DNA of 64,000 nucleotides. It comes from Archangium violaceum. GTDB lineage: Bacteria; Myxococcota; Myxococcia; Myxococcales; Myxococcaceae. Position numbers and translations under genes: made by a program. How positions within the stretch are numbered: position 1 is the stretch's first letter; every line of letters starts with the position of its first letter. The notes beneath the pieces were generated by a model. It saw only the letters and a program-made list of their open reading frames with translations. It had not been told where the DNA came from and made no database searches. The stretch spans positions 8,414,001 through 8,478,000 of the forward strand of contig NZ_CP069396.1 of the NCBI RefSeq assembly GCF_016887565.1. Direction: 5' to 3'. Positions 1 through 64,000 of this stretch are shown in pieces.

Positions 1-27
1 CCCGTGGCCACCCGCAGGCGCGCCTGA
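1..27 (+). CDS. 3' tail of an upstream gene (partial)
   Basis: The first 27 bases read in frame as eight codons followed by TGA at 25-27. A strong hairpin starts right at the stop, as expected for the end of a gene whose body lies outside the window. Nothing can be said about function. The stop could be fortuitous because only nine codons are visible. Confidence 0.3.
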   Translation, partial: PVATRRRA

Positions 28-61
28 GCCGGATTTAACCCTTCTCCGGCTCGGGGGTTTT
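26..61 (+). terminator. Rho-independent-type terminator
   Basis: A perfect 8-bp stem (GAGCCGGA 26-33 with TCCGGCTC 45-52) with an 11-nt loop is followed by GGGGGTTTT. It separates whatever lies upstream from the small exported protein gene at 120. Confidence 0.55.
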
Positions 62-119
62 CAAGGACAGGAGACGCCGGGAGGCCATCCCGGCGTCATC
101 CCTGGAGGAGAACCCTGTC

Positions 120-503
120 ATGCGCCTGAAGCTCGCCCTGTCCGCCGCCGTTGCCTCGCTGCTGTTCGCCGCTCCCGTGCTCGCCGAGGAGCCCGCCCCC
201 GCCCCCGCCAACCAGGCGGCCCCCGGTGACAGGGCGGCGCACCGGCACGAGCGGATGATGCGCAGGTTCGAGCGCATGGAGCAGCGGATGAACCGCGCCG
301 TCGAGCGAGGCCGCCTCTCGCGCGCCCAGGCGGATGAGCTCATCGCCGAGGCCCGGCAGCTCCGCGACGAGGCGCTCGCCCTGCGTCAGTCCAGCGGTGG
401 AAAACTGACCGAGGAGCAGCGTCAGCAGTTCCACCAGCGCAAGCAGGCCCTGCGCGAGAAGGTGCGCGCGGCCATGAAGGCCAACGCGCCCCAAGCGCAG
501 TAA
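120..503 (+). CDS. Small periplasmic Spy/CpxP-like protein
   Basis: 127 aa. Residues 1-22 form a clean Sec signal peptide ending VLAEE. A short Pro/Ala linker follows, then a helical region rich in Arg, Glu, Gln and Met (about 40-120), with a run of basic residues and methionines and an LTEEQRQQF segment recalling the LTxxQ motif of Spy/CpxP chaperones. ATG at 120 is preceded by GGAGGA at 105-110. The likely role is a small periplasmic, stress-related or metal-binding helical protein. The assignment rests on composition and motif only; an uncharacterised exported protein is equally possible. Confidence 0.6.
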   Translation: MRLKLALSAAVASLLFAAPVLAEEPAPAPANQAAPGDRAAHRHERMMRRFERMEQRMNRAVERGRLSRAQADELIAEARQLRDEALALRQSSGGKLTEEQRQQFHQRKQALREKVRAAMKANAPQAQ

Positions 504-537
504 CGGCGCCGTCACCTCATCAGGGAGACGTCGGAGG

Positions 538-1830
538 CTACCGTCCCTCCTGGGCGGTCTGGAGGGAGGGCGGGCCACCGATGAAGCCGGAGAACATCAG
601 CCGGTTGGGCGAGCACGAGCCCGGGTTGGCCACCTTGCCGGGGGTGGAGTTGTCGACGAGCGCGGCGGCCACGGCGGCGGGGGCGGCGGTGGGGTTGCGC
701 TCCAGGAAGAGCGCGGCGAGCCCGGTGACGTGCGGAGCGGCCATCGAGGTCCCGCTGAGGAGGCGGGTGGCGGTGTCATTCGAGAGCCAGGCCGAGAGGA
801 TCTCATGGCCCGGAGCGAAGACATCCACGCAGCTGCCCCAGTTGGAGAAGGTGGCGCGCGAGTCGGAGTTCGTGGTGGCGCCCACGGTGATGGCCTCGGC
901 CGTGCGCGCCGGGGAGACGTTGCAGGCATTCTGGTTCTCATTGCCCGCCGCGAGGATGAAGGTGACACCCGAGGTGATGGACTTGCGGATCGCATCATCG
1001 AGCGCTGCGTTCTTGGCGCCGCCCAGGCTCATGTTGGCCACCGCGGGCAGCTCGCGGTTGCTCGTCACCCAGTCCACGCCGGCGATCACCCCGGCGGTCG
1101 TGCCGGAACCGGAGCAGTTGAGCACGCGCACCCCGTGGAGGCGGACGTTCTTGGCGACGCCATACGTGTTGCCGCCCACGGTGGCGGCCACGTGGGTGCC
1201 ATGGCCGTTGCAGTCATTGCCCTTCTGATTGTCGCCGATGGAGTCGAAGCTGGCCTCCGCCCGTCCGCCGAACTCGGAGTGCGAGGCGCGGATGCCGGTA
1301 TCGATGATGTAGGCGTGCACGCCCTTGCCGTGGGCGTTGTAGAGGTAGGTCTTGTCCAACGGGAGCTCGCGCTGGTCGACGCGGTCGATGCCCCAGGTGG
1401 CGTCGGGCTGGCTCTCGCTGATGGTCATCACCCCGTTCTCCTGGACGTACTCCACCTCGGGGTCGGCGGCCATGGAGCCGGCCTGCTCGGGGCTCATCCG
1501 GCTGGCGAACCCCCGCAGGGCATGCGCGTAGGTGAAGAACACACTGCCGCCGTATTGGGCCGAGAGACGCTCGGCGGCCAAGGAGGGCTCGAGCGTCTTC
1601 TCACCCGGGCGCGGCGTCCTGAGCACGACGATGTACTCACCGGGGACCGGCTGGGGCGAGGCGACGAACTTCCCGGTGCGGGACTCGCTCCCCACGGCGT
1701 CGGCCTTGACGCAAGGGTCCGAGGGGTTGGGCGTGGGCGTGGGAGCGGGAACGTGCTTGGCCGGGCAAGCCACCAGCATGGACAAGGACACAGCGGACAC
1801 GGCCACCCACGACGCGATGTGGAGACGCAT
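538..1830 (-). CDS. Subtilisin-like serine protease (S8), lipoprotein
   Basis: 430 aa. A lipoprotein signal ends in LVAC (Cys22). A Pro-rich linker leads to an I9-type propeptide/inhibitor domain (about 66-137). The peptidase S8 domain (about 145-410) carries the full triad: Asp177 in AYIIDTGI, His210 in NGHGTHVA and Ser362 in SGTSMAAPHVTG. The oxyanion Asn lies in the AAGNENQ stretch. Layout and motifs match proteinase K-type subtilases. The lipobox suggests outer-membrane anchoring, perhaps exposed at the surface of a predatory cell. ATG is preceded by GGGGGAAACC on the minus strand. It converges on the small exported protein gene and seems monocistronic. Confidence 0.92.
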   Translation of the reverse strand: MRLHIASWVAVSAVSLSMLVACPAKHVPAPTPTPNPSDPCVKADAVGSESRTGKFVASPQPVPGEYIVVLRTPRPGEKTLEPSLAAERLSAQYGGSVFFTYAHALRGFASRMSPEQAGSMAADPEVEYVQENGVMTISESQPDATWGIDRVDQRELPLDKTYLYNAHGKGVHAYIIDTGIRASHSEFGGRAEASFDSIGDNQKGNDCNGHGTHVAATVGGNTYGVAKNVRLHGVRVLNCSGSGTTAGVIAGVDWVTSNRELPAVANMSLGGAKNAALDDAIRKSITSGVTFILAAGNENQNACNVSPARTAEAITVGATTNSDSRATFSNWGSCVDVFAPGHEILSAWLSNDTATRLLSGTSMAAPHVTGLAALFLERNPTAAPAAVAAALVDNSTPGKVANPGSCSPNRLMFSGFIGGPPSLQTAQEGR

Positions 1831-1976
1831 GGTTTCCCCCTGTTGCGAAGAAATTCCAGACTGCGTGTTTCAGTTTAAAGAGACGTCTGACGCGGTTCCT
1901 TCTGATTCACGCCTGGCGCACACGTGTTCAAAACGAGACATGCGGGCGATGTCGGATGGATGTATGGCTTTGGCCG

Positions 1977-3278
1977 CTACTTCCGGGGAGGCGGTGCCGG
2001 GGCGTCGGAAGACAGCCCTGGGGGAGCCTCGCGCTTGAAGGGGCTCCAGGACACCACCACCTCCTGGCCCGCCGCGTCACGGCCATACAGGAAGTCGAGG
2101 ATCTGTTTGATATCGGGCGGAGCCTCGGAGGCGCTCACCGTCACGTAGCCGCGGAAGCCCCCGTGCCCGAGGTGCTCCTCCACGTGGATGGCCTCGTTCC
2201 AGGCGCGCGTGACGGTGTCCGCCTGCCCGTCCCAGTGCAGGGAGATGCGCTCGAGGCGCTCCCAGGTGAGGGCCGAGCCGTCCGGGGCGTACACCACCAC
2301 CTCACTGCGCCACCCCTCGCCCTCGGGGAGCGGACGCCAACGGGAGACCCGAAGGTCCACGGGAGGCGGCACATCGGAGGGGGGCTGCCCGCGAACGAGC
2401 GCGAACGCCGTGGCCTCCAGGGGCCCACCCCGGCCGAGCCGGGCCTGGAGCCTCACGGTGAAGCTCCTCACCTCCTGGGGCTCGAGACCCTGGAGCGGAT
2501 AGGAGTGCTCGACACGAGGCTCGGTGGTGGTGGCGGCGGTGCCATCCCCGAAGTCCCAGGCGAACGCCACGGTGCGCTCGCCGCCCTGGTACAGGGCCTC
2601 GAAGGCGAAGGTCCCCTGCCCTCGCTGCACGACCCCGAGGCGGAGCGGCTCGTCGCGCTGCCCCTCCCCCTCGGCGCACTGGCGCACCTCCACCTCGACG
2701 TCGCGCTCGGCCAGAACGCCGACGCGCCGCCCTCCGAGGTCCGTGCAGACCTGGAAGCGAACGAAGTACCTGCCAGCGGCCTTCGGAGCCCGCCATTGGA
2801 GCGTCGGGCCCGGATGCAGCTCGGCACCGCCCCCGGCGACGGGCCAGACCCACCGTTGGACAGCGCCCGGCTCGGGAACACCTCCGAGGCGGGCGGACAG
2901 GCCCATCGACTCACCGGCGCACACCCAGGGACGGTCCTGGTCGATTCCCTCGACCACGACACTGGACGCCAGGCTCACCCGCTCCTCGTGGAGCGCCGCG
3001 GAGAGCATGCCCCCGCGAGAGGCCGGCGAGGCGGGCACACGGGGTGTGGGAGGCGCCGGTGGTGGAGCGGAGGACGCCGCTGGCGGTACCTCCAAGGCGG
3101 GGGCACGGCGCTGGGGAACGGGGGGCGTCCGGAGCGCCTCACCGCCATCCTGCCGGGGCCACAGCACGAAGGTGAGCACCGCGAGCAGGACCCCCACGAC
3201 CGCGAGCCCCAAGAAAGAGCGGAGGGGCGCCCTGGCGGGGCGTCCCGGGTGTCCTGGTGGCACGGGAGCGTTCCGCAC
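1977..3278 (-). CDS. Membrane-anchored PKD-domain protein, function unknown
   Basis: 433 aa from a GTG start. One transmembrane helix near residues 20-41 follows a basic, Pro-rich cytoplasmic tail. A Pro/Ala/Ser linker then leads to an extracytoplasmic region with Ig-like character and a PKD-like repeat containing WDFGDGT near residue 240. The rest has no recognisable enzyme motif, so a binding or structural role in the envelope is likely. It lies 6 nt downstream of the exported-protein gene ending at 3285, in the same direction, so the two are probably cotranscribed. No strong Shine-Dalgarno is seen before the GTG. Confidence 0.65.
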   Translation of the reverse strand: MRNAPVPPGHPGRPARAPLRSFLGLAVVGVLLAVLTFVLWPRQDGGEALRTPPVPQRRAPALEVPPAASSAPPPAPPTPRVPASPASRGGMLSAALHEERVSLASSVVVEGIDQDRPWVCAGESMGLSARLGGVPEPGAVQRWVWPVAGGGAELHPGPTLQWRAPKAAGRYFVRFQVCTDLGGRRVGVLAERDVEVEVRQCAEGEGQRDEPLRLGVVQRGQGTFAFEALYQGGERTVAFAWDFGDGTAATTTEPRVEHSYPLQGLEPQEVRSFTVRLQARLGRGGPLEATAFALVRGQPPSDVPPPVDLRVSRWRPLPEGEGWRSEVVVYAPDGSALTWERLERISLHWDGQADTVTRAWNEAIHVEEHLGHGGFRGYVTVSASEAPPDIKQILDFLYGRDAAGQEVVVSWSPFKREAPPGLSSDAPAPPPRK

Positions 3279-3284
3279 GAAGCG

Positions 3285-4085
3285 CTAGAACCCGAAGTCG
3301 TTCAGGTGGCGGCGGTAGCCCTGGGAGTTGGGGCGATACCACTGGTCATCCCAGCCCTTGAACTCCACGTCATCGAGCAGTCGCTCGGTCTTGCCGTTGA
3401 GGAGGACCTGGTTGATCAGCTGAACGCCGGTCGAGCCCACATTGCGGGAGACGAGCCGATCCGTGGTGTCGAGGTACTGGTAGGTATGGCGGCTGCAGTA
3501 GTCCTGAAGGAAGCAGCCTTTGTCGCAGTTGGCCAGGTTGTTGTAGGTGGCGTGTTTGTCTTCGGCGACGTAGAGCGTGGGCCAGCCGCGATAGGCATTG
3601 CGGGAGTCGATCGCGGTGTCGTACTCGAGCTGGCTGTACGAGTACCAGGCGGACGAGTCACAGCTGCTCTTGCGATGGGCGGACATGTAGACCCAGTCGA
3701 GGTACCACCTGCCACCGGAGTAATGGACCTCGAGGATCTGGAACTCGGGATCTCCATCGTGTCCGGTGGTGACACCGGAGTCCTCGAGGAAGGTGTCCAT
3801 GTAGAAGATCTGCAGCGTGCGGGTGGAGAAGCTGGTGCTCTTCACCGCGTAGTAGGGACGCCGGGCATGGCCGCTCTCGCCGCTGTCGAACCAGAAGAGC
3901 GGCATGAACCAGAAGGCGACCTGGTACTCGCAGTCATCATTGAGCCCGTCACGATCGGCATCCGTGCCGGAGCCCCAGCAGTTGTCGCCATAGGGGATGG
4001 AGCCGAGACCGTCGGCGCGGGCCGTCTCCGTCATGGCGAGGAGCAACACCAACGCGACGACTGCGCTTCTTGCGATGCGGTCCAC
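3285..4085 (-). CDS. Exported protein, possibly Vps62/NPP1-like
   Basis: 266 aa. The open frame runs further upstream, but GTG at 4085 has GGAGG seven bases ahead and starts a normal signal peptide ending ETARA, so this start was chosen. The mature protein begins with a Cys-containing Asp-rich loop ([15 protein letters not shown]) like a calcium-binding repeat. It also contains [14 protein letters not shown], recalling the His motif of Vps62/NPP1-related proteins. Several Cys pairs suggest disulphides and extracellular location. The family link is tentative and no activity can be assigned. It is probably the first gene of a two-gene unit with the PKD protein. Confidence 0.55.
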
Positions 4086-4188
4086 TCGGGGCCTCCGGGG
4101 TAGGGGGGCCGCGAATGCTATACCAACCCGCGGAGGGACCGCCCGGCCCTGACAGGACGAACCGGGCGGTTCCGAACCTCGAGTCCTC

Positions 4189-5319
4189 TCAGAGGGCCAG
4201 CAGGCGCGCGCGGAGTCGCTCCGCGACGCGCGGCAGATCATCGGGCGCCTTCACGGGCTCGAACCGGCTGGTCGCCGGATCCGAGCGGCTCACCTCGATG
4301 AAGGCCGCGGGCATGAGCGGCTTGCCATCCGGGCGGGTGAGGCTGCTGGCCTCCGCCGTCACCTGCTCGAGTTGAAGCACGGACTGGCCCTCCACCTTCT
4401 TGGAGACCACGCGGTAGGGAATGGGGATCTCCTTCCCGATCATGGCCTCCAGATCGAAGGTGATGTTGTTGGTCGAGATGAACTGATGCTGGGTGGGGTC
4501 CACCTTCTCGACGAGCTGCAGCTGCCCCTTCAAGCGCACCGGCGCGGCGCCCGCGTCGAGCGCTCCGCTGGGGTTGGCGCGCGGGGTCACCTCCACCGTC
4601 ATGGCCCCGCCCTGCTTCAGGTGCAGCCCGATGACGACCGGATCGAGCGTCGCCGCCAGGTTGTCCACGTTGGAGAAGTACATGTGGCGAACACCGCGCC
4701 GGCGCAGCTCCTCCCCCACCCCGCTCTCGCGCAACGCCCGGAAGACGTCGCCGTGCCCGGACGGAGCGAACGACAGCTTGCCGTCCGGCTCGCGGAACAG
4801 CTCCCCGCTCGGAGTGAGCCGGGGGAGCATCCGCTGGCGGAAGAGGAACACGCCCTCCTCCTCGCCCCGCTTCGCCAGGTACGCGGCGATGTCATCATGG
4901 GTGAGGTAGGACGTCATCAACGCCACGGGCACCGGGCGCCCGTAGCGAGCCCCGAGCCGGCGGGCCTCCGCGAGCTTGAAGTCGAGGAAGGTGCGATCCC
5001 CCACCACGGGGATGAGCCCCTTCACCCCACCGCCGAAGCGGGTGCCGGCGCCACCGGCCACCACGAGGGCGGCCACCTGGCCCTGGCGGAACGCCTCTTC
5101 CCCGAGTGCGCGGCACTCCTCGTACGCGGGAGTGCCCTCGCGCGGGAGCGGTTGGATGTCCCCCTCCCGGAGCGGCTCGAGGGAGCCCGCGAGCGGCGGT
5201 GCTTCGACGAGCTCCCCTCGATGATACCGGGCGAGCAGTTCACGGAAACTCGCGGCGTCGAAGCCATCGCGCGCGAGACTGGGATTGTCGAGTTCAGTGT
5301 CGGTCGGTTGTCCTGGCAC
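4189..5319 (-). CDS. UTP-sugar-1-phosphate uridylyltransferase (UDPGP family)
   Basis: About 376 aa. It contains the nucleotide-binding signature of the UDPGP family, [16 protein letters not shown], followed by a Rossmann-like domain typical of UDP-glucose and UDP-GlcNAc pyrophosphorylases. Such enzymes convert UTP plus sugar-1-phosphate to UDP-sugar and pyrophosphate. Placement directly downstream of galK suggests that galactose-1-phosphate or glucose-1-phosphate is the substrate, replacing a classical galT step; that is inference. The frame extends to a TTG at 5355; GTG at 5319 was preferred, although neither has a good ribosome site. The PKG of the usual motif is VKG here. Confidence 0.8.
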
Positions 5320-5402
5320 GGAACGAAGGTTCCGCGATCCTCGCGGCGTGTGCAATCGGCAGTGTGCCGAAGCGCGTCCGGATTCGAACCATCCAACGAC
5401 CC

Positions 5403-6509
5403 TCAGGGCACCAGCACCGTGGCGGAGTGTCCCGAGCGAGCCGAATAGGCCCGGGCGATGCGCTGCGCCACGGCGGCCCCGGTGCCCGTGCGAGCCAGCG
5501 CCACGATGGAGCCACCGAAGCCTCCGCCGGTGAGACGAGCCCCCAGCACATCCGGCTCGCCCCGTGCCAGCTCCACCAGCAGGTCGATCTGCGGCACGGA
5601 GACCTCGTAGTCGTCACGCTGCGAGACGTGCGAGGCGTAGAGCAGCGGTCCGAGGGCCGCCAGATCGCCCGTGCGCAGGGCCGTGACGGTGGCCAGCACC
5701 CGCGCGTCCTCGGACACCACGTGGCGCGCACGACGGCCCAGGGGGTCGGGAAGCGCGGCCACTCGAGGCAGATCCGCCTCCGTCAGGTCGCGCAGCTGCG
5801 GCACGCCCAGCAGCGCCGCCGCGCGCTCGCACTCGGCCCGGCGGGTGCGGTAGTCGCCCGCCGCGTGGTTGTGCGCCACCCCCGAGTTGATGACGATGGG
5901 CTCCACGCCGGCCGGCAGGGACACCCGCTCGAAGCTCATGCTGCGCGTGTCGAGGAAGAGCGCGGAGCCTCCGTCCGCCAGGTGGCAGGCCATGGGGTCC
6001 ATCACCCCGACCGGAGCACCGACGAAATCGTTCTCCACCTTCTGCCCCAGCAGCGCCAGCCGCACGTCTTCCAGCTGGAGCGAGAAGGCCTCGCGCAGGG
6101 CGCGCAGGAGGCACACGTCCAGTGCCGCGCTCGAGGACAGCCCGCTGCCCACGGGCACCTCCGAGGAGATGCGCACGTCGAAGCCGTCGAACGAGAAGCC
6201 CTCGCGCTGGAGGACGAGGGTGACGCCCTGCACGTAGTCGAGCCACCCGCGTCCCGGCGCCTGCTGGCCGAGGACGAACTCCTGCACCCCGCCCTGGCTG
6301 CCCACGGTGGCGCTGAAGGCCCGGACGGTGCGGTCCTTGCGAGGCCTCAGCTCCACGTGCGTCCGCTGGGGGATGGCCATCGGCAGCACGAAGCCGCCGT
6401 TGTAGTCGGTGTGCTCACCGATGAGATTCACCCGGCCCGGCGCATGCGCCACCACGCTGGGAGGGTGTCCGAACAACGCTTCGAAAGAGGGGGCCGTACC
6501 AGTTTCCAT
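5403..6509 (-). CDS. galK: Galactokinase
   Basis: 368 aa, normal for the family. It is a GHMP kinase with the galactokinase signature [16 protein letters not shown] near the N terminus and the phosphate-binding loop [16 protein letters not shown]-terminal GGGFGGS motif is also present. It phosphorylates galactose to galactose-1-phosphate in the cytoplasm, the entry step of the Leloir pathway. ATG at 6509 has AAGGTG nine bases ahead; an in-frame GTG at 6521 is possible. It lies between a GH43 gene and a UDP-sugar pyrophosphorylase gene, all on the minus strand with short gaps, so an operon that releases a galactose-type sugar and activates it is likely. Confidence 0.95.
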
Positions 6510-6536
6510 CGTCGAGCACACCTTGGTCGGGCAGGA

Positions 6537-8117
6537 CTACTCGGGGGTGATCCGCAGCGAGTCGAACCGGACGGAGGCACCCGCGACGCCTCCAGCGACG
6601 AGCGCCACGCGCACGCCTTGATCCCAGGAAGGCAGATACGAGCCCTCCTCCTCCGCGTCAACGTCGATCCAGGTGGTGCCATCCGCGCTCACCGCGAAGC
6701 CGAACACCTTGCCGTTCGTCGCCCGCATGCGCAGATGCAGCTTGCCGTTCATCGTCGTGGGCGCATCGATGCCACCGAGCACCTGCTCCTTGCCCGCCTG
6801 CCGGCGCCACGCCTCCACCTTGCCGGACCTGATGGCGAGCCAGAGCGCGTTGTCCGGGTTGCCGTAGGCCGACAACCCCGCCGACATGCCCTCCGTGAGC
6901 CCGCTCACGTCCACGAGGGTCTCGGCCGTGTAGTTGGCCGCGTTGGTGGAGCGCGCGAGGACCGCGCCGATGGGATTGGCCGCCTGCTCGGAAGGAGGCG
7001 CGAGGGTCAGCAGCCCCCCCGCGAGCCCCGTGGTCGGCTGTCGTCCATTGGGCCACTGCCAGCCGAGCACCAGGGACGTGGAGGTGAAATCATCGAAGAA
7101 GGCCACGGGCTTCGACAGCAGTCGGCCCCCGGGACCCTTGCGCCCGTTGATCGTCGGCCAGCCATCCGCCCCCCACTCGATCGGGTCCAACAGACCCTGG
7201 CGTCCGACGTAGACGGAGCTCTGGGTGCTGTAGGCGTGATACAGGAAATAGTCCCGGCCCAGCGTGTCCGACACCACGCTGCCGTGCCCCGGACACTTCC
7301 AGTCCTGGTTGGCCTTCATGATGGGATTGATCGGGTTCTTCTCCCAGCCCTCGAGCAGCTTGCGCGAGCGCGCCACGCCCACGCCATAGTTGCACTGGAG
7401 CCCGCAGCACCCGGAGCCGGCGTAGAAGAGGTAGAACCAGCCGTTGCGCTTGATGAGGTGCGGGCCCTCGATGAGCTGCCCCTCCCACGGCGTGTCATTC
7501 ATGAGGATCTGTTTTGGCTCGCCGATGAGCCGGGTGCCGTCCTCCGACAGGGGCTGCGCCCAGAGGAGAGTCGGAAGGCCGCGGCTGTTCCCGTCCTCCT
7601 TCCAGACCAGGTAGAGCGTGTCGTTCTCGTCGCGGATCAACGCGCCGTCGATGGAGCCCAGCTCCTGGCAGACCAGCGGACCATGATCGGTATAGGGCCC
7701 CGAGGGCTGAGAGGCCGTCGCCACGGCGACGCACAGGGGACCGCCCCGCTTGTGCGCCGTGTAGAAGACGAAGTAGCGACCCTTGTCGGTCGCCAGCTCC
7801 GGCGCCCAGTAGTTGCCGTCCGACCAGGCCGGCGAGGTCTGGAAGATCGAGTCCACCAGCTCCCAGTTGACCAGATCCCTCGAGTGCAGCAGCGGGAAGT
7901 GAGGAGCCCACCCGGACGACGTCGCGGCGGCCCAGTATTCATCCCCCACGCGGATCACCGAAGGGTCGGCGAAGTCACCGGGCAGGATCGGGTTCGTCAC
8001 CTCGAGCGGCGGCGGTGGCACCGGGGGAGTCGACGGTTGAGAGGTACAGCTCGAGAGGGCCGCCAGCATGGACAGGGAGAACACGGCTGCGGACAGGACG
8101 ACACCGCGTGAACGCAT
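6537..8117 (-). CDS. GH43 glycoside hydrolase lipoprotein
   Basis: 526 aa from ATG 8117, chosen over the longer frame because a lipoprotein signal (LSSC) follows at once and GAGG precedes it. The GH43 five-bladed propeller (about 40-330) shows the three expected acids: base Asp in FADPSVI, Asp in SIDGALI and acid Glu in LIEGPHLIK. The C-terminal ~190 aa form a concanavalin-like sandwich of the type often attached to GH43 enzymes. GH43 enzymes cleave arabinan, xylan, galactan or galactofuranosides; galK downstream and the ytf-type importer nearby favour a galactose-releasing activity, but specificity cannot be read from sequence alone. Confidence 0.88.
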   Translation of the reverse strand: MRSRGVVLSAAVFSLSMLAALSSCTSQPSTPPVPPPPLEVTNPILPGDFADPSVIRVGDEYWAAATSSGWAPHFPLLHSRDLVNWELVDSIFQTSPAWSDGNYWAPELATDKGRYFVFYTAHKRGGPLCVAVATASQPSGPYTDHGPLVCQELGSIDGALIRDENDTLYLVWKEDGNSRGLPTLLWAQPLSEDGTRLIGEPKQILMNDTPWEGQLIEGPHLIKRNGWFYLFYAGSGCCGLQCNYGVGVARSRKLLEGWEKNPINPIMKANQDWKCPGHGSVVSDTLGRDYFLYHAYSTQSSVYVGRQGLLDPIEWGADGWPTINGRKGPGGRLLSKPVAFFDDFTSTSLVLGWQWPNGRQPTTGLAGGLLTLAPPSEQAANPIGAVLARSTNAANYTAETLVDVSGLTEGMSAGLSAYGNPDNALWLAIRSGKVEAWRRQAGKEQVLGGIDAPTTMNGKLHLRMRATNGKVFGFAVSADGTTWIDVDAEEEGSYLPSWDQGVRVALVAGGVAGASVRFDSLRITPE

Positions 8118-8465
8118 GGGGGGGATCCTCGACTTGGGGGGGCGCAGGCTAGGGAGATGCTCAACAGGGGTCAATCAAGTCCGGGGCGAGTCCCTTCAAA
8201 CCGATCGCGAAGGGAAGAGCGCTCGCCCCGCTCCGTCCGCTCCCCAACGACTTGCCGCGTCATTTTGTCTGTCTTTCAACAATTCCTATCCGGATGCACG
8301 GGAGTCGGGTCCTGGCGACCCCTCCCCCGAGGGCCGATAGATGTCTTCCTTGACACATTCCATGGGGCTGGATGAGATGCGCCACTTTTTTGACTTTGCA
8401 GTCAGGAGCGGAGCCAGGCCGGAGCATCGAGCCGTTCCAGCTCCCCCACAGGGGAGGAAGCAGAC
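8118..8465. other. Divergent intergenic region between two GH43 genes
   Basis: 348 bp without a gene. It must hold the start signals for both divergent GH43 operons. On the plus strand TTGACA at 8350-8355 is followed 17 bp later by TGAGAT, a weak -10. A GGGGAGGAAG ribosome-site region lies just before ATG 8466. No riboswitch or clear operator palindrome was recognised. Confidence 0.5.
8350..8378 (+). promoter_or_regulatory. Candidate sigma-70-like promoter for GH43-ytf operon
   Basis: A perfect TTGACA box is followed, after a 17-bp spacer, by TGAGAT (three of six matches to the -10 consensus). It lies about 88 bp before the ATG of the plus-strand GH43 gene. Only the -35 element is convincing. 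Confidence 0.3.
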
Positions 8466-10271
8466 ATGCGGAGAGGTTTGTTCTCGTCACGGTGGTGGGT
8501 GGGCGCGTTGCTACTGCTGACCACCACCGTGGCCTGCACGGAGGCTCCGCCCCAGAAGAGCTATACCAATCCCCTGAGGGTCTCGATTCCGGGCGGCGGC
8601 ATGGTGGAGAACTGTGCCGACCCGACGATCATCCGCGGGAAGCAGGTGGGGGATTACGCCTGGTACATGTACTGCACTTCGGATCCCCTGAATGATCAGG
8701 ACAGGGATTCCGAGGGTCAGTACCGGGAGCACCTGATCGCGATCCTGAAGTCGAGCGATCTGGTCGAATGGACCTACGTCGGGGATGCATTCACCGAGCG
8801 GCCGGAATGGGCGGAGCCCACCTCCGAGCTCTGGGCCCCCGAGATCGAGTACTTCGGGAACCAGTACCACCTGTATTACACCGTGACCGACTCGAAGCAG
8901 GGAGACAGCGCGATCGGCGTTGCCACCAGCGACAGTCCGACGGGGCCCTGGACGCACGCCGCGAAGCCGGTGGTGGAGCCACACGAGGCGCCCTGCTGCG
9001 GTGGTTCGCAGCGGTGGGTGTACGACCCCGAGGTGCTCGTCGAGCCGAACGGCGACAAATACATCTACTACGGCAGCTATTACGGAGGCATCTCCGTGCG
9101 GAAGCTGTCGGCGGATGGCGCAAGCTCCGACCCGTATAGCCAGGTGGAGGTCACGGTCGCCAACCGTTATGAGGCCGCCAGCATCATCAAGCGCGGTGAT
9201 TACTACTACCTGCTGGGCTCTTCCGCGGACTGCTGCAATGGAGCGGTCACGGGCTACAGCATCTTCGCCGGGCGTTCCAAGAGTCCCCTGGGGCCCTTCG
9301 TGGATCGCGAGGGCGTGCGCCTCACGTTCAACCGCGTCGGAGGGACGCCCGTGCTCGGGCTGAACGGCAACCGCTGGGTCGGCACGGGCCACAACGGGAT
9401 GCTGACCGACTTCGGTGGCCAGGACTGGCTCGTCTACCACGCGATCGACAGGGACAGCCCCTACTTCGCCCCGCCGGAGAAGGGAGCGCGTCCCGTCAAG
9501 CGCCACGTGATGATGGATCCGCTGGACTGGGTCGACGGTTGGCCGACCGTGCGCGGTGGCTTGTGGGCCTCGGACAGCGAGCAGCCGGCGCCGGCCGCCC
9601 AGCCCGGCGAGAAGAGCCGTTATCAGATGACCCGGGTGAAGGATGACGCGCCGGGAGCCGCCATCGCCTCGGCCTCGGACGAGTTCGACGGCACCTCGCT
9701 GAGCTCGCGGTGGACCTGGATCCGCCCGCCGGCCGAGAACGGCTTCGGGCTGGAGAGTGGCACCTTCCGCTTCGACACCCAGGGCAGGGAGCTCCACCAG
9801 GACGACAACAGCGCCGCTGTCCTCACCGAGCCGGCGCCAGCTGGAAACTACCTCGTCGAGACCAAGGTCACGCTGAACCTCCCCCCGGTGAGCTGCTGCC
9901 ACAACTACGTCCAGGCGGGGCTCATCATCCACGGCGATGACAACCACTACGTCAAGCTGACCCACGTCTCGAACTGGGAGACGCGGCAGATCGCGTTCGC
10001 CAAGGAGGTGGGACCGGAGAGCTCGCCGCGCTACGGCGAGACGTTCGGCGGCCCCGCGGACGAGACCGTCTGGCTGAGGATCGCCAAGCGCGACGTGGGC
10101 GGGGAGCAGCACTACACGGCGTACTCCAGCCGGGATGGCTCGACCTGGACCCGGGCCGGCACGTGGATGCACCAGCTTGGCCCCGAGGCGAAGATCGGAC
10201 TGGTCTCGATGAGTGGAGGCGGCTTCACCGCTCGTTTCGAGTACGTCCGCGTCCATGAATTGAAGGAGTAG
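8466..10271 (+). CDS. GH43 glycoside hydrolase lipoprotein with C-terminal sandwich domain
   Basis: 601 aa. Signal peptide with lipobox ending VAC (Cys24). The GH43 domain (about 30-370) has catalytic candidates Asp in CADPTII, Asp in VYDPEVLVE and Glu in RYEAASIIK. A second domain (about 395-600) is a laminin-G/DUF1349-like beta-sandwich with a DEFDGTSLSSRW start, thought in such enzymes to bind or position glycans. The lipobox predicts outer-membrane location. It is first in the plus-strand unit leading into the sugar importer, implying that the released sugar is taken up by it. It is divergent from a second GH43 gene with the same fold order. Confidence 0.88.
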   Translation: MRRGLFSSRWWVGALLLLTTTVACTEAPPQKSYTNPLRVSIPGGGMVENCADPTIIRGKQVGDYAWYMYCTSDPLNDQDRDSEGQYREHLIAILKSSDLVEWTYVGDAFTERPEWAEPTSELWAPEIEYFGNQYHLYYTVTDSKQGDSAIGVATSDSPTGPWTHAAKPVVEPHEAPCCGGSQRWVYDPEVLVEPNGDKYIYYGSYYGGISVRKLSADGASSDPYSQVEVTVANRYEAASIIKRGDYYYLLGSSADCCNGAVTGYSIFAGRSKSPLGPFVDREGVRLTFNRVGGTPVLGLNGNRWVGTGHNGMLTDFGGQDWLVYHAIDRDSPYFAPPEKGARPVKRHVMMDPLDWVDGWPTVRGGLWASDSEQPAPAAQPGEKSRYQMTRVKDDAPGAAIASASDEFDGTSLSSRWTWIRPPAENGFGLESGTFRFDTQGRELHQDDNSAAVLTEPAPAGNYLVETKVTLNLPPVSCCHNYVQAGLIIHGDDNHYVKLTHVSNWETRQIAFAKEVGPESSPRYGETFGGPADETVWLRIAKRDVGGEQHYTAYSSRDGSTWTRAGTWMHQLGPEAKIGLVSMSGGGFTARFEYVRVHELKE

Positions 10272-10299
10272 GCCGCTGTCGTTGGCAGTCACCGAATCC

Positions 10300-10323
10300 G
10301 GCGGCTTCCGAGGGGAAGCCGCC
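10300..10323 (+). other. Intercistronic RNA hairpin before ytfQ
   Basis: A perfect 10-bp GC-rich stem (GGCGGCTTCC / GGAAGCCGCC) closes a GAGG tetraloop between the GH43 stop and the ytfQ ribosome site. There is no T-tract, so it is unlikely to be a full terminator. Such hairpins often stabilise or separate mRNA segments so that the binding-protein gene is expressed more strongly. Confidence 0.5.
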
Positions 10324-10342
10324 ACTCGCAGTGGAGAGACAC

Positions 10343-11326
10343 ATGAGATGGTTGATCGCGGTTGCCCTGTTCGCGCTGGTCGGATGTAAGCAGCAACCTT
10401 CGGAGAAGCAGCAGCAGGCCGCCGAGGGAGCCGGCTCGGCCGCTCCCGCCGCCAAGAAGCTGGTCATCGGGTTCTCCCAGGTGGGAGCCGAGAGCGCCTG
10501 GCGCACCGCCGAGACCAAGTCCATCCGTGGCGAGGCCGAGAAGCGCGGCGTCGAGCTCAAGTTCGCGGATGCGCAGGGCAAGCAGGCCAACCAGATCAAC
10601 GCCCTCACCTCCTTCATCGCGCAGAAGGTGGACGCCATCGTGCTCGCCCCGGTGGTAGAGACCGGCTGGGAGTCCGTGCTGATGCAGGCCAAGGAGGCCA
10701 ACATCCCGGTCATCCTCGTGGATCGCGGCATCAAGGTGAGCGACGAGAGCCTCTACACCACGCTGATCGCCAGCGACTTCGTGGAGGAGGGCCGGATGGC
10801 GGCCGAGTGGCTCGCGAAGAAGACGAATGGCAAGGCCAACATCTTCGAGCTGCAGGGCACCACCGGCGCCGCCCCGGCGATCGATCGCAAGAAGGGCTTC
10901 GAGGAGGCGCTCAAGAAGTACCCCGAGATGGTCATCCTCAAGAGCCAGAGCGCCGACTTCACCCGCGCCAAGGGCAAGGAGGTCATGGAGGCCTTCATCA
11001 AGTCGGACCGCGAGAAGATCCAGGCCGTCTACGCGCACAACGACGACATGGCGCTCGGGGCCATCCAGGCGCTCGAGGAGGCCGGCATGAACCCGGGCAA
11101 GGACGTCACGCTGATCTCCATCGACGGCGTGAAGGGGGCCTTCGAGGCGATGGTCGCGGGCAAGCTCAACGCCACCGTCGAGTGCAACCCGCTGATGGGC
11201 CCGATCGTCTTCGACACCATCACCAAGGTGAAGGCGGGCGAGAAGGTTCCGAAGTTCATCCAGAGCAAGGATCAGCTCTTCGAGCAGTCCACCGCCGCCC
11301 AGGTGATCAGCACCCGTGAGTACTGA
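10343..11326 (+). CDS. ytfQ: Sugar ABC transporter substrate-binding lipoprotein (YtfQ type)
   Basis: 327 aa from ATG 10343, with GGAGAG just ahead (the in-frame GTG at 10331 is less likely). The lipobox is LVGC. The mature protein is a type I periplasmic binding protein closely resembling E. coli YtfQ: GFSQVGAESAWR, the KQANQINA segment, APVVETGWE, ELQGTTGAAPAIDRKKGF, FTRAKGKEVMEAFIK and AHNDDMALGAIQA. YtfQ binds galactofuranose and also galactopyranose. It delivers sugar released by the adjacent GH43 enzymes to the permease. It overlaps ytfR by 11 nt. Confidence 0.93.
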   Translation: MRWLIAVALFALVGCKQQPSEKQQQAAEGAGSAAPAAKKLVIGFSQVGAESAWRTAETKSIRGEAEKRGVELKFADAQGKQANQINALTSFIAQKVDAIVLAPVVETGWESVLMQAKEANIPVILVDRGIKVSDESLYTTLIASDFVEEGRMAAEWLAKKTNGKANIFELQGTTGAAPAIDRKKGFEEALKKYPEMVILKSQSADFTRAKGKEVMEAFIKSDREKIQAVYAHNDDMALGAIQALEEAGMNPGKDVTLISIDGVKGAFEAMVAGKLNATVECNPLMGPIVFDTITKVKAGEKVPKFIQSKDQLFEQSTAAQVISTREY

Positions 11327-12794
11327 GCCGATCCTCGTCGCGAGAGGAGTGGAGAAGCGTTTCCCCGGGGTCCACGCGCTGCGGGGCGTGGACCTGGATG
11401 TACGAGCCGGCGAGGTCCATGCCCTGATGGGGCAGAACGGCGCCGGCAAGTCGACGCTCATCAAGCTCCTGACGGGTGTCTACCCGCGCGACGGGGGGAC
11501 GCTCACCTTCCAGGGGCGGGACTTCCGCCCCACCTCACCCGGCGATGCCCAGCGCAAGGGCATCAGCACCATCTACCAGGAAGTGAACCTCATCCCGACC
11601 CTGACGGTCGCGGAGAACCTCTTCCTGGGCCGTGCGCCCCGGCGCTGGTTCGGCATCGACTGGCGCGCCATGCGGCGCAAGGCGGAGGAGCTCCTCGCCA
11701 CCTTCGAGCTGAAGGTCAACGTCGACCAGCCGCTGGGGAGCATGTCCACCGCGGTCCAGCAGCTCGTGGCGATCGCCCGCGCCGTCCAGACGGACGCGCG
11801 GGTCATCATCATGGATGAGCCGACCTCGAGCCTGGACAGCCACGAGACGGAGCTGCTGCTCGACATCATCGGGCGGCTGAAGGCGCGGGGGCTCGGCATC
11901 GTCTTCGTCACCCATTTCCTGGATCAGGTCTACAAGGTCAGCGACCGCATCACCGTCCTGCGCAATGGCGCGCTCGTGGGGACATATGAGGCGTCCCAGC
12001 TCTCGAAGCTCGACCTGGTCTCCCACATGCTGGGCAAGGTCCCCGAGGAGCCGGCGCTCCACGCGCGGACCGGGGAGACGCGGCCGGCGGTCATCTCCGC
12101 GCAGGGGCTGTCACGCAAGGGGATCGCTCCGTTCGATCTGACGATGCACCAGGGAGAGGTGGTCGGGTTCGCGGGCCTGCTCGGCTCCGGGCGCACGGAG
12201 GCCGCCCGCCTGCTGTTCGGCGCCGACCGCGCGCGGAGCGGTACGGTCAACGGCTCGGTTCCGAGGAATCCCCGGCAAGCCATCGAGCGGGGTCTGGCGT
12301 TCTGCCCCGAGGACCGCAAGGCGGAGGGCATCATCCCGGACCTGTCGGTGCGGGAGAACATCGCGCTGGTCGTCCAGCGCAAGCTGGGTTTCACGGTTTC
12401 ACGGGCGCAGCAGGAGCGGATCGCCCAGGAGTTCGTGACGAAGCTCGGCATCAAGACGCCCTCGGTCGAGCAGCCCATCCGGTTGCTCAGCGGAGGCAAT
12501 CAGCAGAAGGTCATCCTCGCCCGGTGGCTGGCGTACGACCCGAGCGTGCTGATCCTCGACGAGCCGACGCGCGGCATCGACGTGGGCGCGAAGGGAGAGA
12601 TCGAGCGCCTCATCCACGAGCTCTCGCAGAAGGGGCTCTCGGTCCTCTTCATCTCGGCCGCCTTGGAGGAGGTCCTGCGGCTGTCGCACCGCATCGCCGT
12701 CTTCCGCGACCGGAAGAAGGTGGGCGAGCTCACCAGCGCGGGGCTTCCGGAGGTCATGAAGCTGATCGCCGGAGAGGAGCACCATGAGTCCTAG
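11316..12794 (+). CDS. ytfR: Sugar ABC transporter ATPase, two NBDs (YtfR type)
   Basis: 492 aa from a GTG start inside the end of ytfQ. Two nucleotide-binding domains in tandem. The first has Walker A GQNGAGKS and Walker B VIIMDEPTSSLD. The second has the degenerate Walker A GLLGSGRTE usual for CUT2 ATPases, signature LSGGNQQKV and Walker B LILDEPTRGID. This is the MglA/RbsA/YtfR class that drives monosaccharide import. The first domain's signature is shifted to GSMSTAVQQLV, also usual in this class. It overlaps ytfT by 11 nt, so the cassette is translationally coupled. Confidence 0.95.
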   Translation: MSTEPILVARGVEKRFPGVHALRGVDLDVRAGEVHALMGQNGAGKSTLIKLLTGVYPRDGGTLTFQGRDFRPTSPGDAQRKGISTIYQEVNLIPTLTVAENLFLGRAPRRWFGIDWRAMRRKAEELLATFELKVNVDQPLGSMSTAVQQLVAIARAVQTDARVIIMDEPTSSLDSHETELLLDIIGRLKARGLGIVFVTHFLDQVYKVSDRITVLRNGALVGTYEASQLSKLDLVSHMLGKVPEEPALHARTGETRPAVISAQGLSRKGIAPFDLTMHQGEVVGFAGLLGSGRTEAARLLFGADRARSGTVNGSVPRNPRQAIERGLAFCPEDRKAEGIIPDLSVRENIALVVQRKLGFTVSRAQQERIAQEFVTKLGIKTPSVEQPIRLLSGGNQQKVILARWLAYDPSVLILDEPTRGIDVGAKGEIERLIHELSQKGLSVLFISAALEEVLRLSHRIAVFRDRKKVGELTSAGLPEVMKLIAGEEHHES

Positions 12795-13764
12795 GAATTT
12801 CTGGCCGCTTGTGGCCCTGGCGGCGCTGCTGGTCTTCAACCTCGTCTTCACCACGGGCTTCGCCAGGCTCGAGTTCCGGGATGGCCGGCTCTTCGGCGCG
12901 CTCGTGGACATCTTCCAGAACGGCGCCCCCGTGATGCTGCTCGCGGTGGGCATGACGCTGGTGATCGCCCTGGGTGGAATCGACCTGTCGGTCGGCTCGG
13001 TGATGGCGCTCGCGGGAGCGGTGGCGGCGCTGCTGATGACCGAGCACGGGCAGCCCGTCCCCCTGGCGGTCGTGGCCGCCCTGGGCACGGCCCTGGTGAT
13101 TGGAGCCCTCAACGGCGCGCTCGTCACCTACGGTGGCGTCCAACCCATCATCGTCACACTCGTGACGCTGGTGATGGGACGGGGGCTGGCGCAGGCGCTC
13201 ACCCAGGACCAGAAGGTCCGCTTCGAGAGCCCGGCCTTCGAGTTCCTCGGCAACGGCACCGTGGTGGGCCTGCCGGTCCCGGTCCTGATCGTCGCGGCCG
13301 TGTTCGTCCTCGTGGCCCTGCTGCTGAGGAAGACGGCGACGGGCCTCTACATCGAGGCCACCGGCGGCAATCCCCAGGCGGCCCGGCTCTGCGGCTTGAG
13401 GGTGCACACCATCCAGATGACGGCCTACATGGCCAGCGGGCTGTGCGCGGGGCTCGCCGGCCTCATCGCGGCGGCCGACATCAAGGAGGCGGACGTCGCC
13501 AACAGCGGGCTCTACCTCGAGCTGGACGCCATCCTGGCCGTGGTGCTGGGCGGGACCAGCCTGACAGGTGGCCGTGCCAACCTCGTGGGCTCGATCATCG
13601 GCGCCACCTTCATCCAGACGCTCACCATCATGCTCCAGATGCGAGGTGTCATCACCGAGCACACGCTCATCATCAAGGCGATCGTTGCGCTGGGTGTCTG
13701 CTTCATGCAGACGGCGGCGTTCGAGCGCATGGTGCGGCGGTTCCGCCCCGCGGAGGGTGCATGA
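12784..13764 (+). CDS. ytfT: Sugar ABC transporter permease (YtfT type)
   Basis: 326 aa, an integral membrane protein of the CUT2 permease family (RbsC/YtfT). About eight to ten hydrophobic helices; the family motif ALGGIDLSVGSVMAL is near residue 65 and the GGTSLTGGRAN loop near residue 258. It pairs with the second permease downstream to form the channel of the galactofuranose/galactose importer. ATG overlaps ytfR by 11 nt. Its stop overlaps the next ATG in ATGA. Confidence 0.93.
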   Translation: MSPRNFWPLVALAALLVFNLVFTTGFARLEFRDGRLFGALVDIFQNGAPVMLLAVGMTLVIALGGIDLSVGSVMALAGAVAALLMTEHGQPVPLAVVAALGTALVIGALNGALVTYGGVQPIIVTLVTLVMGRGLAQALTQDQKVRFESPAFEFLGNGTVVGLPVPVLIVAAVFVLVALLLRKTATGLYIEATGGNPQAARLCGLRVHTIQMTAYMASGLCAGLAGLIAAADIKEADVANSGLYLELDAILAVVLGGTSLTGGRANLVGSIIGATFIQTLTIMLQMRGVITEHTLIIKAIVALGVCFMQTAAFERMVRRFRPAEGA

Positions 13765-14723
13765 ACTTCCTCCGCAAACACGTCACGGTGCTGGCGGGAG
13801 TCCTGGCCTACGTGCTGCTCTATGCCGCAGCGGCGCTGAGGTACGACGGCTTCTTCTCGCTGCCGATCTTCATCAACTTCCTCTCCAACAACGCGGTGCT
13901 CGGCATCGTCGCGGTGGGCATGACGTTCGTCATCCTCTCGGGAGGCATCGACCTCTCCGTCGGGGCCGTCATGTCCTTCTCCAGTGTGCTCATCGGGGTC
14001 CTCGTCATGGACCACCACTGGAACGTCTTCGCCGCGATCGGACTGGCGCTCGCGTGCGGGACCACCCTCGGGGCCCTGCTCGGGACCCTCATCCACACGA
14101 CCGGCATCAAGCCCTTCATCGTCACGCTGGCCGGGATGTTCTTCGTGCGAGGGCTCGCGTTCATCATCCACCTCGAGTCGATCGCCATCGTGGATCCGCG
14201 CCATACCGCCATCGCGACCACGCGGATTGGCTCGCTGCCCCTGACGGCGGTCCTGTTCCTGGCGTTCGTCGCCATCGGTTGGTACGTCGCGGTGCTCACG
14301 CCCTTCGGCCGGAACATCTACGCGCTCGGAGGGGGCGAGGAGGCCGCGCTCCTGATGGGATTGCCCGTCAAGCGCACCAAGATCGCCGTCTACGCCGTGA
14401 GCGGCTTCTGTGCGTCCTTCGCCGGCGCCGTGCTCACCTTCTATCTCTCGAGCGGCAGCCACCTGGAAGGTGTCGGGATGGAGCTCGATGCGATCGCGAC
14501 CGTGGTGATTGGAGGAACCCTCCTCGCGGGCGGAGTCGGCTCCGTGTTCGGCACGCTCGTCGGAGTCCTGATGCTCGGCCTCGTCCTGACGTCGATCACC
14601 ACGTACGAGGGCATGTTGAGCTCCGGGCTGACCCGTGTCGCCATCGGGGCGCTCCTGCTCGGGTTCGTGCTGCTGCAGAAGCTGCTGACGCGGCGGATCG
14701 TCGGCGTGGGACGGGCCACGTAG
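13761..14723 (+). CDS. yjfF: Sugar ABC transporter permease (YjfF type)
   Basis: 320 aa. The open frame extends far upstream, but ATG 13761 forms an ATGA overlap with ytfT and has GGAGG ahead of it. Like its partner it has the CUT2 permease motif LSGGIDLSVGAVMS and a C-terminal GGTLLAGGVGSVFG loop. Two different permease genes after a YtfQ/YtfR pair reproduce the E. coli ytfQRT-yjfF order, which supports galactofuranose import. It is the last gene of the plus-strand operon and is followed by a hairpin terminator. Confidence 0.93.
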   Translation: MNFLRKHVTVLAGVLAYVLLYAAAALRYDGFFSLPIFINFLSNNAVLGIVAVGMTFVILSGGIDLSVGAVMSFSSVLIGVLVMDHHWNVFAAIGLALACGTTLGALLGTLIHTTGIKPFIVTLAGMFFVRGLAFIIHLESIAIVDPRHTAIATTRIGSLPLTAVLFLAFVAIGWYVAVLTPFGRNIYALGGGEEAALLMGLPVKRTKIAVYAVSGFCASFAGAVLTFYLSSGSHLEGVGMELDAIATVVIGGTLLAGGVGSVFGTLVGVLMLGLVLTSITTYEGMLSSGLTRVAIGALLLGFVLLQKLLTRRIVGVGRAT

Positions 14724-14746
14724 GAACCGTCCCAGCCTCGAAAGGA

Positions 14747-14776
14747 GGAGTAGGCCGCGTGGGACCTACTCCTTTT
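14747..14776. terminator. Terminator between converging operons
   Basis: Stem GGAGTAGG (14747-14754) with CCTACTCC (14765-14772), 10-nt loop, then TTTT. It ends the ytf operon and overlaps the last codons of the converging BREX gene. Confidence 0.6.
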
Positions 14777-17700
14777 CGATCTTCAAGTAGTAGCCGTCCT
14801 CCCACTGCTTGGTGAGGTATTCGCGGAACTCGTCGACGACGGTGTCGATGTCCGACGCCTCCCAGAGGAACGCGCTCCGCGGCTCGAAGTCCCCGATGCG
14901 CACGCTCTTGGGACGACGGTCGCCAACGACGGCCGCCAGCAGCTTCGCCAGCGTCTTGAGCTCGGAGCCCGGCATCGTCAGCAGTGCGTCCGTCAGCTCT
15001 TCATCGCTCTGGGCCTCCAGGACCTCGGAGAGCGACTTCGGGCCATCCTCGACGGCTTGGAGGAGCGCATGGACCCTGGGTGAGCGCAGGAAGGATGCGA
15101 ACCCGCGAAGAGCGACCCTGGGAGTGTCGAGCAGCCGCGTCAACGCCTCCCGCCGGAGGTCACACTCCCTGGAGAGCCGCCGGAACGTCAACACCTCGTT
15201 GTCCACGACATCCAGCACGCTACCCGTGGCACGGGCGTCCTGCTCCGCGGCATCGCGATCCTCTGGGCGCCGACGAAGGGCACGCGGTGCTTCGCCGCTC
15301 TCCTGGCGCACCTTCTCCAGGATCCGGCCGGCCTCCTGGAACCCGCTGAACTCGCCAAGGACGCGCAACTCCGCGCTGCCCTCGATCTTCCTGCGCGCCT
15401 CCTCCACGTCCGCCTGGAGCGAGTCCAGCGACATCAGCGCATCGAGATAGGCGGGGACATAGACCTCCTCGAGCCGACGGAACCGGGGCTCGAGTCGCGT
15501 CTTGACCGTATCGGGATTCACGACGAGCTCGGCGACCTTCTTCAACTCGTCCAGAACGTCCGCCTGCGCGCGCTCGATCTGCTTCGGCACTCCCGACGTC
15601 GGGAGTTGCGCACGCGCCAGCCGTGCCGCGCGAAGGAGGATCAACCGCGTGGTCTCGAAGGAGTCGCGCAGCTCGACGAACCGGCGGCGATTCTCGCGGA
15701 ACGTCGTCAGGTGCTCCGACGTCAGGGCGGATGGCTCGCCTGCCCCGGAGACCACGAGGACGGCGCGGCACAGCGACTGGAAGACCTCTTCGAGCTCGAC
15801 TGGCGCGGAGCGGATCTCCTCCGCGAACTGAAGCCAGTAGATCAGCAGGTCATCAAAGGGGTTCTGCTGCTCGGGGCCCAGCGTGCCGAACAGATCGCGG
15901 AGCGCATCCATGACGTTGTTCACGTCGGCATCACGGACCCAGTGCTGATTCCGCAGCACCGCGAGCGCGTCGTCGGCGACCGCCTTGTCGTACTTCGGAC
16001 CCAGCGACCCATCGGACCGCTGCAGGAGGACCTCGAGGTACGGGCAGAACACCTGCCAGTCCGGCAGCGCCTTCGGCAGCTCGATGCGATTGAGATTCCG
16101 GAAGTGCTCCGGCTTGAAATCAATCTCACCAATCGTGGCGCGATCGATCCACCCACCCTTCTTGTCACTGATGCGAATCTGCCCCTGCTGGGCCAGACAC
16201 AGCAGGTAGATGTCCACCATGCGGCGCGTGAGGCCTGGCGACTCATTGCCGTCCTTGGCGTCGTACCCGGTGAACCAGTTGTAGACGGTCCGGATCTCCA
16301 GACCCGCGCCTCCCCGCTCCTCGACGCGCTTGCGGATCTCACCGAAGAAGACCGAGCCCGTTGGATCCAGTCGCCTCGGGTTGTCCGTGCGGACGAGCCC
16401 CAGCGGTCCCGCGAAGTTCTCGACGGCGCTCCACAGCTGATCGCCTTCGCTCACGGCCTGGCCGCGCTTCACGAGGCCGTTCACGAGCTTGACGGCTCCC
16501 AGCGCATCGAACTTGCGGTTGCCGAAATCGAGCACGCGCGATCGGTAACAGGTGTCCATGGCCTTCTGGGCCATCGACTCGATGGCGCCGCGAACACCTC
16601 TCACCATGGAGACATCCAGGGAGGTGCGTCCGGTCCGAGCCGCTCCGCGGACGTACATCGCCTGCAGGAGGGTATGCGCCCGGGTCGCCTCGCGTCGGAA
16701 CTCCCGCCGGCCGTCCTTCTCGAACGCGGAGTTCTTGTGCTCCTCCGCGACGAGGAGATGGGCCAGGACCGCCGCGAAGGTGGACTTCTCCTCGGGGCTC
16801 GGCTCCGCGGGAGCCCAGACCACCAGTCGAGGATCCACCTGCGCGTCCGCCTTGAGGAACTTCTCCACATCCTTGTCCGACATCGGACGTCGCGCGAGCA
16901 CGACGAGGAAGTCATCCTCGTTACCGTGGGTGTCGATCTCCGGTGGCCGGGCGTTCTGGCGCAGAAGGTCCGCGGCGGTGACGCGTCCAGAGCGCTCCTG
17001 CCCGTGCCAGGTCGTCTTCACCTGGAGCTGGCGCCAGTCCTCTTCCGGCACGAACTCGGAGAATGGTGATGGAGCATCAGGGTCCGCCGACACCATCAAG
17101 CGGTCCATGTACTGCCAGAAGAGCATCGGGTCGCTCTTCAGCCGGTCCGTGGCTTGAGACACGAGGTCGTCGTACTGACCCGTCTCCTTGGGAACGAACT
17201 CGTAACGCCCCTCGCGGAGCCGGACCTGATTGCGCAGCTTGCCGCGCATCTCCTCGAGGATCGTCTCGTAGTGCCCGAGTTGCGCCTCGAGCTCATCCTC
17301 GTTCGGCTTGAGATCACAGACGGTATCGAGGATCTGCTCCTTGGTGAGCCCCTGGACGCCCGCGAGGTGGTACAGGAACAACGTATTCAGGATGCGTTCC
17401 GCCCGGCTCCGGTTCTGGGGCCGTGCGAGCTGACCATCGGTGATGCGCTTGAGCGTGGCCTGTGCCGCGTCGAGCGCGGCGACCTCGCCGCGGAACTTGC
17501 TGCGGATGCTGATCGCCCCCGACGACGAGGTGGAGGGGGTCTCGTTGTACGACATCAGGTCGTCGAAGACCTTCCAGAGGGGGACGAGATCCTTGTCGCC
17601 CGTTTCGACGGCCCGCTTGAGGGCGCGGTGGAGGAAGCTGATGGTCGACCGCGTACCGGTCAGCCGAGTGGAAATCGCCCGGATGACCTGGATGGCGTCA

Positions 17701-18902
17701 GGGGGGAACGGGAAGGCCGACTCGAACTCTTCCTTCGGTGTGTCCTTCACCCAGGGAACGAGGTTCTTGTAGCCGCTGTAGTAGACGGCCACGGCGCCCG
17801 GGTCGCTGATGGTTCGCGTGCGCTGAACCACGATGTCCCGGAAGCGCTCGGCCTTGTGCTCGAGGAGCTCCTCACGGAGCCGATCGGGTCCGATGATCTT
17901 CTTCGGGTTCGTGTGCTCCGACTGGGCGGCGACGAGAGTCCAGATGGGGAGTGCTCGCGCCTTCGCCAGCGTGCTCGAGAGCGTGAGGAGACAATCCTCG
18001 TCGTCCGAGGTGAACTGGGAGCGGCGCAGGTATTCGGACATCTCGTCGATGGCAACGAAGACACCGTGGTACCCGGCCTCCAGGATGTCCTGCACCGCGC
18101 GCGCGAGCCGCTCGCCTCGCTCGGTGGGGATGCGCGGCATCAGGTTCTTGTGACGGTAGAACGCAGTGAGGACCCGCCCTGAGTCGCGCTGGCTCTGAGG
18201 GTCCTGAAGAGCCTTCACGAGCTCGTCGTACTCATACTGGGGCAGCCCGCGCATGAGCCGCTTGTCCGCGAGGAACACCCGCAGGTCGTCGCGGAACGCC
18301 TTCTGGTGTTCCTTCAAGAAGAGGCGGGCGAGATGCTCCTCGGGGTAGACGGCGAGCGGCTTCCCCTCGCGCAAGCCGAACGTGGCCTGCGCCTCCTCGA
18401 GCACGAAGTCCTCGAGCTTCTTCTCGTGCGAGCCACCGCACCCCTCGAGGGAGAACACGATGGGGAAGATCTTCTTGCCCTCGAGCTTCTTCCGCCACAG
18501 CGCGTCGAGACGTGCGCCCGGGCCCGCCCTGTTCTCCTCCTTCTCGCGCTGCTTCACCCGATCCCAGGCCGGAGAGCCACCAATGGCGAGAACGGCCGTG
18601 GCCGCCATCAGGTGCGACTTACCGACGCCGAACTCCGCCTGGACCCAGAAGCCCTGACCTTCACCCTCGGCGACCTTCTCGAGGATGCGGTTCAAGTAGG
18701 CACGAACGGGATCGAGGAAGAACTCGTCGAGCGTCTCCAGACGCACCTTGTTGTTCTTCCGCGATTCAGTGCGCTCGGCGTCGCTCTCTCCCGCCCAGAC
18801 GTGCTGGGTCAGCGAGTAGACGCTCTGGACGCGCTCGGGAACCTTGACGATGTCCTTGAGCGGAGGCCGGCTCGCGAAGCTGTTGAGTTTCATCTGGCTC
18901 AT
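14766..18902 (-). CDS. BREX PglY/BrxC-type ATPase (DUF6079-like)
   Basis: 1378 aa from ATG 18902, which overlaps the methylase stop in ATGA; the longer frame is only Arg-rich read-through. A P-loop FGVGKSHLM lies at residues 91-99 and a Walker B-like GVFVAIDEMSEYL further on; the rest is long and helical. Size, early P-loop and context match the BrxC/PglY (DUF499/DUF6079-like) ATPases, core components of BREX phage-exclusion systems that act with PglX methylases and PglZ. It is the last gene of the six-gene operon. I could not separate BrxC from PglY by eye; PglY is my preferred reading. Confidence 0.75.
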   Translation of the reverse strand: MSQMKLNSFASRPPLKDIVKVPERVQSVYSLTQHVWAGESDAERTESRKNNKVRLETLDEFFLDPVRAYLNRILEKVAEGEGQGFWVQAEFGVGKSHLMAATAVLAIGGSPAWDRVKQREKEENRAGPGARLDALWRKKLEGKKIFPIVFSLEGCGGSHEKKLEDFVLEEAQATFGLREGKPLAVYPEEHLARLFLKEHQKAFRDDLRVFLADKRLMRGLPQYEYDELVKALQDPQSQRDSGRVLTAFYRHKNLMPRIPTERGERLARAVQDILEAGYHGVFVAIDEMSEYLRRSQFTSDDEDCLLTLSSTLAKARALPIWTLVAAQSEHTNPKKIIGPDRLREELLEHKAERFRDIVVQRTRTISDPGAVAVYYSGYKNLVPWVKDTPKEEFESAFPFPPDAIQVIRAISTRLTGTRSTISFLHRALKRAVETGDKDLVPLWKVFDDLMSYNETPSTSSSGAISIRSKFRGEVAALDAAQATLKRITDGQLARPQNRSRAERILNTLFLYHLAGVQGLTKEQILDTVCDLKPNEDELEAQLGHYETILEEMRGKLRNQVRLREGRYEFVPKETGQYDDLVSQATDRLKSDPMLFWQYMDRLMVSADPDAPSPFSEFVPEEDWRQLQVKTTWHGQERSGRVTAADLLRQNARPPEIDTHGNEDDFLVVLARRPMSDKDVEKFLKADAQVDPRLVVWAPAEPSPEEKSTFAAVLAHLLVAEEHKNSAFEKDGRREFRREATRAHTLLQAMYVRGAARTGRTSLDVSMVRGVRGAIESMAQKAMDTCYRSRVLDFGNRKFDALGAVKLVNGLVKRGQAVSEGDQLWSAVENFAGPLGLVRTDNPRRLDPTGSVFFGEIRKRVEERGGAGLEIRTVYNWFTGYDAKDGNESPGLTRRMVDIYLLCLAQQGQIRISDKKGGWIDRATIGEIDFKPEHFRNLNRIELPKALPDWQVFCPYLEVLLQRSDGSLGPKYDKAVADDALAVLRNQHWVRDADVNNVMDALRDLFGTLGPEQQNPFDDLLIYWLQFAEEIRSAPVELEEVFQSLCRAVLVVSGAGEPSALTSEHLTTFRENRRRFVELRDSFETTRLILLRAARLARAQLPTSGVPKQIERAQADVLDELKKVAELVVNPDTVKTRLEPRFRRLEEVYVPAYLDALMSLDSLQADVEEARRKIEGSAELRVLGEFSGFQEAGRILEKVRQESGEAPRALRRRPEDRDAAEQDARATGSVLDVVDNEVLTFRRLSRECDLRREALTRLLDTPRVALRGFASFLRSPRVHALLQAVEDGPKSLSEVLEAQSDEELTDALLTMPGSELKTLAKLLAAVVGDRRPKSVRIGDFEPRSAFLWEASDIDTVVDEFREYLTKQWEDGYYLKIEKE

Positions 18903-21583
18903 TCGTCGGTCCCTTCGTCGTCGCCCGCCGCGTCGTCCTCTCCGGCGTCCTCCGCGACCTTGCCGCTGCGACGGCGACACTGCGCGTAGTAGTCCTCGGC
19001 ATCATACCGCTCGTCCTCGGAGAGCTGACCGAGCTGGTCGATGAGGCCACCCTTCTCGTAGATCGCCACGCCCTCCTCCACCAGACCGAAGGAGGCGCAG
19101 TGCTTGAGCCAGGCCACGAGCGTCTTCGCGTCCGGCAGGCGCTCCTTGGGCAGCTCCCCTTCCCCCTGGAGGAAGGCCGTGTACTGCCGGATGCGGCGGC
19201 CCAGGCCCGTCTGCCGTGCCTTCCGCAAGCTCTGCGCCTCGGCGGCGTCGGGAGTCCGGTGCAACCACTTGTCGCCATCCTTGAAGCGCACGAGGTACTC
19301 ATCGAGGAAGTCGACCAGGTTGCGGCGCGGCGTCTTTCCCGCCGCTCGCGCCTTCAACCACCGGGTCAGGTAGAAGAACAGGCAGTCGTAGAACTCGACG
19401 CCCTTGAGCCTGCCGCCGAGCTCGAACTTCCCCGCCTGCTTCTTGTCCTGGATGAGCGTGTCTTGAATCCAGCGCTGCACCTGGGTCTCATCGCAGTCGT
19501 CCCCCGCGAGGTCTGGCCTTCGCAGCACGACCTCCGCCGCGAGGCTCGAGCGGACCCCCATCATCCGGAGGCGCGCGAACTGGACGAGCGCTTCACCGGC
19601 CTTCTCCTCGTTCTTGATGTCGTTCTCGGAGAGGCTCTCGAACTGCTCTTTCAGGAACCAGCGTCCCGACTCGGACCGTACGGCGATCTCGGACAGAAGG
19701 TCGTCGAAGCGGTGCTCGGCCATCTGCCCGCGTGACAGCAGGCGCCTGGCCACGACGTCCCAGAGTCGGTCACGCGTCTGCCCTCCTCGTGTCCCGAGCT
19801 CGCCGAGCAATATCTCCCGGACACGATCAGAGACCGACGCCTCGCTGGCGGCCTGGGGCTGGTTCTCCCCTTCCGCACCAGCCTTGCGGCAGTTGAGCAC
19901 CAGATCCGACTTGACGACCACCTCGGCGGTATTCGCGTTCTGTGACTTGGATCGAGGCTCCAGTGTCGTGACGCTCTCGATGACGAAGCCGACATCCAGC
20001 AGGACATCCTGAAGGGCGGTCCACGTGGAAGGATCGGTGTCGTGATAGCAGACGGAGACACAGCGGCGCGGCTTCAGCACGCGATGGATCTCCGAGAACA
20101 CGACGCGTATCGCGGAGAGCCAGGCATCGAATGACTTGCCACGGCTCTCGTTCTCCACGATCTCATCGACGAGCCAGTCCGCCTTGACGCCGAGCATCGC
20201 CTCCCAGAAGAGGTTCAACTCCCCGTACTGCATCTTGAAGGTATAGGGCGGGTCCGTGAAGACGTAGTCCACCGAGGACGAAGGGACGCGGCGGAGCCCT
20301 TGCGCGGCGGGCTCGTTCGAGATGAGCGCGTGGCCGGGGGAACTCGGGGCCATCGCCGCCTTGTGCTCGAAGTGCCCCAATATCTGACTCTTCGCTTGTG
20401 ACAGGTACTTCGTCGGACGGGCCTCCATCCGGAGGGGAGCGATGTAGTAGGTCCCCTTGTTGACCCGCCCGACACCATCGGCGTTGCACCCCATCAGCAT
20501 GGAGCACTTGTGGACGATCCACGTCAGGAACAGACGCGGATCCACGTGGGCTTCGCGTGGCGCTTCGAGGAGCGAGGAGAGCGCGGCGCGATTCCTGGCC
20601 GTGAAGAAGTCCCCCACGGTCTCGATCCCGAAGTTCCACAGGGCGTCCCGCTGGTACCGAAGACCCTTGGGGAAGGCCATCTTGAAGGCGGGATGTGCCT
20701 TCCTGGCGTCCCGGGCCGCCGTGGCGACCCGCACGTCTTCGCGGACCGCGGCCAGGGCCTTGGGGTCGTCATCGAGCACCGTGCGAAGCGCGGCCTTCGG
20801 CCTGCACCCTCCGAGGCACGAGACCTTCGTGCCCACGGGAACCGCGGGAAACTTCTTGGAGCGGGTGGAGACCGCGAAGTCGCGGTTCGGCTTTCCACCG
20901 TTGTCCGCGAGGCACCCCGGGCAGACACGCGCCTTCTTCAGCGCGCCATCCGCCTGGGGGACGGGCTTCTCGGGACACGAATAGATGGGGACGATCTTCG
21001 CGCACTGCGGGCACTGGTACTGATCGCTCCAGAGCACGTATTCGATCAGTGCGTCACCACCGCACCGATGGCATCGGGTCTGGAACTCGGCGTCGGCACG
21101 ATCCCCGCGTCCTTCACCCAGCAGCAGGTCCAGAGACTGCTTCGCCGCACCCGGTGGCGGCAGGAGCGTGTAGTGATACGCCAGGAAGCAGGCCGCGGGA
21201 GACACGTCGAACAGGAGCGCATTGCGTCCAGAGACGACCGCCGCACATCCCGTCGTTCCCGACCCGCACATCGGGTCCAGGACGAGGTCCCCTTCTTGCG
21301 TGTAGTGCTTGATGTACTCGGCGATGGCCGAAGGGTCCTTCTTCGACCAGTAGGTGTGCATCGTGTACAGCTTGTTGTGCTTGTGGGTCTCGATGTCCTT
21401 TTCGAACGCGGAGGACGCGTACGGAGCGTCGCTCCCGGTCCGGTGGGCCTGGACGAAGGCCTCCACCTCGGGATGAGGGCCAACGGTCGAGGCCGAGGGG
21501 ACGGACGTCGATGCTCCGCTCTCGTCCGAGAGCAGGTGCATCTGAGAAGACTCGACCTTGCGAGTGCTGCTGCGCCTTGCCAT
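18899..21583 (-). CDS. BREX adenine-specific DNA methylase with zinc ribbons (COG1743/PglXI-like)
   Basis: 894 aa from ATG 21583. SAM-binding motif I is DPMCGSGT (103-110) and catalytic motif IV is DPPY (444-447), so motif I precedes motif IV. Between them are Cys pairs at CHRC (171), CPQC (191), CPGC (221) and CLGGC (256), consistent with inserted zinc ribbons. This plan matches the COG1743 'adenine-specific methylase with Zn ribbon' group, the PglXI type of BREX type 3, rather than the long PglX of type 1. It likely marks host DNA. The C-terminal ~300 aa after the catalytic core look helical and were not recognised. The next gene starts in ATGA. Confidence 0.82.
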   Translation of the reverse strand: MARRSSTRKVESSQMHLLSDESGASTSVPSASTVGPHPEVEAFVQAHRTGSDAPYASSAFEKDIETHKHNKLYTMHTYWSKKDPSAIAEYIKHYTQEGDLVLDPMCGSGTTGCAAVVSGRNALLFDVSPAACFLAYHYTLLPPPGAAKQSLDLLLGEGRGDRADAEFQTRCHRCGGDALIEYVLWSDQYQCPQCAKIVPIYSCPEKPVPQADGALKKARVCPGCLADNGGKPNRDFAVSTRSKKFPAVPVGTKVSCLGGCRPKAALRTVLDDDPKALAAVREDVRVATAARDARKAHPAFKMAFPKGLRYQRDALWNFGIETVGDFFTARNRAALSSLLEAPREAHVDPRLFLTWIVHKCSMLMGCNADGVGRVNKGTYYIAPLRMEARPTKYLSQAKSQILGHFEHKAAMAPSSPGHALISNEPAAQGLRRVPSSSVDYVFTDPPYTFKMQYGELNLFWEAMLGVKADWLVDEIVENESRGKSFDAWLSAIRVVFSEIHRVLKPRRCVSVCYHDTDPSTWTALQDVLLDVGFVIESVTTLEPRSKSQNANTAEVVVKSDLVLNCRKAGAEGENQPQAASEASVSDRVREILLGELGTRGGQTRDRLWDVVARRLLSRGQMAEHRFDDLLSEIAVRSESGRWFLKEQFESLSENDIKNEEKAGEALVQFARLRMMGVRSSLAAEVVLRRPDLAGDDCDETQVQRWIQDTLIQDKKQAGKFELGGRLKGVEFYDCLFFYLTRWLKARAAGKTPRRNLVDFLDEYLVRFKDGDKWLHRTPDAAEAQSLRKARQTGLGRRIRQYTAFLQGEGELPKERLPDAKTLVAWLKHCASFGLVEEGVAIYEKGGLIDQLGQLSEDERYDAEDYYAQCRRRSGKVAEDAGEDDAAGDDEGTDE

Positions 21584-21593
21584 GACAGTTTCC

Positions 21594-22178
21594 CTAATCC
21601 GCGAGCTCGAAGACCCAGCCCGAGTTCTTGAACACCAGCGCCTCGGGGAATTCCCTACGAGACTCGGCGTCCTCGTCGAAGATCCACAGCCGCCCATCCC
21701 GCATCCTGCCCGGGACGAGCAGGCAGACGCGCTTGCCGTTGATCGCCACCTGGCGAGCGAGCGAGATGTCGTTGCCGCCCAGGTCATAAGCGTACAGCAG
21801 TTCGAAGTCGGCCACGAACAAGCCCACGGTACCGGCGGCCTCGATCCGGCTCGTCATGAGGTCCCGAAAGGTGGAGGACAGGAGCCCCTTGAGCTGCTCA
21901 TCGCGACGCTGATCGGCGAGGCGCCCGGCCTGCGCATAGGTGCCACGAGCCTTCAGGTGGCCGAGGAGGTCGTGGCTCAGGGAGAGATACTCGACCGCGC
22001 CAAGCTTGTTGAAGCTGCCCTTGGCGACCTCCTTCTTGAGGCGCTCGGAGAAGCGTCGCAGCGACGCCTGGCTGCCGAACACGCAATACACATGGCGGTC
22101 GTGGGCTGGCGCGGCGAAGAGCGCGGCCAGCTCACGGAGCACATCGGACGGAGGTAGCTTGCGAACGTCGTTGGACAT
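21594..22178 (-). CDS. BrxB-like BREX protein
   Basis: 194 aa. No catalytic motif is seen. The predicted alternation of helices and strands, ending in VCLLVPGRMRDGRLWIF, resembles the C-terminal half of BrxB (DUF1788), in which a VPVVLFxPGxYDGxxLxLF-type strand pair occurs. BrxB is a small essential component of BREX type 1 of unknown biochemistry. It sits 6 nt after the BrxA-like gene and 10 nt before the methylase gene. The assignment comes from pattern and context rather than a firm motif; a BrxF-type component is the main alternative, although no P-loop is present. Confidence 0.5.
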   Translation of the reverse strand: MSNDVRKLPPSDVLRELAALFAAPAHDRHVYCVFGSQASLRRFSERLKKEVAKGSFNKLGAVEYLSLSHDLLGHLKARGTYAQAGRLADQRRDEQLKGLLSSTFRDLMTSRIEAAGTVGLFVADFELLYAYDLGGNDISLARQVAINGKRVCLLVPGRMRDGRLWIFDEDAESRREFPEALVFKNSGWVFELAD

Positions 22179-22184
22179 GTGGCG

Positions 22185-23102
22185 TCACTTGTCCTGGGGA
22201 AGCAATGGGAGTTGTACCGGCTCCGCCCTGCCCTTGCGCTTGCTCTTCCGAGGAGCGCCCGCCGCGGGCTTTCGCTTCTTCACGGGCTTCGGAGGCACGG
22301 GGTCTTTCCTGGCCTCGGGCTCGGGGGTTGGAGATGGCGGCGGGGACGAAGGTTCGCCGAAGAGCCTGCCAAGCCGTACCTCGGCGGAGTCGGCGAGCGT
22401 GAACTGGTGGTACTGGTCGAGCTCGGAGATCTTGCTCACGTGGCCGGCGCGCCGCGCGGCCTCCAGCATTCCGGGAAGGCACGGGCGCGGCCAGAGCATC
22501 GCGCGGAGGAGGGGCTGTCCGGCGAGCTGCTCGACACGAACCATCGCGCGCTCGGGATAGAGGCGAGCGAGGACGTAGAAGAACGCCTCGGGGGAAGGCT
22601 CGGACCAGACCGGGATGTACACGGCGGGTTTCGGTGACGAGATCTTCCGGCACCTTCGAAAGGTCGCCACGGCGGCCGTGGCCACCCGGTCCGAGTCGCG
22701 GCCCCCAAGGCGTCGCTCGAGGAAGGCCAGGAGCGAGTCCCGGGAGCTGCCTTCCGGCGGCAGCTCCGCCAGCCACAGAGAGGCGATCTCTTGAAGGACG
22801 GGGCTGGCTTGCAGCATCTCGAAGTAGAGGATCTCGCGCCCTGTGCGGGAGTCGCCGTAGCGCGCGAGCGCCCGCGCGAGGGCCAGGTTCATCTGCCCGT
22901 CCTGGGAGAAGCGCTGGGAGATGTACTCGGCGAAGCGCTGTCGCGTCTGGACGCTCGACTGCGGGAGCTGCGCGATCAGGTATGCGCGGAAGGCGCTGGA
23001 CGTCGGGTGCTCGACCGCCGCGGGGAGATACCGGAGGCTCTCCTCGACCAGCGGGTTGTTGAAGTACGTCCGCCGCGCGCGTTGGGAGAGCGCCCTGCTC
23101 AA
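22185..23102 (-). CDS. BrxA-like BREX protein with basic C-terminal tail
   Basis: 305 aa from a TTG start overlapping the brxL stop in TTGA; a perfect AAGGAGG lies six bases upstream inside brxL, which fixes this start. The first ~190 aa are helical and recall BrxA (DUF1819, NusB-like fold), with its series of short helices around RFAEYISQRF and ILYFEMLQASPVL. The last ~70 aa are a Pro/Lys/Arg-rich tail ending VQLPLLPQDK that could bind nucleic acid. BrxA binds DNA in characterised systems. Family membership is inferred; an unrelated BREX accessory protein remains possible. Confidence 0.5.
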   Translation of the reverse strand: MSRALSQRARRTYFNNPLVEESLRYLPAAVEHPTSSAFRAYLIAQLPQSSVQTRQRFAEYISQRFSQDGQMNLALARALARYGDSRTGREILYFEMLQASPVLQEIASLWLAELPPEGSSRDSLLAFLERRLGGRDSDRVATAAVATFRRCRKISSPKPAVYIPVWSEPSPEAFFYVLARLYPERAMVRVEQLAGQPLLRAMLWPRPCLPGMLEAARRAGHVSKISELDQYHQFTLADSAEVRLGRLFGEPSSPPPSPTPEPEARKDPVPPKPVKKRKPAAGAPRKSKRKGRAEPVQLPLLPQDK

Positions 23103-25105
23103 ACGAGAACCTCCTTCAGCGCTTCTTCCGCCTTCTCGACGAACACCAACTGCACGCCGCGGCAGACGTCGGCGGGGAGCTCGCGCACCTCCCGCTCGTT
23201 CTCCTTGGGGAGGATCACGACGCGGGCGCCCGCATCCCGGGCCGCCGCGATCTTGGGTGCCACTCCGCCGATCCCCAGGATGTTCCCGTGGAGGGTGATC
23301 TCACCGGTCATGGCGACGTCGTTTCGCACCTTGCGATGGGTCAGTGCGGACACGATTCCCACGGCGAACGCGAGGCCAGCGGAGGGACCCTCCTTGGCGA
23401 TCGCTCCCTGGAGCGCGAGCACCGAGAGGTCGTAGCCCCCCTTGAGCTCGCTCACGATCTGAAGGGACTTGCGCCGGTGGGACACGTACTCGTACGCGGC
23501 CTTCACGGACTCCTTCATGGACTTGCCCATCGACCCGAGGCGGTGAAGCGCACCATTTCCCTTCTGCGCGACGACCTCGATCACCTGCAGGCTGCCGGCA
23601 CCGTCTCCCCCCACGGCCAGCCCCACGACGACTCCGACCTGCGGCTCGCTGGGAATGCGGAGCGACCTGCGCCGGGCGCGCTCGGGCGGCTCCACCAGCG
23701 TGCGCTTTCCCGCGATCTCGAACTCCATCGTGTACTTGGGGTACTCGCCCGGAGCGAGCACCGAGAGCTGGTCCTTGACGCGCTGACGGGCCTCGACGGC
23801 GAAGGCCACGTACTCGGCCAGCTCCTCATCGGTGGCGCGCCCGTCCGGGTGCAGCAGCTTCATGAGTCCGCGCACGACCTTGTGGATGGCCTCGACGTCC
23901 CGTCCCTTCGCATTGCGAAGCACATAGCGGGTACTGGGATCGGTCGGGAGCAGCGAGCCACGAAGCAGATGGAGGAGCTCGGCGAAGTAGTCCAGGGTGA
24001 ACCCGTAGCCCTCCGCGAAGCTCTTGTCCGTCAGCTTCGGCATCTCCCAGCCCGGCAGGAACCCGTGAATGCGCTCGAACAGCGCCGTGTCGACCAGCTC
24101 CTCCGGCAGGGGCTCGAAGAGATGGTCGTACTTCTCGTGGGGCTGGTTGCCGAGAACATCGAGGTTGCCGATGAAGACGATCGACGCCTCGCCCTTCACC
24201 TGGAAGCGGCCGAGGCTGAAGTTGCCGTACTCCATGTAGTCCTTGAAGATGGAGACGGTGGCGGTCGGATCCTTGAACTCCGTGTTGGCGATTTCGTCGA
24301 AGACGAGCGTGTCGAACTGAGCGACGAGCCCCGGCTTGCCGGTGCCGCCGTGGACGAACAGCGCCGCTGGCGTCGCTCGTCCTCCGGAGAGCATGTACGA
24401 GTAGTACGAGAGGTTCTTGTACCCGTAGCTCTTGCCGGTCTCCCTCGGGCCCAGCTCGATCAGATGGACCATCCGCTCCGCCATCGGCACGAGGCGCAGG
24501 ATGGTGAGCAGCTGCTGTCGGAACGACAGCACCTCGGGGTTGAGGCCAATGGTGTTCACGAGCAGGGCGAGCCACTCGTCCCGCGTGAACTGGGAGCGCT
24601 TCTCGAGGAACTCGCTGATGTCGATCCGGCCGTGCTGGAACGGGGTGAAGTCGGAGAGCAGCAGGGGGGTGATCTTGCCCTTCCAGACCTGCGCCTCGTC
24701 GTACGTCAGCTCGGCGATTCCCCACATTCCGCCCATGAGGCGCGGGTACTTGTTGACCAGTCCCTCATCGACATGGACGTGCCGCTCGTTCAACGCGGCG
24801 AGCTGCGCCCAGTACTTGTCCTCGCTCGTCTCCAGTCGAACCTCGACCCGGGCGATCAGATCCAGGCTGCGCTTCTGCTTCAGCTCGTGGAGGATCCGGG
24901 GAGCATCGGCCGGTGAGGCGTAGTTCTCGGCGAGCTTGCGGCGAACACGACCGAGCTCGGCCTCGAAGTCATCCCCAGGGCAGAACTGGTTGATCAGGTA
25001 CTCGAGAACATACCGGGGGAACTCCTTCAGGTCGGCGAGGCGCGTCCGTCGCTTCTCGACGACCAGCCGGCCGAACACCTCGGGTATCTTCGTCTCCCGC
25101 CCCAT
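23099..25105 (-). CDS. brxL: BrxL Lon-like AAA+ protein
   Basis: 668 aa. N-terminal BrxL-specific region, AAA+ module with Walker A GPRETGKSY (219-227) and Walker B LVFDEIAN (about 267-274), and a C-terminal Lon-type domain with EGPSAG (Ser575) and a Lys at 618 in the order of the Ser-Lys dyad. BrxL proteins are DNA-binding AAA+ hexamers required in BREX types 1 and 4. ATG at 25105 forms TGATG with the pglZ stop; a GTG at 25108 gives a GTGA overlap. Both imply coupling to pglZ. Expected length for the family. Confidence 0.9.
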   Translation of the reverse strand: MGRETKIPEVFGRLVVEKRRTRLADLKEFPRYVLEYLINQFCPGDDFEAELGRVRRKLAENYASPADAPRILHELKQKRSLDLIARVEVRLETSEDKYWAQLAALNERHVHVDEGLVNKYPRLMGGMWGIAELTYDEAQVWKGKITPLLLSDFTPFQHGRIDISEFLEKRSQFTRDEWLALLVNTIGLNPEVLSFRQQLLTILRLVPMAERMVHLIELGPRETGKSYGYKNLSYYSYMLSGGRATPAALFVHGGTGKPGLVAQFDTLVFDEIANTEFKDPTATVSIFKDYMEYGNFSLGRFQVKGEASIVFIGNLDVLGNQPHEKYDHLFEPLPEELVDTALFERIHGFLPGWEMPKLTDKSFAEGYGFTLDYFAELLHLLRGSLLPTDPSTRYVLRNAKGRDVEAIHKVVRGLMKLLHPDGRATDEELAEYVAFAVEARQRVKDQLSVLAPGEYPKYTMEFEIAGKRTLVEPPERARRRSLRIPSEPQVGVVVGLAVGGDGAGSLQVIEVVAQKGNGALHRLGSMGKSMKESVKAAYEYVSHRRKSLQIVSELKGGYDLSVLALQGAIAKEGPSAGLAFAVGIVSALTHRKVRNDVAMTGEITLHGNILGIGGVAPKIAAARDAGARVVILPKENEREVRELPADVCRGVQLVFVEKAEEALKEVLV

Positions 25106-27738
25106 CACGTATCTCCAAAGAGCCTGGCGAGCTTCGCCCTGGCCACATCGACCTTGGCCCTGGCGGGCGCGACATCGACTTCGATGCTCGTCTCACCGAC
25201 CTTGTCACCCGCGAGGAGCGCCGTGAGTTGAAGCGTGTGCTTGCCTGGCGCACCCGGCACATACCGGAGCTTCACGGTCTGGGGCGTCGTCGTGACCCCC
25301 GTGACGACGGTGGATTCCACCGCGGGTTGAGCCGCGGCAAGCGACACGGGGGACGACAGGATCCCATCGGCCGAGACACTGAGCTCGATGACCGACGCGA
25401 CTCCGACCTCGAACGCCCCCGCCGCGTGGGCGACGAGGCGTACCTGCGCCTTGGCCGTGCGGTGTTTCAGCCTGATGAGCGGTACCACGACCTCGAACAG
25501 GCTGATGCCACCGTGCCGGTAATTCGCGCTCGGGCGGAACCTGCGGGACGCATCCGAGCCATCGCGCAGCGCGTGGCCTGGACGCGGGAAGACGAACCAG
25601 CCGGGGCTGCCGTGCCGGAGGTCACGCGCCGGAATCTGGAAGACCCTGGCCGCGTCATGTCCCTCGACACGCGACGTGACGTACGCGGAGCGATAGCCCA
25701 CATCGTCCGCGTCCCGCAGATTCACCGGAGCTCCGCGTTGCTGCAGGATATGACCGTGGTCCGCCGTGATGAACACCATCGCCTCGGGGCCGATGTCCGC
25801 GAGCAACGCGCGGATCTCCCGAATCAGATGGCGCTGCCCCTCTTGCAGCGTGTGGGGATCCCAATCGACCTCGTGAGACAGGGCGTCGGGAAAGTCGAAG
25901 ACCGCCGCGTGGACGGACTGGTCGCGAGTCCGCACGCCAAAGCGCATTCCGGGGCGGCGGCGAGGAAGTTCCTCGAAGGTGATGGCGGACCCATGCACGG
26001 TGGAGAGCAGCTGTGCGAAGAGCTCCGACTCACTCCCCGACGACGGCGTCGACGCGGGAGGCAAGCCCGCGAAGAAGGAGCGCCGCGACACGTGCGTCTC
26101 GGAGGGCAGTAGCGCGAAGCCGAACGACTCCTCGACCTCGTAGTCCCGTTCGAGCGCGGGGCGCAGCAGCTCACGCCAGATGTCCACCCGCATGCTGTCG
26201 ACGACGAGGACGACCGCCTTGCGCATCCCCCCGCCGCTCGTTCGACGCCGAGGAGCGATGAACTTCTCGTAGAAGAGGTCCGTCGTGAGCACCTCGGATG
26301 GAACGATCTCCGCGTACCGCGCCTCGAGCAGCTTGCCGAACGCGAGGTCGAGCTCGTCACGCAGTCGCCCGGCGAGCGCCATCGTGTCACGACACGCACG
26401 CTGCTCCTTCGACCAACGCGCCTCGAAGCCCGTCACGCTCCGCCATTGGTGCCGCGCGGGACCTTCGATGAAGTAGATCAGGCTCTCGAGACGGCCGACG
26501 ATCCGATCGACCCGATGAAATCCCCGGTCGATGAAGATCTGGATCAACTGCCTCGCGGTCTGGTTCTTCAGCGGAGACAGCCGGAGTCCCTCGATCACCC
26601 CCTTGGTGGCATGGATGATCGTCTCGAGCTCCTTCTTGAGGTGCAGGAACTCCGGCACGAGCTGATCGAGCCGGAAGTCCTCGCCGCCGGATTCGTGCAC
26701 GGATTCTGGCGCCTGCACCTCGAACGGGACCAGTGAGCGCAGCTTCCGGGAGAGGCGCTCGCGCTGGGCAAACGTCCTGGCCTTCTCCGGCGAGCCGAGG
26801 TCCAAGGTGTCGCGGATGTGGCGCAGGAACTCATCGCCGCAGGCCTGCTCGAAACGCGGAACCTCGCTCTCGGAGAACCAGGAGGGGGCGTCGACGCTCG
26901 GAAGCACGTCGCAGTCCCGGTATGACCCGAGCGCGGGGGAGAGGAAGGGCAGCTGCTTCCCGGGCTCCTCGAAGTGCTGGCGCAGCAGGAGCAGTGAGAC
27001 CAGCGCCAGGCGGGCCGTCTCCGCGTGCTCACCGAAGAGGTCTCCGAGCGGACGCGGCAGCGAGCGGAGATGCCGCCGGACGATCTCCTGCTCGGCCGGG
27101 TTGAAGAGTTCCTCGACGGCCTGCCATCCGTCCTGCGAATGGAACGCGAGCTCCAGGGCAATCACCGGGCTCGTGATGTCGAACAGGTCCACACCGAGCA
27201 CGGCGCTCGCACCGACGACGACGAGATCGCTGTCGGTGAGGGCACGCCCCATGCGGCGGAACGTCTCGTACGCCTTGACGAGCGCGGCCGGCCGCTCCCG
27301 GGCGAGCTTCTCATACGGGTAGATGTTGACCTGAACGGGCCAGTCCTCGAAGCCCGTCATCGACATGAGGAACTCACGGATGTTCGGCCGGAAGAACGCA
27401 TCGGCCGCGACGCACGGTTTCCAGTCGGGAGCGGGAAGTGGCCTCAGGTCCGAGGGCTTCGCGTCCTTCGGCAACAGGTGCGGATCACGGATCGTATAGG
27501 ACTGATCCACGATGACGGCCTTGGCCGCGCGTGCGTCTCCCCCCAGGCCGTCCAGGGCCTCGCGGAGACGGAAGGCGTTGTCGACGCACACCACCCGGCG
27601 GCCCGTCGGCTCGAGCACCTTGCGCAATTCGCCGAGCTCGGACTCCTCGAGCATCTGGTACGGATCCTCGACCCACACCAGCTTGTGGTGTCGGGCGAGC
27701 GCTTCGGTACGATCCCTGGCCCACTGTGACGGACGCAT
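25105..27738 (-). CDS. pglZ: PglZ alkaline-phosphatase-superfamily BREX protein
   Basis: 877 aa from ATG 27738; the frame upstream is read-through across the tRNA-repeat region. The PglZ domain begins near residue 507 with VVLVVDSMRVDIW (metal ligand Asp514), continues to LLPSETHVSRRSFF (about 543-556) and ends with FITADHGHI (Asp660, His661, His663), the metal site of the alkaline phosphatase superfamily. The N-terminal 500 aa are helical. PglZ is the signature protein of all BREX systems. It is first in the operon, about 50 bp from a tRNA-terminator duplicate, so the BREX promoter must be very short or lie within it. Confidence 0.92.
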   Translation of the reverse strand: MRPSQWARDRTEALARHHKLVWVEDPYQMLEESELGELRKVLEPTGRRVVCVDNAFRLREALDGLGGDARAAKAVIVDQSYTIRDPHLLPKDAKPSDLRPLPAPDWKPCVAADAFFRPNIREFLMSMTGFEDWPVQVNIYPYEKLARERPAALVKAYETFRRMGRALTDSDLVVVGASAVLGVDLFDITSPVIALELAFHSQDGWQAVEELFNPAEQEIVRRHLRSLPRPLGDLFGEHAETARLALVSLLLLRQHFEEPGKQLPFLSPALGSYRDCDVLPSVDAPSWFSESEVPRFEQACGDEFLRHIRDTLDLGSPEKARTFAQRERLSRKLRSLVPFEVQAPESVHESGGEDFRLDQLVPEFLHLKKELETIIHATKGVIEGLRLSPLKNQTARQLIQIFIDRGFHRVDRIVGRLESLIYFIEGPARHQWRSVTGFEARWSKEQRACRDTMALAGRLRDELDLAFGKLLEARYAEIVPSEVLTTDLFYEKFIAPRRRTSGGGMRKAVVLVVDSMRVDIWRELLRPALERDYEVEESFGFALLPSETHVSRRSFFAGLPPASTPSSGSESELFAQLLSTVHGSAITFEELPRRRPGMRFGVRTRDQSVHAAVFDFPDALSHEVDWDPHTLQEGQRHLIREIRALLADIGPEAMVFITADHGHILQQRGAPVNLRDADDVGYRSAYVTSRVEGHDAARVFQIPARDLRHGSPGWFVFPRPGHALRDGSDASRRFRPSANYRHGGISLFEVVVPLIRLKHRTAKAQVRLVAHAAGAFEVGVASVIELSVSADGILSSPVSLAAAQPAVESTVVTGVTTTPQTVKLRYVPGAPGKHTLQLTALLAGDKVGETSIEVDVAPARAKVDVARAKLARLFGDT

Positions 27739-27788
27739 CTTCCACTTCTCTCTGTCACGCGGGGCAGCGTCGCGCCAAGGCGCAAACG

Positions 27789-27822
27789 AAAAAAGCCCCC
27801 GAGTCACTTGGGGTCGGAGGCT
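27789..27822 (-). terminator. Duplicate of the tRNA-Leu terminator
   Basis: On the minus strand a 9-bp stem (AGCCTCCGA with TCGGGGGCT) is followed by six T. It copies the terminator at 59938-59970 with a few changes in the loop and upper stem. It would stop read-through from the right into the BREX operon. Confidence 0.7.
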
Positions 27823-27850
27823 CCTTCGGAGTCCAGGGCGGGATTCGACC
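27790..27850. repeat. Direct repeat: tRNA-Leu 3' end plus terminator (candidate attL)
   Basis: About 60 bp matches 59938-59999 in the same orientation: a 22-base identical block beginning AAAAAGCCCCCGAG, then TCGGAGGCTC, TTCGGAGT and CCAGGGCGGGATTCGA. It ends inside the T-arm of the tRNA and has no 5' acceptor partner, so it is not a tRNA gene. A copied tRNA 3' end at a distance is the usual mark of a tRNA-targeting integrative element. Confidence 0.75.
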
Positions 27851-27852
27851 CC

Positions 27853-27894
27853 GGTAAGGGGGGATGGAAACCTCGAGCAGGACGCGCCCTTACC
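27853..27894. repeat. Inverted repeat beside the att-like copy
   Basis: Perfect 8-bp arms GGTAAGGG (27853-27860) and CCCTTACC (27887-27894) with a 26-bp centre, abutting the tRNA fragment. It could be a recombinase or excisionase arm site; no further support. Confidence 0.35.
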
Positions 27895-28121
27895 CACCAT
27901 CCCCTTGATTTTACTCGGGTTCGTCATTCCGTCCCATCCCACTCCGACCCACCTGGTTCCGCCTGATTCCGCGCCGGAGGGACACATACGGGGCACATGA
28001 GCGTGCCCTACGGCACGGAGTCACGACGAGGTCCAGAGACAAGGAGACAGGCAGGCGCTCATAGGGGCCGGCGCCTCGAGCGGCGCGCAGCATCACCCGC
28101 CCGAGCTACCGCCGCTCCGTG

Positions 28122-29393
28122 CTACGCCACGGGCTTCCTTCTGAGACGCGACAAGTGCTCCTCGCCGTTCTCCGCGAACCGCCGCGCCAGTTCGGCCTGG
28201 CCCTCCGCGCCGTGCTCCAGCAGGTACTCCAGCTCCGAGGGCAGCAACGCCTTGACGGTGACGAGCTTCACCTCCCCATACGGTGTGGAGAAGTGCCTCG
28301 GCAGCGTGCGCGACTCCACGCCCAGTAGCACAGCCACCCTGCCATCCTCGGTGACGAGGGACCTGGGCAGGCCCTTGCCGGACACCTCCATGGAGAAGAG
28401 GCCCGCCTTCACCCCCTCGCGCACCTTCTCGTGCTCGGCGACTTCATCCGCCACGCGGTTCAGCAGCAGCAGGGGCCAGCCCTTCGAAATGTCCTTCACG
28501 GACGCGTCCACCTCCAGGGCGAGCTCCAGGCCAAAGCCCACGGAGGGCTCCAGACTCTCGATGAACGGGTCCGAGAGCCCGTGCGTCACGAGCAGGGTGC
28601 GCCCTGCCTCGCGACGGATGACGCGCCAGAGCTGCCGGTGACCCGGCCACGAATCGCTCATGGCGATGGGCATGAAGACCTCCTCGTCCAGCGTGCCCAG
28701 GGTGCGCCAGGCCGCCTCACGAGCGGTGGCCGCCGTCTCCAGCAGCTCGCGGCTTTTCCGGTCCCTCGCTCGCTCCTCCGCGCTGATGGTGCTGGGGCCG
28801 GTGACCTCTTTGAACTTCGGCCCCGTCGCGCCCAGTTCTTCAAGGGCCACCTTGATGGCCTCGGAGACGACCATGGCTACCCAGCCCCAAGTGCGGAACA
28901 CCTGGGCATCGCCCACCTTCGAGGGATCGATGCGCATGCCGATCACGGAGCGGTACTCTCCGAGTTGGTCCGGCAAGCCATGCTCCGGTGTCACGTAGCG
29001 CACCTCGTCGGAAGCCTCGTCGTCGATGCACTTCACGACACGCGTGATGTTGAGAAGGAAGTATGGCTCGCTCTGTCCCTCCACCTCGACCGGAATGAGC
29101 TGCACATCGCCGGAAGCCAGCTCGGCGAACACGGCCGCCACCCGGGCATGAACTACCGGGATTGACGTACCCGCCAGGGAAAAGTCGAGCGCCTTGCCAG
29201 GGGAATAAAGGGGAATCCGGATTCGTCCCTCGACCATGACGGGCTCGCCCCGTCTAAACAGCCAGGTTCCGAGCGCCTGCCCCTGCTGATCCACGGGCTC
29301 ACTTAGCTCCCACCGGCCCGGGATATGAATGTCATCCAAAAGCCTGAAATATTGTCCTGCCATCATATAGAGATTCCCTAGCGGGGTTTTCAT
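28122..29393 (-). CDS. Two-domain immunity protein (Imm11-like + SuFu-like)
   Basis: 423 aa. The N-terminal half (about 10-190) resembles the Imm11/MXAN_0049-type immunity domain common in myxobacteria. The C-terminal half (about 225-415), with MPIAMSDSWPGHRQLWRVIR and LLGVESRTLPRHF, resembles a SuFu-type immunity domain. Both families neutralise polymorphic toxins. The ATG overlaps the toxin stop in ATGA, so toxin and protector are translated together. Residues near the C terminus recur in a gene remnant at 38746-38940. Domain names rest on pattern recognition; the pairing with the toxin is strongly supported by the overlap. Confidence 0.7.
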   Translation of the reverse strand: MKTPLGNLYMMAGQYFRLLDDIHIPGRWELSEPVDQQGQALGTWLFRRGEPVMVEGRIRIPLYSPGKALDFSLAGTSIPVVHARVAAVFAELASGDVQLIPVEVEGQSEPYFLLNITRVVKCIDDEASDEVRYVTPEHGLPDQLGEYRSVIGMRIDPSKVGDAQVFRTWGWVAMVVSEAIKVALEELGATGPKFKEVTGPSTISAEERARDRKSRELLETAATAREAAWRTLGTLDEEVFMPIAMSDSWPGHRQLWRVIRREAGRTLLVTHGLSDPFIESLEPSVGFGLELALEVDASVKDISKGWPLLLLNRVADEVAEHEKVREGVKAGLFSMEVSGKGLPRSLVTEDGRVAVLLGVESRTLPRHFSTPYGEVKLVTVKALLPSELEYLLEHGAEGQAELARRFAENGEEHLSRLRRKPVA

Positions 29394-30808
29394 TCGGTCA
29401 GTAGCCTATTGAGCCGGCTTCCCTTCCTGGTTATCTCCGCAGCCAGCTCCCCAAGCACTTTCCGCAATGCACGCGCGCACTCCTGCTGAGTGACACTGTC
29501 TTTCGTCGCCATGTCCAAGTCGTCAAAGACGGCTTGATGGTACTCCTCAGGATGAGGTCCATAGTGCCCGGGGAGTTGGACCTTGTTGGCCGGGTCCTCC
29601 ATCGACATGCCCGCCTTGTCGAAGATTGGCTTGAACCTCTTCGTCCAGGGCCCGCCGCGCAACGTGGACTTCTCGTTCTCGACGGTGGCGATGTGGTGCA
29701 CCTCCGGCTTCTTCTTCGGCGGGCCCACGCGAGCCGGAGAGCCCCTCGCGGCCATGCTCACGACGTTGGCGGGCAGGACGACACTGAAGGTGCCCTCGGC
29801 CACGGCGACCTTCACCTTGTCCGCCTCCTGCGCGGCCGTGAGCACGTCTCGGATGCCGGCATGGGACTCGAGCGCACCGGCGGCTTTCGCGAAGCCCGGC
29901 AGCTTCGGGGCCTTGGACACCAGCGCCGCCGTCTCCCCCACCGCCGCCGTTCCCAACAGGAGGAGAATCCGCACGCTGTTGGGCCCGATGACCTTGCCGA
30001 AGCGGTCTCCCGCCTCGCGCAGCTCCGCGAACGTGCTGGCCTCCGCCGCCTCCTCCCAGAGCTTGAACCAGGCCCGCACCAGGTCGAAGAGCTCCCAGCC
30101 CAGGTAGCCCCACATGAGCAGGGCCAGTGCGCCGGCCACGCATTTAGAAACGGGCTCGGGTGCCGCAACCAGGGCGAGGTATCCAATGATGGTGAGGCTC
30201 AGCGTCGTCCACAGCTGCGTCGTGGAGAACATGCCGCGCAGCTCCGCGTCCCGGGACTCCAGCGCCACATTCACGGAGAGCGCCAGGGCCAGGTCGCGCT
30301 TGTCCTCACCATCCAGGCCCGGCCCGTCCTTGAACAACCCGAGGCAGTCGCCCGGCGTGCCTTGCCGCTCGCAGAAGCTCCCGTAGGAGCGCGCCAAGGG
30401 CGTGCGCCACTCCTCGCTCGTGAGCGAGGCGGAGGCCAGCGCCAGCTTCCGGTGGAGGTAGAGCGGAAAATGGGAGTCGGCCACCCGCAGCGGCATGTTC
30501 AGCACCAGGGTGGCCAGGGCGTCGTTGAGCTCGAAATCGCTCACCTGCACCGCCCCGAATCGGGTGGGCAGGAAGAGGTGAACCCGCTCGTCCGCGGCCT
30601 CGCCCTCCTCCGCCTCGGCCGTGGAAGGCCGGGCGTCTTCGTGGAAACGGGGTGTCAGGGGCCGGTAATGGAAACCCACCAGCATCCCGCCCCGAGAAAC
30701 GCCCGTGGCGCATGCGGCGTTGAGGAAGAGGACGATGAGGACCCAAGCACCCAACCAGGGGCGCTGCCGCGTGCCTGCCAGGCGCGAACCAACGGGACGG
30801 GTGGACAC
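29390..30808 (-). CDS. SitA-like lipoprotein toxin with AHH nuclease domain
   Basis: 472 aa from GTG 30808, with GGAGGTGCGGC directly ahead. A signal-like helix ends NAAC (Cys33; Asn at -3 is unusual for a lipobox). A conserved scaffold with several hydrophobic segments (about 190-310) is followed by a C-terminal domain with the AHH-type HNH nuclease pattern: His-His at 371-372 (EVHHIAT), then GHYGPHPEEYH at 414-424. Lipoprotein toxins with exchangeable C-terminal domains are the SitA class that myxobacteria pass by outer-membrane exchange. The immunity gene follows in ATGA. A paralogue with another toxin domain is at 39289-40665. Confidence 0.75.
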   Translation of the reverse strand: MSTRPVGSRLAGTRQRPWLGAWVLIVLFLNAACATGVSRGGMLVGFHYRPLTPRFHEDARPSTAEAEEGEAADERVHLFLPTRFGAVQVSDFELNDALATLVLNMPLRVADSHFPLYLHRKLALASASLTSEEWRTPLARSYGSFCERQGTPGDCLGLFKDGPGLDGEDKRDLALALSVNVALESRDAELRGMFSTTQLWTTLSLTIIGYLALVAAPEPVSKCVAGALALLMWGYLGWELFDLVRAWFKLWEEAAEASTFAELREAGDRFGKVIGPNSVRILLLLGTAAVGETAALVSKAPKLPGFAKAAGALESHAGIRDVLTAAQEADKVKVAVAEGTFSVVLPANVVSMAARGSPARVGPPKKKPEVHHIATVENEKSTLRGGPWTKRFKPIFDKAGMSMEDPANKVQLPGHYGPHPEEYHQAVFDDLDMATKDSVTQQECARALRKVLGELAAEITRKGSRLNRLLTE

Positions 30809-30995
30809 GCCGCACCTCCGATAGGCGGGGACTGAACCCAGGATGACAGCGGGGTCCGACAGGCACGTCAATCCATCAGGAGGGCGGAGGGATGGGCACC
30901 GACGGCTCCACCCTCACTCGCGGCCTCGTGCCGGGAGTCACCACTGCCGGGAGTTGCTCGTCGCGGACCCCTGCCCTTTGCGGTAGACGGACACC

Positions 30996-31373
30996 ATGGA
31001 CGAGAAGCTGCGACACGCCCTGGGGAGCGCGGCCCGGGCTGCTCGCCTGCGGCTGGGCCTCACGCAGGCGGAGGTGGCCAGGAAGGTGCGCCTGAAGTCC
31101 GGCGTCTACGGCCGGGTCGAGCGGGGCGCGATGGTGCCCAGCGTGCCCACGCTGCGGCGCATTTGCGAGACCCTGGGCATCTCCTCGGATGCGCTCCTGT
31201 CCCTGGGTGCGCAGGCCCACGAGACAACGGCACCGGCCCCTCCGCCCGCGGCCGGCGAGCACCCGGAGCTCAGCCGCATCATCCACATCTTGCACGGCTG
31301 GCCCCCGGAGAGGTTGGCGCTCCTGCGCAAGCTGCTGGAGACGGCCGACTCCCAACTCTCGGACGTGAGCTAA
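30996..31373 (+). CDS. XRE-family transcriptional regulator
   Basis: 125 aa. Helix-turn-helix of the Cro/C1 type (about 8-65) with the sequence RLRLGLTQAEVARKV and a recognition helix around SGVYGRVERG. A Pro-rich hinge leads to a C-terminal helical segment around LLRKLLETADS. It is divergent from the toxin gene, with 187 bp between starts, so it probably controls the toxin-immunity pair. Its stop overlaps that of the converging kinase gene by 4 nt. A near-identical paralogue is at 40903-41280. A block TGCCCTTTGCGGTAGA upstream of both copies is conserved and may contain the promoter. Confidence 0.85.
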   Translation: MDEKLRHALGSAARAARLRLGLTQAEVARKVRLKSGVYGRVERGAMVPSVPTLRRICETLGISSDALLSLGAQAHETTAPAPPPAAGEHPELSRIIHILHGWPPERLALLRKLLETADSQLSDVS

Positions 31374-32548
31374 CGGGGCCCAGGCAGCACGGCCTCCGTG
31401 ACTTCCTCCTCGGCCGTGGCTTCCTCCTCGGGGGTGGGCAGCACGCCTCTCTCAAGGGGGAAGGCGCGCGTCTCCTGAGGGGCGGGCTTCTCGCGCACGA
31501 GGGCTCTCAGCTCCGCCGCCGCCCTGGAGCGTCCGAACCGCTTGCCCTGGCCGCGCAGCCACGCGCACAGCTCGTCGCGCATCTCACCGCCGGTCTGGTA
31601 GCGATCGTCCGGGTGGGCGCGCAGCGCCCTGTGGAGGATACGCTTGAGCGGCTCGGGCACCTTTTGGGCTACCCGCTCCACGTCCTCCGGGCCGAAACGC
31701 AGGATGCGATCGGCCAGCGCCCCCGCGCTCGTCCAGGAGGGGCGCTCGGCGCGCATGCGGGCGTTGTACCGGACCACGTCCGGGGACTCACCCGCGGGCA
31801 GGTTCACGTCTGGCGGATCCAGCGGGTACTGACCCGACAGCATCTCCAGCAGCACCATGCCCAGCGAGTAGAGGTCCGCCCGCCCATCGGGCTTCTGGCG
31901 GCGCATCACCTCTGGGGCGGCGTAGGCCAGTTCCGCACGAAGTACCCTGGAGGGCGTGTCCAACCGGCCCGCCATCCGCGAGTACGCCACGCCGAAGTCG
32001 GTGAGCTTCACCCGGCCGCTGGACTCCAGCCGGATGCTCATGGGGCTCACGGCCCGGTGGACCACGTGCAGCGGGTGGCCGTCCCCGTCCTGGCTGTTCC
32101 ATGCACAGTGGAGCGCGTCGGCCACCTCCGCAGCGATGTAGACGGCATGGGCCGGTGCGAGCGTCCTGCCCAGCAGCAGCGCCGTCTCCATGGCTGTCGC
32201 CAGGAAGAGTCCCGGGGTGTGCTCCATCACCACGTAGAGCTCGCCCTGGTGCTCAACCAGCTCGTACACCTGGGCGATTCCGGGGTGGCGCAGACGCGTG
32301 GCGAGCCACACCTCCTCCACGGCCCGCTGGCGGCGCTCTTCCTCGGGCAGCATCTCCACGCGCTTGAGGATGACGAGGCACGGAATGCTTTGGCCCCGCG
32401 GAGAGGTGCGCCAGGCGATGGCCAGGGGATCATTCCCGTCCCGCAGGGGGGCAACGAGCGTGTAGCGATACTCGGGTCCCTCGAAGAGAAGACCGTCAGG
32501 ACCCATGGGTCGGATGGGGAAGCTGTCGTTGCGCGCTGGGCCTTTCAC
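31370..32548 (-). CDS. Ser/Thr kinase-like protein, probable pseudokinase
   Basis: 392 aa from GTG 32548 with AGGAGG seven bases ahead. It has a protein-kinase fold: LVILKRV (Lys62), a catalytic-loop equivalent HRAVSPMS (164-171), DFG (184-186) and AAPEV. The HRD aspartate, the catalytic base, is Ala, and no glycine-rich loop is seen at the start, so phosphotransfer is doubtful. The C-terminal ~60 aa are low complexity. Its copy at 41672 shares the same substitution, so this is a feature of the family. It probably acts as a signalling scaffold between the receptor-kinase and XRE genes of the cassette. Confidence 0.75.
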   Translation of the reverse strand: MKGPARNDSFPIRPMGPDGLLFEGPEYRYTLVAPLRDGNDPLAIAWRTSPRGQSIPCLVILKRVEMLPEEERRQRAVEEVWLATRLRHPGIAQVYELVEHQGELYVVMEHTPGLFLATAMETALLLGRTLAPAHAVYIAAEVADALHCAWNSQDGDGHPLHVVHRAVSPMSIRLESSGRVKLTDFGVAYSRMAGRLDTPSRVLRAELAYAAPEVMRRQKPDGRADLYSLGMVLLEMLSGQYPLDPPDVNLPAGESPDVVRYNARMRAERPSWTSAGALADRILRFGPEDVERVAQKVPEPLKRILHRALRAHPDDRYQTGGEMRDELCAWLRGQGKRFGRSRAAAELRALVREKPAPQETRAFPLERGVLPTPEEEATAEEEVTEAVLPGPR

Positions 32549-32558
32549 GAGGGCACCT

Positions 32559-32573
32559 CCTGAACCATTCAGG
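32559..32573. promoter_or_regulatory. Palindrome overlapping the kinase Shine-Dalgarno
   Basis: CCTGAA-N3-TTCAGG overlaps the AGGAGG ribosome site of the gene starting at 32548. The second cassette has the same palindrome at the same place (42864-42878). It is a candidate operator or RNA hairpin hiding the ribosome site. Confidence 0.5.
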
Positions 32574-32743
32574 TTCTCGGCGTCAGGACCGGGTTGCTTT
32601 CGGGCAACACGGGAGACCCTCGAAAGAAAGCATCAGCCAACCAGACAGGTCAACCCCCAGACTTGACCTTTTGGAGCGGGAGAGCCGCAGCAACCCAACG
32701 CCGTCCATCCACCTGGAGGATGCGAACGTCGTAAACGAGCCGC

Positions 32744-33670
32744 CTATGGGAACGTCACGCCTTCGAGGCTCACGCTCCCGATGTCGGCTCCTCCCGCCCA
32801 CAGCTTGAGAGTGTAGGTGCCCCGGGCCTCGCTCTCCGCAGCGTCCAGTTCCACCACCATGAGCTGCGACTCCCCCGGAGCAATGGGCTTCAGGGGCCAG
32901 ACCGTCAGCCCCGTCAGATCCTCGCGCTTGGAGCCAACCAGGGCCACCCCCATGGGCGTCCATGCCACCGGTCCGCGGTTGCGCAGCATCACCTCGACAG
33001 CCACCCTGCCCCGCCCCTCGGGTCCAACGGCTCGGTAGGTAATGACATCCTGCGCGTACAGGGCGTCTCCCGAACGTGAGGTGACATCCTTGAGCCACCG
33101 GGAAACAACACCCCTCTTGCCGAGCCATCCGTTGACGATGAATCCCGTGAGCCCCAATTGCCCACTGCACTCCTCCTGAAGACGCGCCTTGTCCTCCCTG
33201 CACTGCTGGGCCTCGGCTCGCGCCTGCTGCTCGCCCAACCGAAGGGAGGCCATCGTGCGCTCATGACGTGACACCTCCACCTGCCGCTCCGCCTGAGAAG
33301 GATGGACTACCAGCACGAAGGAAGCAGTCGTCGGCGCTACGTCGTCCTGGAAATAGACCGTCACCGGCACGCGCTCTCCGTCATGTAGCATCTCCGACGC
33401 CACGAGCGTCAGGGTGTCGTCCATCATCTTCACCCGGCGGAACCTCTCCCTCCCCTCCACTTCCACGCGCGCCAGCTTCCCGTCGAAGAACAGGTTGATG
33501 GACAGCTCCGGCCGAATGCACACCTCCGGCGGCTTGTTGGAGGCGTCCGCCGTCAGCTCGATGTAGCGCGTGCCCGTCTCACAGGTGGGAAGCGGAGCCT
33601 GCTCGGCGGCATCCGAAGGGACGGTGAGCAGGGTCAGCCCGAGCAGGGCGGTGGAGGACAAGACGAACAC
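32744..33670 (-). CDS. DUF2381-family exported protein
   Basis: 308 aa from a GTG start after GGAG. Signal peptide to about residue 22 (PSDAAEQ). The mature protein matches the DUF2381/TIGR02268 paralogous family, which is expanded in myxobacteria: ETGTRYIELTAD, VCIRPELSINLFFDG, a helical coiled stretch rich in Gln and Arg (about 135-175), then a C-terminal beta domain ending LEGVTFP. Family function is unknown. It is usually found next to Ser/Thr kinases, and here a kinase remnant lies upstream and a pseudokinase downstream. It has a paralogue of identical length at 42993-43919. Confidence 0.8.
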   Translation of the reverse strand: MFVLSSTALLGLTLLTVPSDAAEQAPLPTCETGTRYIELTADASNKPPEVCIRPELSINLFFDGKLARVEVEGRERFRRVKMMDDTLTLVASEMLHDGERVPVTVYFQDDVAPTTASFVLVVHPSQAERQVEVSRHERTMASLRLGEQQARAEAQQCREDKARLQEECSGQLGLTGFIVNGWLGKRGVVSRWLKDVTSRSGDALYAQDVITYRAVGPEGRGRVAVEVMLRNRGPVAWTPMGVALVGSKREDLTGLTVWPLKPIAPGESQLMVVELDAAESEARGTYTLKLWAGGADIGSVSLEGVTFP

Positions 33671-33791
33671 GGAGCGGGAATCTCCAAAGTGAAGAAGAAG
33701 AAACTGGAGAAGTAGGCCCCTAACACACCTTCCTGCCCGGTAGTCCGCGTTCCGGTCCGGGCCTCCAGCCCACCAAGCTTCAGGATGGGCG

Positions 33792-34397
33792 CTACTCGAA
33801 GTGCTCCACAGCCTTTACATCGGCTACGGGGTGAACCTTGACGGCTCCCTCGCCAGGCTCGATTTCGAGACCGCGATCCAGTTCTTGGTACAGTTCCATG
33901 CAGACGGTGAACGTGTCCCCAGCGGGCGTAACGGCCTGGGTGATGCGGCCGTAAACACGCTGCTCCCCGACACAGAGCTGCCCGGAGAACAGCGTACCGT
34001 CCGGGAGCACGACTCGCCCGCCCACGCCCATGGCATCGGCCCCCACTTTCCAGGCACCTGACAGCTCCAGCGAAATGGGACCGTCTTTCACGGGCACGGG
34101 CTTGTGACTGCCCATCTTCATGCCGGGAAGAAGGGCCTTTGCGCCCCTACCTCCGAGGCGAATGCCCAATTGACCGGTCATGGTCTCGACAGCACCGGCC
34201 GGGCACGCCTGGGGCGCGGGCTCCTTACGAACCTGGGCACCGGGACAGGCCATGTTGGCGGCAGCGGCCACGGCGAACAGCACGTTGGCCCCAGTGGAGC
34301 CGTTGCCCTTCTTCTCTCGCTCCGCCTGTGAGCCGGGGGCCTTCTTCTTCATGCGAGTCGTTCCCGAGCTGAGCGTCATGGTGGTGACGGGCGCAGA
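33792..34397 (-). pseudogene. 3' remnant of receptor Ser/Thr kinase, cut by IS66
   Basis: About 200 codons matching the C-terminal part of the intact kinase at 44030-46054 (shared TTRMKKKAPGSQAE, AAAANMACPGAQVRKEPAP and VYGRITQAVTP). Similarity stops at GACGGGCGCAG, exactly where the IS66 end begins (34398). The kinase domain and membrane helix are missing. They are not found on the other side of the IS, so a deletion accompanied or followed the insertion. The sensory tail keeps an open frame but has no start signal of its own. Confidence 0.85.
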
Positions 34398-34421
34398 GTA
34401 AATGCTCGCCCGAGCCCGTCG
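34398..34421 (+). repeat. IS66 left terminal inverted repeat
   Basis: Starts GTAAATGCTCGCCCGAGCCC. It matches the reverse complement of 36916-36941 with about one indel in the first 20 bases. Confidence 0.85.
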
Positions 34422-34478
34422 TGACGTGAGCGCCGAGACGTGAGCATGTCCGTCGTCCCCAAGAAGGAGGCGGAAGAG

Positions 34479-34856
34479 ATGGACATGAAGGAGCAGGCGG
34501 AGAAGTTCCGGAAGGTGGTGCAAGAGCGGGGAGGAGTGGGCCCGAGAGCGCGCTACACGGAGGAGCAGAGACAGGAAGCGTTGGAGTACGTGCGAGCGCG
34601 CCAGCAGCAGGGGGCGAGCGTGGAGGAAGCGGCGAAGGAGTTGGGCATGAGCAGCTGGACGCTCAGCCGGTGGGGCAGCGCGGCGCGCCGAGCCACCCAG
34701 CAGCAGCCCGCGAGGGAGGCGCTGGTGCCCGTCGAGATAAAGGCCGAGCGTGCCCAGGCTCGAGGAAGGGGGCTGGTGGTGCACGGGCCGGGGGGAGTCC
34801 GGGTGGAGGGGCTGTCGCTGGAAGACGCGGTGCGGTTGCTGAGGGGGCTGCAGTGA
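34479..34856 (+). CDS. tnpA: IS66 accessory protein TnpA
   Basis: 125 aa from ATG 34479, preceded by AAGGAGG at 34464-34470; an in-frame start at 34440/34446 would add about 12 residues. An N-terminal helix-turn-helix (YTEEQRQEALEYVRAR, then KELGMSSWTLSRW) is followed by a short basic linker. IS66 TnpA is a small DNA-binding protein needed together with TnpB and the DDE transposase. Its TGA overlaps the tnpB GTG. Confidence 0.85.
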   Translation: MDMKEQAEKFRKVVQERGGVGPRARYTEEQRQEALEYVRARQQQGASVEEAAKELGMSSWTLSRWGSAARRATQQQPAREALVPVEIKAERAQARGRGLVVHGPGGVRVEGLSLEDAVRLLRGLQ

Positions 34857-35251
34857 TTGGCTCCACGCGCAGGCTCGCGGTGTACGCCTACGGGCAGCCG
34901 TGCGACATGCGCAAGAGCTTCGATGCGCTGTGCGGGCTGGTGACGCAGGCGCTGGGGCGCGACTTCCTCTCGGGAGACGTCTTCCTCTTCGTCGGACGGG
35001 ACAGGAAGAGGGCCAAGGCGCTCTTCTGGGACGGCACCGGGCTGTGCTTGTACGCCAAGCGGTTGGAGAAGGGACGCTTCGCCCCGCTGTGGCGGCGCGA
35101 GAGTGGCGCGCAGCCGCTTGAGCTGACGGTGTCGGAGCTGGCCCTGTTCCTGGAGGGCAGCGAGATGGTGGGGCGAGCGCCGCTGTCGCCCGAGCCGTAC
35201 AAACTGGTGCCTCTCTTCCAAGCCCAGACAGTGCAGGGGGTGACTTCGTGA
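34853..35251 (+). CDS. tnpB: IS66 accessory protein TnpB
   Basis: 132 aa from GTG 34853 (GTGA overlap with tnpA). It carries the family motifs YGQPCDMRKSFDAL, DVFLFVGRDRKRAKALFWD and GLCLYAKRLEKGRF that mark IS66 Orf2/TnpB. Required for transposition, exact role unknown. Length is normal for the family, so the gene looks intact. Confidence 0.92.
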   Translation: MIGSTRRLAVYAYGQPCDMRKSFDALCGLVTQALGRDFLSGDVFLFVGRDRKRAKALFWDGTGLCLYAKRLEKGRFAPLWRRESGAQPLELTVSELALFLEGSEMVGRAPLSPEPYKLVPLFQAQTVQGVTS

Positions 35252-35307
35252 GTCACGCTGCACGGACTACTTGCGCGGGAGGGTGAAGCCATGTCACTAC
35301 CGGGGGC

Positions 35308-36807
35308 ATGAGCTTCCAGCTTACGACGGAGAAGGACGTGGAGAGGCTGCGCCAGGCGGCCCTGTTGCTGGAGGCGGAGAACAAGCGCCTGGTGGCGCGC
35401 GTGGTGGAGCTCACGCGCAAGCTGATGAGCGCGCGGGGCCAGGACGCCGAGGAATTGCAGTTGCGCTTGCAGGAGTTGGAGCGGCAGCTCGCGCAGCGCA
35501 CCGGCGAGCTGTTTGGCCGCTCCAGCGAGAAGCGCCCCCGCGGCGAGCAGGACGAGGGGAAACAGGCCGGGCCGGCCGAGCCCGCGCGCGGCCACGGCCC
35601 GCGCACCCAGCCCACACTGCCACTGCTGGAGGAAGTGCACACGCTGGAGGAGCCAGACAAGCAGTGTCCCGAGTGCGGCGGGGCGCTGACGGAAATGAAG
35701 GGTTGCTACGAGGAGGCCGAGGAGGTGGACGTGGTGGAGCGGCGCTTCGTGCTGCGCCGCCACAAGCGACAGAAGTACCGCTGCGGGTGCGGCGGATGCG
35801 TGGAGACGGCCCTGGGCCCGCCCAAGCTTCAGCCCGGCGGGCGCTACTCGGTGGACTTCGCCGTGGAAGTGGCCGTGGCCAAGTACCTCGACCACATGCC
35901 GCTGGAGCGGCAGGTGAGAACCATGCAGCGCGAGGGGCTGGCGGTGGACAGCCAGACGCTTTGGGACCAGATAGACGCGCTGGCGCGGCTGCTGTCGCCC
36001 GCGCACGAGGCGCTGCACCAGGCGCTGCTGACGCGGGAGATTCTGGGGGGAGACGAGACGCGCTGGCCGCTGCTGGGCAGCAAGAGTCAGACGCGCTGGT
36101 ACGCCTGGGCACTGTGCGCTCCTGACGCCGTGGTGTACCGGATACAGGAGGGCCGGGACGTGGAGGCCGCGCGCAACATGCTCAAGGACTTCCGTGGAGT
36201 CCTCATGACGGATGGGCTGAGCACATACGAGAGCGTGGCGGGCAAGAGCGCGGGCATATCTCTGGTGAACTGCTGGATGCACGCGCGGCGCAAATTCGTC
36301 GAGTGCGCGGAAGCCTTCCCCCAGGCGAACGAAGCCCTGGACATGATTGCCGAGCTGTACGCGGTGGAGCGCGAGTATAAGCAGGGGCCCGAGAACCTGG
36401 CGCGCCTGCTGGAACTGCGACAGCAGAAGAGCCGTCCCATTATCGAGCGGCTGCACCAGTGGGCGTGCGAGCAGCGCGTCCTGCCCCAGTCGGCGCTGGG
36501 CCAGGCAATCAAATACATGAGCAACCGGTGGACGGGGCTGACACGGTTTCTGACGGACCCGCGGGTGCCGCTGGACAATGGAGCCACCGAGCGTGCCATG
36601 CGCGGGCTGGCGGTGGGCCGCAAGAACCACTACGGCAGCCGGAGCCGGCGCGGCACCGAGGTGGCGGCCCTCTACTACAGCCTGATGGAGACGGCGAAGC
36701 TATGCGGGGTGGACCCCAAGCGCTACCTGCGAGAGGCCGCGCTGGCGGCCCTGCGCGGGGAAGCGCTCCCCCTGCCCAACCAACTCGCTCAGCCCGCCGA
36801 GGGCTGA
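35308..36807 (+). CDS. tnpC: IS66 transposase TnpC
   Basis: 499 aa, full length. An N-terminal coiled coil (about 1-75) leads to a zinc-finger-like region (CPECGG, then CGCGGC). The catalytic domain follows with the first acid in GGDETRWPLL, then VLMTDGLSTYESV, CWMHARRKFVE and, near the C terminus, LDNGATERAMRG with the Glu of the DDE set. The open frame is uninterrupted, so the element may be mobile. Confidence 0.93.
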   Translation: MSFQLTTEKDVERLRQAALLLEAENKRLVARVVELTRKLMSARGQDAEELQLRLQELERQLAQRTGELFGRSSEKRPRGEQDEGKQAGPAEPARGHGPRTQPTLPLLEEVHTLEEPDKQCPECGGALTEMKGCYEEAEEVDVVERRFVLRRHKRQKYRCGCGGCVETALGPPKLQPGGRYSVDFAVEVAVAKYLDHMPLERQVRTMQREGLAVDSQTLWDQIDALARLLSPAHEALHQALLTREILGGDETRWPLLGSKSQTRWYAWALCAPDAVVYRIQEGRDVEAARNMLKDFRGVLMTDGLSTYESVAGKSAGISLVNCWMHARRKFVECAEAFPQANEALDMIAELYAVEREYKQGPENLARLLELRQQKSRPIIERLHQWACEQRVLPQSALGQAIKYMSNRWTGLTRFLTDPRVPLDNGATERAMRGLAVGRKNHYGSRSRRGTEVAALYYSLMETAKLCGVDPKRYLREAALAALRGEALPLPNQLAQPAEG

Positions 36808-36915
36808 CGCGCTACGCTACTCATTCCCACCTGTCTCGAGCTGACCGGGCGCCGCGGTGCTTGTTGCACTGCGGTGAGCGCCCCCTCACGCCCTCCATTC
36901 GTCGTCAAGCTCTTC

Positions 36916-36941
36916 GACCACGGGGCTCGGCGAGCATTTAC
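36916..36941 (-). repeat. IS66 right terminal inverted repeat
   Basis: Ends CTCGGCGAGCATTTAC, the reverse complement of the left end. It defines the element's right edge at 36941; transposase-gene sequence of another element begins directly after it. Confidence 0.85.
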
Positions 36942-37725
36942 GGTGCAACAGGTGTCACGCTGGCTACCGGGCAAGGCCGTGGAACTGGTGGCGGACAGCG
37001 CTTACGCCTGCCGGGAGGTGCTGCGCCACTTGCCACAAGGTGTTGTTTTCGTGGGAGCCATGCGCGCGGATGCTTCGCTGCACCGTCCGCGCACACGCCC
37101 GTGCCGCTCGCCTGTCACCGGCCGACGGCTCACCCGGGACATCCCCCTGCCCAAGCCCGAGAAGCTCGCCCAGGACAAGAAATTCCCCTGGCTGTCCATG
37201 ACGCTCACCCTGTATGGCAAGCCGACGCAGGTGCAATACAAGGAATTGGTGGCGCGCTGGTCGCATCCCGCTGGGAAGACACTGCTCAAAGTAGTCATCG
37301 TCCAAGTGCTTCGCGGAGAACTGCCTATACGCGTCTTTTTTTGCACGGACTCGAGCCGTACCGCTCGACAGGTCATTGAAAGCTATGCCTGCCGGTGGGG
37401 AATCGAGGTGCTCTTCCGCGACCTTAAGCAACTGCTGGGCTTCTCCTCCTCGCGAGCGCGCTCCCGCCTGGCGGTGCTGCGGACGGCTCCCTGGGTGGGA
37501 ATGTGCTACACCCTGCTGGTCATCTGGTACATGGAACTGAAATGGGACACGACAGCCATGGGGCTGCCCGTGCGTCCCTGGTACCGAACCAAACACACTA
37601 TCAGCTTCGCGGATATTCTTCGCATGGCTCAGCGCACCCTGGCCTCTGCGGACTGGGTCAACCCACGTCTCCTTCTCGCCAAGTCGGATGACCCCATTTC
37701 ACTGTCTCGGCCGAAAGCCGCATGA
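36942..37725 (+). pseudogene. 5'-truncated IS4/IS701-like DDE transposase
   Basis: About 260 codons of a DDE transposase: AVELVADSAYACREVL (second Asp), FFCTDSSRTARQVIESY, then RWGIEVLFRDLKQLLGF with the catalytic Glu region. The first part of the gene, including the first catalytic Asp, is missing, and the frame joins the IS66 right end at 36941. It is therefore a remnant of an older insertion. No terminal repeat of its own was recognised. Confidence 0.8.
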
Positions 37726-38032
37726 TTGAGCGGCTCGTTAGCCCAAAAATGGCGAAAGTCGAGTCTGACGGTAAGTTCGACTTCCTCCGTACCACCGACG
37801 CCTACAAACGCGCGATGGACTGCGCACGCGACCGCTTCAGCTGGTCCAAGCAGACGTTCTGAAGGAGGGGCCGGAGGGGGAGAGCCCACCGCCAGTGGCA
37901 GCGGTGGGGCGGAGCCCAAGAAGACTCGGATGCCAGCCGCCCTACCCGCTCCATCTTCCGAAATCCGAGGGCGTCGGTGGGTATCAGCTCCTGAGCCCGG
38001 GAATTCATCCCGGCCACAGCCAGGAGTCCCGA
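37726..38032. other. Intergenic region after the transposase remnant
   Basis: 307 bp. It holds a 37-codon open frame (37749-37862, starting MAKVESDGKFDF) that looks like the end of a broken gene and matches no family I know. The remainder is the upstream region of the gene at 38033. No promoter was recognised. Confidence 0.4.
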
Positions 38033-38644
38033 ATGGTCTTCCTCCCCATCATCGCCAACAACCTCGGCAAGATCGCCGCCGCGGCTGCAACCACCTTGGG
38101 CATCGTGGGTTACGTCAACCGCGACCGGCTCGGCCGCTGGCTCTCGGACGAAGAGCCCGACGCGAAGGAGCGGAAGCAGGGGCACCTCCAGGACGCGGGC
38201 GTGCTCGAGACGGCCGAGTCGATCAAGAACCTCCATGGCCAGCTGGCCCCGGACGAGCTGGACAGGAAGCACACGGAGCTCTTGGAGAAGCTCACCGCGA
38301 TGAACACCAAGACGATGAGCGACTTCAGGGTGCTCATCAACGAGGCGCAGTCGGAGGTCATCACCTCCATGGCCGAGTTCGAGGGCCAGCTCGACGCCCA
38401 GCGCAGCGAGACGCGGGCGCTCGGCGAGGAGCTGCGTGAGGCCGTGGCAGACCTGGCGCGCCGACAGGACGCGGTGGAGCAATTTCTCCACGGAAAGGAC
38501 CAGGGAGAGGTCTTCGCTGTGCCCGGGCGCCAGCGCACCGCCACTACGACTCCGAGCAAGCCGGAAGAGACCGGCAAGAAGCCCTCCCCGAACGGCAGGC
38601 GGAGGGGCAACGGGAGCACCGCGCCCGAGACGCGTGCCCCCTGA
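38033..38644 (+). CDS. Hypothetical coiled-coil protein
   Basis: 203 aa from ATG 38033, preceded by CAGGAG. A short hydrophobic stretch at the start (about 3-25, IIANNLGKIAAAAATTLGIV) could be a membrane anchor or amphipathic helix. A long charged region (about 55-155) with heptad-like spacing suggests a coiled coil, and the tail is a Pro/Ser/Lys/Arg-rich disordered segment. No family recognised. It lies between mobile-element debris and the second toxin cassette, on the opposite strand, and may be cargo of an earlier insertion. Confidence 0.55.
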   Translation: MVFLPIIANNLGKIAAAAATTLGIVGYVNRDRLGRWLSDEEPDAKERKQGHLQDAGVLETAESIKNLHGQLAPDELDRKHTELLEKLTAMNTKTMSDFRVLINEAQSEVITSMAEFEGQLDAQRSETRALGEELREAVADLARRQDAVEQFLHGKDQGEVFAVPGRQRTATTTPSKPEETGKKPSPNGRRRGNGSTAPETRAP

Positions 38645-38745
38645 CACGCTCCCCCGCTCTCTCGCAGCTGCATGCCGGTGATGGCCCACGAGCCCCCGGC
38701 ATTTTTTGGCCTCCGCAGCCCGTGCAGCTGCGGTGCCGCGAAGCA

Positions 38746-38940
38746 TCACCAGCCCAGTGCGACATCACACAACGCGCCGCTCTCCGTGAACCGGCACACC
38801 AGCTCGTTGCGGCCCTTCTTCCCGTGCGCCACGGGGGTCTGCCGCTCTACCGACAGCAGCGCTTTGACAGTGGGTGAGCCGCACATCTCCGGCAACATGG
38901 TGAGGTGCCGCAGCAACGAGCGCGACTCCACGCCTCGCCC
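38746..38940 (-). pseudogene. Fossil C-terminal fragment of a SuFu-type immunity gene
   Basis: In this minus-strand frame, GVESRSLLRH, TVKALL and HG-x2-G-x2-EL-x2-RF-x-E-x-G align with the C terminus of the immunity protein at 28122-29393 (GVESRTLPRH, TVKALL, then the same spaced pattern). It lacks an N terminus and starts 14 nt beyond the stop of the current immunity gene. It looks like the tail of a former immunity gene displaced by the present toxin-immunity pair. Confidence 0.65.
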
Positions 38941-38954
38941 TACAAGATGACCCA

Positions 38955-39287
38955 TTACAGCGTGTCGCGGTTGAAGATGGCCAGGGAGTGCCATATCAGC
39001 CCGTCTCGGCCATAGAAGAACAGGATGAGACAGTAAGGACTGTCTGACGGCTCATCCGGATGGGGCGTCCACGCTAGCCGGAGACCATCCAGAACCCTCG
39101 GACCCACGTCCGGAGAGTAGTTTTGGCACTCCGCTGCGAGTGCGTCTGTCGGGTCGAGTCGCCGGAGATCCCGCCACTCACCGGCTGGACTGGAGAGAAG
39201 TGTCCTCAGAACTTCCTGATGGCGCTTCATGCCAACGATGTCGCCAGAAACGAGTTCCAGCACCACCTCCAGACTCATGGGTTCCAT
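38955..39287 (-). CDS. Putative immunity protein for toxin B
   Basis: 110 aa. ATG 39287 has GGAGGTGAT directly ahead, inside the end of the toxin gene; the longer frame overlaps the toxin and was rejected. Small and acidic, with no family recognised; the C-terminal half has alternating hydrophobic residues around YCLILFFYGRDGLIW, likely beta strands. Position immediately after the toxin stop (1-nt gap) is the argument for immunity. It is unlike the Imm11/SuFu protein of the first cassette, matching the different toxin domain. Confidence 0.6.
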   Translation of the reverse strand: MEPMSLEVVLELVSGDIVGMKRHQEVLRTLLSSPAGEWRDLRRLDPTDALAAECQNYSPDVGPRVLDGLRLAWTPHPDEPSDSPYCLILFFYGRDGLIWHSLAIFNRDTL

Positions 39288-39288
39288 A

Positions 39289-40665
39289 TCACCTCCCGAA
39301 GAGAGACTTGAATGCATTGAACTCGTGCTCGGTAGCCAGCCGGAGAACACCACTTTGGACTCTACTCCTGTGCGCAGCCGCGCTGCGCCCAGCTACAGTC
39401 GTAACGTGCGTACCGTTCTGCTCGAAGATGTGTTCTCGACCGTTCGGACCCCGAACGACGAATCTGCCGTTCTCCGACTGAATGAAGACATCGGCAGGGC
39501 GAGCGTTCCTCGCATCGTTGAACGCTGTCCCGACAGGCCGGCCTTCCATCTGTCGCTGCCGGGCATGCTCGGACTTCGATGGCCCGTTCACCGTCATGGC
39601 CACGATATTGGCGGGAAGGACGACACTGAAGGTGCCCTCGGCCACGGCGACCTTCACCTTGTCCGCCTCCTGCACGGCCGTCAGCACGTCTCGGATGCCG
39701 GCATGGGACTCGAGTGCACCGGCGGCTTTCGCGAAGCCCGGCAGCTTCGGAGCCTTGGACACGAGCGCCGCCGTCTTCCCCACCGCCGCCGTGCCCAGCA
39801 GGAGGAGAATCCGCACGCTGTTGGGCCCGATGACCTTGCCGAAGCGGTCTCCCGCCTCGCGCAGCTCCGCGAACGTGCTGGCCTCCGCCGCCTCCTCCCA
39901 TAGCTTGAACCAGGCCCGTACCAGGTCGAAGAGCTCCCAGCCCAGGTAGCCCCACATGAGCAGGGCCAGTGCAGCAGCGACACCTTTAGAAACGGGCTCG
40001 GGTGCCGAAACCAAGGCGAGATATCCAATGATGGTGAGGCTCAGCGTCGTCCACAGCTGCGTCGTGGAGAACATGGAGCGCAGCTCCGCGTCCCGGGCCT
40101 CCAGTGCCGCATTCACGGAGAGCGCCAGGGCGAGGTCGCGCTTGTCCTCGCCGCTCAGGCCCGGCCCGTCCTTGAACAACTCGAGGCAGTCGCCCGGCGT
40201 GCCATTCCGCTCGCAGAAGCTCCCGTAGGACCGCGCCAGGGGCGTGCGCCACTCCTCGCCCGTGAGCGGGAAGGAGGCCAGCGCCAGCTTCCGGTGGAGG
40301 TAGAGCGGGAAACTGGAGCCGGCCACCCGCAGCGGCATGTTCAGCACCAGGGTGGCGAGGGCTTCGTTAAGCTCGAAGTCGCTCACCTGCACTGCCCCGA
40401 ATCGGGTGGGCAGGGAGACGTGAACCAGCGCGTCCGCGGCCTCGCCCTCCTCCACCTCCTCAGCTTCCGTTTCAGCCGTGGAAAGCCGGGCATCCTCATG
40501 GAAACGGGGTGTCGGTGGCCGGTAGGACGAACCCACCAGCAGGCCGCCCCGAGGAACACTCGTGGCGCACGCTGCGTGGAGGAAGAGGAGGATGAGGGCC
40601 CAAGTACCCAACCAGGGGCGCTGCCGCGTGCCTGCCGGGCGCGAACCAACAAGACGGGTGAACAT
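39289..40665 (-). CDS. SitA-like lipoprotein toxin, novel C-terminal domain
   Basis: 458 aa from ATG 40665 with GGAGGTGCGGC ahead. The first ~360 aa are nearly the same as the toxin at 29390-30808: signal-like helix ending HAAC, LFLPTRFGAVQVSDFELN-type segment, hydrophobic segments and VAVAEGTFSVVLPAN. After that point the sequence diverges completely. Its own C-terminal ~95 aa contain FVVRGPNGREHIFEQNG and end ATEHEFNAFKSLFGR; they resemble no nuclease I know and lack the AHH pattern. A distinct small toxin domain is inferred from this architecture and the immunity gene that follows. Confidence 0.7.
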   Translation of the reverse strand: MFTRLVGSRPAGTRQRPWLGTWALILLFLHAACATSVPRGGLLVGSSYRPPTPRFHEDARLSTAETEAEEVEEGEAADALVHVSLPTRFGAVQVSDFELNEALATLVLNMPLRVAGSSFPLYLHRKLALASFPLTGEEWRTPLARSYGSFCERNGTPGDCLELFKDGPGLSGEDKRDLALALSVNAALEARDAELRSMFSTTQLWTTLSLTIIGYLALVSAPEPVSKGVAAALALLMWGYLGWELFDLVRAWFKLWEEAAEASTFAELREAGDRFGKVIGPNSVRILLLLGTAAVGKTAALVSKAPKLPGFAKAAGALESHAGIRDVLTAVQEADKVKVAVAEGTFSVVLPANIVAMTVNGPSKSEHARQRQMEGRPVGTAFNDARNARPADVFIQSENGRFVVRGPNGREHIFEQNGTHVTTVAGRSAAAHRSRVQSGVLRLATEHEFNAFKSLFGR

Positions 40666-40902
40666 GCCGCACCTCCGATCAAGGTGACTGGCCCCAGGAT
40701 TACAGGAGGGTCCGACAGGCACGACAATCCATCAGGTGGGTGAAGGTATTGACGACGTGAAGGATAGGACCCCGCGCCATGAAATGAGCCGAGCGGGATG
40801 GTCGCCGACGGCTCCACCACCGCTCACGGCTGCGTGCCGGGACTCACCACTGCTGGGAGTTGCTCATCGCACGATCCTGCCCTTTGCGGTAGAGGGAGCC
40901 TC

Positions 40903-41280
40903 ATGGACGAAAAGCAGCGACACGCGCTGGGGGACGCGGCCCGAGCTGCTCGCCTCCGGCTGGGCCTCACGCAGGCGGAAGTAGCCAAGAAGGTTCGCCT
41001 GAAGTCCGGGGTCTATGGCCGGGTCGAGCGCGGCGCGATGGTACCGAGCGTGCCGACACTTCGGCGGATCTGCGAGACCCTGGGCATCTCCTCAGACGTG
41101 CTCCTGTCCCTGGGGACTCGAGCCCACGAGGTGACGACACCGGCCCCTCCGCCCGCGGCTGGCGAGCACCCGGAGCTCAGCCGCATCATCCACATCTTGC
41201 AGGAGTGGCCGCCGGAGCGGTTGGCGCTCCTGCGCAAACTGCTGGAGACGGCCGACACCCACCTCGCGGACGAGGGCTAA
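40903..41280 (+). CDS. XRE-family transcriptional regulator (copy B)
   Basis: 125 aa. ATG 40903 with AGGGAG ahead was preferred to the frame's earlier start at 40798. It differs from the copy at 30996 by only a few residues (Cro/C1-type helix-turn-helix in the first 65 aa, same Pro-rich hinge). It is divergent from toxin B, so it is the expected regulator of that pair. Its TAA overlaps the TAG of the converging second XRE gene. Confidence 0.85.
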   Translation: MDEKQRHALGDAARAARLRLGLTQAEVAKKVRLKSGVYGRVERGAMVPSVPTLRRICETLGISSDVLLSLGTRAHEVTTPAPPPAAGEHPELSRIIHILQEWPPERLALLRKLLETADTHLADEG

Positions 41281-41669
41281 CGGGCCTCGGGCGGCACGAG
41301 GCTACGCGCCACGTAACCGACAGTCGAGAGCTGCTTGTCGTCCAACTGGCGCAGGGTGCGGAGCAGGCGGCGCAGTCGCGGCGACTCTTCCGAGGTGGGC
41401 TCGGGCTCCTTCAACCAGGCCGTCGCCTCGCGGCCATTGAGATTCAGGACGGCGTTGGCATCTACCCGGAGAGCCACGCACAGCCGCCGCAGACTGGGGA
41501 CACTCGGGGTCAGGTTGCCCCTCTCTACCCGCCCGTAGACCTCAGTGGCGACGCCCACGCGCTCGGCTACGTCCGCCTGGGTCAGCTCGGCCTTGAGCCG
41601 GGCCTCTCGCAGGGCCGCGCCCAGGTGAACGGTCAACTTCTTCTTCGTCAGGTGGTTGCTCTTCTTCAT
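41277..41669 (-). CDS. Second XRE-family regulator, only in copy B
   Basis: 130 aa from ATG 41669, two bases after the pseudokinase stop, with GGAG inside the kinase end; the longer frame is antisense-like read-through. A basic N terminus (MKKSNHLTKKKL) precedes a Cro/C1-type helix-turn-helix (AELTQADVAERVG, then EVYGRVERGNL) and a C-terminal helical region. The first cassette has no equivalent: there the kinase stop itself overlaps the first XRE gene. The gene was gained here or lost there. Two related regulators facing each other suggest cross-regulation. Confidence 0.8.
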   Translation of the reverse strand: MKKSNHLTKKKLTVHLGAALREARLKAELTQADVAERVGVATEVYGRVERGNLTPSVPSLRRLCVALRVDANAVLNLNGREATAWLKEPEPTSEESPRLRRLLRTLRQLDDKQLSTVGYVARSLVPPEAR

Positions 41670-41671
41670 GG

Positions 41672-42853
41672 TCACTCGCTCCGGTCCGTCTTCTCCTCCT
41701 CCGTGACTTCCTCCTCGGCCGTGGCTTCCTCCTCGGGGGTAGGCAGTACGCCCCTCTCGATGGGAAAAGCGCGCGTCTCCTGAGGGGCGGGCTTCTCGCG
41801 CATGAGGGCTCGCAGTTCCGCCGCTGCCCTGGCGCGTCCGAACCGCTTGCCCTGGATGCTCAGCCACGCGCACAGCTCGTCCCTCATCTCACCGCCCGTC
41901 TGGTAGCGCTCGTCCGGATTGCCGCGCAGGGCCTTGTGCAGGATGAGTTTGAGCGGCTCGGGCACCTTCCGGGCCACGCGCTCCACATTTTCCGGGCCGA
42001 AGCTCAGGACGCGGTCGGCCAGCTCCCCCACGCTCGTCCAGGAGGGACGCTCGGCGCGCACGCGGGCGTTGTACCGGTTTGCTTCCGGAGTCTCGCGGAA
42101 CGGCAGCCTCTCGTCCGGTGAGTCCAGCGGGTACTGGCCCGACAGCATCTCCAGCAGCACCATGCCCAGCGAGTAGAGGTCGGCCCGCCCATCGGGCTCC
42201 TGGTGGCGCATCACCTCGGGAGCGGCATAGTCCAACTCCGCGCGCAGCACCTTGGAGGGTGTGTCCAGCCGTCCGACCATCCGCGAGTACGCCACCCCGA
42301 AGTCGGTGAGCTTCACCCGGCCGCTGGACTCCAGCCGGATGCTCATGGGGCTCACCGCCCGGTGGACAACGTGCAGCGGTCGGCCCTCCTCGTCCTGGCT
42401 GTTCCAGGCGTAGTGGAGCGCGTCGGCCACCTGGGCGGCGATGTAGACGGCATGGGCCGGTGCGAGCGTCTTGCCCAACAGCAGCGCCGTCTCCATGGCC
42501 GTCGCCAGGAAGAGGCCCGGGGAGTGCTCCATCACCACGTAGGGCTCGCCCTGGTGCTCCGCCAGCTCGTACACCTGGGCGATACCGGGGTGCTGCAACC
42601 GGGTAGCAAGCCGAACCTCCTCTACGGCCCGCTGGCGGCGCTCCTCCTCGGGGGGCATCTGCACCCGCTTGAGGATGACGAGGCACGGAACGCTCTCCCC
42701 GAGCAAGGAGGTGCGCCGAGCGATGGCCATGGGGTCATGTGCGTCCGCCAGCGGGGCGACGAAGGTGTAGCGGTACTCGGGCCCCTCGAAGAGAAGACCG
42801 TCAAGACCTGTGGGGTGGATGGGGAAGCTGTCGCTGCTTGATGGCTCTTTCAC
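41672..42853 (-). CDS. Ser/Thr kinase-like protein, probable pseudokinase (copy B)
   Basis: 393 aa from GTG 42853. Very similar throughout to the protein at 31370-32548, including HRAVSP in place of HRDxxP and an intact DFG. The C terminus differs (ends EEKTDRSE). Retention of the HRA change in both copies argues that catalysis was lost before duplication while the fold is kept. Upstream DUF2381 and receptor-kinase genes point the same way and are probably cotranscribed or co-regulated. Confidence 0.75.
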   Translation of the reverse strand: MKEPSSSDSFPIHPTGLDGLLFEGPEYRYTFVAPLADAHDPMAIARRTSLLGESVPCLVILKRVQMPPEEERRQRAVEEVRLATRLQHPGIAQVYELAEHQGEPYVVMEHSPGLFLATAMETALLLGKTLAPAHAVYIAAQVADALHYAWNSQDEEGRPLHVVHRAVSPMSIRLESSGRVKLTDFGVAYSRMVGRLDTPSKVLRAELDYAAPEVMRHQEPDGRADLYSLGMVLLEMLSGQYPLDSPDERLPFRETPEANRYNARVRAERPSWTSVGELADRVLSFGPENVERVARKVPEPLKLILHKALRGNPDERYQTGGEMRDELCAWLSIQGKRFGRARAAAELRALMREKPAPQETRAFPIERGVLPTPEEEATAEEEVTEEEKTDRSE

Positions 42854-42863
42854 GAAGATACCT

Positions 42864-42878
42864 CCTGAACCTTTCAGG
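42864..42878. promoter_or_regulatory. Palindrome overlapping kinase Shine-Dalgarno (copy B)
   Basis: CCTGAA-N3-TTCAGG, the same arms and position relative to the GTG start as at 32559-32573. Sequence just upstream of it is less conserved between the copies than the palindrome. Confidence 0.5.
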
Positions 42879-42992
42879 CACTCAGATTCAAAAATGAGTT
42901 CCTTTCAGGTAACACAGGAGACCATCGAAAGAAAGCACCGGCCAACCAAGCAGGTCAGCGCCCAGACTCAACCTGCTGGAGCGGGGGAGCTT

Positions 42993-43919
42993 CTACGGGA
43001 ACGTCACGCCGCCGAGGGCGAGGCCCTCAGCTCCGGCCTCTGCCGCCCACAGTTTGAGCGTGAAGGTACCCCGGGCCTCGCTCTCCGCCGCGTTCAGCTC
43101 GACCACGATGCGTTTCGACTTCCTCGGCGGGATGGGCTCCAGGGGCCACACCGTCAGCCCCGTCAGCTCCTCGTGCTTGGAGCCCACCAGGGCCGCTCCC
43201 GAGGGCGTCCAGGTCACCGTTCCCCAGTTGAACAGCTCCATCTCCACGGCCACTCGTCCCCGCCCATCAGGTCCAACGGCCCGGTAGCTGATGACCTTCC
43301 ATGCGGCGAGGGGATCCCCTGGGCGCGAGGTGACGGCCTTGAGCTCCCGGGCGACAACGCCCTTCTTGCCGAGCCATCGGTTGACGATGAGCCCCATGAG
43401 CCCACCCTGCCCACTGCACTCGGCCTGGAGACGCGCCTTCTCCTCCCGGCACTGCTGGGCCTCGGCTCGTGCCTGCTGCTCGCCCTGCCGGAGGGAGGCC
43501 ACGGTACGCTCGTGGCGCGATACCTCTACCTGGCGCTCCGCCTGGGATGGGTGGACCACCAGCACGAAGGTGGCACTCGGTGGCGCCGCGCCGTCCTCGA
43601 AATAGACCGTCACCGGCACGCGCTCCCCATCGTGCAGCGCCTCCGAGGCCACGAGCGTCAGGGTGTCGTCCACCAGCTTCACCCGGCGGAACCGCTCCTG
43701 CCCCTCGACCTCCACGCTCGCGAGCTTCGCGTCGAAGAACAGCGTGAGGGACAACTCCGGCCGGATGCACACCTCCGGCGTCTTGCTGGGGGTGTCCGCC
43801 GTCAGCTCGATGTAGCGCGTCCCCGCTTCGCAGGTGGGGAGCGGCGCCCGCTCGGTAGCCTCGACGGGTGCGGTGAACAGGGCCAGCCCGAGCAGGGCGG
43901 TGGAGGACAAGGTGAACAC
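42993..43919 (-). CDS. DUF2381-family exported protein (copy B)
   Basis: 308 aa from GTG 43919, preceded by GGAGG; the annotated frame upstream was rejected because the copy at 32744-33670 starts at the equivalent codon. Signal peptide ends near PVEATE. Same layout as copy A: TRYIELTAD, VCIRPELSLTLFFDA, Gln/Arg-rich helical middle, C-terminal beta domain ending LGGVTFP. It lies directly downstream of the intact receptor kinase. Function of the family is unknown; co-occurrence with kinases suggests a signalling or envelope-sensing role. Confidence 0.8.
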   Translation of the reverse strand: MFTLSSTALLGLALFTAPVEATERAPLPTCEAGTRYIELTADTPSKTPEVCIRPELSLTLFFDAKLASVEVEGQERFRRVKLVDDTLTLVASEALHDGERVPVTVYFEDGAAPPSATFVLVVHPSQAERQVEVSRHERTVASLRQGEQQARAEAQQCREEKARLQAECSGQGGLMGLIVNRWLGKKGVVARELKAVTSRPGDPLAAWKVISYRAVGPDGRGRVAVEMELFNWGTVTWTPSGAALVGSKHEELTGLTVWPLEPIPPRKSKRIVVELNAAESEARGTFTLKLWAAEAGAEGLALGGVTFP

Positions 43920-44029
43920 GGAGCGGGAACCTCCAGGAAGAGACCGGAGACGTGGGCCTCTAACACACCTTCCTGCCCGGTAATGCGCGAGCCGCCTGGG
44001 CTTCCAGCCCGCCAAGCCCCGGGATGGCG

Positions 44030-46054
44030 CTACTCGAACCGCTCCACCGTCTTCACCTCTACGCGGGGGTGGACCTTGATGGCGCCACCGTCAGATTCGA
44101 TCTCAAGTCCGCGCTCCTCGTCGAACTGGCCGATCAACTCCATGCAGACGGTGAACCTGTCCCCGGTGGGCGTGACGGCCTGGGTGATGCGTCCGTAGAC
44201 GCGCTTCTCCCCGATGCAGAGCTGTCCGGTGAGGTGGGTGCCACTCGGCAGTGCCGTGCGCCCACCCCGGCCCATGGCATCGGTTCCCACGTCCCAGTCG
44301 CCAGCCAGCTCAACGGAGATGGGGCCCGCCTTCACGGGGACGGGCTCGGAACTGCCATGCTTCTCACCGGGCATGCCGGCACCGTGTCTCTCTCCAAGGC
44401 GGAGGCCGAGCTGGCGAGTCATGGTTTCAACGGCACCGGCTGGGCATACCTGAGGCGCGGGCTCCTTGCGGACCTGGGCGCCGGGACAGGCCAGGTTGGC
44501 GGCAGCGGCCACGGCGAGCAACACGTTGTTCCCGGTGGAGCCGTTGCCCTTCTTCTCCTTCTCCGCCTGTGAGCCGGGGGCCTTCTTCTTCATGCGCGTT
44601 GTTCCCGAGCTGAGCGTCACGGTGGTGACGGGCGCAGGGGTGTCCGCCCTCGGAGGCGCTGCGCCTGCGTCAGCTTCGGGCGGCTTCCACGGGGGCGCCA
44701 CTTCATGGACGTACGTAGCCCATGGCGTCGGGCCATCGGGTGAGAATTCCGCAGGTACAGGGGGCGTCAACACCGGCTGGCCTGGAGTCGGTGTGGAAGG
44801 CGGCGGCTGGAGTTGGCCGAGGAGATGAGCCAGCCCCAACCCCACCACCGCAAGCCCCACCACGGCCATCAGGACAGGAGCGGCCCGCCTCACTCGGGTG
44901 CGAAGCGTGGGGACGGTTGCCGCGGTGGGCGGCTCGGGTGGGGCGGGAGCCACGGTGGGAGGAGCGGGTGGCTCAGGTGAGGCGGGAGCGACTACGGGAG
45001 GAGCGGGCGGCTCAGGTGGGGCGGGAGCGACTACGAGAGAAGCAGGCGGCCTGCCCCGCTTGGGCTTTTGCCGGATCCACCTGCGCAGCCACGCCTGGCT
45101 GTCGTAGCCCAACAGCTCTGGCGCGTCCTCGGTGGTGCGTCCGTCCACCGTCCAGCCGTAGCACAACGGCATCTCCCAGCGGCGGGGGTCCGCCTTCGCC
45201 TCCTCCAGCAGCTTCTCCAGCGCCACGCACAACGCCTCGTCATCCGGTACGCGGGCGTTCGCCTTGGCCAGCAGGCGCAGACACAGCTCACTCAAAGGCC
45301 GGGGTACGCGGGAGTTGCGCACGTGCGGCGGCTTGGGGTTGCCCGCGAGAATCTCCCCCATCAGCTCGTCGTCCGGGCCGTTGAAAGGGTACACGTCGAC
45401 GGCGAGCACGTAGAGGATGACGCCCAGGGCGTACAGCTCGTCTGTCACCGCGTAGTCGTAGCTCTCCCCCCGCTTTCGGTTTTCGCGCAGGAAGAAGGAC
45501 ACGGCTTCGGGGCTGCGGTAGCGGAGGTTGGCCGGGGCCAGGGCTCCTGTAACGCGCGGAGCGCCCGGCATGGCACCGGCTCCAAAGTCCACCAGCACCG
45601 GCCCTCCGTTCCCATCGCGAACTAAGACATTGTCCCCCTTCAAGTCGCGGTGCTTCACATCCTTGGCGTGGACCGCCATCAACGCCCGAGCGAGCGGCAG
45701 CAGCTTCTCCACCAGCTCGCGGGCGCACGGATTGTTGTCCCTCGCCCACTGATAGAGCGTCACTCCCGGCACGTACTCCATGACGAGCACCAGGTACTCT
45801 GGCTTCTCCTCCGGCCATTTGAAGTGACTCAGCAGCTTCACCACGTTGGGGAACTCGTGACGGAGCATGATGAACAGCTCCCGCCAGCCCCATTCCCCGA
45901 CGCTCTCCAGGTGGATGAACTTGAGGGCACACGGGCTGCCGTCACGCCACGAGAGGAACACCTTGCCGAAGCCCCCAGCTCCCAGCTTCTTCTCGATGCG
46001 ATAGCCGCCCACCACCATGTCCGGCCGCACCACGTCCTCCAACGTGGGCTTCAT
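44030..46054 (-). CDS. Receptor-type Ser/Thr protein kinase
   Basis: 674 aa, intact. Kinase domain 15-285: glycine loop GAGGFGKV (25-32), Lys45 in CALKF, HRDLKGDN (135-142), DFG (156-158) and RSPE. A Pro/Ala linker (340-385) leads to one transmembrane helix (about 391-413), then a ~250-aa extracytoplasmic part ending in a beta-rich domain (VYGRITQAVTP). All catalytic residues are present, unlike the neighbouring pseudokinase. The probable role is to sense an envelope signal and feed the cassette regulators. The first cassette keeps only the last ~200 codons of its copy. Confidence 0.88.
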   Translation of the reverse strand: MKPTLEDVVRPDMVVGGYRIEKKLGAGGFGKVFLSWRDGSPCALKFIHLESVGEWGWRELFIMLRHEFPNVVKLLSHFKWPEEKPEYLVLVMEYVPGVTLYQWARDNNPCARELVEKLLPLARALMAVHAKDVKHRDLKGDNVLVRDGNGGPVLVDFGAGAMPGAPRVTGALAPANLRYRSPEAVSFFLRENRKRGESYDYAVTDELYALGVILYVLAVDVYPFNGPDDELMGEILAGNPKPPHVRNSRVPRPLSELCLRLLAKANARVPDDEALCVALEKLLEEAKADPRRWEMPLCYGWTVDGRTTEDAPELLGYDSQAWLRRWIRQKPKRGRPPASLVVAPAPPEPPAPPVVAPASPEPPAPPTVAPAPPEPPTAATVPTLRTRVRRAAPVLMAVVGLAVVGLGLAHLLGQLQPPPSTPTPGQPVLTPPVPAEFSPDGPTPWATYVHEVAPPWKPPEADAGAAPPRADTPAPVTTVTLSSGTTRMKKKAPGSQAEKEKKGNGSTGNNVLLAVAAAANLACPGAQVRKEPAPQVCPAGAVETMTRQLGLRLGERHGAGMPGEKHGSSEPVPVKAGPISVELAGDWDVGTDAMGRGGRTALPSGTHLTGQLCIGEKRVYGRITQAVTPTGDRFTVCMELIGQFDEERGLEIESDGGAIKVHPRVEVKTVERFE

Positions 46055-46793
46055 GGTGCCGCTCCAGCGGGAGCACGGGCCCGTGACGGTAGGAGTTCGA
46101 TCATGCGTTCAACCTCGGGAGTGGGGAAGCTACCAGAACCATGCGCCTCCCGTGCCTGAGGACGTGTCCGGCCCCGGCTGTTAGGTGCCTAGCTGGCCGG
46201 GGCGGCGGCTACCGCCCTGCGAGCACAATGCCCTGGGGTGACGTGAGCGCCCCTTGTGCCAAGAGGCAGGCGTCGTCCACAGCGCCCGCTTTCTTTTGGG
46301 GGCCGTGCTGGATCATGCAGTGAAGTCCCTCCTCCAAGAGCACAAACACCATCAGGGCAATGCTTCGAATCTCCATTCCCGAGCCATTCGCGCGACCTTG
46401 CACTTTCAACACCGGCCTCGGAGAGCGATCTCCGGGGCCGGTGCGTTTCTCCCCCACGTTTCCGTGACCTTCGCCGCTCGACGAGCCCGCCGCGCGCGTG
46501 GACCTCGTTCGCGCAGAGAGCGCCGTGGGCGAGAAGGAGCGCGCACGACGAGGGCGTTCTGGGCGGCGTTCGCGCTCTCTGTCCTCCGGGGATAGAGAAG
46601 CCGAGAGCGTTCAACAGCGGAGGGCCTTCGGGCAGGACGGAGCCGTTGATGGTTAACTGGCCACTGGGCGAACGCGGGCGAAGCGGGAGGGCGCCGCCTC
46701 GTGCTCGCTGTTGATCGCCGGGTCACCAGGGAGGCGCCGGCTCCCGCCCGCAGAACCGCCTGGCGGGCGTTCAAGCCCTAGTCGTTCGCGAGG
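46055..46793. other. Intergenic region between toxin cassette and defence operon
   Basis: 739 bp. No gene is supported. A minus-strand frame (46209-46457) contains a plausible MEIRSIALMVFVLL start at about 46373 but lacks family features. The remainder is GC-rich non-coding sequence. It is the junction between two functional blocks and probably contains the receptor-kinase promoter (near 46055-46130). Confidence 0.45.
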
Positions 46794-48644
46794 TCATGCT
46801 GAGCCGCCCGGCGATGGGATGAAGCCCCGCCGCCCCTGATCGTTCCCGGTGAACAGCACTACGTTCACGTCACCGATGGCGCCGTCGCTGGGGAGTTGCC
46901 TACGGTTCTCGATGATGATGACCTGCGCATCTCCGAAGGACGACTTCACGCTGTCCCAGAAGTGTTTCTTGATGTCCTGCGGGAACTCGGTCTCACCGGC
47001 ATCCGGCTTCTCGTACACGATCAGCGGCGAGTCGATGAGCACGAGGTTGGGGAACGGCCTCTCCTCTCGAACGCAGTACCGAAGCAACGCGAGGTTGAAT
47101 GCCGCGCGGAAGATCGCTCGGACACCCTTTCCATGCGTTCGCCGCGCTCGACCGGAGATGACGACGTCCTGGTCCTTCTCGCTGAAGGTGACGCGATCGA
47201 GGTTCGGGTAGCGCCACTCACGAAGAAGCGACTCCACCTCCTTGCTGAACGGCTCGGCTTGACCGGTGCTGACGGTGGATGCCGGACCTTCGGCGCGCTC
47301 CCTCTTCTGCGGGGTGTTGGCCTCTGCCAGGAGGCCTTCCAGTTCCTGCACACGTTCAAGAAGCTCCAGGGCCTTCTTGCACGCATCACGGCGTGCGCGG
47401 ATGTCGTCGACCTTCTTGGCGGCGACGTCCACGCGTTGCTCAAGTACGGTCTTCAGTTCCGCCGCGACCGCATCGAACTCGCCTTGGAGCACATCCCGCT
47501 CGCTCGTCAGTTGCTCCACCTCGGCGGCGGTGGTCGCGCGCGTCGACTGGAGGTCCTGGAGGAGCCTGATGGTCTTGGCGGATTCGGCCTTACAAGCCTG
47601 GGAAACATCCGCAGGTGCGAGTCGCTCCATCCGATGTGAATTGTCGTGGTGTTCCGCCTGCGCACCGCACATCGGGCACCGCTCCTCCTTGAGCTGGTCG
47701 AGCCTCACGCCGGCCTCGGAGATCGCCTCCAGACGTCGCAAGTCGGACGCGTACTGCTCATGGAGGAGGTCGAATCGCTTCTGCAGCTCCGAGAGCACGT
47801 TGAGCTTCGATTCGGATGCTCGCAGCCGCTGCCATGCACCACGGCGCTTCGCCTCCAACGGGGAAGCATTCTTCTGTTCCGCGTCCCGTTCCGCCATTGC
47901 CTGCTGGAGGGCCGCCTCAAGTCGGGCGAGCCGATCGCGCTCGTCGAGGAGGCTTCCCACCTCGCCGACATCGGCCAACCCCTCGCGGGCTTTCTGCAGC
48001 AGCACCTCGAGGACCTCGGCCTTTCCCTCTTTCCGCCCCTTCGCGACCTTCGGGTCCTCCTTCGCGATGACCGAAGAGTCATCCGTGCCCGTCAGCAGAA
48101 GGCGGAAGACACCGCTCTCAACGGTCTTGTGAATGACCTGCCCACTCAGGACCGGCGACGTCTCCTTGATGACGGTTTCTTCGTCGATGAGGATGAGTGG
48201 CGCGATGTCCCGGAAGCTCAGCGGGCGCGTTGTCCCCTGCTTGTTGATGCGGACCTTCTTGCTGCCGAGCCCGGACAACTCAAGGAGGAACTGCGAGACC
48301 GTGTCCTCTTTGCCGCCTTGGTGCTTCGCCGCGAGGATGCGATCCGGCTCGCCCTGCGTCGTGAGGCGGATGTCTCCTCCGCGAATGCTTCGCTCGAGCG
48401 TGAAGATGCGCTTGTCGTGGTTCGACTCGATCTCGAGGATGACGGTCGTGTAGCGCTCGACCTCGGGGATTTCCTTGGGCGGCTCACCGCTGCCCAACGC
48501 ATAGTCGATGCATTGGGCGATGAAGCTCTTCCCGGAGTCTGAAGGCCCCGCGATCACGTTCAGCCCTCGCGTGAACGCCACCTCGGCGGCCGGCAAACCG
48601 GGCCCGGTGAGAACAAGTCGTCGAAGGGCAAAGCCGAACTTCAC
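46794..48644 (-). CDS. ABC-3C system zinc-hook ATPase (DUF3732-like)
   Basis: 616 aa from GTG 48644 with GAGGAGG ahead, overlapping the previous stop in GTGA. SMC/Rad50-type ATPase: Walker A GPSDSGKS (33-40) in an N-terminal half-domain, a long coiled coil interrupted by a zinc-hook CPMC motif (LKEERCPMCGAQAEH), and a C-terminal half-domain with LVLIDSPLI as Walker B. DUF3732 proteins are the ATPase of the ABC-three-component group, predicted conflict systems that sense DNA or invader signals and act through a third, effector protein. It is the last gene of the eight-gene operon. Confidence 0.8.
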   Translation of the reverse strand: MKFGFALRRLVLTGPGLPAAEVAFTRGLNVIAGPSDSGKSFIAQCIDYALGSGEPPKEIPEVERYTTVILEIESNHDKRIFTLERSIRGGDIRLTTQGEPDRILAAKHQGGKEDTVSQFLLELSGLGSKKVRINKQGTTRPLSFRDIAPLILIDEETVIKETSPVLSGQVIHKTVESGVFRLLLTGTDDSSVIAKEDPKVAKGRKEGKAEVLEVLLQKAREGLADVGEVGSLLDERDRLARLEAALQQAMAERDAEQKNASPLEAKRRGAWQRLRASESKLNVLSELQKRFDLLHEQYASDLRRLEAISEAGVRLDQLKEERCPMCGAQAEHHDNSHRMERLAPADVSQACKAESAKTIRLLQDLQSTRATTAAEVEQLTSERDVLQGEFDAVAAELKTVLEQRVDVAAKKVDDIRARRDACKKALELLERVQELEGLLAEANTPQKRERAEGPASTVSTGQAEPFSKEVESLLREWRYPNLDRVTFSEKDQDVVISGRARRTHGKGVRAIFRAAFNLALLRYCVREERPFPNLVLIDSPLIVYEKPDAGETEFPQDIKKHFWDSVKSSFGDAQVIIIENRRQLPSDGAIGDVNVVLFTGNDQGRRGFIPSPGGSA

Positions 48645-49159
48645 GACGCCTCCTCTTCCCAGAGCACGGACTCCATCGTGAACTCGGCGCCCCACGTGCC
48701 GATGCGCTCACGAACCACTGCGTCGAGCTCGGCGTCGTCGAGCAGTCCGTAGCTATCGACGAGCCAGTCAGCCCTTGCCCGCAGGCCCGTGACGTACTCG
48801 GTGCTGAGGGCGTCGAGGAAACCTGCGGACTTGTCCGTGGCCGTGAAGAAGATGCCGCCATCCTGATAGACGCGCTCGATGAGGCCTCGGCTCTGGTAGA
48901 GGAGTAGCCCCTCTTGGAGCACGCCGCGCCGCACGAAGATCTCGCCGCCGCGATGAGGGGTCTGCGGGTGAAGGCCTGCAGGGCCGCCGGGCATGTCATC
49001 CGAGTGCACGCTCAAGTAGTCAAACACCACGAGGCGTTCGAGCGAGTACGAGGCCGGGTACGCGGCGGTGAGGATGCACAGCGCACGGAGCCCGAGTTCT
49101 ACCGGCCCGTTGAACAGCGCGACGTCCTTGAGCGGCTTCTCCGACGTCACTTCACCCAC
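48641..49159 (-). CDS. ABC-3C middle component (MC2-like)
   Basis: 172 aa. It carries the pattern ALFNGPVELGLRALCIL, FDYLSVHSDDMPGGPAGLHP and RRGVLQEGLLLYQSRGL known from middle component 2 of ABC-three-component systems, a small helical adaptor between ATPase and effector. GTG 49159 was used; another GTG at 49150 makes a GTGA overlap with the preceding stop and may be the true start. It is followed by the ATPase gene in GTGA. Confidence 0.75.
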   Translation of the reverse strand: MGEVTSEKPLKDVALFNGPVELGLRALCILTAAYPASYSLERLVVFDYLSVHSDDMPGGPAGLHPQTPHRGGEIFVRRGVLQEGLLLYQSRGLIERVYQDGGIFFTATDKSAGFLDALSTEYVTGLRARADWLVDSYGLLDDAELDAVVRERIGTWGAEFTMESVLWEEEAS

Positions 49160-50232
49160 CGAACCTTTCCGTCGTTCGCGAGTTGGTGGCAGATGCCGCC
49201 ACGATCCCGGACGTGAATTCGAGTGTGAAGGGGGTGGGCTGCCAGCGGCAGAATGCGCGCCGTCTTCACCACAGCCACGACACGCCGGTATCCATCGACG
49301 TGGACATCGCGCACGTCGTCCTTGATGCCTGCGTGAACCTCGTCTTGAAGCTTCTCGAACTCGCCCGGAGGCAATGTGTCGCGCGAGAATGTGCGCAAGG
49401 ACTCGGCGCTGTAGAACTCGACGCGGGAATCGGCGAAGTGCTCCCGAAGGTCATCGCGCGCAGCGAGGTCGTCGACGTCGTTCACGTCCTGCTTCAGATG
49501 ATCGCCGTACGCCCGCAGGAGTTCGCGCACGAAGACTGACTCAGTCGCCCCAGGCAAGACTGGAGGCGTGAGGGGGGCGGGGCGAAGCGGAAGTCCGCCG
49601 CCAAACCGAGCCGCGTGCCACCGGGTCTTCGCGTGCCCGTCGATGATCCGCAGTACCGGCGTGGCTTCGAAGATGGAGAAGTCGAGGCTCGCGATGTGCG
49701 CCTTCATCGCTGCGTCGCAGTCGACCTCCTCAGTATTGGTGATCCCCTCACGACAGTATTCATCCCAGTTCTTCAGGAGCCCATCGCGAAGGTCGTCAGC
49801 CTTCTTCAGCAGGTTCGACAACTTCGTGCCAGCCCCCTGCGGCGCGATGAAGCGGTATCGGCGCGGATAGGTGTAGTCGCCTCGCTTCGTGTAATAAGCG
49901 AGCTTCCCCAGCTCGACCCAGATGTCCGTGGGCTTGAGCGACTCCTTGTAGTGCTTGCACTGGTAGTTGTCCCACGCCCCGTTCCCGCCCTTCACGGTCG
50001 CAATGACGTCTCGGCCCATGTCGCCGGCGCCACCACACCGCTCGACGAGCTCGTACTCATCGCGAAGCGAGTCGACCCACTCGTGGACGAAGACCTCCCA
50101 CTGCGACGCGCTGAACAGCTTGATGCGGTCCTCGGGATGGACCGGCAGACCCGACGCCACGACGTCAGCAGCCAGTCCAGGCGGCGGCGTCGGCGGCTGC
50201 GGGATCGGAGCGGGCGGCGGAATCTTTTTCAA
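49147..50232 (-). CDS. ABC-3C effector with Mrr-like PD-(D/E)XK nuclease
   Basis: 361 aa from TTG 50232, fixed by GGAGG seven bases ahead and the TTGA overlap with the Res stop. After a Pro-rich N-terminal tail, residues 40-100 form a restriction-endonuclease-like core: Glu46 (QWEVF), GAGDMGRDVIA (Asp75) and YQCKHYK (Gln91-x-Lys93), the D-QxK form typical of Mrr-type nucleases. The C-terminal ~250 aa are alpha-beta with no recognised motif and may be the ABC-3C association domain. Predicted to cut DNA when triggered by the middle component and zinc-hook ATPase. Confidence 0.72.
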   Translation of the reverse strand: MKKIPPPAPIPQPPTPPPGLAADVVASGLPVHPEDRIKLFSASQWEVFVHEWVDSLRDEYELVERCGGAGDMGRDVIATVKGGNGAWDNYQCKHYKESLKPTDIWVELGKLAYYTKRGDYTYPRRYRFIAPQGAGTKLSNLLKKADDLRDGLLKNWDEYCREGITNTEEVDCDAAMKAHIASLDFSIFEATPVLRIIDGHAKTRWHAARFGGGLPLRPAPLTPPVLPGATESVFVRELLRAYGDHLKQDVNDVDDLAARDDLREHFADSRVEFYSAESLRTFSRDTLPPGEFEKLQDEVHAGIKDDVRDVHVDGYRRVVAVVKTARILPLAAHPLHTRIHVRDRGGICHQLANDGKVRWVK

Positions 50233-53200
50233 GCAGTGACCTCCGAATCGTCGAGGTGCAGCACCTCGATGAACCGCGCGAGGTGCGTCGTCGTCTCCGC
50301 GTCCTCGGGCGTGAGCAGGATCGGCTTGAACTTCGGGTCGTAGCTGACCGGCGACAGGCGAGCCCCCGTCGGCGTCAGTTCCCAGCGCTTGAACGTGAAG
50401 CCGCCGAGGCGTGGATCGTCCGGGTCCTCGCGGCGCACGAGGAGGTACTCGCCGGGCGCCGGAGCGGGCGCGCCAGCCGGGCCAATATGCTGCCAGAGGC
50501 ACCACGCGCCGTCCGGCGCGACGCGGTTCATCGAATTGCCAACGACCCTGGCGACGAAGAGCCCAGGCCGCTTCGCCTTCCTGGCCTCGAGGTAGACGCG
50601 GCCGAGCTCTTCCGGGTCTTGGCCCTCGGAGAACGCCGTGGCGGCGGCCTTCAGGTCGTAGACCAGCACGGCCACACCCGTCGGCTCGCTGGCAATGGCC
50701 ATCTTCTTCTGCTTGGCGGCCGACCCGCGCGACTGCCAGTACTTGTCGACCTGCGGGCTCACAAACCGGTAGTCGATGCCGAGCGTCGCGAAGTAGCGCT
50801 CAGCGAGCACGAGCTTGCGCCCCTCGTTGAGGAAGCGGAGCTTGTTGAGGTCGTCGCCACCCTTCGTCTCGCGCACCAATTCGAGCGAAATCGGCGCTCC
50901 CTTCTCGTGCCGGAGCACGCCCCAGTCCGGGTTGTAGTTGCCGATGATGCGCGGCAGCCCGATGCGGAAGCGCGGCGGGAACTTGAAGTAGACGACGAGG
51001 TTCTCCTCATCGGGTCGAAGATGCTCGTTGACGAACTTGCGCTCGACGTCCGAGTCGACCTGGACCTTGTCGTAGAGCGAGGTCGGCCCGCCGTCGATCA
51101 GCTCGCGCTGCACCTGGTCCAGCTCCGGCGGGAAAGCCAGTTCGATCGGCCCGATGTCGTCTTCGCGCGTGCCGGTATCTCGGAAGCGAAGCCGGTCGAC
51201 GATATGGTCCTTCACCGTGTCGCCGACGATGCGCACGAAGGTGTTGGCCCAGCCTTCTGGGTGCGCGTGGAGCGTCACTTTTTGCTCCTGGCTTACGCCC
51301 TGGAAGATTCGCCAGAGCGTGGCGCGAGTCAGGAACGTCTCCTCGGCGGCGCGCCCGAAGAAGTCGGGGATCGGTTGGTCGACGTGTGCGGCCGCGACCT
51401 CGCGGGTGGGGTTGTTGTCGAGGCGGGTGCCGGAGAAGTGGTGGGTCTCGCTCTCGCTGATCTGCACCTCGTTCGTGAAGCGGACGCGCATCTCGCCGAG
51501 GTGGCGACCGATCTCCATCACCTTGAAACCACGCAGGTGCGGGTTGTGCGTCACCTGCGCGAGGTCCGTGTCCACTTTGACATTGACGATCTTCTCTTCG
51601 GCCGGGACGAGTCCGAGGTGCAGCTCCTCTGCCTCCGACGACAGCTCGCGGATGCGGAGCTGCGCGCCGTCGGTCCCGATCGCCTTCACGAACTCCAGCG
51701 TGTACTCGACGACAACAAAGCGCCCCTTCGTGACGGCCAGCATCGGCTTCGGAAAGGGCGTCGACGCCGGGTCATTGAGCCGGTCCGTTGCCTCCTTGAT
51801 GAGCGCCTCGGTGTCGATGTCGATCGTGTACTCGAGGCGCTGGCAGAGCTTGTCCCAGAACTGCTTGAACTCGGCGTTCTGCGCGAGCGTATCGCGGCGC
51901 TTCGCGACGGCCTTCCCGGGCCGCGTCGGGGCCGGAGGCGCTTGATCGCCCGCCTCGCGGTACTCGGTCTGCAGCGTGCGGACGTAGGTCTCGTAGCTCT
52001 CGTTGGCGATGACGGTGAGCACGTTGAGCGCCGGATCGGTGAGCCGCTCGCCCTTCTGGTTCACACAGAGGCGCAGGCCGCGCCCGATCTCCTGGCGCTT
52101 CTTCATCACGCTCACCGTCTGGTTGAGCGTGCAGATCTGGAAGACGTTCGGGTTGTCCCAGCCCTCGCGCAGCGCAGAATGCGCGAAGATGAAGGCGACC
52201 TTGCTGCCCGGGTCCTTCTCGTTGGGGAACGAGAGCAAGACCTCCTTCTTGCGCATGATGAGCTCGAAGGCCTCCTTGGCCTCCTTCGAGTCCTCGCCCA
52301 CCTCGTCGAGGAAGACCTCCTCCTCGGCGCCACCCTTCTTCTTCTTGGTCGTCTTGGCGAAGTAGGCCTCGCGGACCTCCTCGGCATCGAAGTGCTTGAA
52401 GTCAGGCTCCTTCTTCTTCAGCGCGTTGAAGCACTCGTCGAAGAGGTTCTTGATGCGCGGCGTGTCGCCCGTGTAGTTCGCGACGCGGTCGATGAAAAAG
52501 AGCGAGAGCACCTTTACGCCGTGCTTCTTCAGCTCGCGCTGGCGCGCGAAGTGACTCTTGATCGTCTCCTCGATCTGGAGCTTCCACGCCTGCTCTGACG
52601 ACCCCTGAAGGTCGTCCTCGGTGGTGAGCATGCGCCCGCCGTCGCCGCCGCCATCCAGCTCGATGGCGGCGGGAAGCCCTTCGCCAGCGGCGCGGATGTT
52701 CGCGACCTTGAGCCCCTCGTGCTCAGGAAGCTTCGTCTGCTTGAAGATGCTCTCGCCCTGTTTGAAGGTCAGTTCCTTCGCGCGGGTCTCGTTGTTCCTC
52801 TCGAGGCACAGCGCGCGCACCTTGGCCACGGGCTTGGCCCCGCTGCGGGTCACGTCGAGCAAGCGCAACGTCGACTTGCCAGAGATGCCAAGCTCCGCGA
52901 TGCCCGTGACCTGTACGTGCTTAACGAGACCGAGCCGGAAGGCCTGCACGGGCGTGAGCCGGTAGACAGGGTTTGGCTGGTCGTCGGCCTTGTGGGTCGC
53001 CGAGTAGCGCAGCACGAAGAGCGGGCGCAGCGTGCGGATCGCCTCCTTCGACTTCTCCGAGCCCATGTTCTGCGGCTCGTCGAGGATGACGATGGGGCGC
53101 GTGCGCTGAATCCACTGGTACGGCTTCAGCTCGCTGATGACGCTGTCGTTCGCCTTGTAGAGGTTGTTGCTCGCGCGGCTGAATGACTGAAGCGTCATGA

Positions 53201-53771
53201 TGAGCAGCGACGGGAACACGTCGCGCGCGAAGGCCGGGACGATGCCGGGCTTCCCGCCGTCATAGACACGGCGCGAGAAGTTCGTGGTGCCGAAGAGGGC
53301 CTTGAAATGGTCCCTCATGTCGTCGAACGCTTTCTTAACGCCCTCGAGGATGGCGACCGAGGGCACCACGACGATGAACTTCGTGAAGCCGTAGCGCCGA
53401 TGCAGCTCGAGCATCGTGCGCAGGTAGACGTAGGTCTTGCCGGTGCCCGTCTCCATCTCGATGGTGAAGTGCGGGCATGAGTGAGCATCGACACTGACGC
53501 CGTCGAGCATCACGCCGTCATCGCGCGTGAGGCGACCGACGGCGAGCGAGGCCTCGGGCTGTTCGGCGTTGTGGGCGTTCTGGATGCGGCGGAGGTTCTC
53601 CTCGATGAGGTCGTCGGCGAGGTCGTCCCACTCATCGGCGTTGCCAATGATGTCCTCGATGTTGAGGAACGACGCGGCGGCGCGCTTGTCGAGGCCATCG
53701 AAGAGTTCGGCGACGTTGTTCACCGCCGCGAGCTGGTGCGGGAGGTCCGCCTGGAAGGTGAAGAAGCTCAT
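50229..53771 (-). CDS. Type III Res helicase-nuclease with C-terminal S24/LexA-like domain
   Basis: 1180 aa from ATG 53771, GAGG ahead. Superfamily 2 helicase: Walker A ETGTGKT (107-113), DEPQ box (231-234) and C-terminal motif VI-like EIGRGLRL. A PD-(D/E)XK nuclease follows: NPDWG (about 947) and ETKG (968-971), as in type III Res subunits. The extra ~120-aa C terminus looks like a LexA/UmuD-type domain: VVGNSMNRVAPDGAW with Ser1080 and FTFKRW with Lys1128 in the right order for the Ser-Lys dyad. It starts 12 nt after the Mod stop, and its stop overlaps the nuclease gene. Confidence 0.85.
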   Translation of the reverse strand: MSFFTFQADLPHQLAAVNNVAELFDGLDKRAAASFLNIEDIIGNADEWDDLADDLIEENLRRIQNAHNAEQPEASLAVGRLTRDDGVMLDGVSVDAHSCPHFTIEMETGTGKTYVYLRTMLELHRRYGFTKFIVVVPSVAILEGVKKAFDDMRDHFKALFGTTNFSRRVYDGGKPGIVPAFARDVFPSLLIMTLQSFSRASNNLYKANDSVISELKPYQWIQRTRPIVILDEPQNMGSEKSKEAIRTLRPLFVLRYSATHKADDQPNPVYRLTPVQAFRLGLVKHVQVTGIAELGISGKSTLRLLDVTRSGAKPVAKVRALCLERNNETRAKELTFKQGESIFKQTKLPEHEGLKVANIRAAGEGLPAAIELDGGGDGGRMLTTEDDLQGSSEQAWKLQIEETIKSHFARQRELKKHGVKVLSLFFIDRVANYTGDTPRIKNLFDECFNALKKKEPDFKHFDAEEVREAYFAKTTKKKKGGAEEEVFLDEVGEDSKEAKEAFELIMRKKEVLLSFPNEKDPGSKVAFIFAHSALREGWDNPNVFQICTLNQTVSVMKKRQEIGRGLRLCVNQKGERLTDPALNVLTVIANESYETYVRTLQTEYREAGDQAPPAPTRPGKAVAKRRDTLAQNAEFKQFWDKLCQRLEYTIDIDTEALIKEATDRLNDPASTPFPKPMLAVTKGRFVVVEYTLEFVKAIGTDGAQLRIRELSSEAEELHLGLVPAEEKIVNVKVDTDLAQVTHNPHLRGFKVMEIGRHLGEMRVRFTNEVQISESETHHFSGTRLDNNPTREVAAAHVDQPIPDFFGRAAEETFLTRATLWRIFQGVSQEQKVTLHAHPEGWANTFVRIVGDTVKDHIVDRLRFRDTGTREDDIGPIELAFPPELDQVQRELIDGGPTSLYDKVQVDSDVERKFVNEHLRPDEENLVVYFKFPPRFRIGLPRIIGNYNPDWGVLRHEKGAPISLELVRETKGGDDLNKLRFLNEGRKLVLAERYFATLGIDYRFVSPQVDKYWQSRGSAAKQKKMAIASEPTGVAVLVYDLKAAATAFSEGQDPEELGRVYLEARKAKRPGLFVARVVGNSMNRVAPDGAWCLWQHIGPAGAPAPAPGEYLLVRREDPDDPRLGGFTFKRWELTPTGARLSPVSYDPKFKPILLTPEDAETTTHLARFIEVLHLDDSEVTA

Positions 53772-53783
53772 GCGCGCGCCACC

Positions 53784-55607
53784 TCAGAGGACCTTGAACG
53801 TGGAGTCGGCGAGCTTCAGCGCGTCGTAGAACCGGGCCTTGGCGACGTCGGTGAGCGCTTCGTCACGGCAGACGAAGATGTGGTTCTTCTTGTCGCGGAG
53901 CGCGTCGAGGAGGTCGTCGTCGACCTTCGGGTCGAGGCAGAGGAGCAGCGGCTGCGGCACGCGCGGGTTCTCGAAGCGCCAGAGCGTGTTGGCCGAGTCC
54001 TGCGGCACCTGCTCGCGCTTGGCGTCGAGCGGAAACCCGAGGAGCAACAGCACCTCGGTGAAGAGGTCGGCGGGCTGAATGTGCGCGAGCTTCTCCTTGA
54101 ACATCGCGAGCTGCCCCTTCTCGAGCTGTTCGGCGGCGAGGTGCAGGGGGCGCGCGAGCGCGGGCGAATCCTCCTTGAAGACCCGGAAGCCGAGATCGCC
54201 CTTCACGCCCTCGGCCTTCATCGCGGTCGAGGCGCGGCGCAGGCGCTCGCAGGTGATTTGGTCGATGGTCTGGTAGTCGGACCCATCTACGCCCTCCGGA
54301 ACTTGCACGAGGATGAAGCGCCGGGTGCCGCCGTCTTCGGCGTTGTGTTGGAAGACTGCATCGCCGGTGGTGCCCGAACCGGCGAAGAAGTCCAAGATGA
54401 TGTCGTCGCCGCTGCTGACGTGCTCGATGATACGGCGGATTAGCTGTACGGGCTTGGGGTTGTCGAAGACTTTCCCTGGAACTCGGACGGCAAGGTCCCG
54501 TGTGCCATCGTCGGTGTTGCCGGCGTACTTGTGGTCCCAGAAGTTGATGGGCGTGAGTCCACGACTCTCGGATAGAAACATCTTGATGCTGGGCACGGCC
54601 GAACGTCCGTCTTTGCCCCAGTAGAGCAATCCCTCGCTCTGAAGGCGCTGAAACTCCTCCTTCGAGCGGCGCCATGCGTTCTTGGTAGGGAGCGTGGTTT
54701 CTCCTGTCGTGGGGTTCACGAGCGGGTAGCAAAGGTTGGGGCGTTCGTCTGGCGTCGCAGGATTCAGAAAGGACGCGCCTTTCCAAGGCCCTCGTGGATC
54801 GTTATCCGGGTTGGTGTATCGCGCGTCCGCCTCATCGCTTCTTGGGAGCAAGTTGACTGTGAACGCGTCTGAGCGCGCGTACACGAGGATGTGCTCAACA
54901 ACCGTCGTGAAATCCACGGTGTTGTTGCTCCGCGTGTACCTCTTCTGCCAAATGACGTCCGTCTTGAAGTTCTCGGCGCCGAAGATCTCGTCCATGAGGT
55001 GGCGAAGGTTGTGTACCTCGTGGTCGTCGATCGAAATGAAGATCGCTCCGTCGTCGCGCAGGAGGCTACGAGCCACCCGTAGCCGTGGGTACATGAAGTT
55101 CAGCCAGTTCGAGTGGAATCGCCCGCTCGTCTGCGGGTTCGACACGAGCCGGCCATGGAGATCCGCCTGCCGCGTGTCTTGCAGGTACAGCTCCTCGTCA
55201 ACGGCAAAGTTGTCTTTGTAGATGAAGTCGTTGCCGGTGTTGTACGGCGGGTCGATGTAGATGAGCTTGATCGAGCTCGCGTAGCTCTTCTGCAGCGCGA
55301 GCAGCACCTGCAGGTTGTCGCCGACGATCACCATGTTGCCGGTGGTGTCTTCGTCGACGCCCGCCTTGGGCACCGGGCGCAGCGTCACGTGCGGCGGCTG
55401 GTTGGCGAGCCTGCGCGCCTGCTGCTTGCCGGGCCATCTGAGGCCGTAGTGCTCGGTGTCAGGAGCGTCGCTCGCGCTGTCCTCAAGGACCTCACGCAGA
55501 CGCTCGACGTTCACTCGGCCGTCCGTGAACACCTCGGGAAACAGATCGCGGAGCACTTCGAGGCGCTCTTCGCTGCTCGGACGACGTTCGATCTTCTCAG
55601 GCTTCAT
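53784..55607 (-). CDS. Type III Mod DNA methyltransferase
   Basis: 607 aa from ATG 55607, ATGA overlap with the nuclease gene. Beta-class amino methyltransferase: catalytic IDPPYNTGNDF (118-128) precedes SAM-binding LDFFAGSGTTGDAV (405-418), as in EcoP15I-type Mod proteins. The middle region is the probable target-recognition domain; the C-terminal part is alpha-beta. It methylates adenine in an asymmetric recognition site, protecting the host from the Res partner 12 nt downstream. Adenine specificity follows from DPPY and context. Confidence 0.93.
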   Translation of the reverse strand: MKPEKIERRPSSEERLEVLRDLFPEVFTDGRVNVERLREVLEDSASDAPDTEHYGLRWPGKQQARRLANQPPHVTLRPVPKAGVDEDTTGNMVIVGDNLQVLLALQKSYASSIKLIYIDPPYNTGNDFIYKDNFAVDEELYLQDTRQADLHGRLVSNPQTSGRFHSNWLNFMYPRLRVARSLLRDDGAIFISIDDHEVHNLRHLMDEIFGAENFKTDVIWQKRYTRSNNTVDFTTVVEHILVYARSDAFTVNLLPRSDEADARYTNPDNDPRGPWKGASFLNPATPDERPNLCYPLVNPTTGETTLPTKNAWRRSKEEFQRLQSEGLLYWGKDGRSAVPSIKMFLSESRGLTPINFWDHKYAGNTDDGTRDLAVRVPGKVFDNPKPVQLIRRIIEHVSSGDDIILDFFAGSGTTGDAVFQHNAEDGGTRRFILVQVPEGVDGSDYQTIDQITCERLRRASTAMKAEGVKGDLGFRVFKEDSPALARPLHLAAEQLEKGQLAMFKEKLAHIQPADLFTEVLLLLGFPLDAKREQVPQDSANTLWRFENPRVPQPLLLCLDPKVDDDLLDALRDKKNHIFVCRDEALTDVAKARFYDALKLADSTFKVL

Positions 55608-56470
55608 GCGCTCGTTCCCTCGTCTTCCACATCGATGCGCGCGGTCGCGGTCACGCCGCTATCGCGCCAATCCTGTTTCTCGGCGTCGCCGCCGAAGTCG
55701 GCGCTCGCGTCGCGCAGCGCCTGGTCAGCCCGCCCCGGCGACTGCGCGCGCACGAGCTGGCGGTACGAGGCGCAACCGAAGCGCGCGTCGCAGTTCAGGC
55801 ACACGTCCTGTGCGAAGGGCACCTTGCCATCGGGTCGCGATGATGCCTTCAGCACTTCGAGGCTGGGCGGGCTGAATTTGCGGTCCTCGATGAGGTCGAC
55901 GACGCGCCCGAAGCTCTCCATCACCTCGGCGACGACGTTGCCATCCACGGGCACCTCGAGCACAGGAGCCCACGCCTCCATCGCGGCCTGGATCTTCGCG
56001 GGCTCCCCGGCGCGCAGCGCGCGGTAGAGGGGCCTCGTCGGGCGCGTGGCGATCACCGCGACCTTGTCGAGCTGCCTACCACGCAGCCCCTTCCAGATGT
56101 GCGCGTAGACGTTGAGCTGGCGGTAGTGCGGCTCGACGTGATCGCGCGCGGCGTCGGCGTCGAGGTACGTCTTCAGGTCGTACATGACCGTCGACGAGCC
56201 GTCCTCGACGATGTCGACCACGCCCTCGAGCGTGTACTGGCGACCGGCGGGGCTCGTCTGCTCGGGCAACACGAGCCGCACTTCGGTCTCCTCGACCTGC
56301 GCGGCGAGCTCGCGCAGGCGGCGGTAGTAGAGCAGCACCTGCTGACGCGCGGACTCCTTAATGAACGGCGCGAGCGACCTGCCGCTCTCCTCGCGCAGTC
56401 GCTCGAAGTTCGCCTCGAAGGCCTCCATCAGGAAGCGCTCGTCGTCGGTCAGCGGCATCTCCCAGCTCAT
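55604..56470 (-). CDS. PD-(D/E)XK nuclease, AddB/Cas4-like
   Basis: 288 aa from ATG 56470, ATGA overlap with the helicase stop; the longer upstream frame is rejected. The catalytic core is LEGVVDIVED (Glu82, Asp86), then YDLKTY (Asp98, Lys100) and QLNVYAH (Gln118, Tyr122): the D-DxK-QxxxY pattern of RecB/Cas4/AddB nucleases. Near the C terminus CLNCDARFGC gives three Cys that could bind metal or, with another Cys, an iron-sulphur cluster. Paired with a UvrD-like helicase it probably processes DNA ends, like AddAB in miniature. No standalone RecB homologue fits better. Confidence 0.78.
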   Translation of the reverse strand: MSWEMPLTDDERFLMEAFEANFERLREESGRSLAPFIKESARQQVLLYYRRLRELAAQVEETEVRLVLPEQTSPAGRQYTLEGVVDIVEDGSSTVMYDLKTYLDADAARDHVEPHYRQLNVYAHIWKGLRGRQLDKVAVIATRPTRPLYRALRAGEPAKIQAAMEAWAPVLEVPVDGNVVAEVMESFGRVVDLIEDRKFSPPSLEVLKASSRPDGKVPFAQDVCLNCDARFGCASYRQLVRAQSPGRADQALRDASADFGGDAEKQDWRDSGVTATARIDVEDEGTSA

Positions 56471-59046
56471 GCCGCACCTCCTGCCTGCTGCGCGGCCTTC
56501 TTCGCCTTGCGGGCCGCGATCATCCGGTGGTGCAAATCTTCGAGCGTCGCGTGGACGAGGCTGCCGAAGAACATCGTCTGCGTGCGGCTCGCCGCGAAGC
56601 CGTAGCGCTCGAACAGCATGTACTGGCGAGGGCACCGCTGGTACGCGAGGTAATCGCTCGTGTAGCTGAAGCGGCGCACGGCGGCGTCGGGCTCTTGCTT
56701 CGCCTTCGGCACGGAGCGCACGTCGAAGCCGGCGATGGGCGCGGCGGTGCGCATCAGCTCGTGAAACTCGGCGTCGACCTTCTGGCCCTGGCCCTTCGGA
56801 TGCGCGAGGACAAGGAGGTTCTGTGCGCGAGAGAGCGCCACGTAGAACATCCGCATCGCGTCGAAGCCAGGCATGCGGTCGAGCGGCTCGCCACCGGGTG
56901 GGAGGAACGGGCGCACCAGCTCCTCGACCTTGCGGGCGCGACGCTGCGTGCGCGCGCTGCCGAGGACAACGACCGGGAACTCCAGCCCCTTGCTCTGGTG
57001 GATGGTGAGGAACGGAATGCGACCGCGCGGGAACGGATCTTCGGCGTCCTCGTACTCGCCTTCGCCCATGCGGAAGAGGGCAAACAGGAAGGCTTGGTAG
57101 AAGCCCCGCTGAAGCATCTCAGTCGCGAGGCCCTGACCGGTGATGAGCGGCGGGAACGTGTCAACGTAGCGCGCGAGCAACTGGCTGGTCAGCGCGAGGT
57201 TGCAAACCGGCGCCTCGTCGGTGCCGCCGTCGGCGAGGTCGATCATCTCGCGGAAGCGCTGGAACCCGAGGAAGCGGTAGAAGAGATCGAGCAAGCCCCA
57301 GTCGGCCGTCGTCGCCCGGTTGATGACGTTGCGGAGGCTGAGCGGGTTGTTCTCGGCGAGGCGCTCCTTGTAGAGCTTCTCGAGGCCCGCACCGCCGAGC
57401 GCGCGCCGCGCGTCCGCCGAGAGTCCCGCTGCGTTGAGGAGCGGGCGCTTGTGCGTCACGGGATCGTAGGCAGCGTCCTCACTCCAGCCCGCCTGTTCGA
57501 GCACCGCCTTCAGCGCGGCGTAGTCCCGCTTGATGGCGTTCAGTTCCGAGACGCGTTGGTCGACGAAGTCGCGCAGCGTGGGGTCGCTCGCCATGAGCGC
57601 GTCGGCGACCGTCGTGGCGCTGTCGAGCCAGGAGTGGAACTCGCCGTACTCACCACGGTCGAACGCCTCGTTGCGCGGCGGGCGCCCCAGCACGCGCGTG
57701 AGGAGCCCGATGATGAGCGTCGGCTCGTCGGCCTCCAGGAAGCGCTTGGCGCGCGGCGCGTAGACGCGGAGGCCCACGCGACCAAGCGCCTCTTCGAAGC
57801 GCTCGACGATGGTGCTCTTGAGCGTGGGGAACAGGAACGCGATCTGGTTCGGGTCGGCGACGACCTTCTCGTCGATGAGCCGACGGCACAGGGTCGCGAT
57901 CTCGTCGACCAGCTCGACGGGATTGCTCGGAGCAGTCGCCACGACCGAGACGCCGTCGTCGGTGCTGTGGGCGCGCACGCCCTTGTCGTGCAGGCGGAAC
58001 TGCCCGCCACCCGGCCGGGACCAGTCGTGCTCGGTGACGAACGACGTGTAGGCCTGCACGATGCCGCGCCGGGAGCGGTAGTTGATTCCGAGTTCGATGC
58101 GGCGCGGCTCGACGCCGAGCACGCTCGCACAACGCTTGGGGAACTCGACGAAGTTCTCGACCGTCGCGCCGCGAAATCGATAGAGCGCTTGGTCATCGTC
58201 ACCGACGACGCAGACGTTCTTCGAGCCGCCCGCGAGGCGGAAGAAGATGCGCTCCTGGATGGCGTTCGTGTCCTGGTACTCGTCGACGATGACGTGCTTG
58301 AACCGGTGCATCGTGCCGTCGTTTGCGAGCAGGGCGCGGTACGCCGCACGCTGAAGGAGCGAGAGGTCGACGCGATTCTTGCCGAGCCGGTCGCGGTAGA
58401 GCTGGTACAGACGGAAGAGCGATGCGTACTCGGTGGGCGCCTTCTCGAGGATCTCCTTCGGGTCGAGGTCTTCCTCTGAAAGCCGGTTGAATAGCGACTG
58501 GAGGTTCACCACCGCCTTGTGGCGGCTTGCCGACGCGGGCGGGTCGAACTGCGCGTTCAAGGTCTCGCGGAACGCGGGCCGCTCGCCCTCGAAGCCGAGC
58601 TGCTTTATGGCCTCGGACCAGAACGAGCCCTGGGCCAGCGTGAAGTACTGATCCAGCTCGTCGAGCACGGCGGGCGCGGAGGAGCGCTCGCGGTCGGCCA
58701 CGAAGGTGCGGTCCTGAAGCAGGCGGTGGCAGAGCGAGTGGACCGTGCCCACGTACATGCCGGAGAGGTCGTAGGGCTTGCCGGTCTGCTCACTGGCGAG
58801 ACCGAGCAGCGACACGAGCCCGTCCTGGAGCTGCTTCGCGGCCTTCTCGGTGAAGGTGCTGAGGAAGATCGACTCCGGCGAGACGCGGTGGAACACGATC
58901 ATGTTCACGACGCGCCAAAGGAGGACGCGCGTCTTGCCGGAGCCCGGACCAGCGACGAGGAAGAGCGGGCCATCGAGGTGCTCGATGGCGTGGCGCTGGC
59001 TCTCATTCGGCGAGAAGCCCACACGGGCAAAGAGGGACTCGATCAC
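56467..59046 (-). CDS. UvrD/PcrA-like superfamily 1 helicase
   Basis: 859 aa from GTG 59046, GTGA overlap with the HTH gene (the upstream frame is antisense to the integrase). Motif I AGPGSGKT (32-39), Q-motif-like FSPNESQRHAIE just before it, DEYQDTN (Walker B), GDDDQALYRFRGA, LTIHQSKGLEF and YVALSRAQNLL. All main superfamily 1A motifs are present, so a 3'-5' DNA helicase is expected. The C-terminal end shows TSDYLAYQRCPRQYMLFERYG, a segment common in helicases that work with RecB-like nucleases, and indeed a PD-(D/E)XK gene follows. Confidence 0.9.
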   Translation of the reverse strand: MIESLFARVGFSPNESQRHAIEHLDGPLFLVAGPGSGKTRVLLWRVVNMIVFHRVSPESIFLSTFTEKAAKQLQDGLVSLLGLASEQTGKPYDLSGMYVGTVHSLCHRLLQDRTFVADRERSSAPAVLDELDQYFTLAQGSFWSEAIKQLGFEGERPAFRETLNAQFDPPASASRHKAVVNLQSLFNRLSEEDLDPKEILEKAPTEYASLFRLYQLYRDRLGKNRVDLSLLQRAAYRALLANDGTMHRFKHVIVDEYQDTNAIQERIFFRLAGGSKNVCVVGDDDQALYRFRGATVENFVEFPKRCASVLGVEPRRIELGINYRSRRGIVQAYTSFVTEHDWSRPGGGQFRLHDKGVRAHSTDDGVSVVATAPSNPVELVDEIATLCRRLIDEKVVADPNQIAFLFPTLKSTIVERFEEALGRVGLRVYAPRAKRFLEADEPTLIIGLLTRVLGRPPRNEAFDRGEYGEFHSWLDSATTVADALMASDPTLRDFVDQRVSELNAIKRDYAALKAVLEQAGWSEDAAYDPVTHKRPLLNAAGLSADARRALGGAGLEKLYKERLAENNPLSLRNVINRATTADWGLLDLFYRFLGFQRFREMIDLADGGTDEAPVCNLALTSQLLARYVDTFPPLITGQGLATEMLQRGFYQAFLFALFRMGEGEYEDAEDPFPRGRIPFLTIHQSKGLEFPVVVLGSARTQRRARKVEELVRPFLPPGGEPLDRMPGFDAMRMFYVALSRAQNLLVLAHPKGQGQKVDAEFHELMRTAAPIAGFDVRSVPKAKQEPDAAVRRFSYTSDYLAYQRCPRQYMLFERYGFAASRTQTMFFGSLVHATLEDLHHRMIAARKAKKAAQQAGGAA

Positions 59047-59264
59047 TTCCGGACCCCCTTTGGCCGCCGTGGCCCCTCGGTCTTCTTGGTGGTCCTCGCG
59101 ACCTGCGAGGCCATCCACTCCTCGATGTCGGCACGCCGGAACCGCCACTGCCCGCGCACCTTGAACGCCGGGATCTCCCCCTTCTGGGCCATCGTGTAGA
59201 CGGTCTTGTCCGCGACCTTCAGCAACTGGGCGATCTCGGGCAGTGTGAGAATCTCGTCCTGCAT
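59043..59264 (-). CDS. Small excisionase/MerR-like HTH DNA-binding protein
   Basis: 73 aa from ATG 59264. Winged helix-turn-helix of the excisionase family: LTLPEIAQLLKVADKTVYTM, GEIPAFKVRGQWRFRRADIE and a basic tail. As first gene of the eight-gene operon and next to an integrase remnant it could be the island's excisionase or, more likely, the operon's autoregulator. A palindrome lies 26 bp upstream. Its TGA overlaps the helicase GTG. Confidence 0.85.
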   Translation of the reverse strand: MQDEILTLPEIAQLLKVADKTVYTMAQKGEIPAFKVRGQWRFRRADIEEWMASQVARTTKKTEGPRRPKGVRK

Positions 59265-59289
59265 CGGGACCAAGCTCCACCTGGGTAAC

Positions 59290-59310
59290 GGTTGGCAGAT
59301 GTTGCCAGCC
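59290..59310. promoter_or_regulatory. Candidate operator upstream of the defence operon
   Basis: Inverted repeat GGTTGGCA-GATGT-TGCCAGCC, seven of eight pairs, 26 bp before the HTH start. It is in the only non-coding gap that can hold the operon's promoter, so it is a good binding site for the HTH protein. A second palindrome TCGCCA-N5-TGGCGA lies at 59368-59384. Confidence 0.45.
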
Positions 59311-59377
59311 GGCGCCAAGGTACACCAAGTGCGCTTGAGCCAGCAACGCCTCTGGCAGGGAGCTTCGTCGCCAGCTG

Positions 59378-59926
59378 GTGGCGAATCAGCCCAGGTGGCC
59401 CATGATCTCCCTCGCCCTCAACACCGGCCTGCGCATCGGCGAGCTGGCCGCGCGCTCCTGGGACTGCGTGGACATGGCCTCCGGGCGGCTGCTGGTGAAG
59501 CGCAACGTCTTCCGGGTGCACCTCGGCACTCCGAAGGGCGGGCGCGAGCGAGAGGTGCCGCTCAACGAGCGGGCGCTGAAGGCCCTACGGGACTACCCCC
59601 GGCGCATCGACACGCCATGGGTGTTCCCCCAGCGGGACGGCGGCTTCATCCGCAATCCCCAGCACACCTGCGCGGAGGCCATCCTCCGGAACGCGGAGCG
59701 GGCGGGCATCCGGCCCATCGGGTGGCACACGCTGCGCCACACCTTCGCGAGCCACCTCGCCATGCGTGGGGTGCCGCTCAAGGCCATCCAGGAGCTGATG
59801 GGGCACGCCACCATCGAGATGACGATGCGCTACGCACACCTGAGCCCGGACGTGAAGAAGGACGCGGTGCGGGCCCTCGACGTGCGCCCCAACGGCACAT
59901 TGACGGCACATATACAGGAGGCGTAG
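59378..59926 (+). pseudogene. 5'-truncated tyrosine integrase
   Basis: 182 codons that make an almost complete catalytic domain: Arg in NTGLRIGEL, Lys in TPKGGRE, HTLRHTF (H-x-x-R), MGHATIEMT (His) and MRYAH (nucleophile Tyr). The arm-binding and core-binding N-terminal domains (~180 aa) are missing and are not encoded upstream in any frame, so the protein is probably inactive. It ends 54 bp from the tRNA-Leu gene, the usual place for the integrase of a tRNA-targeting island. Confidence 0.85.
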
Positions 59927-59937
59927 CCCGGAAAATG

Positions 59938-59970
59938 AAAAAGCCCCCGAGTCACTTGGACTCGGAGGCT
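59938..59970 (-). terminator. tRNA-Leu terminator
   Basis: Read on the minus strand: AGCCTCCGAGTC, loop CAAGT, GACTCGGGGGCT (12-bp stem, one mismatch), then TTTTT. It sits 10 nt after the tRNA 3' end. Confidence 0.9.
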
Positions 59971-59999
59971 CTTTCGGAGTGCCCAGGGCGGGATTCGAA
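59938..59999. repeat. Direct repeat: tRNA-Leu 3' end plus terminator (candidate attR)
   Basis: The intact partner of the copy at 27790-27850. It comprises the T-arm and 3' acceptor strand of tRNA-Leu and its terminator. The two copies flank about 32 kb. Confidence 0.75.
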
Positions 60000-60061
60000 C
60001 CCGCACACCTTTCGGCGCCACCCCCTCAAGATGGTGTGTCTACCAGTTCCACCACCTGGGC
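59980..60061 (-). tRNA. tRNA-Leu (anticodon GAG)
   Basis: 82 nt. Acceptor arms GCCCAGG / CCTGGGC pair perfectly, with discriminator A and no encoded CCA. The long variable arm (class II) and D-arm GTGGAACTGGTAGACAC fit tRNA-Leu. The anticodon stem CCATC/GGTGG encloses loop TTGAGGG, giving GAG. T-arm GCGGGTTCGAATCCCGC. It lies after secG, as leuU does in E. coli. Its 3' part is duplicated at 27.8 kb. Confidence 0.95.
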
Positions 60062-60114
60062 TTTTCCTCCGCGGCCCCTACCGCCGTGCCGCGTCGGCAA
60101 CTTCGACGCGGCCT

Positions 60115-60142
60115 CTAGTACCACGAACCGCGCCTTGTGCAA
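60115..60142 (-). promoter_or_regulatory. Candidate promoter of tRNA-Leu
   Basis: On the minus strand TTGCAC, 16-bp spacer, TACTAG; the predicted start is about 45 bp before the tRNA. Confidence 0.5.
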
Positions 60143-60163
60143 CATTGATTTTTAACCGCATCG

Positions 60164-60188
60164 CCATCCGGCTTCTTCCGCCGGATGG
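60164..60188 (-). terminator. Hairpin after secG
   Basis: Stem CCATCCGGC / GCCGGATGG with a 7-nt loop, 13 bp past the secG stop. No T-run follows, so it is a weak terminator or processing site between secG and tRNA-Leu. Confidence 0.45.
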
Positions 60189-60200
60189 CCGCCCGCCTGG

Positions 60201-60674
60201 CTACGGAGCGGGAGGGGCCGCCGGAGTCTCCGCCGGCCGCGGCGTCTCCACCGTGCTCGGCGTACCCGGGGCGTTCTGCTGCGCGGGAGCCGCACCCGAG
60301 GAAGGCGCCGCCTCCTGCGGATTGGCCGGAGGAATCTGGCCCGCCGGAGGTGCCCCGCTGCCAGGCTGCGCCGTGCCCTGCTGCGGCACCGCCGGCGCCT
60401 GCTGCTGCGCCGCCGGCTGCGCCACCGAGCCCGCCGCCACCGAGGTGCGCATGCCCACGAAGGACAGGCCCAGCGACGTCAGGAAGAACAGCGCCGCGCA
60501 GATGCCCGTCACCTTGCTCAGGAAGGTCGTCGCACCGCGCCCACCGAATGCACTCGTCGCCGCACCGCCACCCAGGGCAGAGCCCATGCCCGCGTCCTTC
60601 CCGGGCTGCAACAGGATGACGAAGATCATGAACACGCACAGGAGGACGTGCACGATCGTCACGAAGGTCAACAT
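60201..60674 (-). CDS. secG: Preprotein translocase subunit SecG
   Basis: 157 aa. Two transmembrane helices (about 4-23 and 53-74) with the SecG loop LLQPGKDAGMGSALGGGA between them. Residues 80-157 are a Pro/Ala/Gln-rich disordered tail, longer than in E. coli SecG (110 aa), as is common in myxobacteria. It forms the SecYEG channel's third subunit. It is the last protein gene of the gap-pgk-tpiA-secG unit. Confidence 0.93.
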   Translation of the reverse strand: MLTFVTIVHVLLCVFMIFVILLQPGKDAGMGSALGGGAATSAFGGRGATTFLSKVTGICAALFFLTSLGLSFVGMRTSVAAGSVAQPAAQQQAPAVPQQGTAQPGSGAPPAGQIPPANPQEAAPSSGAAPAQQNAPGTPSTVETPRPAETPAAPPAP

Positions 60675-60756
60675 GCTTTAAACTCTTCTTTCCGGTCCTG
60701 GATGAAAGGCCGCGCAGCCTAACCGAACGGCCCTGGCGGTGACAATCTTCCTGCGA

Positions 60757-61530
60757 TCAGACCCCGCCCCGGATGATCGCCAAGAAGTCCGCCGCCTTCA
60801 GGCTCGCCCCACCCACCAGCGCCCCGTCCACGTCCGCCTGCCCCATCAGCTCCGCCGCGTTGTCCGGCTTCACGCTCCCGCCGTACTGGATGCGCACCTG
60901 CTCCGCCGTGCCCCGGTCGTACAGCCGGCCGAGCTGCTCGCGCAGGGCCCGGTGCACCTCCTGCGCCTGGGCGCTCGTGGCCGTCCGGCCCGTCCCAATG
61001 GCCCACACCGGCTCGTACGCCAGCACGAAGCCCGCCACCTCGGCCGCCGAAAAGCCCTTCAGCGCCCCCGCCACCTGCCGCTCCACCACCTCCAGGGTAC
61101 GGTTGGCCTCGCGCTCGGCCAGCGTCTCGCCCACGCAGATGATGGGCTTCATCCCCGCGCCCAGCACCGCCTTCGTGCGCTTGTTCACCGTCTCGTCCGT
61201 CTCGCCGAAGTACTGCCGGCGCTCCGAGTGGCCGAGGATGACGTAGGCGCACCCCACGTCCTTCAGCATCGCCGCGGACACCTCGCCGGTGTACGCGCCG
61301 CTGGCCTCCCAGTGGCAGTTCTGGGCCGCCAGCTTCAGGGGGGAGCCCTCCAGCTCCTTCGCCACCGCCTGCAGCGAGACGAAGGGAGGCGCCAGGGCGA
61401 TCTCCACCCGGTCTCCCGGAATCGAGGCCACCAGCCCCTTCAGCTCGCGCACCAGCGCGAGCCCCTCGGGGATGGTCTTGTTCATCTTCCAGTTACCGGC
61501 GATGAGCTTGCGTCGCGCCTGTGCCGCCAT
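60757..61530 (-). CDS. tpiA: Triosephosphate isomerase
   Basis: 257 aa, usual length. Active-site motifs: N-K pair in AGNWKMNKT (substrate-binding Asn and Lys), ILGHSERR (catalytic His), [10 protein letters not shown] (catalytic Glu) and the phosphate loop GGSVKPDN. It interconverts dihydroxyacetone phosphate and glyceraldehyde 3-phosphate. It lies 33 nt after pgk in the glycolytic operon. Confidence 0.97.
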
Positions 61531-61563
61531 AGGACTCCCTCCCTGGGTGTTGTGTGCGGGGGA

Positions 61564-62751
<1,188 letters not shown>

Positions 62752-62783
62752 CTCGGTCCTCCCACTCGGAACGCGAACTGCGA

Positions 62784-63941
<1,158 letters not shown>

Positions 63942-64000
63942 TCAGGAGCAGCAACAGAGATGAAATGGACGCGGTTCCCCCGCTCGCCCGGCAGCCGCAG

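Follow-up and report, generated by a model that had tools for sequence, protein, structure and literature searches.

The 64-kb stretch of Archangium violaceum DNA analyzed here, called the window below, comes from a 13.2-Mb genome assembled as a single contig and carries six genes that probably represent a rare, undescribed BREX subtype matching no named type. The six open reading frames (ORFs) lie on the minus strand, running from 27738 to 14766 in the order pglZ-brxL-brxA-brxB-methylase-ATPase (Table 1). The first-pass annotation had proposed this gene set at 14766 to 27738, and all six ORFs were confirmed there in that order. The pglZ/brxL, brxL/brxA, and methylase/ATPase pairs overlap by 4 bases, and the other neighbors are separated by 6 bases (brxA/brxB) and 10 bases (brxB/methylase). 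Because neighbors overlap by 4 bases or sit at most 10 bases apart, the six genes very probably form one operon. A promoter scan at the operon found no promoter. Two other genomes carry these genes in the same order, so the arrangement is not a chance one. Judged from the protein families present, the locus is likely a complete BREX-family antiphage operon constituting a subtype of its own.

Table 1. Features of the operon and its surroundings, in window coordinates
Feature	Position	Strand	Remarks
pglZ	25105..27738	-	877 aa
brxL	23099..25108	-	669 aa; GTG at 25108, ATG at 25105
brxA-like	22185..23102	-	305 aa; basic C-terminal tail, probably disordered
brxB/brxF-like	21594..22178	-	194 aa; degenerate P-loop (iSTAND) protein
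PglXI/BrxXI-family DNA methylase	18899..21583	-	894 aa
BrxC-like AAA+ ATPase	14766..18902	-	1378 aa
BrxL Ser576, Lon catalytic serine in GPSAG	23381..23383	-	Aligned with Lon PKDGPSAG
BrxL Lys619, Lon catalytic lysine in GGVAPK	23252..23254	-	Lon alignment
Methylase insert, motif I to motif IV	20258..21247	-	330 residues; four CxxC/CxxxC pairs
Strain-variable insertion, operon plus leader only	14724..28072	.	Homology breakpoints versus relatives
Degenerate tRNA-Leu(gag) 3' end plus terminator, att-like repeat, 5' of pglZ	27790..27853	-	Sequence match
Intact tRNA-Leu(gag)	59979..60061		About 32 kb from the degenerate copy, direct orientation

Genomic setting, relatives, and distribution

Homology to a close relative (genome G005) is continuous at 92% until 14723, where a sugar ABC permease gene ends, and homology to other members of the genus resumes at 28073 to 28109, adjoining an immunity gene. 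Since the homology of the relatives stops at both flanks, the operon occupies a 13.3-kb insertion that varies between strains, and GC content did not distinguish this insertion from its surroundings. The degenerate tRNA-Leu repeat, which lies in the operon leader, is 91% identical over 66 columns to the end of the intact tRNA-Leu at 59938 to 60003. In another relative (genome G004), the toxin-immunity pair sits directly at that tRNA-Leu. The tRNA-like repeat by the insertion and the toxin-immunity pair at the tRNA together fit an interpretation of tRNA-Leu as an integration hotspot, and the degenerate repeat, in direct orientation with the intact tRNA, resembles an att site for islands arrayed in tandem at a single such hotspot. 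The region at 28122 to 30871 encodes an Imm11/SUFU-type immunity protein and an AHH-nuclease protein with a SitA5 polymorphic-toxin domain. Farther along, the segments at 31391 to 34104 and 41657 to 44346 both match one stretch of genome G005 and are therefore tandem paralogous copies.

When the methylase alignment was used to scan 84,980 species genomes, two full relatives were found. One, L015, comes from a Myxococcota metagenome-assembled genome (MAG) titled Deltaproteobacteria and holds all six genes at 47 to 78% identity per protein; the other, L016, comes from a Verrucomicrobiia MAG and holds all six at 31 to 62% identity. Three full members were thus found, two of them from MAGs, and their gene order is identical. 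The L015 operon additionally contains an inserted AAA_21 and DUF4276 pair, and the L016 operon has a GmrSD_N/HNH gene inside it and AAA_13 and HATPase genes downstream. A 2026 survey of BREX systems reports that additional defense-type genes are frequent in BREX loci (PMC12839542). A cousin with five genes, found on the Halorarius halobius plasmid NZ_CP101162.1, is ordered methylase-brxA-brxB-ATPase-pglZ, and its ATPase matched at 22% identity (E = 8e-32). Like the operon in the window, it joins a methylase with four CxxC pairs to a BrxA family protein, a BrxB-like protein, an ATPase, and PglZ; it differs in being archaeal, in lacking BrxL, and in its gene order. In trees that were small, had long branches, and left out type-2 and type-4 rows, the window, L015, and L016 proteins were monophyletic with starred support for PglZ, BrxL, the methylase, and the ATPase, and the Halorarius ATPase grouped with the three bacterial ATPases (90/96).

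The system is rare, although its true frequency is uncertain because the searches were pattern based or sampled. Searches of about 190 other Myxococcota and of 387 further genomes of the phylum of L016 turned up no additional member. The 396 genomes searched from the phylum of L018 also gave no member, an empty answer that shows little since that search had no positive control. Neither viral contigs nor phages yielded a member, and an exact-peptide scan of genome contigs with the ATPase gave no match. Plasmid searches recovered only the Halorarius cousin with the ATPase, ordinary BREX-1 or BREX-3 PglZ proteins with PglZ, and type-1 or unrelated proteins with BrxL. This rarity would suit a set of DNA-maintenance genes on a chromosomal island, built from BREX-like parts and having no immune role. 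Against that explanation, which we regard as quite improbable, six BREX families are coupled in one operon at a strain-variable site, and the relatives carry other defense-type genes inside the operon.

Several other candidates were rejected as relatives. The similar methylase seen on Pseudarthrobacter plasmids belongs to a different system with two methylases; on one conjugative plasmid (L004:14882-22666), two adjacent DNA methylases, the first of them PglXI-like, accompany an AAA ATPase and hypothetical proteins, and these genes constitute a different, unnamed modification system. The acidobacterial candidate L018 is only a methylase fragment at a contig end, next to a transposase-like gene; L019 is not a BREX locus. 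A paper on an Antarctic cyanobacterium names PglXI and BrxL only among its search terms; the genes it reports are those of type 1 and not the six-gene set.

Components and their BREX counterparts

Each protein was compared by hhalign, using an alignment of the new proteins against one of each BREX component with the other components serving as controls, and in every case the best match among the tested families was the BREX counterpart. The PglZ domain, of the alkaline-phosphatase superfamily, spans approximately residues 507 to 668, is flanked by N- and C-terminal extensions, and scored above the cutoff of the Pfam PglZ model (41.6 bits). Its putative metal-site residues, D514, T548, D618, H622, D660, H661, and H742, are invariant in an alignment with type-3 and Halorarius PglZ. 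hhalign scored 98% to both type-1 and type-3 PglZ alignments. The NCBIfam PglZ models, whose cutoffs range from 200 to 400, gave only 53 bits for type 2 (cutoff, 200), 51 for type 3 (cutoff, 250), 27 for type 1B, and 21 for type 1A, with no match to the type-4 and type-5 models; a Leisingera type-3 PglZ run as a control in the same test scored 681 bits. In the PglZ phylogeny, which had been proposed as a check on the first reading, the new proteins formed a clade of their own on the type-3 side.

The ATPase has a Walker A motif at residues 91 to 97 (FGVGKSH) and a Walker B motif at residues 282 to 287 (FVAIDE). It matched no Pfam family, DUF499 included, and NCBIfam gave a weak DnaA-like match; the PADLOC BrxC model matched with an E value of 3e-7. 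By hhalign it aligned over more than 1,000 columns with both type-1 BrxC (97.6%, 1080 columns) and type-3 BrxC (89.5%), versus 4.2% for DUF499. By profile comparison, then, it is classed as a diverged relative of BrxC.

In the methylase, motif I (DPMCGSGTTG, at residue 103) lies ahead of motif IV (TDPPY, at residue 443) and a cysteine-rich insert separates the two, in agreement with the earlier description of a Zn-ribbon methylase with motif I before DPPY. In the window protein and in those of L015, L016, and Halorarius, this insert has four CxxC-type pairs; three type-3 methylases have two. The putative target-recognition domain therefore probably holds two zinc ribbons rather than one. The PADLOC PglXI model scored 233 bits, and hhalign gave 100% to type-3 BrxXI (score, 490), 99% to BR-type methylases (score, 148), and 8.8% to type-1 PglX. 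These scores place the protein, on sequence grounds, with the type-3-like BrxXI/PglXI methylases and not with PglX proper, the assignment that would have undercut the original reading. The L015 methylase (L015:9881-12721) has DPAY in place of DPPY at motif IV, although its operon is complete in other respects, so methylation cannot be taken for granted in all members.

The ATPase and methylase scores also bear on whether the locus could be a DUF499-centered, BREX-related (BR/Hma) system. The methylase families are related, and BR type 3 is described in the survey as having PglZ and an iSTAND protein (PMC12839542). However, the ATPase resembles BrxC and not DUF499, the methylase is far nearer to type-3 BrxXI than to the tested BR-type methylases, and the operon is without a Swi2/Snf2 helicase, all of which leaves this the least probable of the explanations considered.

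The small P-loop protein had no Pfam family and no match to the BrxF model. hhalign gave 75% to BrxF, 61% to BrxB, and less than 1% to every other family. The best structural match of its AlphaFold model (pLDDT 75) was BrxB of the Acinetobacter BREX complex 9zll (Z = 12.4, 173 residues aligned); the first unrelated protein, an ATPase, gave a Z of 10.6. The profile scores and the model together indicate a BrxB-like iSTAND component. The BrxA assignment is the weakest of the six, made on weak profile scores and synteny, because the AlphaFold model of this protein (pLDDT 50) was too poor for a fold match. No HMM matched it, those of Pfam and NCBIfam included; hhalign gave 80% to a Halorarius protein annotated as "BrxA family" and 24% to type-1 BrxA, the best of the remaining families, with all others below 2%.

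Short motifs resembling those that bind sliding clamps occur in two of the proteins: QLPLL within the basic tail at the BrxA C terminus (22185 to 22260) and QMHLL at the methylase N terminus (21535 to 21583). Similar motifs are QLRLD, found twice in L015, and MDQGSLFEE at the N terminus of an Enterococcus faecium type-3 methylase (L008). They are not conserved in L016 or Halorarius.

BrxL has all three expected domains above the Pfam cutoffs, BrxL_N, an MCM-like AAA+ domain (BrxL_ATPase), and a full Lon_C (168 bits), and is also above the cutoff of NCBIfam TIGR02688. It matched the solved BrxL structure 8emc with a phmmer E value of 4e-102 and type-1 BrxL at 100% by hhalign. In an unrooted tree with long branches, the new BrxL proteins were split from 20 type-1-like BrxL proteins (100/100, starred); they thus appear to lie outside the type-1 branch rather than nested in it. 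The Lon Ser-Lys dyad is intact in all three members. BrxL has been described as lacking this dyad, both in the structural work and in the survey (PMC10164562, PMC12839542). Both residues were found in none of the eight type-1 BrxL proteins compared that have a Lon domain, and in 0 of 10 other myxobacterial BrxL proteins, leaving aside one discussed below.

Place among the BREX types

The genes of BREX type 1 are BrxA, BrxB, BrxC, PglX, PglZ, and BrxL. The operon in the window fills the same six roles, with a BrxL that has N-terminal, AAA+, and Lon domains, a BrxB fold, and full-length similarity to BrxC. Unlike type 1, it has a methylase other than PglX, a BrxL that falls outside the type-1 branch and bears the Ser-Lys dyad, and a PglZ below all the type-1 cutoffs; pglZ and brxL come first here and last in type 1. 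BREX type 3 has BrxF, BrxC, PglXI/BrxXI, BrxHII, PglZ, and BrxA. Here the likenesses are the methylase family with a target-recognition domain in its insert, a BrxF-like small P-loop protein, a PglZ that falls on the type-3 side in the tree, a BrxC-like ATPase, and a BrxA-like protein. The differences are that BrxL replaces BrxHII, PglZ is below the cutoff, the BrxF model does not match, the methylase insert has two predicted zinc ribbons in place of the one four-cysteine zinc finger of BrxXI, and the order is pglZ-brxL-brxA-brxB-mtase-atpase. BrxHII is absent from the window, L015, and L016 operons, and Swi2/Snf2-like helicases occur only elsewhere in these genomes. BREX type 4 has PAPS reductase/DUF4007, BrxC, PglZ, and BrxL. 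The operon shares with it the joint presence of BrxL and PglZ; however, PglZ does not match the type-4 model, and the operon has no phosphorothioation genes, a Pfam search of the six genes finding no PAPS reductase/DUF4007. According to the survey, the type-4 BrxL is without a C-terminal Lon domain, types 2 and 3 have no BrxL at all, and the BrxXI methylase with its insert is a type-3 component (PMC12839542).

Neither the published classification nor the model sets assign the locus to a type. No system with these six genes is described in the part of the survey available; a small share of unassigned hits was discarded by its authors, so they may have come across loci of this kind (PMC12839542). 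The first-pass annotation had called the locus a BREX variant outside the six classical types with pglZ first, and this held up: PglZ is below all named cutoffs, the order is as described, and neither profile searches nor trees put the set inside a named subtype. Its further description as a hybrid of types 1/4 and 3 stands for the sharing of gene families but not for a recent mixing of parts. With BrxL outside type 1 and bearing an intact dyad, and PglZ and the ATPase on their own branches, the locus appears to be a lineage in its own right, with gene families in common with types 1, 3, and 4.

The main competitor to a separate lineage is a type-3 BREX system in which BrxHII was swapped for a type-1 BrxL, working by the type-3 mechanism with BrxL acting as a DNA motor only. 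In its favor, the closest relatives of the methylase and the BrxB-like protein, BrxXI and BrxF, are type-3 components, PglZ is on the type-3 side, and BrxHII is missing from the operon. However, PglZ and the ATPase fall outside type 3 in separate clades, with PglZ at about one-fifth of the type-3 cutoff that the control easily exceeded, BrxL is outside the type-1 branch with its dyad present, and the gene order is both different and conserved. We consider this competitor unlikely.

A proposed mode of defense

Protein families and gene context make a BREX-type defense with methylation a reading in which we have good confidence. The most likely function would be methylation-based defense with PglZ as a nuclease, possibly with BrxL as a protease. 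Judged by protein family and intact residues, a type-1-like division of labor is the best reading. In type 1, most BREX proteins are needed for host methylation. By analogy, the type-3-like methylase, presumably an N6-adenine enzyme, would mark host DNA at a motif read by the zinc-ribbon insert, and the BrxA-like and BrxB-like proteins, the BrxC-like ATPase, and PglZ would form a modifying and scanning complex. On unmodified DNA, this complex would license the PglZ nuclease and a BrxL AAA+ ring assembling on the DNA. Type-1 PglZ has been shown experimentally to be a metal-dependent nuclease (PMC12205998), and experiments on type-1 BrxL revealed an AAA+ ring that needs its ATPase activity for restriction (PMC10164562).

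A protease role for BrxL is proposed because the Lon Ser-Lys dyad is kept. BrxL might act as a DNA-loaded, ATP-dependent protease, for example against phage replication proteins, and not only in the helicase-like manner of type 1. An intact dyad is by itself no proof of protease activity; on balance, we lean slightly toward BrxL being able to cut protein and are more doubtful, short of an even judgment, that such a protease would be the defense effector. It is conceivable, and we put it forward only tentatively, that the locus is a seventh, previously undescribed BREX type whose BrxL works as a DNA-loaded, ATP-dependent protease and whose restriction proceeds by proteolysis together with PglZ, perhaps preserving the state from before type-1 BrxL lost its protease. 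In the question of how BREX arrests phage, BrxL is one of the chief puzzles: it takes its name from Lon, yet the solved structure shows no protease site (PMC10164562). A dyad-bearing BrxL within BREX permits a direct test, by one point mutation, of past or present proteolysis in restriction.

BrxL homologs also occur in other settings. On a Thermus oshimai plasmid (L101:5547-13506), a BrxL without a Lon domain lies beside vWA, tubulin-like, and hypothetical genes, with no BREX genes annotated nearby. One myxobacterial BrxL, L106 in genome G042, has both Lon dyad residues intact, and no BREX genes were detected around it. From its sequence, a BrxL with a possible protease site occurs outside BREX in myxobacteria.

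What the first reader, a model, noticed from the sequence alone, without database searches (positions are those of the whole stretch)
46794..59264. Eight-gene composite defence operon joining type III restriction, a helicase-nuclease pair and an ABC-3C set
Seen: HTH, UvrD-like helicase, PD-(D/E)XK nuclease, Mod, Res, Mrr-like nuclease, MC2-like protein and zinc-hook ATPase are all on one strand; six of seven junctions overlap (GTGA, ATGA, TTGA) and the other gap is 12 nt. Known: type III R-M and ABC-3C systems are separate defence classes. Inference: they form one unit in which Mod marks self, Res and the helicase-nuclease pair attack foreign DNA, and ABC-3C is a second, perhaps suicidal, response. 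I do not know a described system with this full set.
Basis: partly seen in the sequence, partly recalled or inferred. Interest (0 to 1): 0.88.

Follow-up and report, generated by a model that had tools for sequence, protein, structure and literature searches.

The report
Type III restriction operon with Lamassu
A soil bacterium carries two known anti-virus weapons, a DNA-cutting system and a probable suicide system, packed into one tight eight-gene operon; the same operon occurs in a distant relative, but the suicide half is also found alone, so it looks like a modular two-layer defence rather than a wholly new machine.

Summary
In detail: eight overlapping genes on the minus strand, six 4-nt overlaps and one 12-nt gap. 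The first five are an HTH regulator, a UvrD helicase, a Cas4/RecB-like Fe-S nuclease, and type III Mod and Res; UvrD-Cas4 beside type III Mod/Res is published (Hudaiberdiev 2017). The last three are Lamassu (LmuA-LmuC-LmuB), a kind of ABC-3C. The full set recurs, same order and junction geometry, in one genome of another family, where a MukFEB/JetD set follows. Broken or recombined copies of the Res-LmuA junction occur in two further loci. So chance neighbourhood is unlikely. Yet the halves are separable: silent divergence is clearly higher in the Lamassu genes than in UvrD, nuclease and Res; most Lamassu relatives examined have no type III genes in the DNA held; one relative keeps intact Lamassu behind a decayed res end. 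New here: the composite; a helicase-nuclease split leaving one of four predicted Fe-S cysteines on the helicase; and a LexA/S24-like tail on Res, seen once elsewhere before an overlapping GmrSD gene. Best reading: a modular two-layer operon that moves as a block. Co-expression is inferred, and cross-talk between layers is not shown.

The parts
59043..59264 (-). HTH_17 / excisionase-like regulator, 73 aa, first gene of the operon
   Evidence: Pfam HTH_17 1.6e-18; NCBIfam MADS MAD1 model 83.2 bits, cut-off 80; 84% identical in G189
56467..59046 (-). UvrD-family SF1 helicase, 859 aa, ending in the first part of a Cas4/RecB-like nuclease with one conserved Cys (C805)
   Evidence: Pfam UvrD-helicase 4.8e-56; PDDEXK_1 2.1e-4 (just under cut-off) at aa 798-851; alignment with fused relatives; motifs
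55604..56470 (-). Cas4/RecB-like nuclease remainder, 288 aa, D98-x-K100 and C224-x2-C-x5-C; Shine-Dalgarno-like AGGAGG 6 nt before its ATG
   Evidence: 16-row alignment, invariant E63 D86 D98 K100 C224 C227 C233; AF2 pLDDT 71, Foldseek best hits AddAB and Cas4 SSO0001 with TM 0.35-0.37; junction
53784..55607 (-). Type III Mod, 607 aa, beta-class (DPPY at 119, FAGSGTT at 408)
   Evidence: PADLOC MTase_III 3.1e-168; motifs
50229..53771 (-). Type III Res, 1180 aa: SF2 motor, PD-(D/E)XK domain, C-terminal LexA/S24-like tail
   Evidence: PADLOC REase_III 9.5e-167; RE_endonuc 2.2e-22; motifs
50229..50696 (-). LexA/S24-like tail of Res (aa 1026-1180), GNSM (S1080) and FTFKR (K1128)
   Evidence: Pfam S24 E 0.012, below cut-off; hhalign to own LexA score 41.6 against best of 100 shuffles 18.4; same tail family with Schlafen-helicase proteins where Pfam S24 passes its cut-off
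49147..50232 (-). LmuA: N-terminal Mrr/PD-(D/E)XK-like effector (D...QCK) and CTD6, 361 aa
   Evidence: Pfam CTD6 6.1e-42; PADLOC LmuA 1.5e-117; motif
48641..49150 (-). LmuC / MC2 middle component, 169 aa
   Evidence: Pfam MC2 3.6e-46; PADLOC LmuC 6.4e-49
46794..48644 (-). LmuB SMC/Rad50-like ATPase, 616 aa, Walker A, zinc hook CPMCG, Walker B
   Evidence: PADLOC LmuB 1.4e-164; motifs
46391..46618 (.). 3' flank shared with G189, where it lies just after tRNA-Asn and beyond the added MukFEB/JetD genes; likely edge of the transferred block
   Evidence: blastn 76.6% over 239 columns; sequence comparison; tRNA-Asn in G189
59402..59926 (+). Remnant of the tRNA-Leu island's tyrosine integrase; homology to longer ORFs in sister species (333 aa in G001, 260 aa in G003) starts at 59402
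59979..60061 (-). tRNA-Leu(gag), attachment gene of the island; 3'-end repeat at 27784-27854

Best explanation
A mobile, modular two-layer anti-phage operon. Layer 1 is a type III R-M system (Mod marks self; Mod-Res cuts unmarked DNA) with an accessory AddAB/UvrD-Cas4-like helicase-nuclease that probably unwinds and degrades the cut DNA. This nuclease is split into two chains, with its predicted Fe-S ligands shared between them. Layer 2 is a Lamassu whose LmuB-LmuC sensor is predicted to release the LmuA nuclease if invading DNA persists, harming the cell. One HTH-headed transcript with overlapping stop/start codons keeps the two layers co-expressed. Shown here: gene content, catalytic motifs, conserved order and overlaps, block boundaries that point to joint transfer, and purifying selection on both halves. 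Inferred: one transcript, the activities, and the order of action. The LexA-like tail of Res may regulate Res after DNA damage (inferred).
For: Eight genes in the same order in G189, another family of the phylum, with amino-acid identity HTH 84, UvrD 93, NUC 98, Mod 67, Res 92, LmuA 78, LmuC 76, LmuB 70% and the same junction geometry. Block boundaries in the window. dN/dS 0.04-0.20 for seven genes, 0.40 for Mod, whose central (presumably target-recognition) part has diverged most. PADLOC, Pfam and motif evidence for each part. UvrD-Cas4 with Mod/Res is a published neighbourhood. Further Res-LmuA junctions: contig L200 (Res 94%, LmuA 85% over aa 19-104 only) and G101 (decayed Res end just before open lmuA-C-B). 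Other composites in the phylum: HmaA-B-C, an HTH protein, then Lamassu in G022; Mod-Res(tail)-GmrSD in G056 with an ATGA overlap.
Against: UvrD+NUC+Res and Lamassu differ in silent divergence and the two composites' LmuB do not group together in the tree; each half is mostly found without the other in the loci examined, so joint function is not required. Only two intact full copies were found. No transcript data; the sigma-70 scan found 0 promoter-like sites (0.7 expected by shuffles) and 8 terminator-like sites (8.2 expected), none on the operon's strand; a weak test in a GC-rich genome.
Confidence: 0.66

Rival explanations
1. Integrated single system: the layers exchange a signal. For example Res/UvrD-NUC DNA ends or cleavage of the LexA-like Res tail trigger Lamassu, so the suicide response fires when restriction fails.
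For: res and lmuA overlap by 4 nt in window, G189 and L200. The tail's S/K dyad is conserved in 4 of 4 undecayed copies. On Res the tail occurs in two lineages, and in both it is followed in overlap by a second defence module, Lamassu or GmrSD; the 7 other Myxococcota Res proteins examined lack it.
Against: The Lamassu genes have another history than UvrD, NUC and Res; Lamassu persists open where res has decayed; the same tail family goes with Schlafen-helicase proteins with no type III genes recognised in the stretches fetched, so it is not specific to this pairing.
Confidence: 0.22
2. Mere defence-island neighbourhood: two unrelated systems landed side by side and the overlaps have no consequence.
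For: Defence genes cluster (general knowledge); the halves are mostly separate in the loci examined; the window block lies in a tRNA-Leu island.
Against: Same order and a 4-nt Res-LmuA overlap in two families; a third junction in L200 and a decayed one in G101; boundaries point to joint transfer.
Confidence: 0.12

Closest known systems
UvrD-Cas4 fusion with type III Mod/Res (Hudaiberdiev et al. 2017, PMC5704561, section 8 read; author name recalled)
   Same: SF1 helicase plus Cas4-like nuclease next to Mod and Res, several loci with an HTH gene; the five-gene half of the window fits this
   Different: Here helicase and nuclease are two chains, split inside the nuclease domain after the first cysteine; Res carries a LexA-like tail; Lamassu follows by a 4-nt overlap
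Lamassu / ABC-3C / DdmABC (review PMC10586767, passages read)
   Same: LmuA with CTD6, MC2-type LmuC, LmuB with zinc hook
   Different: Nothing seen in the three genes themselves; only their place as the 3' part of a type III operon
Type III systems with an extra helicase gene 5' of mod (PMC8259958, passages read)
   Same: An accessory helicase gene upstream of mod
   Different: There an SF2-like ATPase without an endonuclease motif; here SF1 UvrD plus a Cas4-like nuclease
Hma, then an HTH protein, then Lamassu in the myxobacterium G022 (found here)
   Same: A methylase/helicase defence operon followed by LmuA-LmuC-LmuB on the same strand
   Different: Different first module; a 661-aa HTH protein between; about 140 nt before the lmuA ORF, no overlap

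Membership tests
Type III restriction-modification | beta-class Mod plus SF2-motor Res with PD-(D/E)XK domain, adjacent | tested here: met
Type III restriction-modification | One-strand methylation and cleavage needing two inversely oriented sites | not testable with these tools
   needs methylome and cleavage assays
UvrD-Cas4 / type III association | UvrD helicase with Cas4-like Fe-S nuclease beside Mod and Res | tested here: met
UvrD-Cas4 / type III association | Helicase and nuclease fused in one protein | tested here: not met
   split at ATGA with an SD-like site; the same split in G189 (ATGA) and L081 (GTGA)
Lamassu / ABC-3C | LmuB SMC-like ATPase, middle component, LmuA with ABC-3C CTD in one operon | tested here: met
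Lamassu / ABC-3C | LmuA N-terminal effector is an active nuclease | tested here: inconclusive
   D...QCK motif; Pfam Mrr_cat only E 0.17-0.19
Lamassu / ABC-3C | Protection by abortive infection | not testable with these tools
   needs infection assays
MADS | MAD1 regulator together with the other MAD genes | tested here: not met
   MAD1 model passes but PADLOC gives only mad1 on the HTH and weak mad8 hits on Res and LmuB
S24/LexA peptidase domain (Res tail) | Family profile above cut-off with S/K dyad | tested here: inconclusive
   Pfam below cut-off; hhalign to LexA well above shuffles; relatives of the same tail pass Pfam in 5 of 5 loci scanned; AF2 of the tail failed, pLDDT 38.5
One integrated eight-gene system | Halves inherited together | tested here: inconclusive
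   together in window and G189, but different divergence and LmuB tree position

The most novel reading that the evidence does not exclude
A general 'type III core plus swappable 3' payload' architecture. Res proteins with a LexA-like tail act as the hand-over switch to a second defence module encoded in overlap behind them (Lamassu here, Lamassu then MukFEB/JetD in G189, GmrSD in G056): DNA damage from failed restriction triggers tail cleavage and arms the second layer.
Probability: 0.15. Interest if true: 0.82.

Novelty: new variant of a known kind. Interest (0 to 1): 0.55.

Why it matters
It is a concrete, conserved case of two defence classes joined in one operon with exchangeable parts, so the question whether stacked systems are wired together or only co-inherited becomes testable with single deletions. 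The LexA-like tail on Res offers a candidate molecular link, and the split Fe-S nuclease is a simple biochemical test case of a cluster shared between two chains.

Tried and rejected
MADS was considered because the HTH passes the MAD1 model; rejected, no other MAD gene beyond weak mad8 hits. A programmed frameshift joining UvrD and nuclease was considered; a separate start is preferred because of the AGGAGG 6 nt before the ATG and a 4-nt overlap kept in G189 and L081, but frameshifting is not excluded. The S24 tail was first thought to be a Lamassu partner because it precedes lmuA in G101; that stretch is a decayed Res end (stop inside, the dyad K changed), and the tail also occurs on Res before GmrSD and with Schlafen-helicase proteins, so that idea was dropped. 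The AF2 model of the tail is unusable. PDB sequence searches with the tail, LmuB and LmuA found nothing at the limits used. Searches of 188 genomes around G196 and 188 around G200 (drawn from the phyla of loci titled Planctomycetota and Kribbella) for close Res relatives found none at the strict limit of 1e-120 (no positive control, so they show little). In 398 genomes of the phylum of L081 the A3 nuclease profile found 2 at 1e-20, L081's own genome included. Krishnan et al. 2020, which (recalled) defined ABC-3C, is not held, so its gene neighbourhoods could not be checked. L200 may be a recombinant or an assembly chimera: an AAA ATPase gene and an unrelated N-terminus replace UvrD and the start of NUC.
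Full report
WHAT IS THERE. Eight open genes run on the minus strand from 59264 to 46794 with junctions GTGA, ATGA, ATGA, a 12-nt gap, TTGA, GTGA and GTGA. Profiles give HTH_17, UvrD helicase, a nuclease without a Pfam call of its own above cut-off, Mod, Res, CTD6, MC2 and an AAA/SMC ATPase. PADLOC names the last three LmuA, LmuC and LmuB, that is Lamassu. Key motifs are present: UvrD Walker A, DEYQD and HQSKGLE; nuclease D98-x-K100; Mod DPPY and FAGSGTT; Res GTGKT, DEPQ and PD...ExK; LmuA D...QCK; LmuB Walker A, zinc hook CPMCG and Walker B (motif meanings recalled).

THE HELICASE-NUCLEASE PAIR. In plasmid relatives (Phaeobacter, Yoonia, Vibrio, Blastomonas) UvrD and the nuclease are one protein of about 960 aa, followed by Mod and a DEAD/TnsA-N helicase. 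In the window the protein is split by ATGA inside the nuclease domain. The first conserved Cys (C805) stays on UvrD; the catalytic E, D, D-x-K and the last three Cys (C224, C227, C233) are on the second chain and are invariant in 16 of 16 aligned rows. Among 19 fused proteins checked by pattern, 18 show the first Cys motif and 19 the C-x2-C-x5-C. The second chain has AGGAGG 6 nt before its ATG. The same split occurs in G189 and in L081, at 46% identity; L024 is split elsewhere, before the nuclease domain. The nuclease model (pLDDT 71) matches AddAB and the Cas4 protein SSO0001 best, with modest TM scores of 0.35-0.37. The 2017 paper on Cas4 nucleases (PMC5704561, section 8 read) already reports UvrD-Cas4 fusions whose commonest neighbours are type III Mod and Res, several with HTH genes. 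It also reports unfused pairs, mostly in Clostridiales, in a context not indicative of defence. So the five-gene half is a known kind.

RELATIVES OF THE WHOLE SET. In Myxococcota the nuclease was sought in 195 genomes: close matches only in the window's genome and G189, which lies in another family (98%), plus one distant match in G137; a profile search of 193 genomes added only a distant match in G029. G189 has all eight genes collinear, with the same overlap geometry, and continues after LmuB with MukF-, MukE-, MukB- and JetD-like genes. PADLOC gave only a weak JetC hit on one of these four, so I call them MukFEB/JetD, Wadjet-like. A large serine recombinase lies upstream of the HTH in G189, running to the contig end, and a tRNA-Asn lies at the far end; a related recombinase lies on L200. 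In the window, DNA matches to G189 lie between 46391 and 59225, with gaps in mod and lmuB, and homology to longer tyrosine-integrase ORFs of two sister species begins at 59402. The block therefore seems to have entered, or replaced part of, a tRNA-Leu island (repeat at 27784-27854 and at the tRNA). LmuB was sought in the same 195 genomes: 10 matches at E <= 1e-30. Of these the window and G189 are full composites. G101 has open lmuA, lmuC and lmuB directly behind a decayed Res end with a stop inside. G022 has HmaA-B-C, an HTH protein and then Lamassu. G094 and G192 show only parts of LmuB, G192 with an LmuC fragment. G108, G144, G135 and G019 have Lamassu with no type III gene recognised in the stretch fetched. 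The viral-collection contig L200 has NUC (aa 74 on), Mod, full Res (94%) and LmuA only to aa 104.

SEPARABILITY. Between window and G189, dS is 0.44, 0.40 and 0.40 for UvrD, NUC and Res but 0.82, 0.81 and 1.05 for LmuA, LmuC and LmuB. Pooled pS is 0.317 (0.295-0.340) against 0.533 (0.497-0.569). Two genes of the first half do not fit so neatly and were not pooled: HTH has dS 0.75 (73 codons) and Mod 0.62, the latter driven by its middle, while its ends give pS 0.233. Around the junction the values are intermediate: last 150 codons of Res 0.399 (0.304-0.494), first 60 of LmuA 0.387 (0.240-0.528). GC3 also differs somewhat, which may add to the contrast. G189's LmuB is 91% identical to the viral-collection Lamassu L199, which has no Res tail in the 2.1 kb tested upstream, and 70% to the window's. 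In the LmuB tree the window groups with G101 and G094 (94/96, under the starred level), and no bootstrap tree of 200 puts the two composites together; a single origin is not ruled out by starred branches, and the LmuA tree is unresolved. Hence either the Lamassu half has been exchanged near the Res-LmuA junction or stand-alone copies come from composites. All genes are under purifying selection (dN/dS up to 0.20, Mod 0.40). Of 9 viral-collection contigs with LmuA relatives, 8 lack type III genes in the DNA held; 5 of these have at least 5.5 kb upstream of lmuA, 3 have 3 kb or less, and two of those three are near-identical. Of 37 UvrD-Cas4 loci screened with LmuB profiles of two types, 2 had one: the Phaeobacter and Yoonia plasmids, near-identical and with divergent orientation. 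The 37 are a selection: L007-L026, L081-L088, L230-L236, L253 and L254. They come from lists of 70 and 63 viral loci, 80 genome loci and 22 plasmid records. Flanks are limited, some loci are truncated and not all carry Mod and Res. Profiles for other LmuB types were not available, so 2 of 37 is a lower bound.

THE RES TAIL. Res ends in a 155-aa tail with GNSM and FTFKR. Pfam S24 is only suggestive (E 0.012 on the tail, below cut-off). HHalign to the genome's own LexA scores 41.6 against a best of 18.4 in 100 shuffles, with both dyad residues aligned. A profile of the tail finds matches in 5 of 378 genomes of the phylum of L081. The four strong ones and a Halomonas replicon carry it at the end of, or just behind, Schlafen-group-3 helicase proteins, and Pfam S24 passes its cut-off in all five; the fifth, weak match (G517) was not examined. 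In Myxococcota, 3 of the 10 Res proteins found at E <= 1e-40 have the tail: window, G189 and G056. In G056 the order is SNF2 helicase, DUF4391, Mod, Res-tail, GmrSD, with an ATGA overlap into GmrSD. So in the two lineages seen, tailed Res is followed in overlap by a second defence module. This is suggestive only: two lineages.

MECHANISM. Best reading: Mod marks self; Mod-Res cuts unmarked DNA; UvrD/NUC, by analogy with AddAB, processes the ends. Lamassu is thought to act by abortive infection with LmuA as effector (PMC10586767, passages read) and would be the fallback. Shown: content, order, overlaps, block boundaries and selection. Inferred: expression, activities and order of action.

NOVELTY. 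The full set was not found in print in the ten paper searches made (open-licence PMC only; of the papers listed I opened three, PMC5704561, PMC10586767 and PMC8259958). The defining ABC-3C paper (recalled) was not readable. I rate it a new variant of a known kind.

Noticed in passing
L004 2350-9810 (G189:C16): In G189 the operon runs on after LmuB into MukF-, MukE-, MukB- and JetD-like genes on the same strand, a twelve-gene stack of three defence classes.
   Followed up: partly
L183 3852-19345 (G022:C60): HmaA-HmaB-HmaC, a 661-aa HTH protein and LmuA-LmuC-LmuB lie in a row on one strand: another methylase/helicase system followed by Lamassu.
   Followed up: partly
L189 2299-13732 (G056:C19): SNF2 helicase, DUF4391, Mod, Res with LexA-like tail and a GmrSD type IV enzyme in one run on one strand; Res and GmrSD overlap by ATGA.
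   Followed up: partly
L249, L250, L251, L252, L243: Schlafen-group-3 helicase proteins, two of them with a weak GIY-YIG match, end in or (L243) directly precede a LexA/S24-like peptidase domain homologous to the Res tail.
   Followed up: partly
window 27784-60061: tRNA-Leu island of about 32 kb with a 3'-end repeat; sister species G001 and G003 have further copies of the repeat near the same tRNA, two in G001, as if other inserts lay there.
   Followed up: partly
window 28122-46054: Related cassettes seem to repeat inside the island: similar protein starts at 29390-30871 and 39289-40722, and at 32744-33670 and 42993-44015; kinase-like ORFs (by eye) at 41672 and 44030.
   Followed up: no
L200 5778-8080: An AAA ATPase gene and an unrelated N-terminus replace UvrD and the start of NUC before a complete Mod-Res: recombination or assembly chimera.
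   Followed up: no
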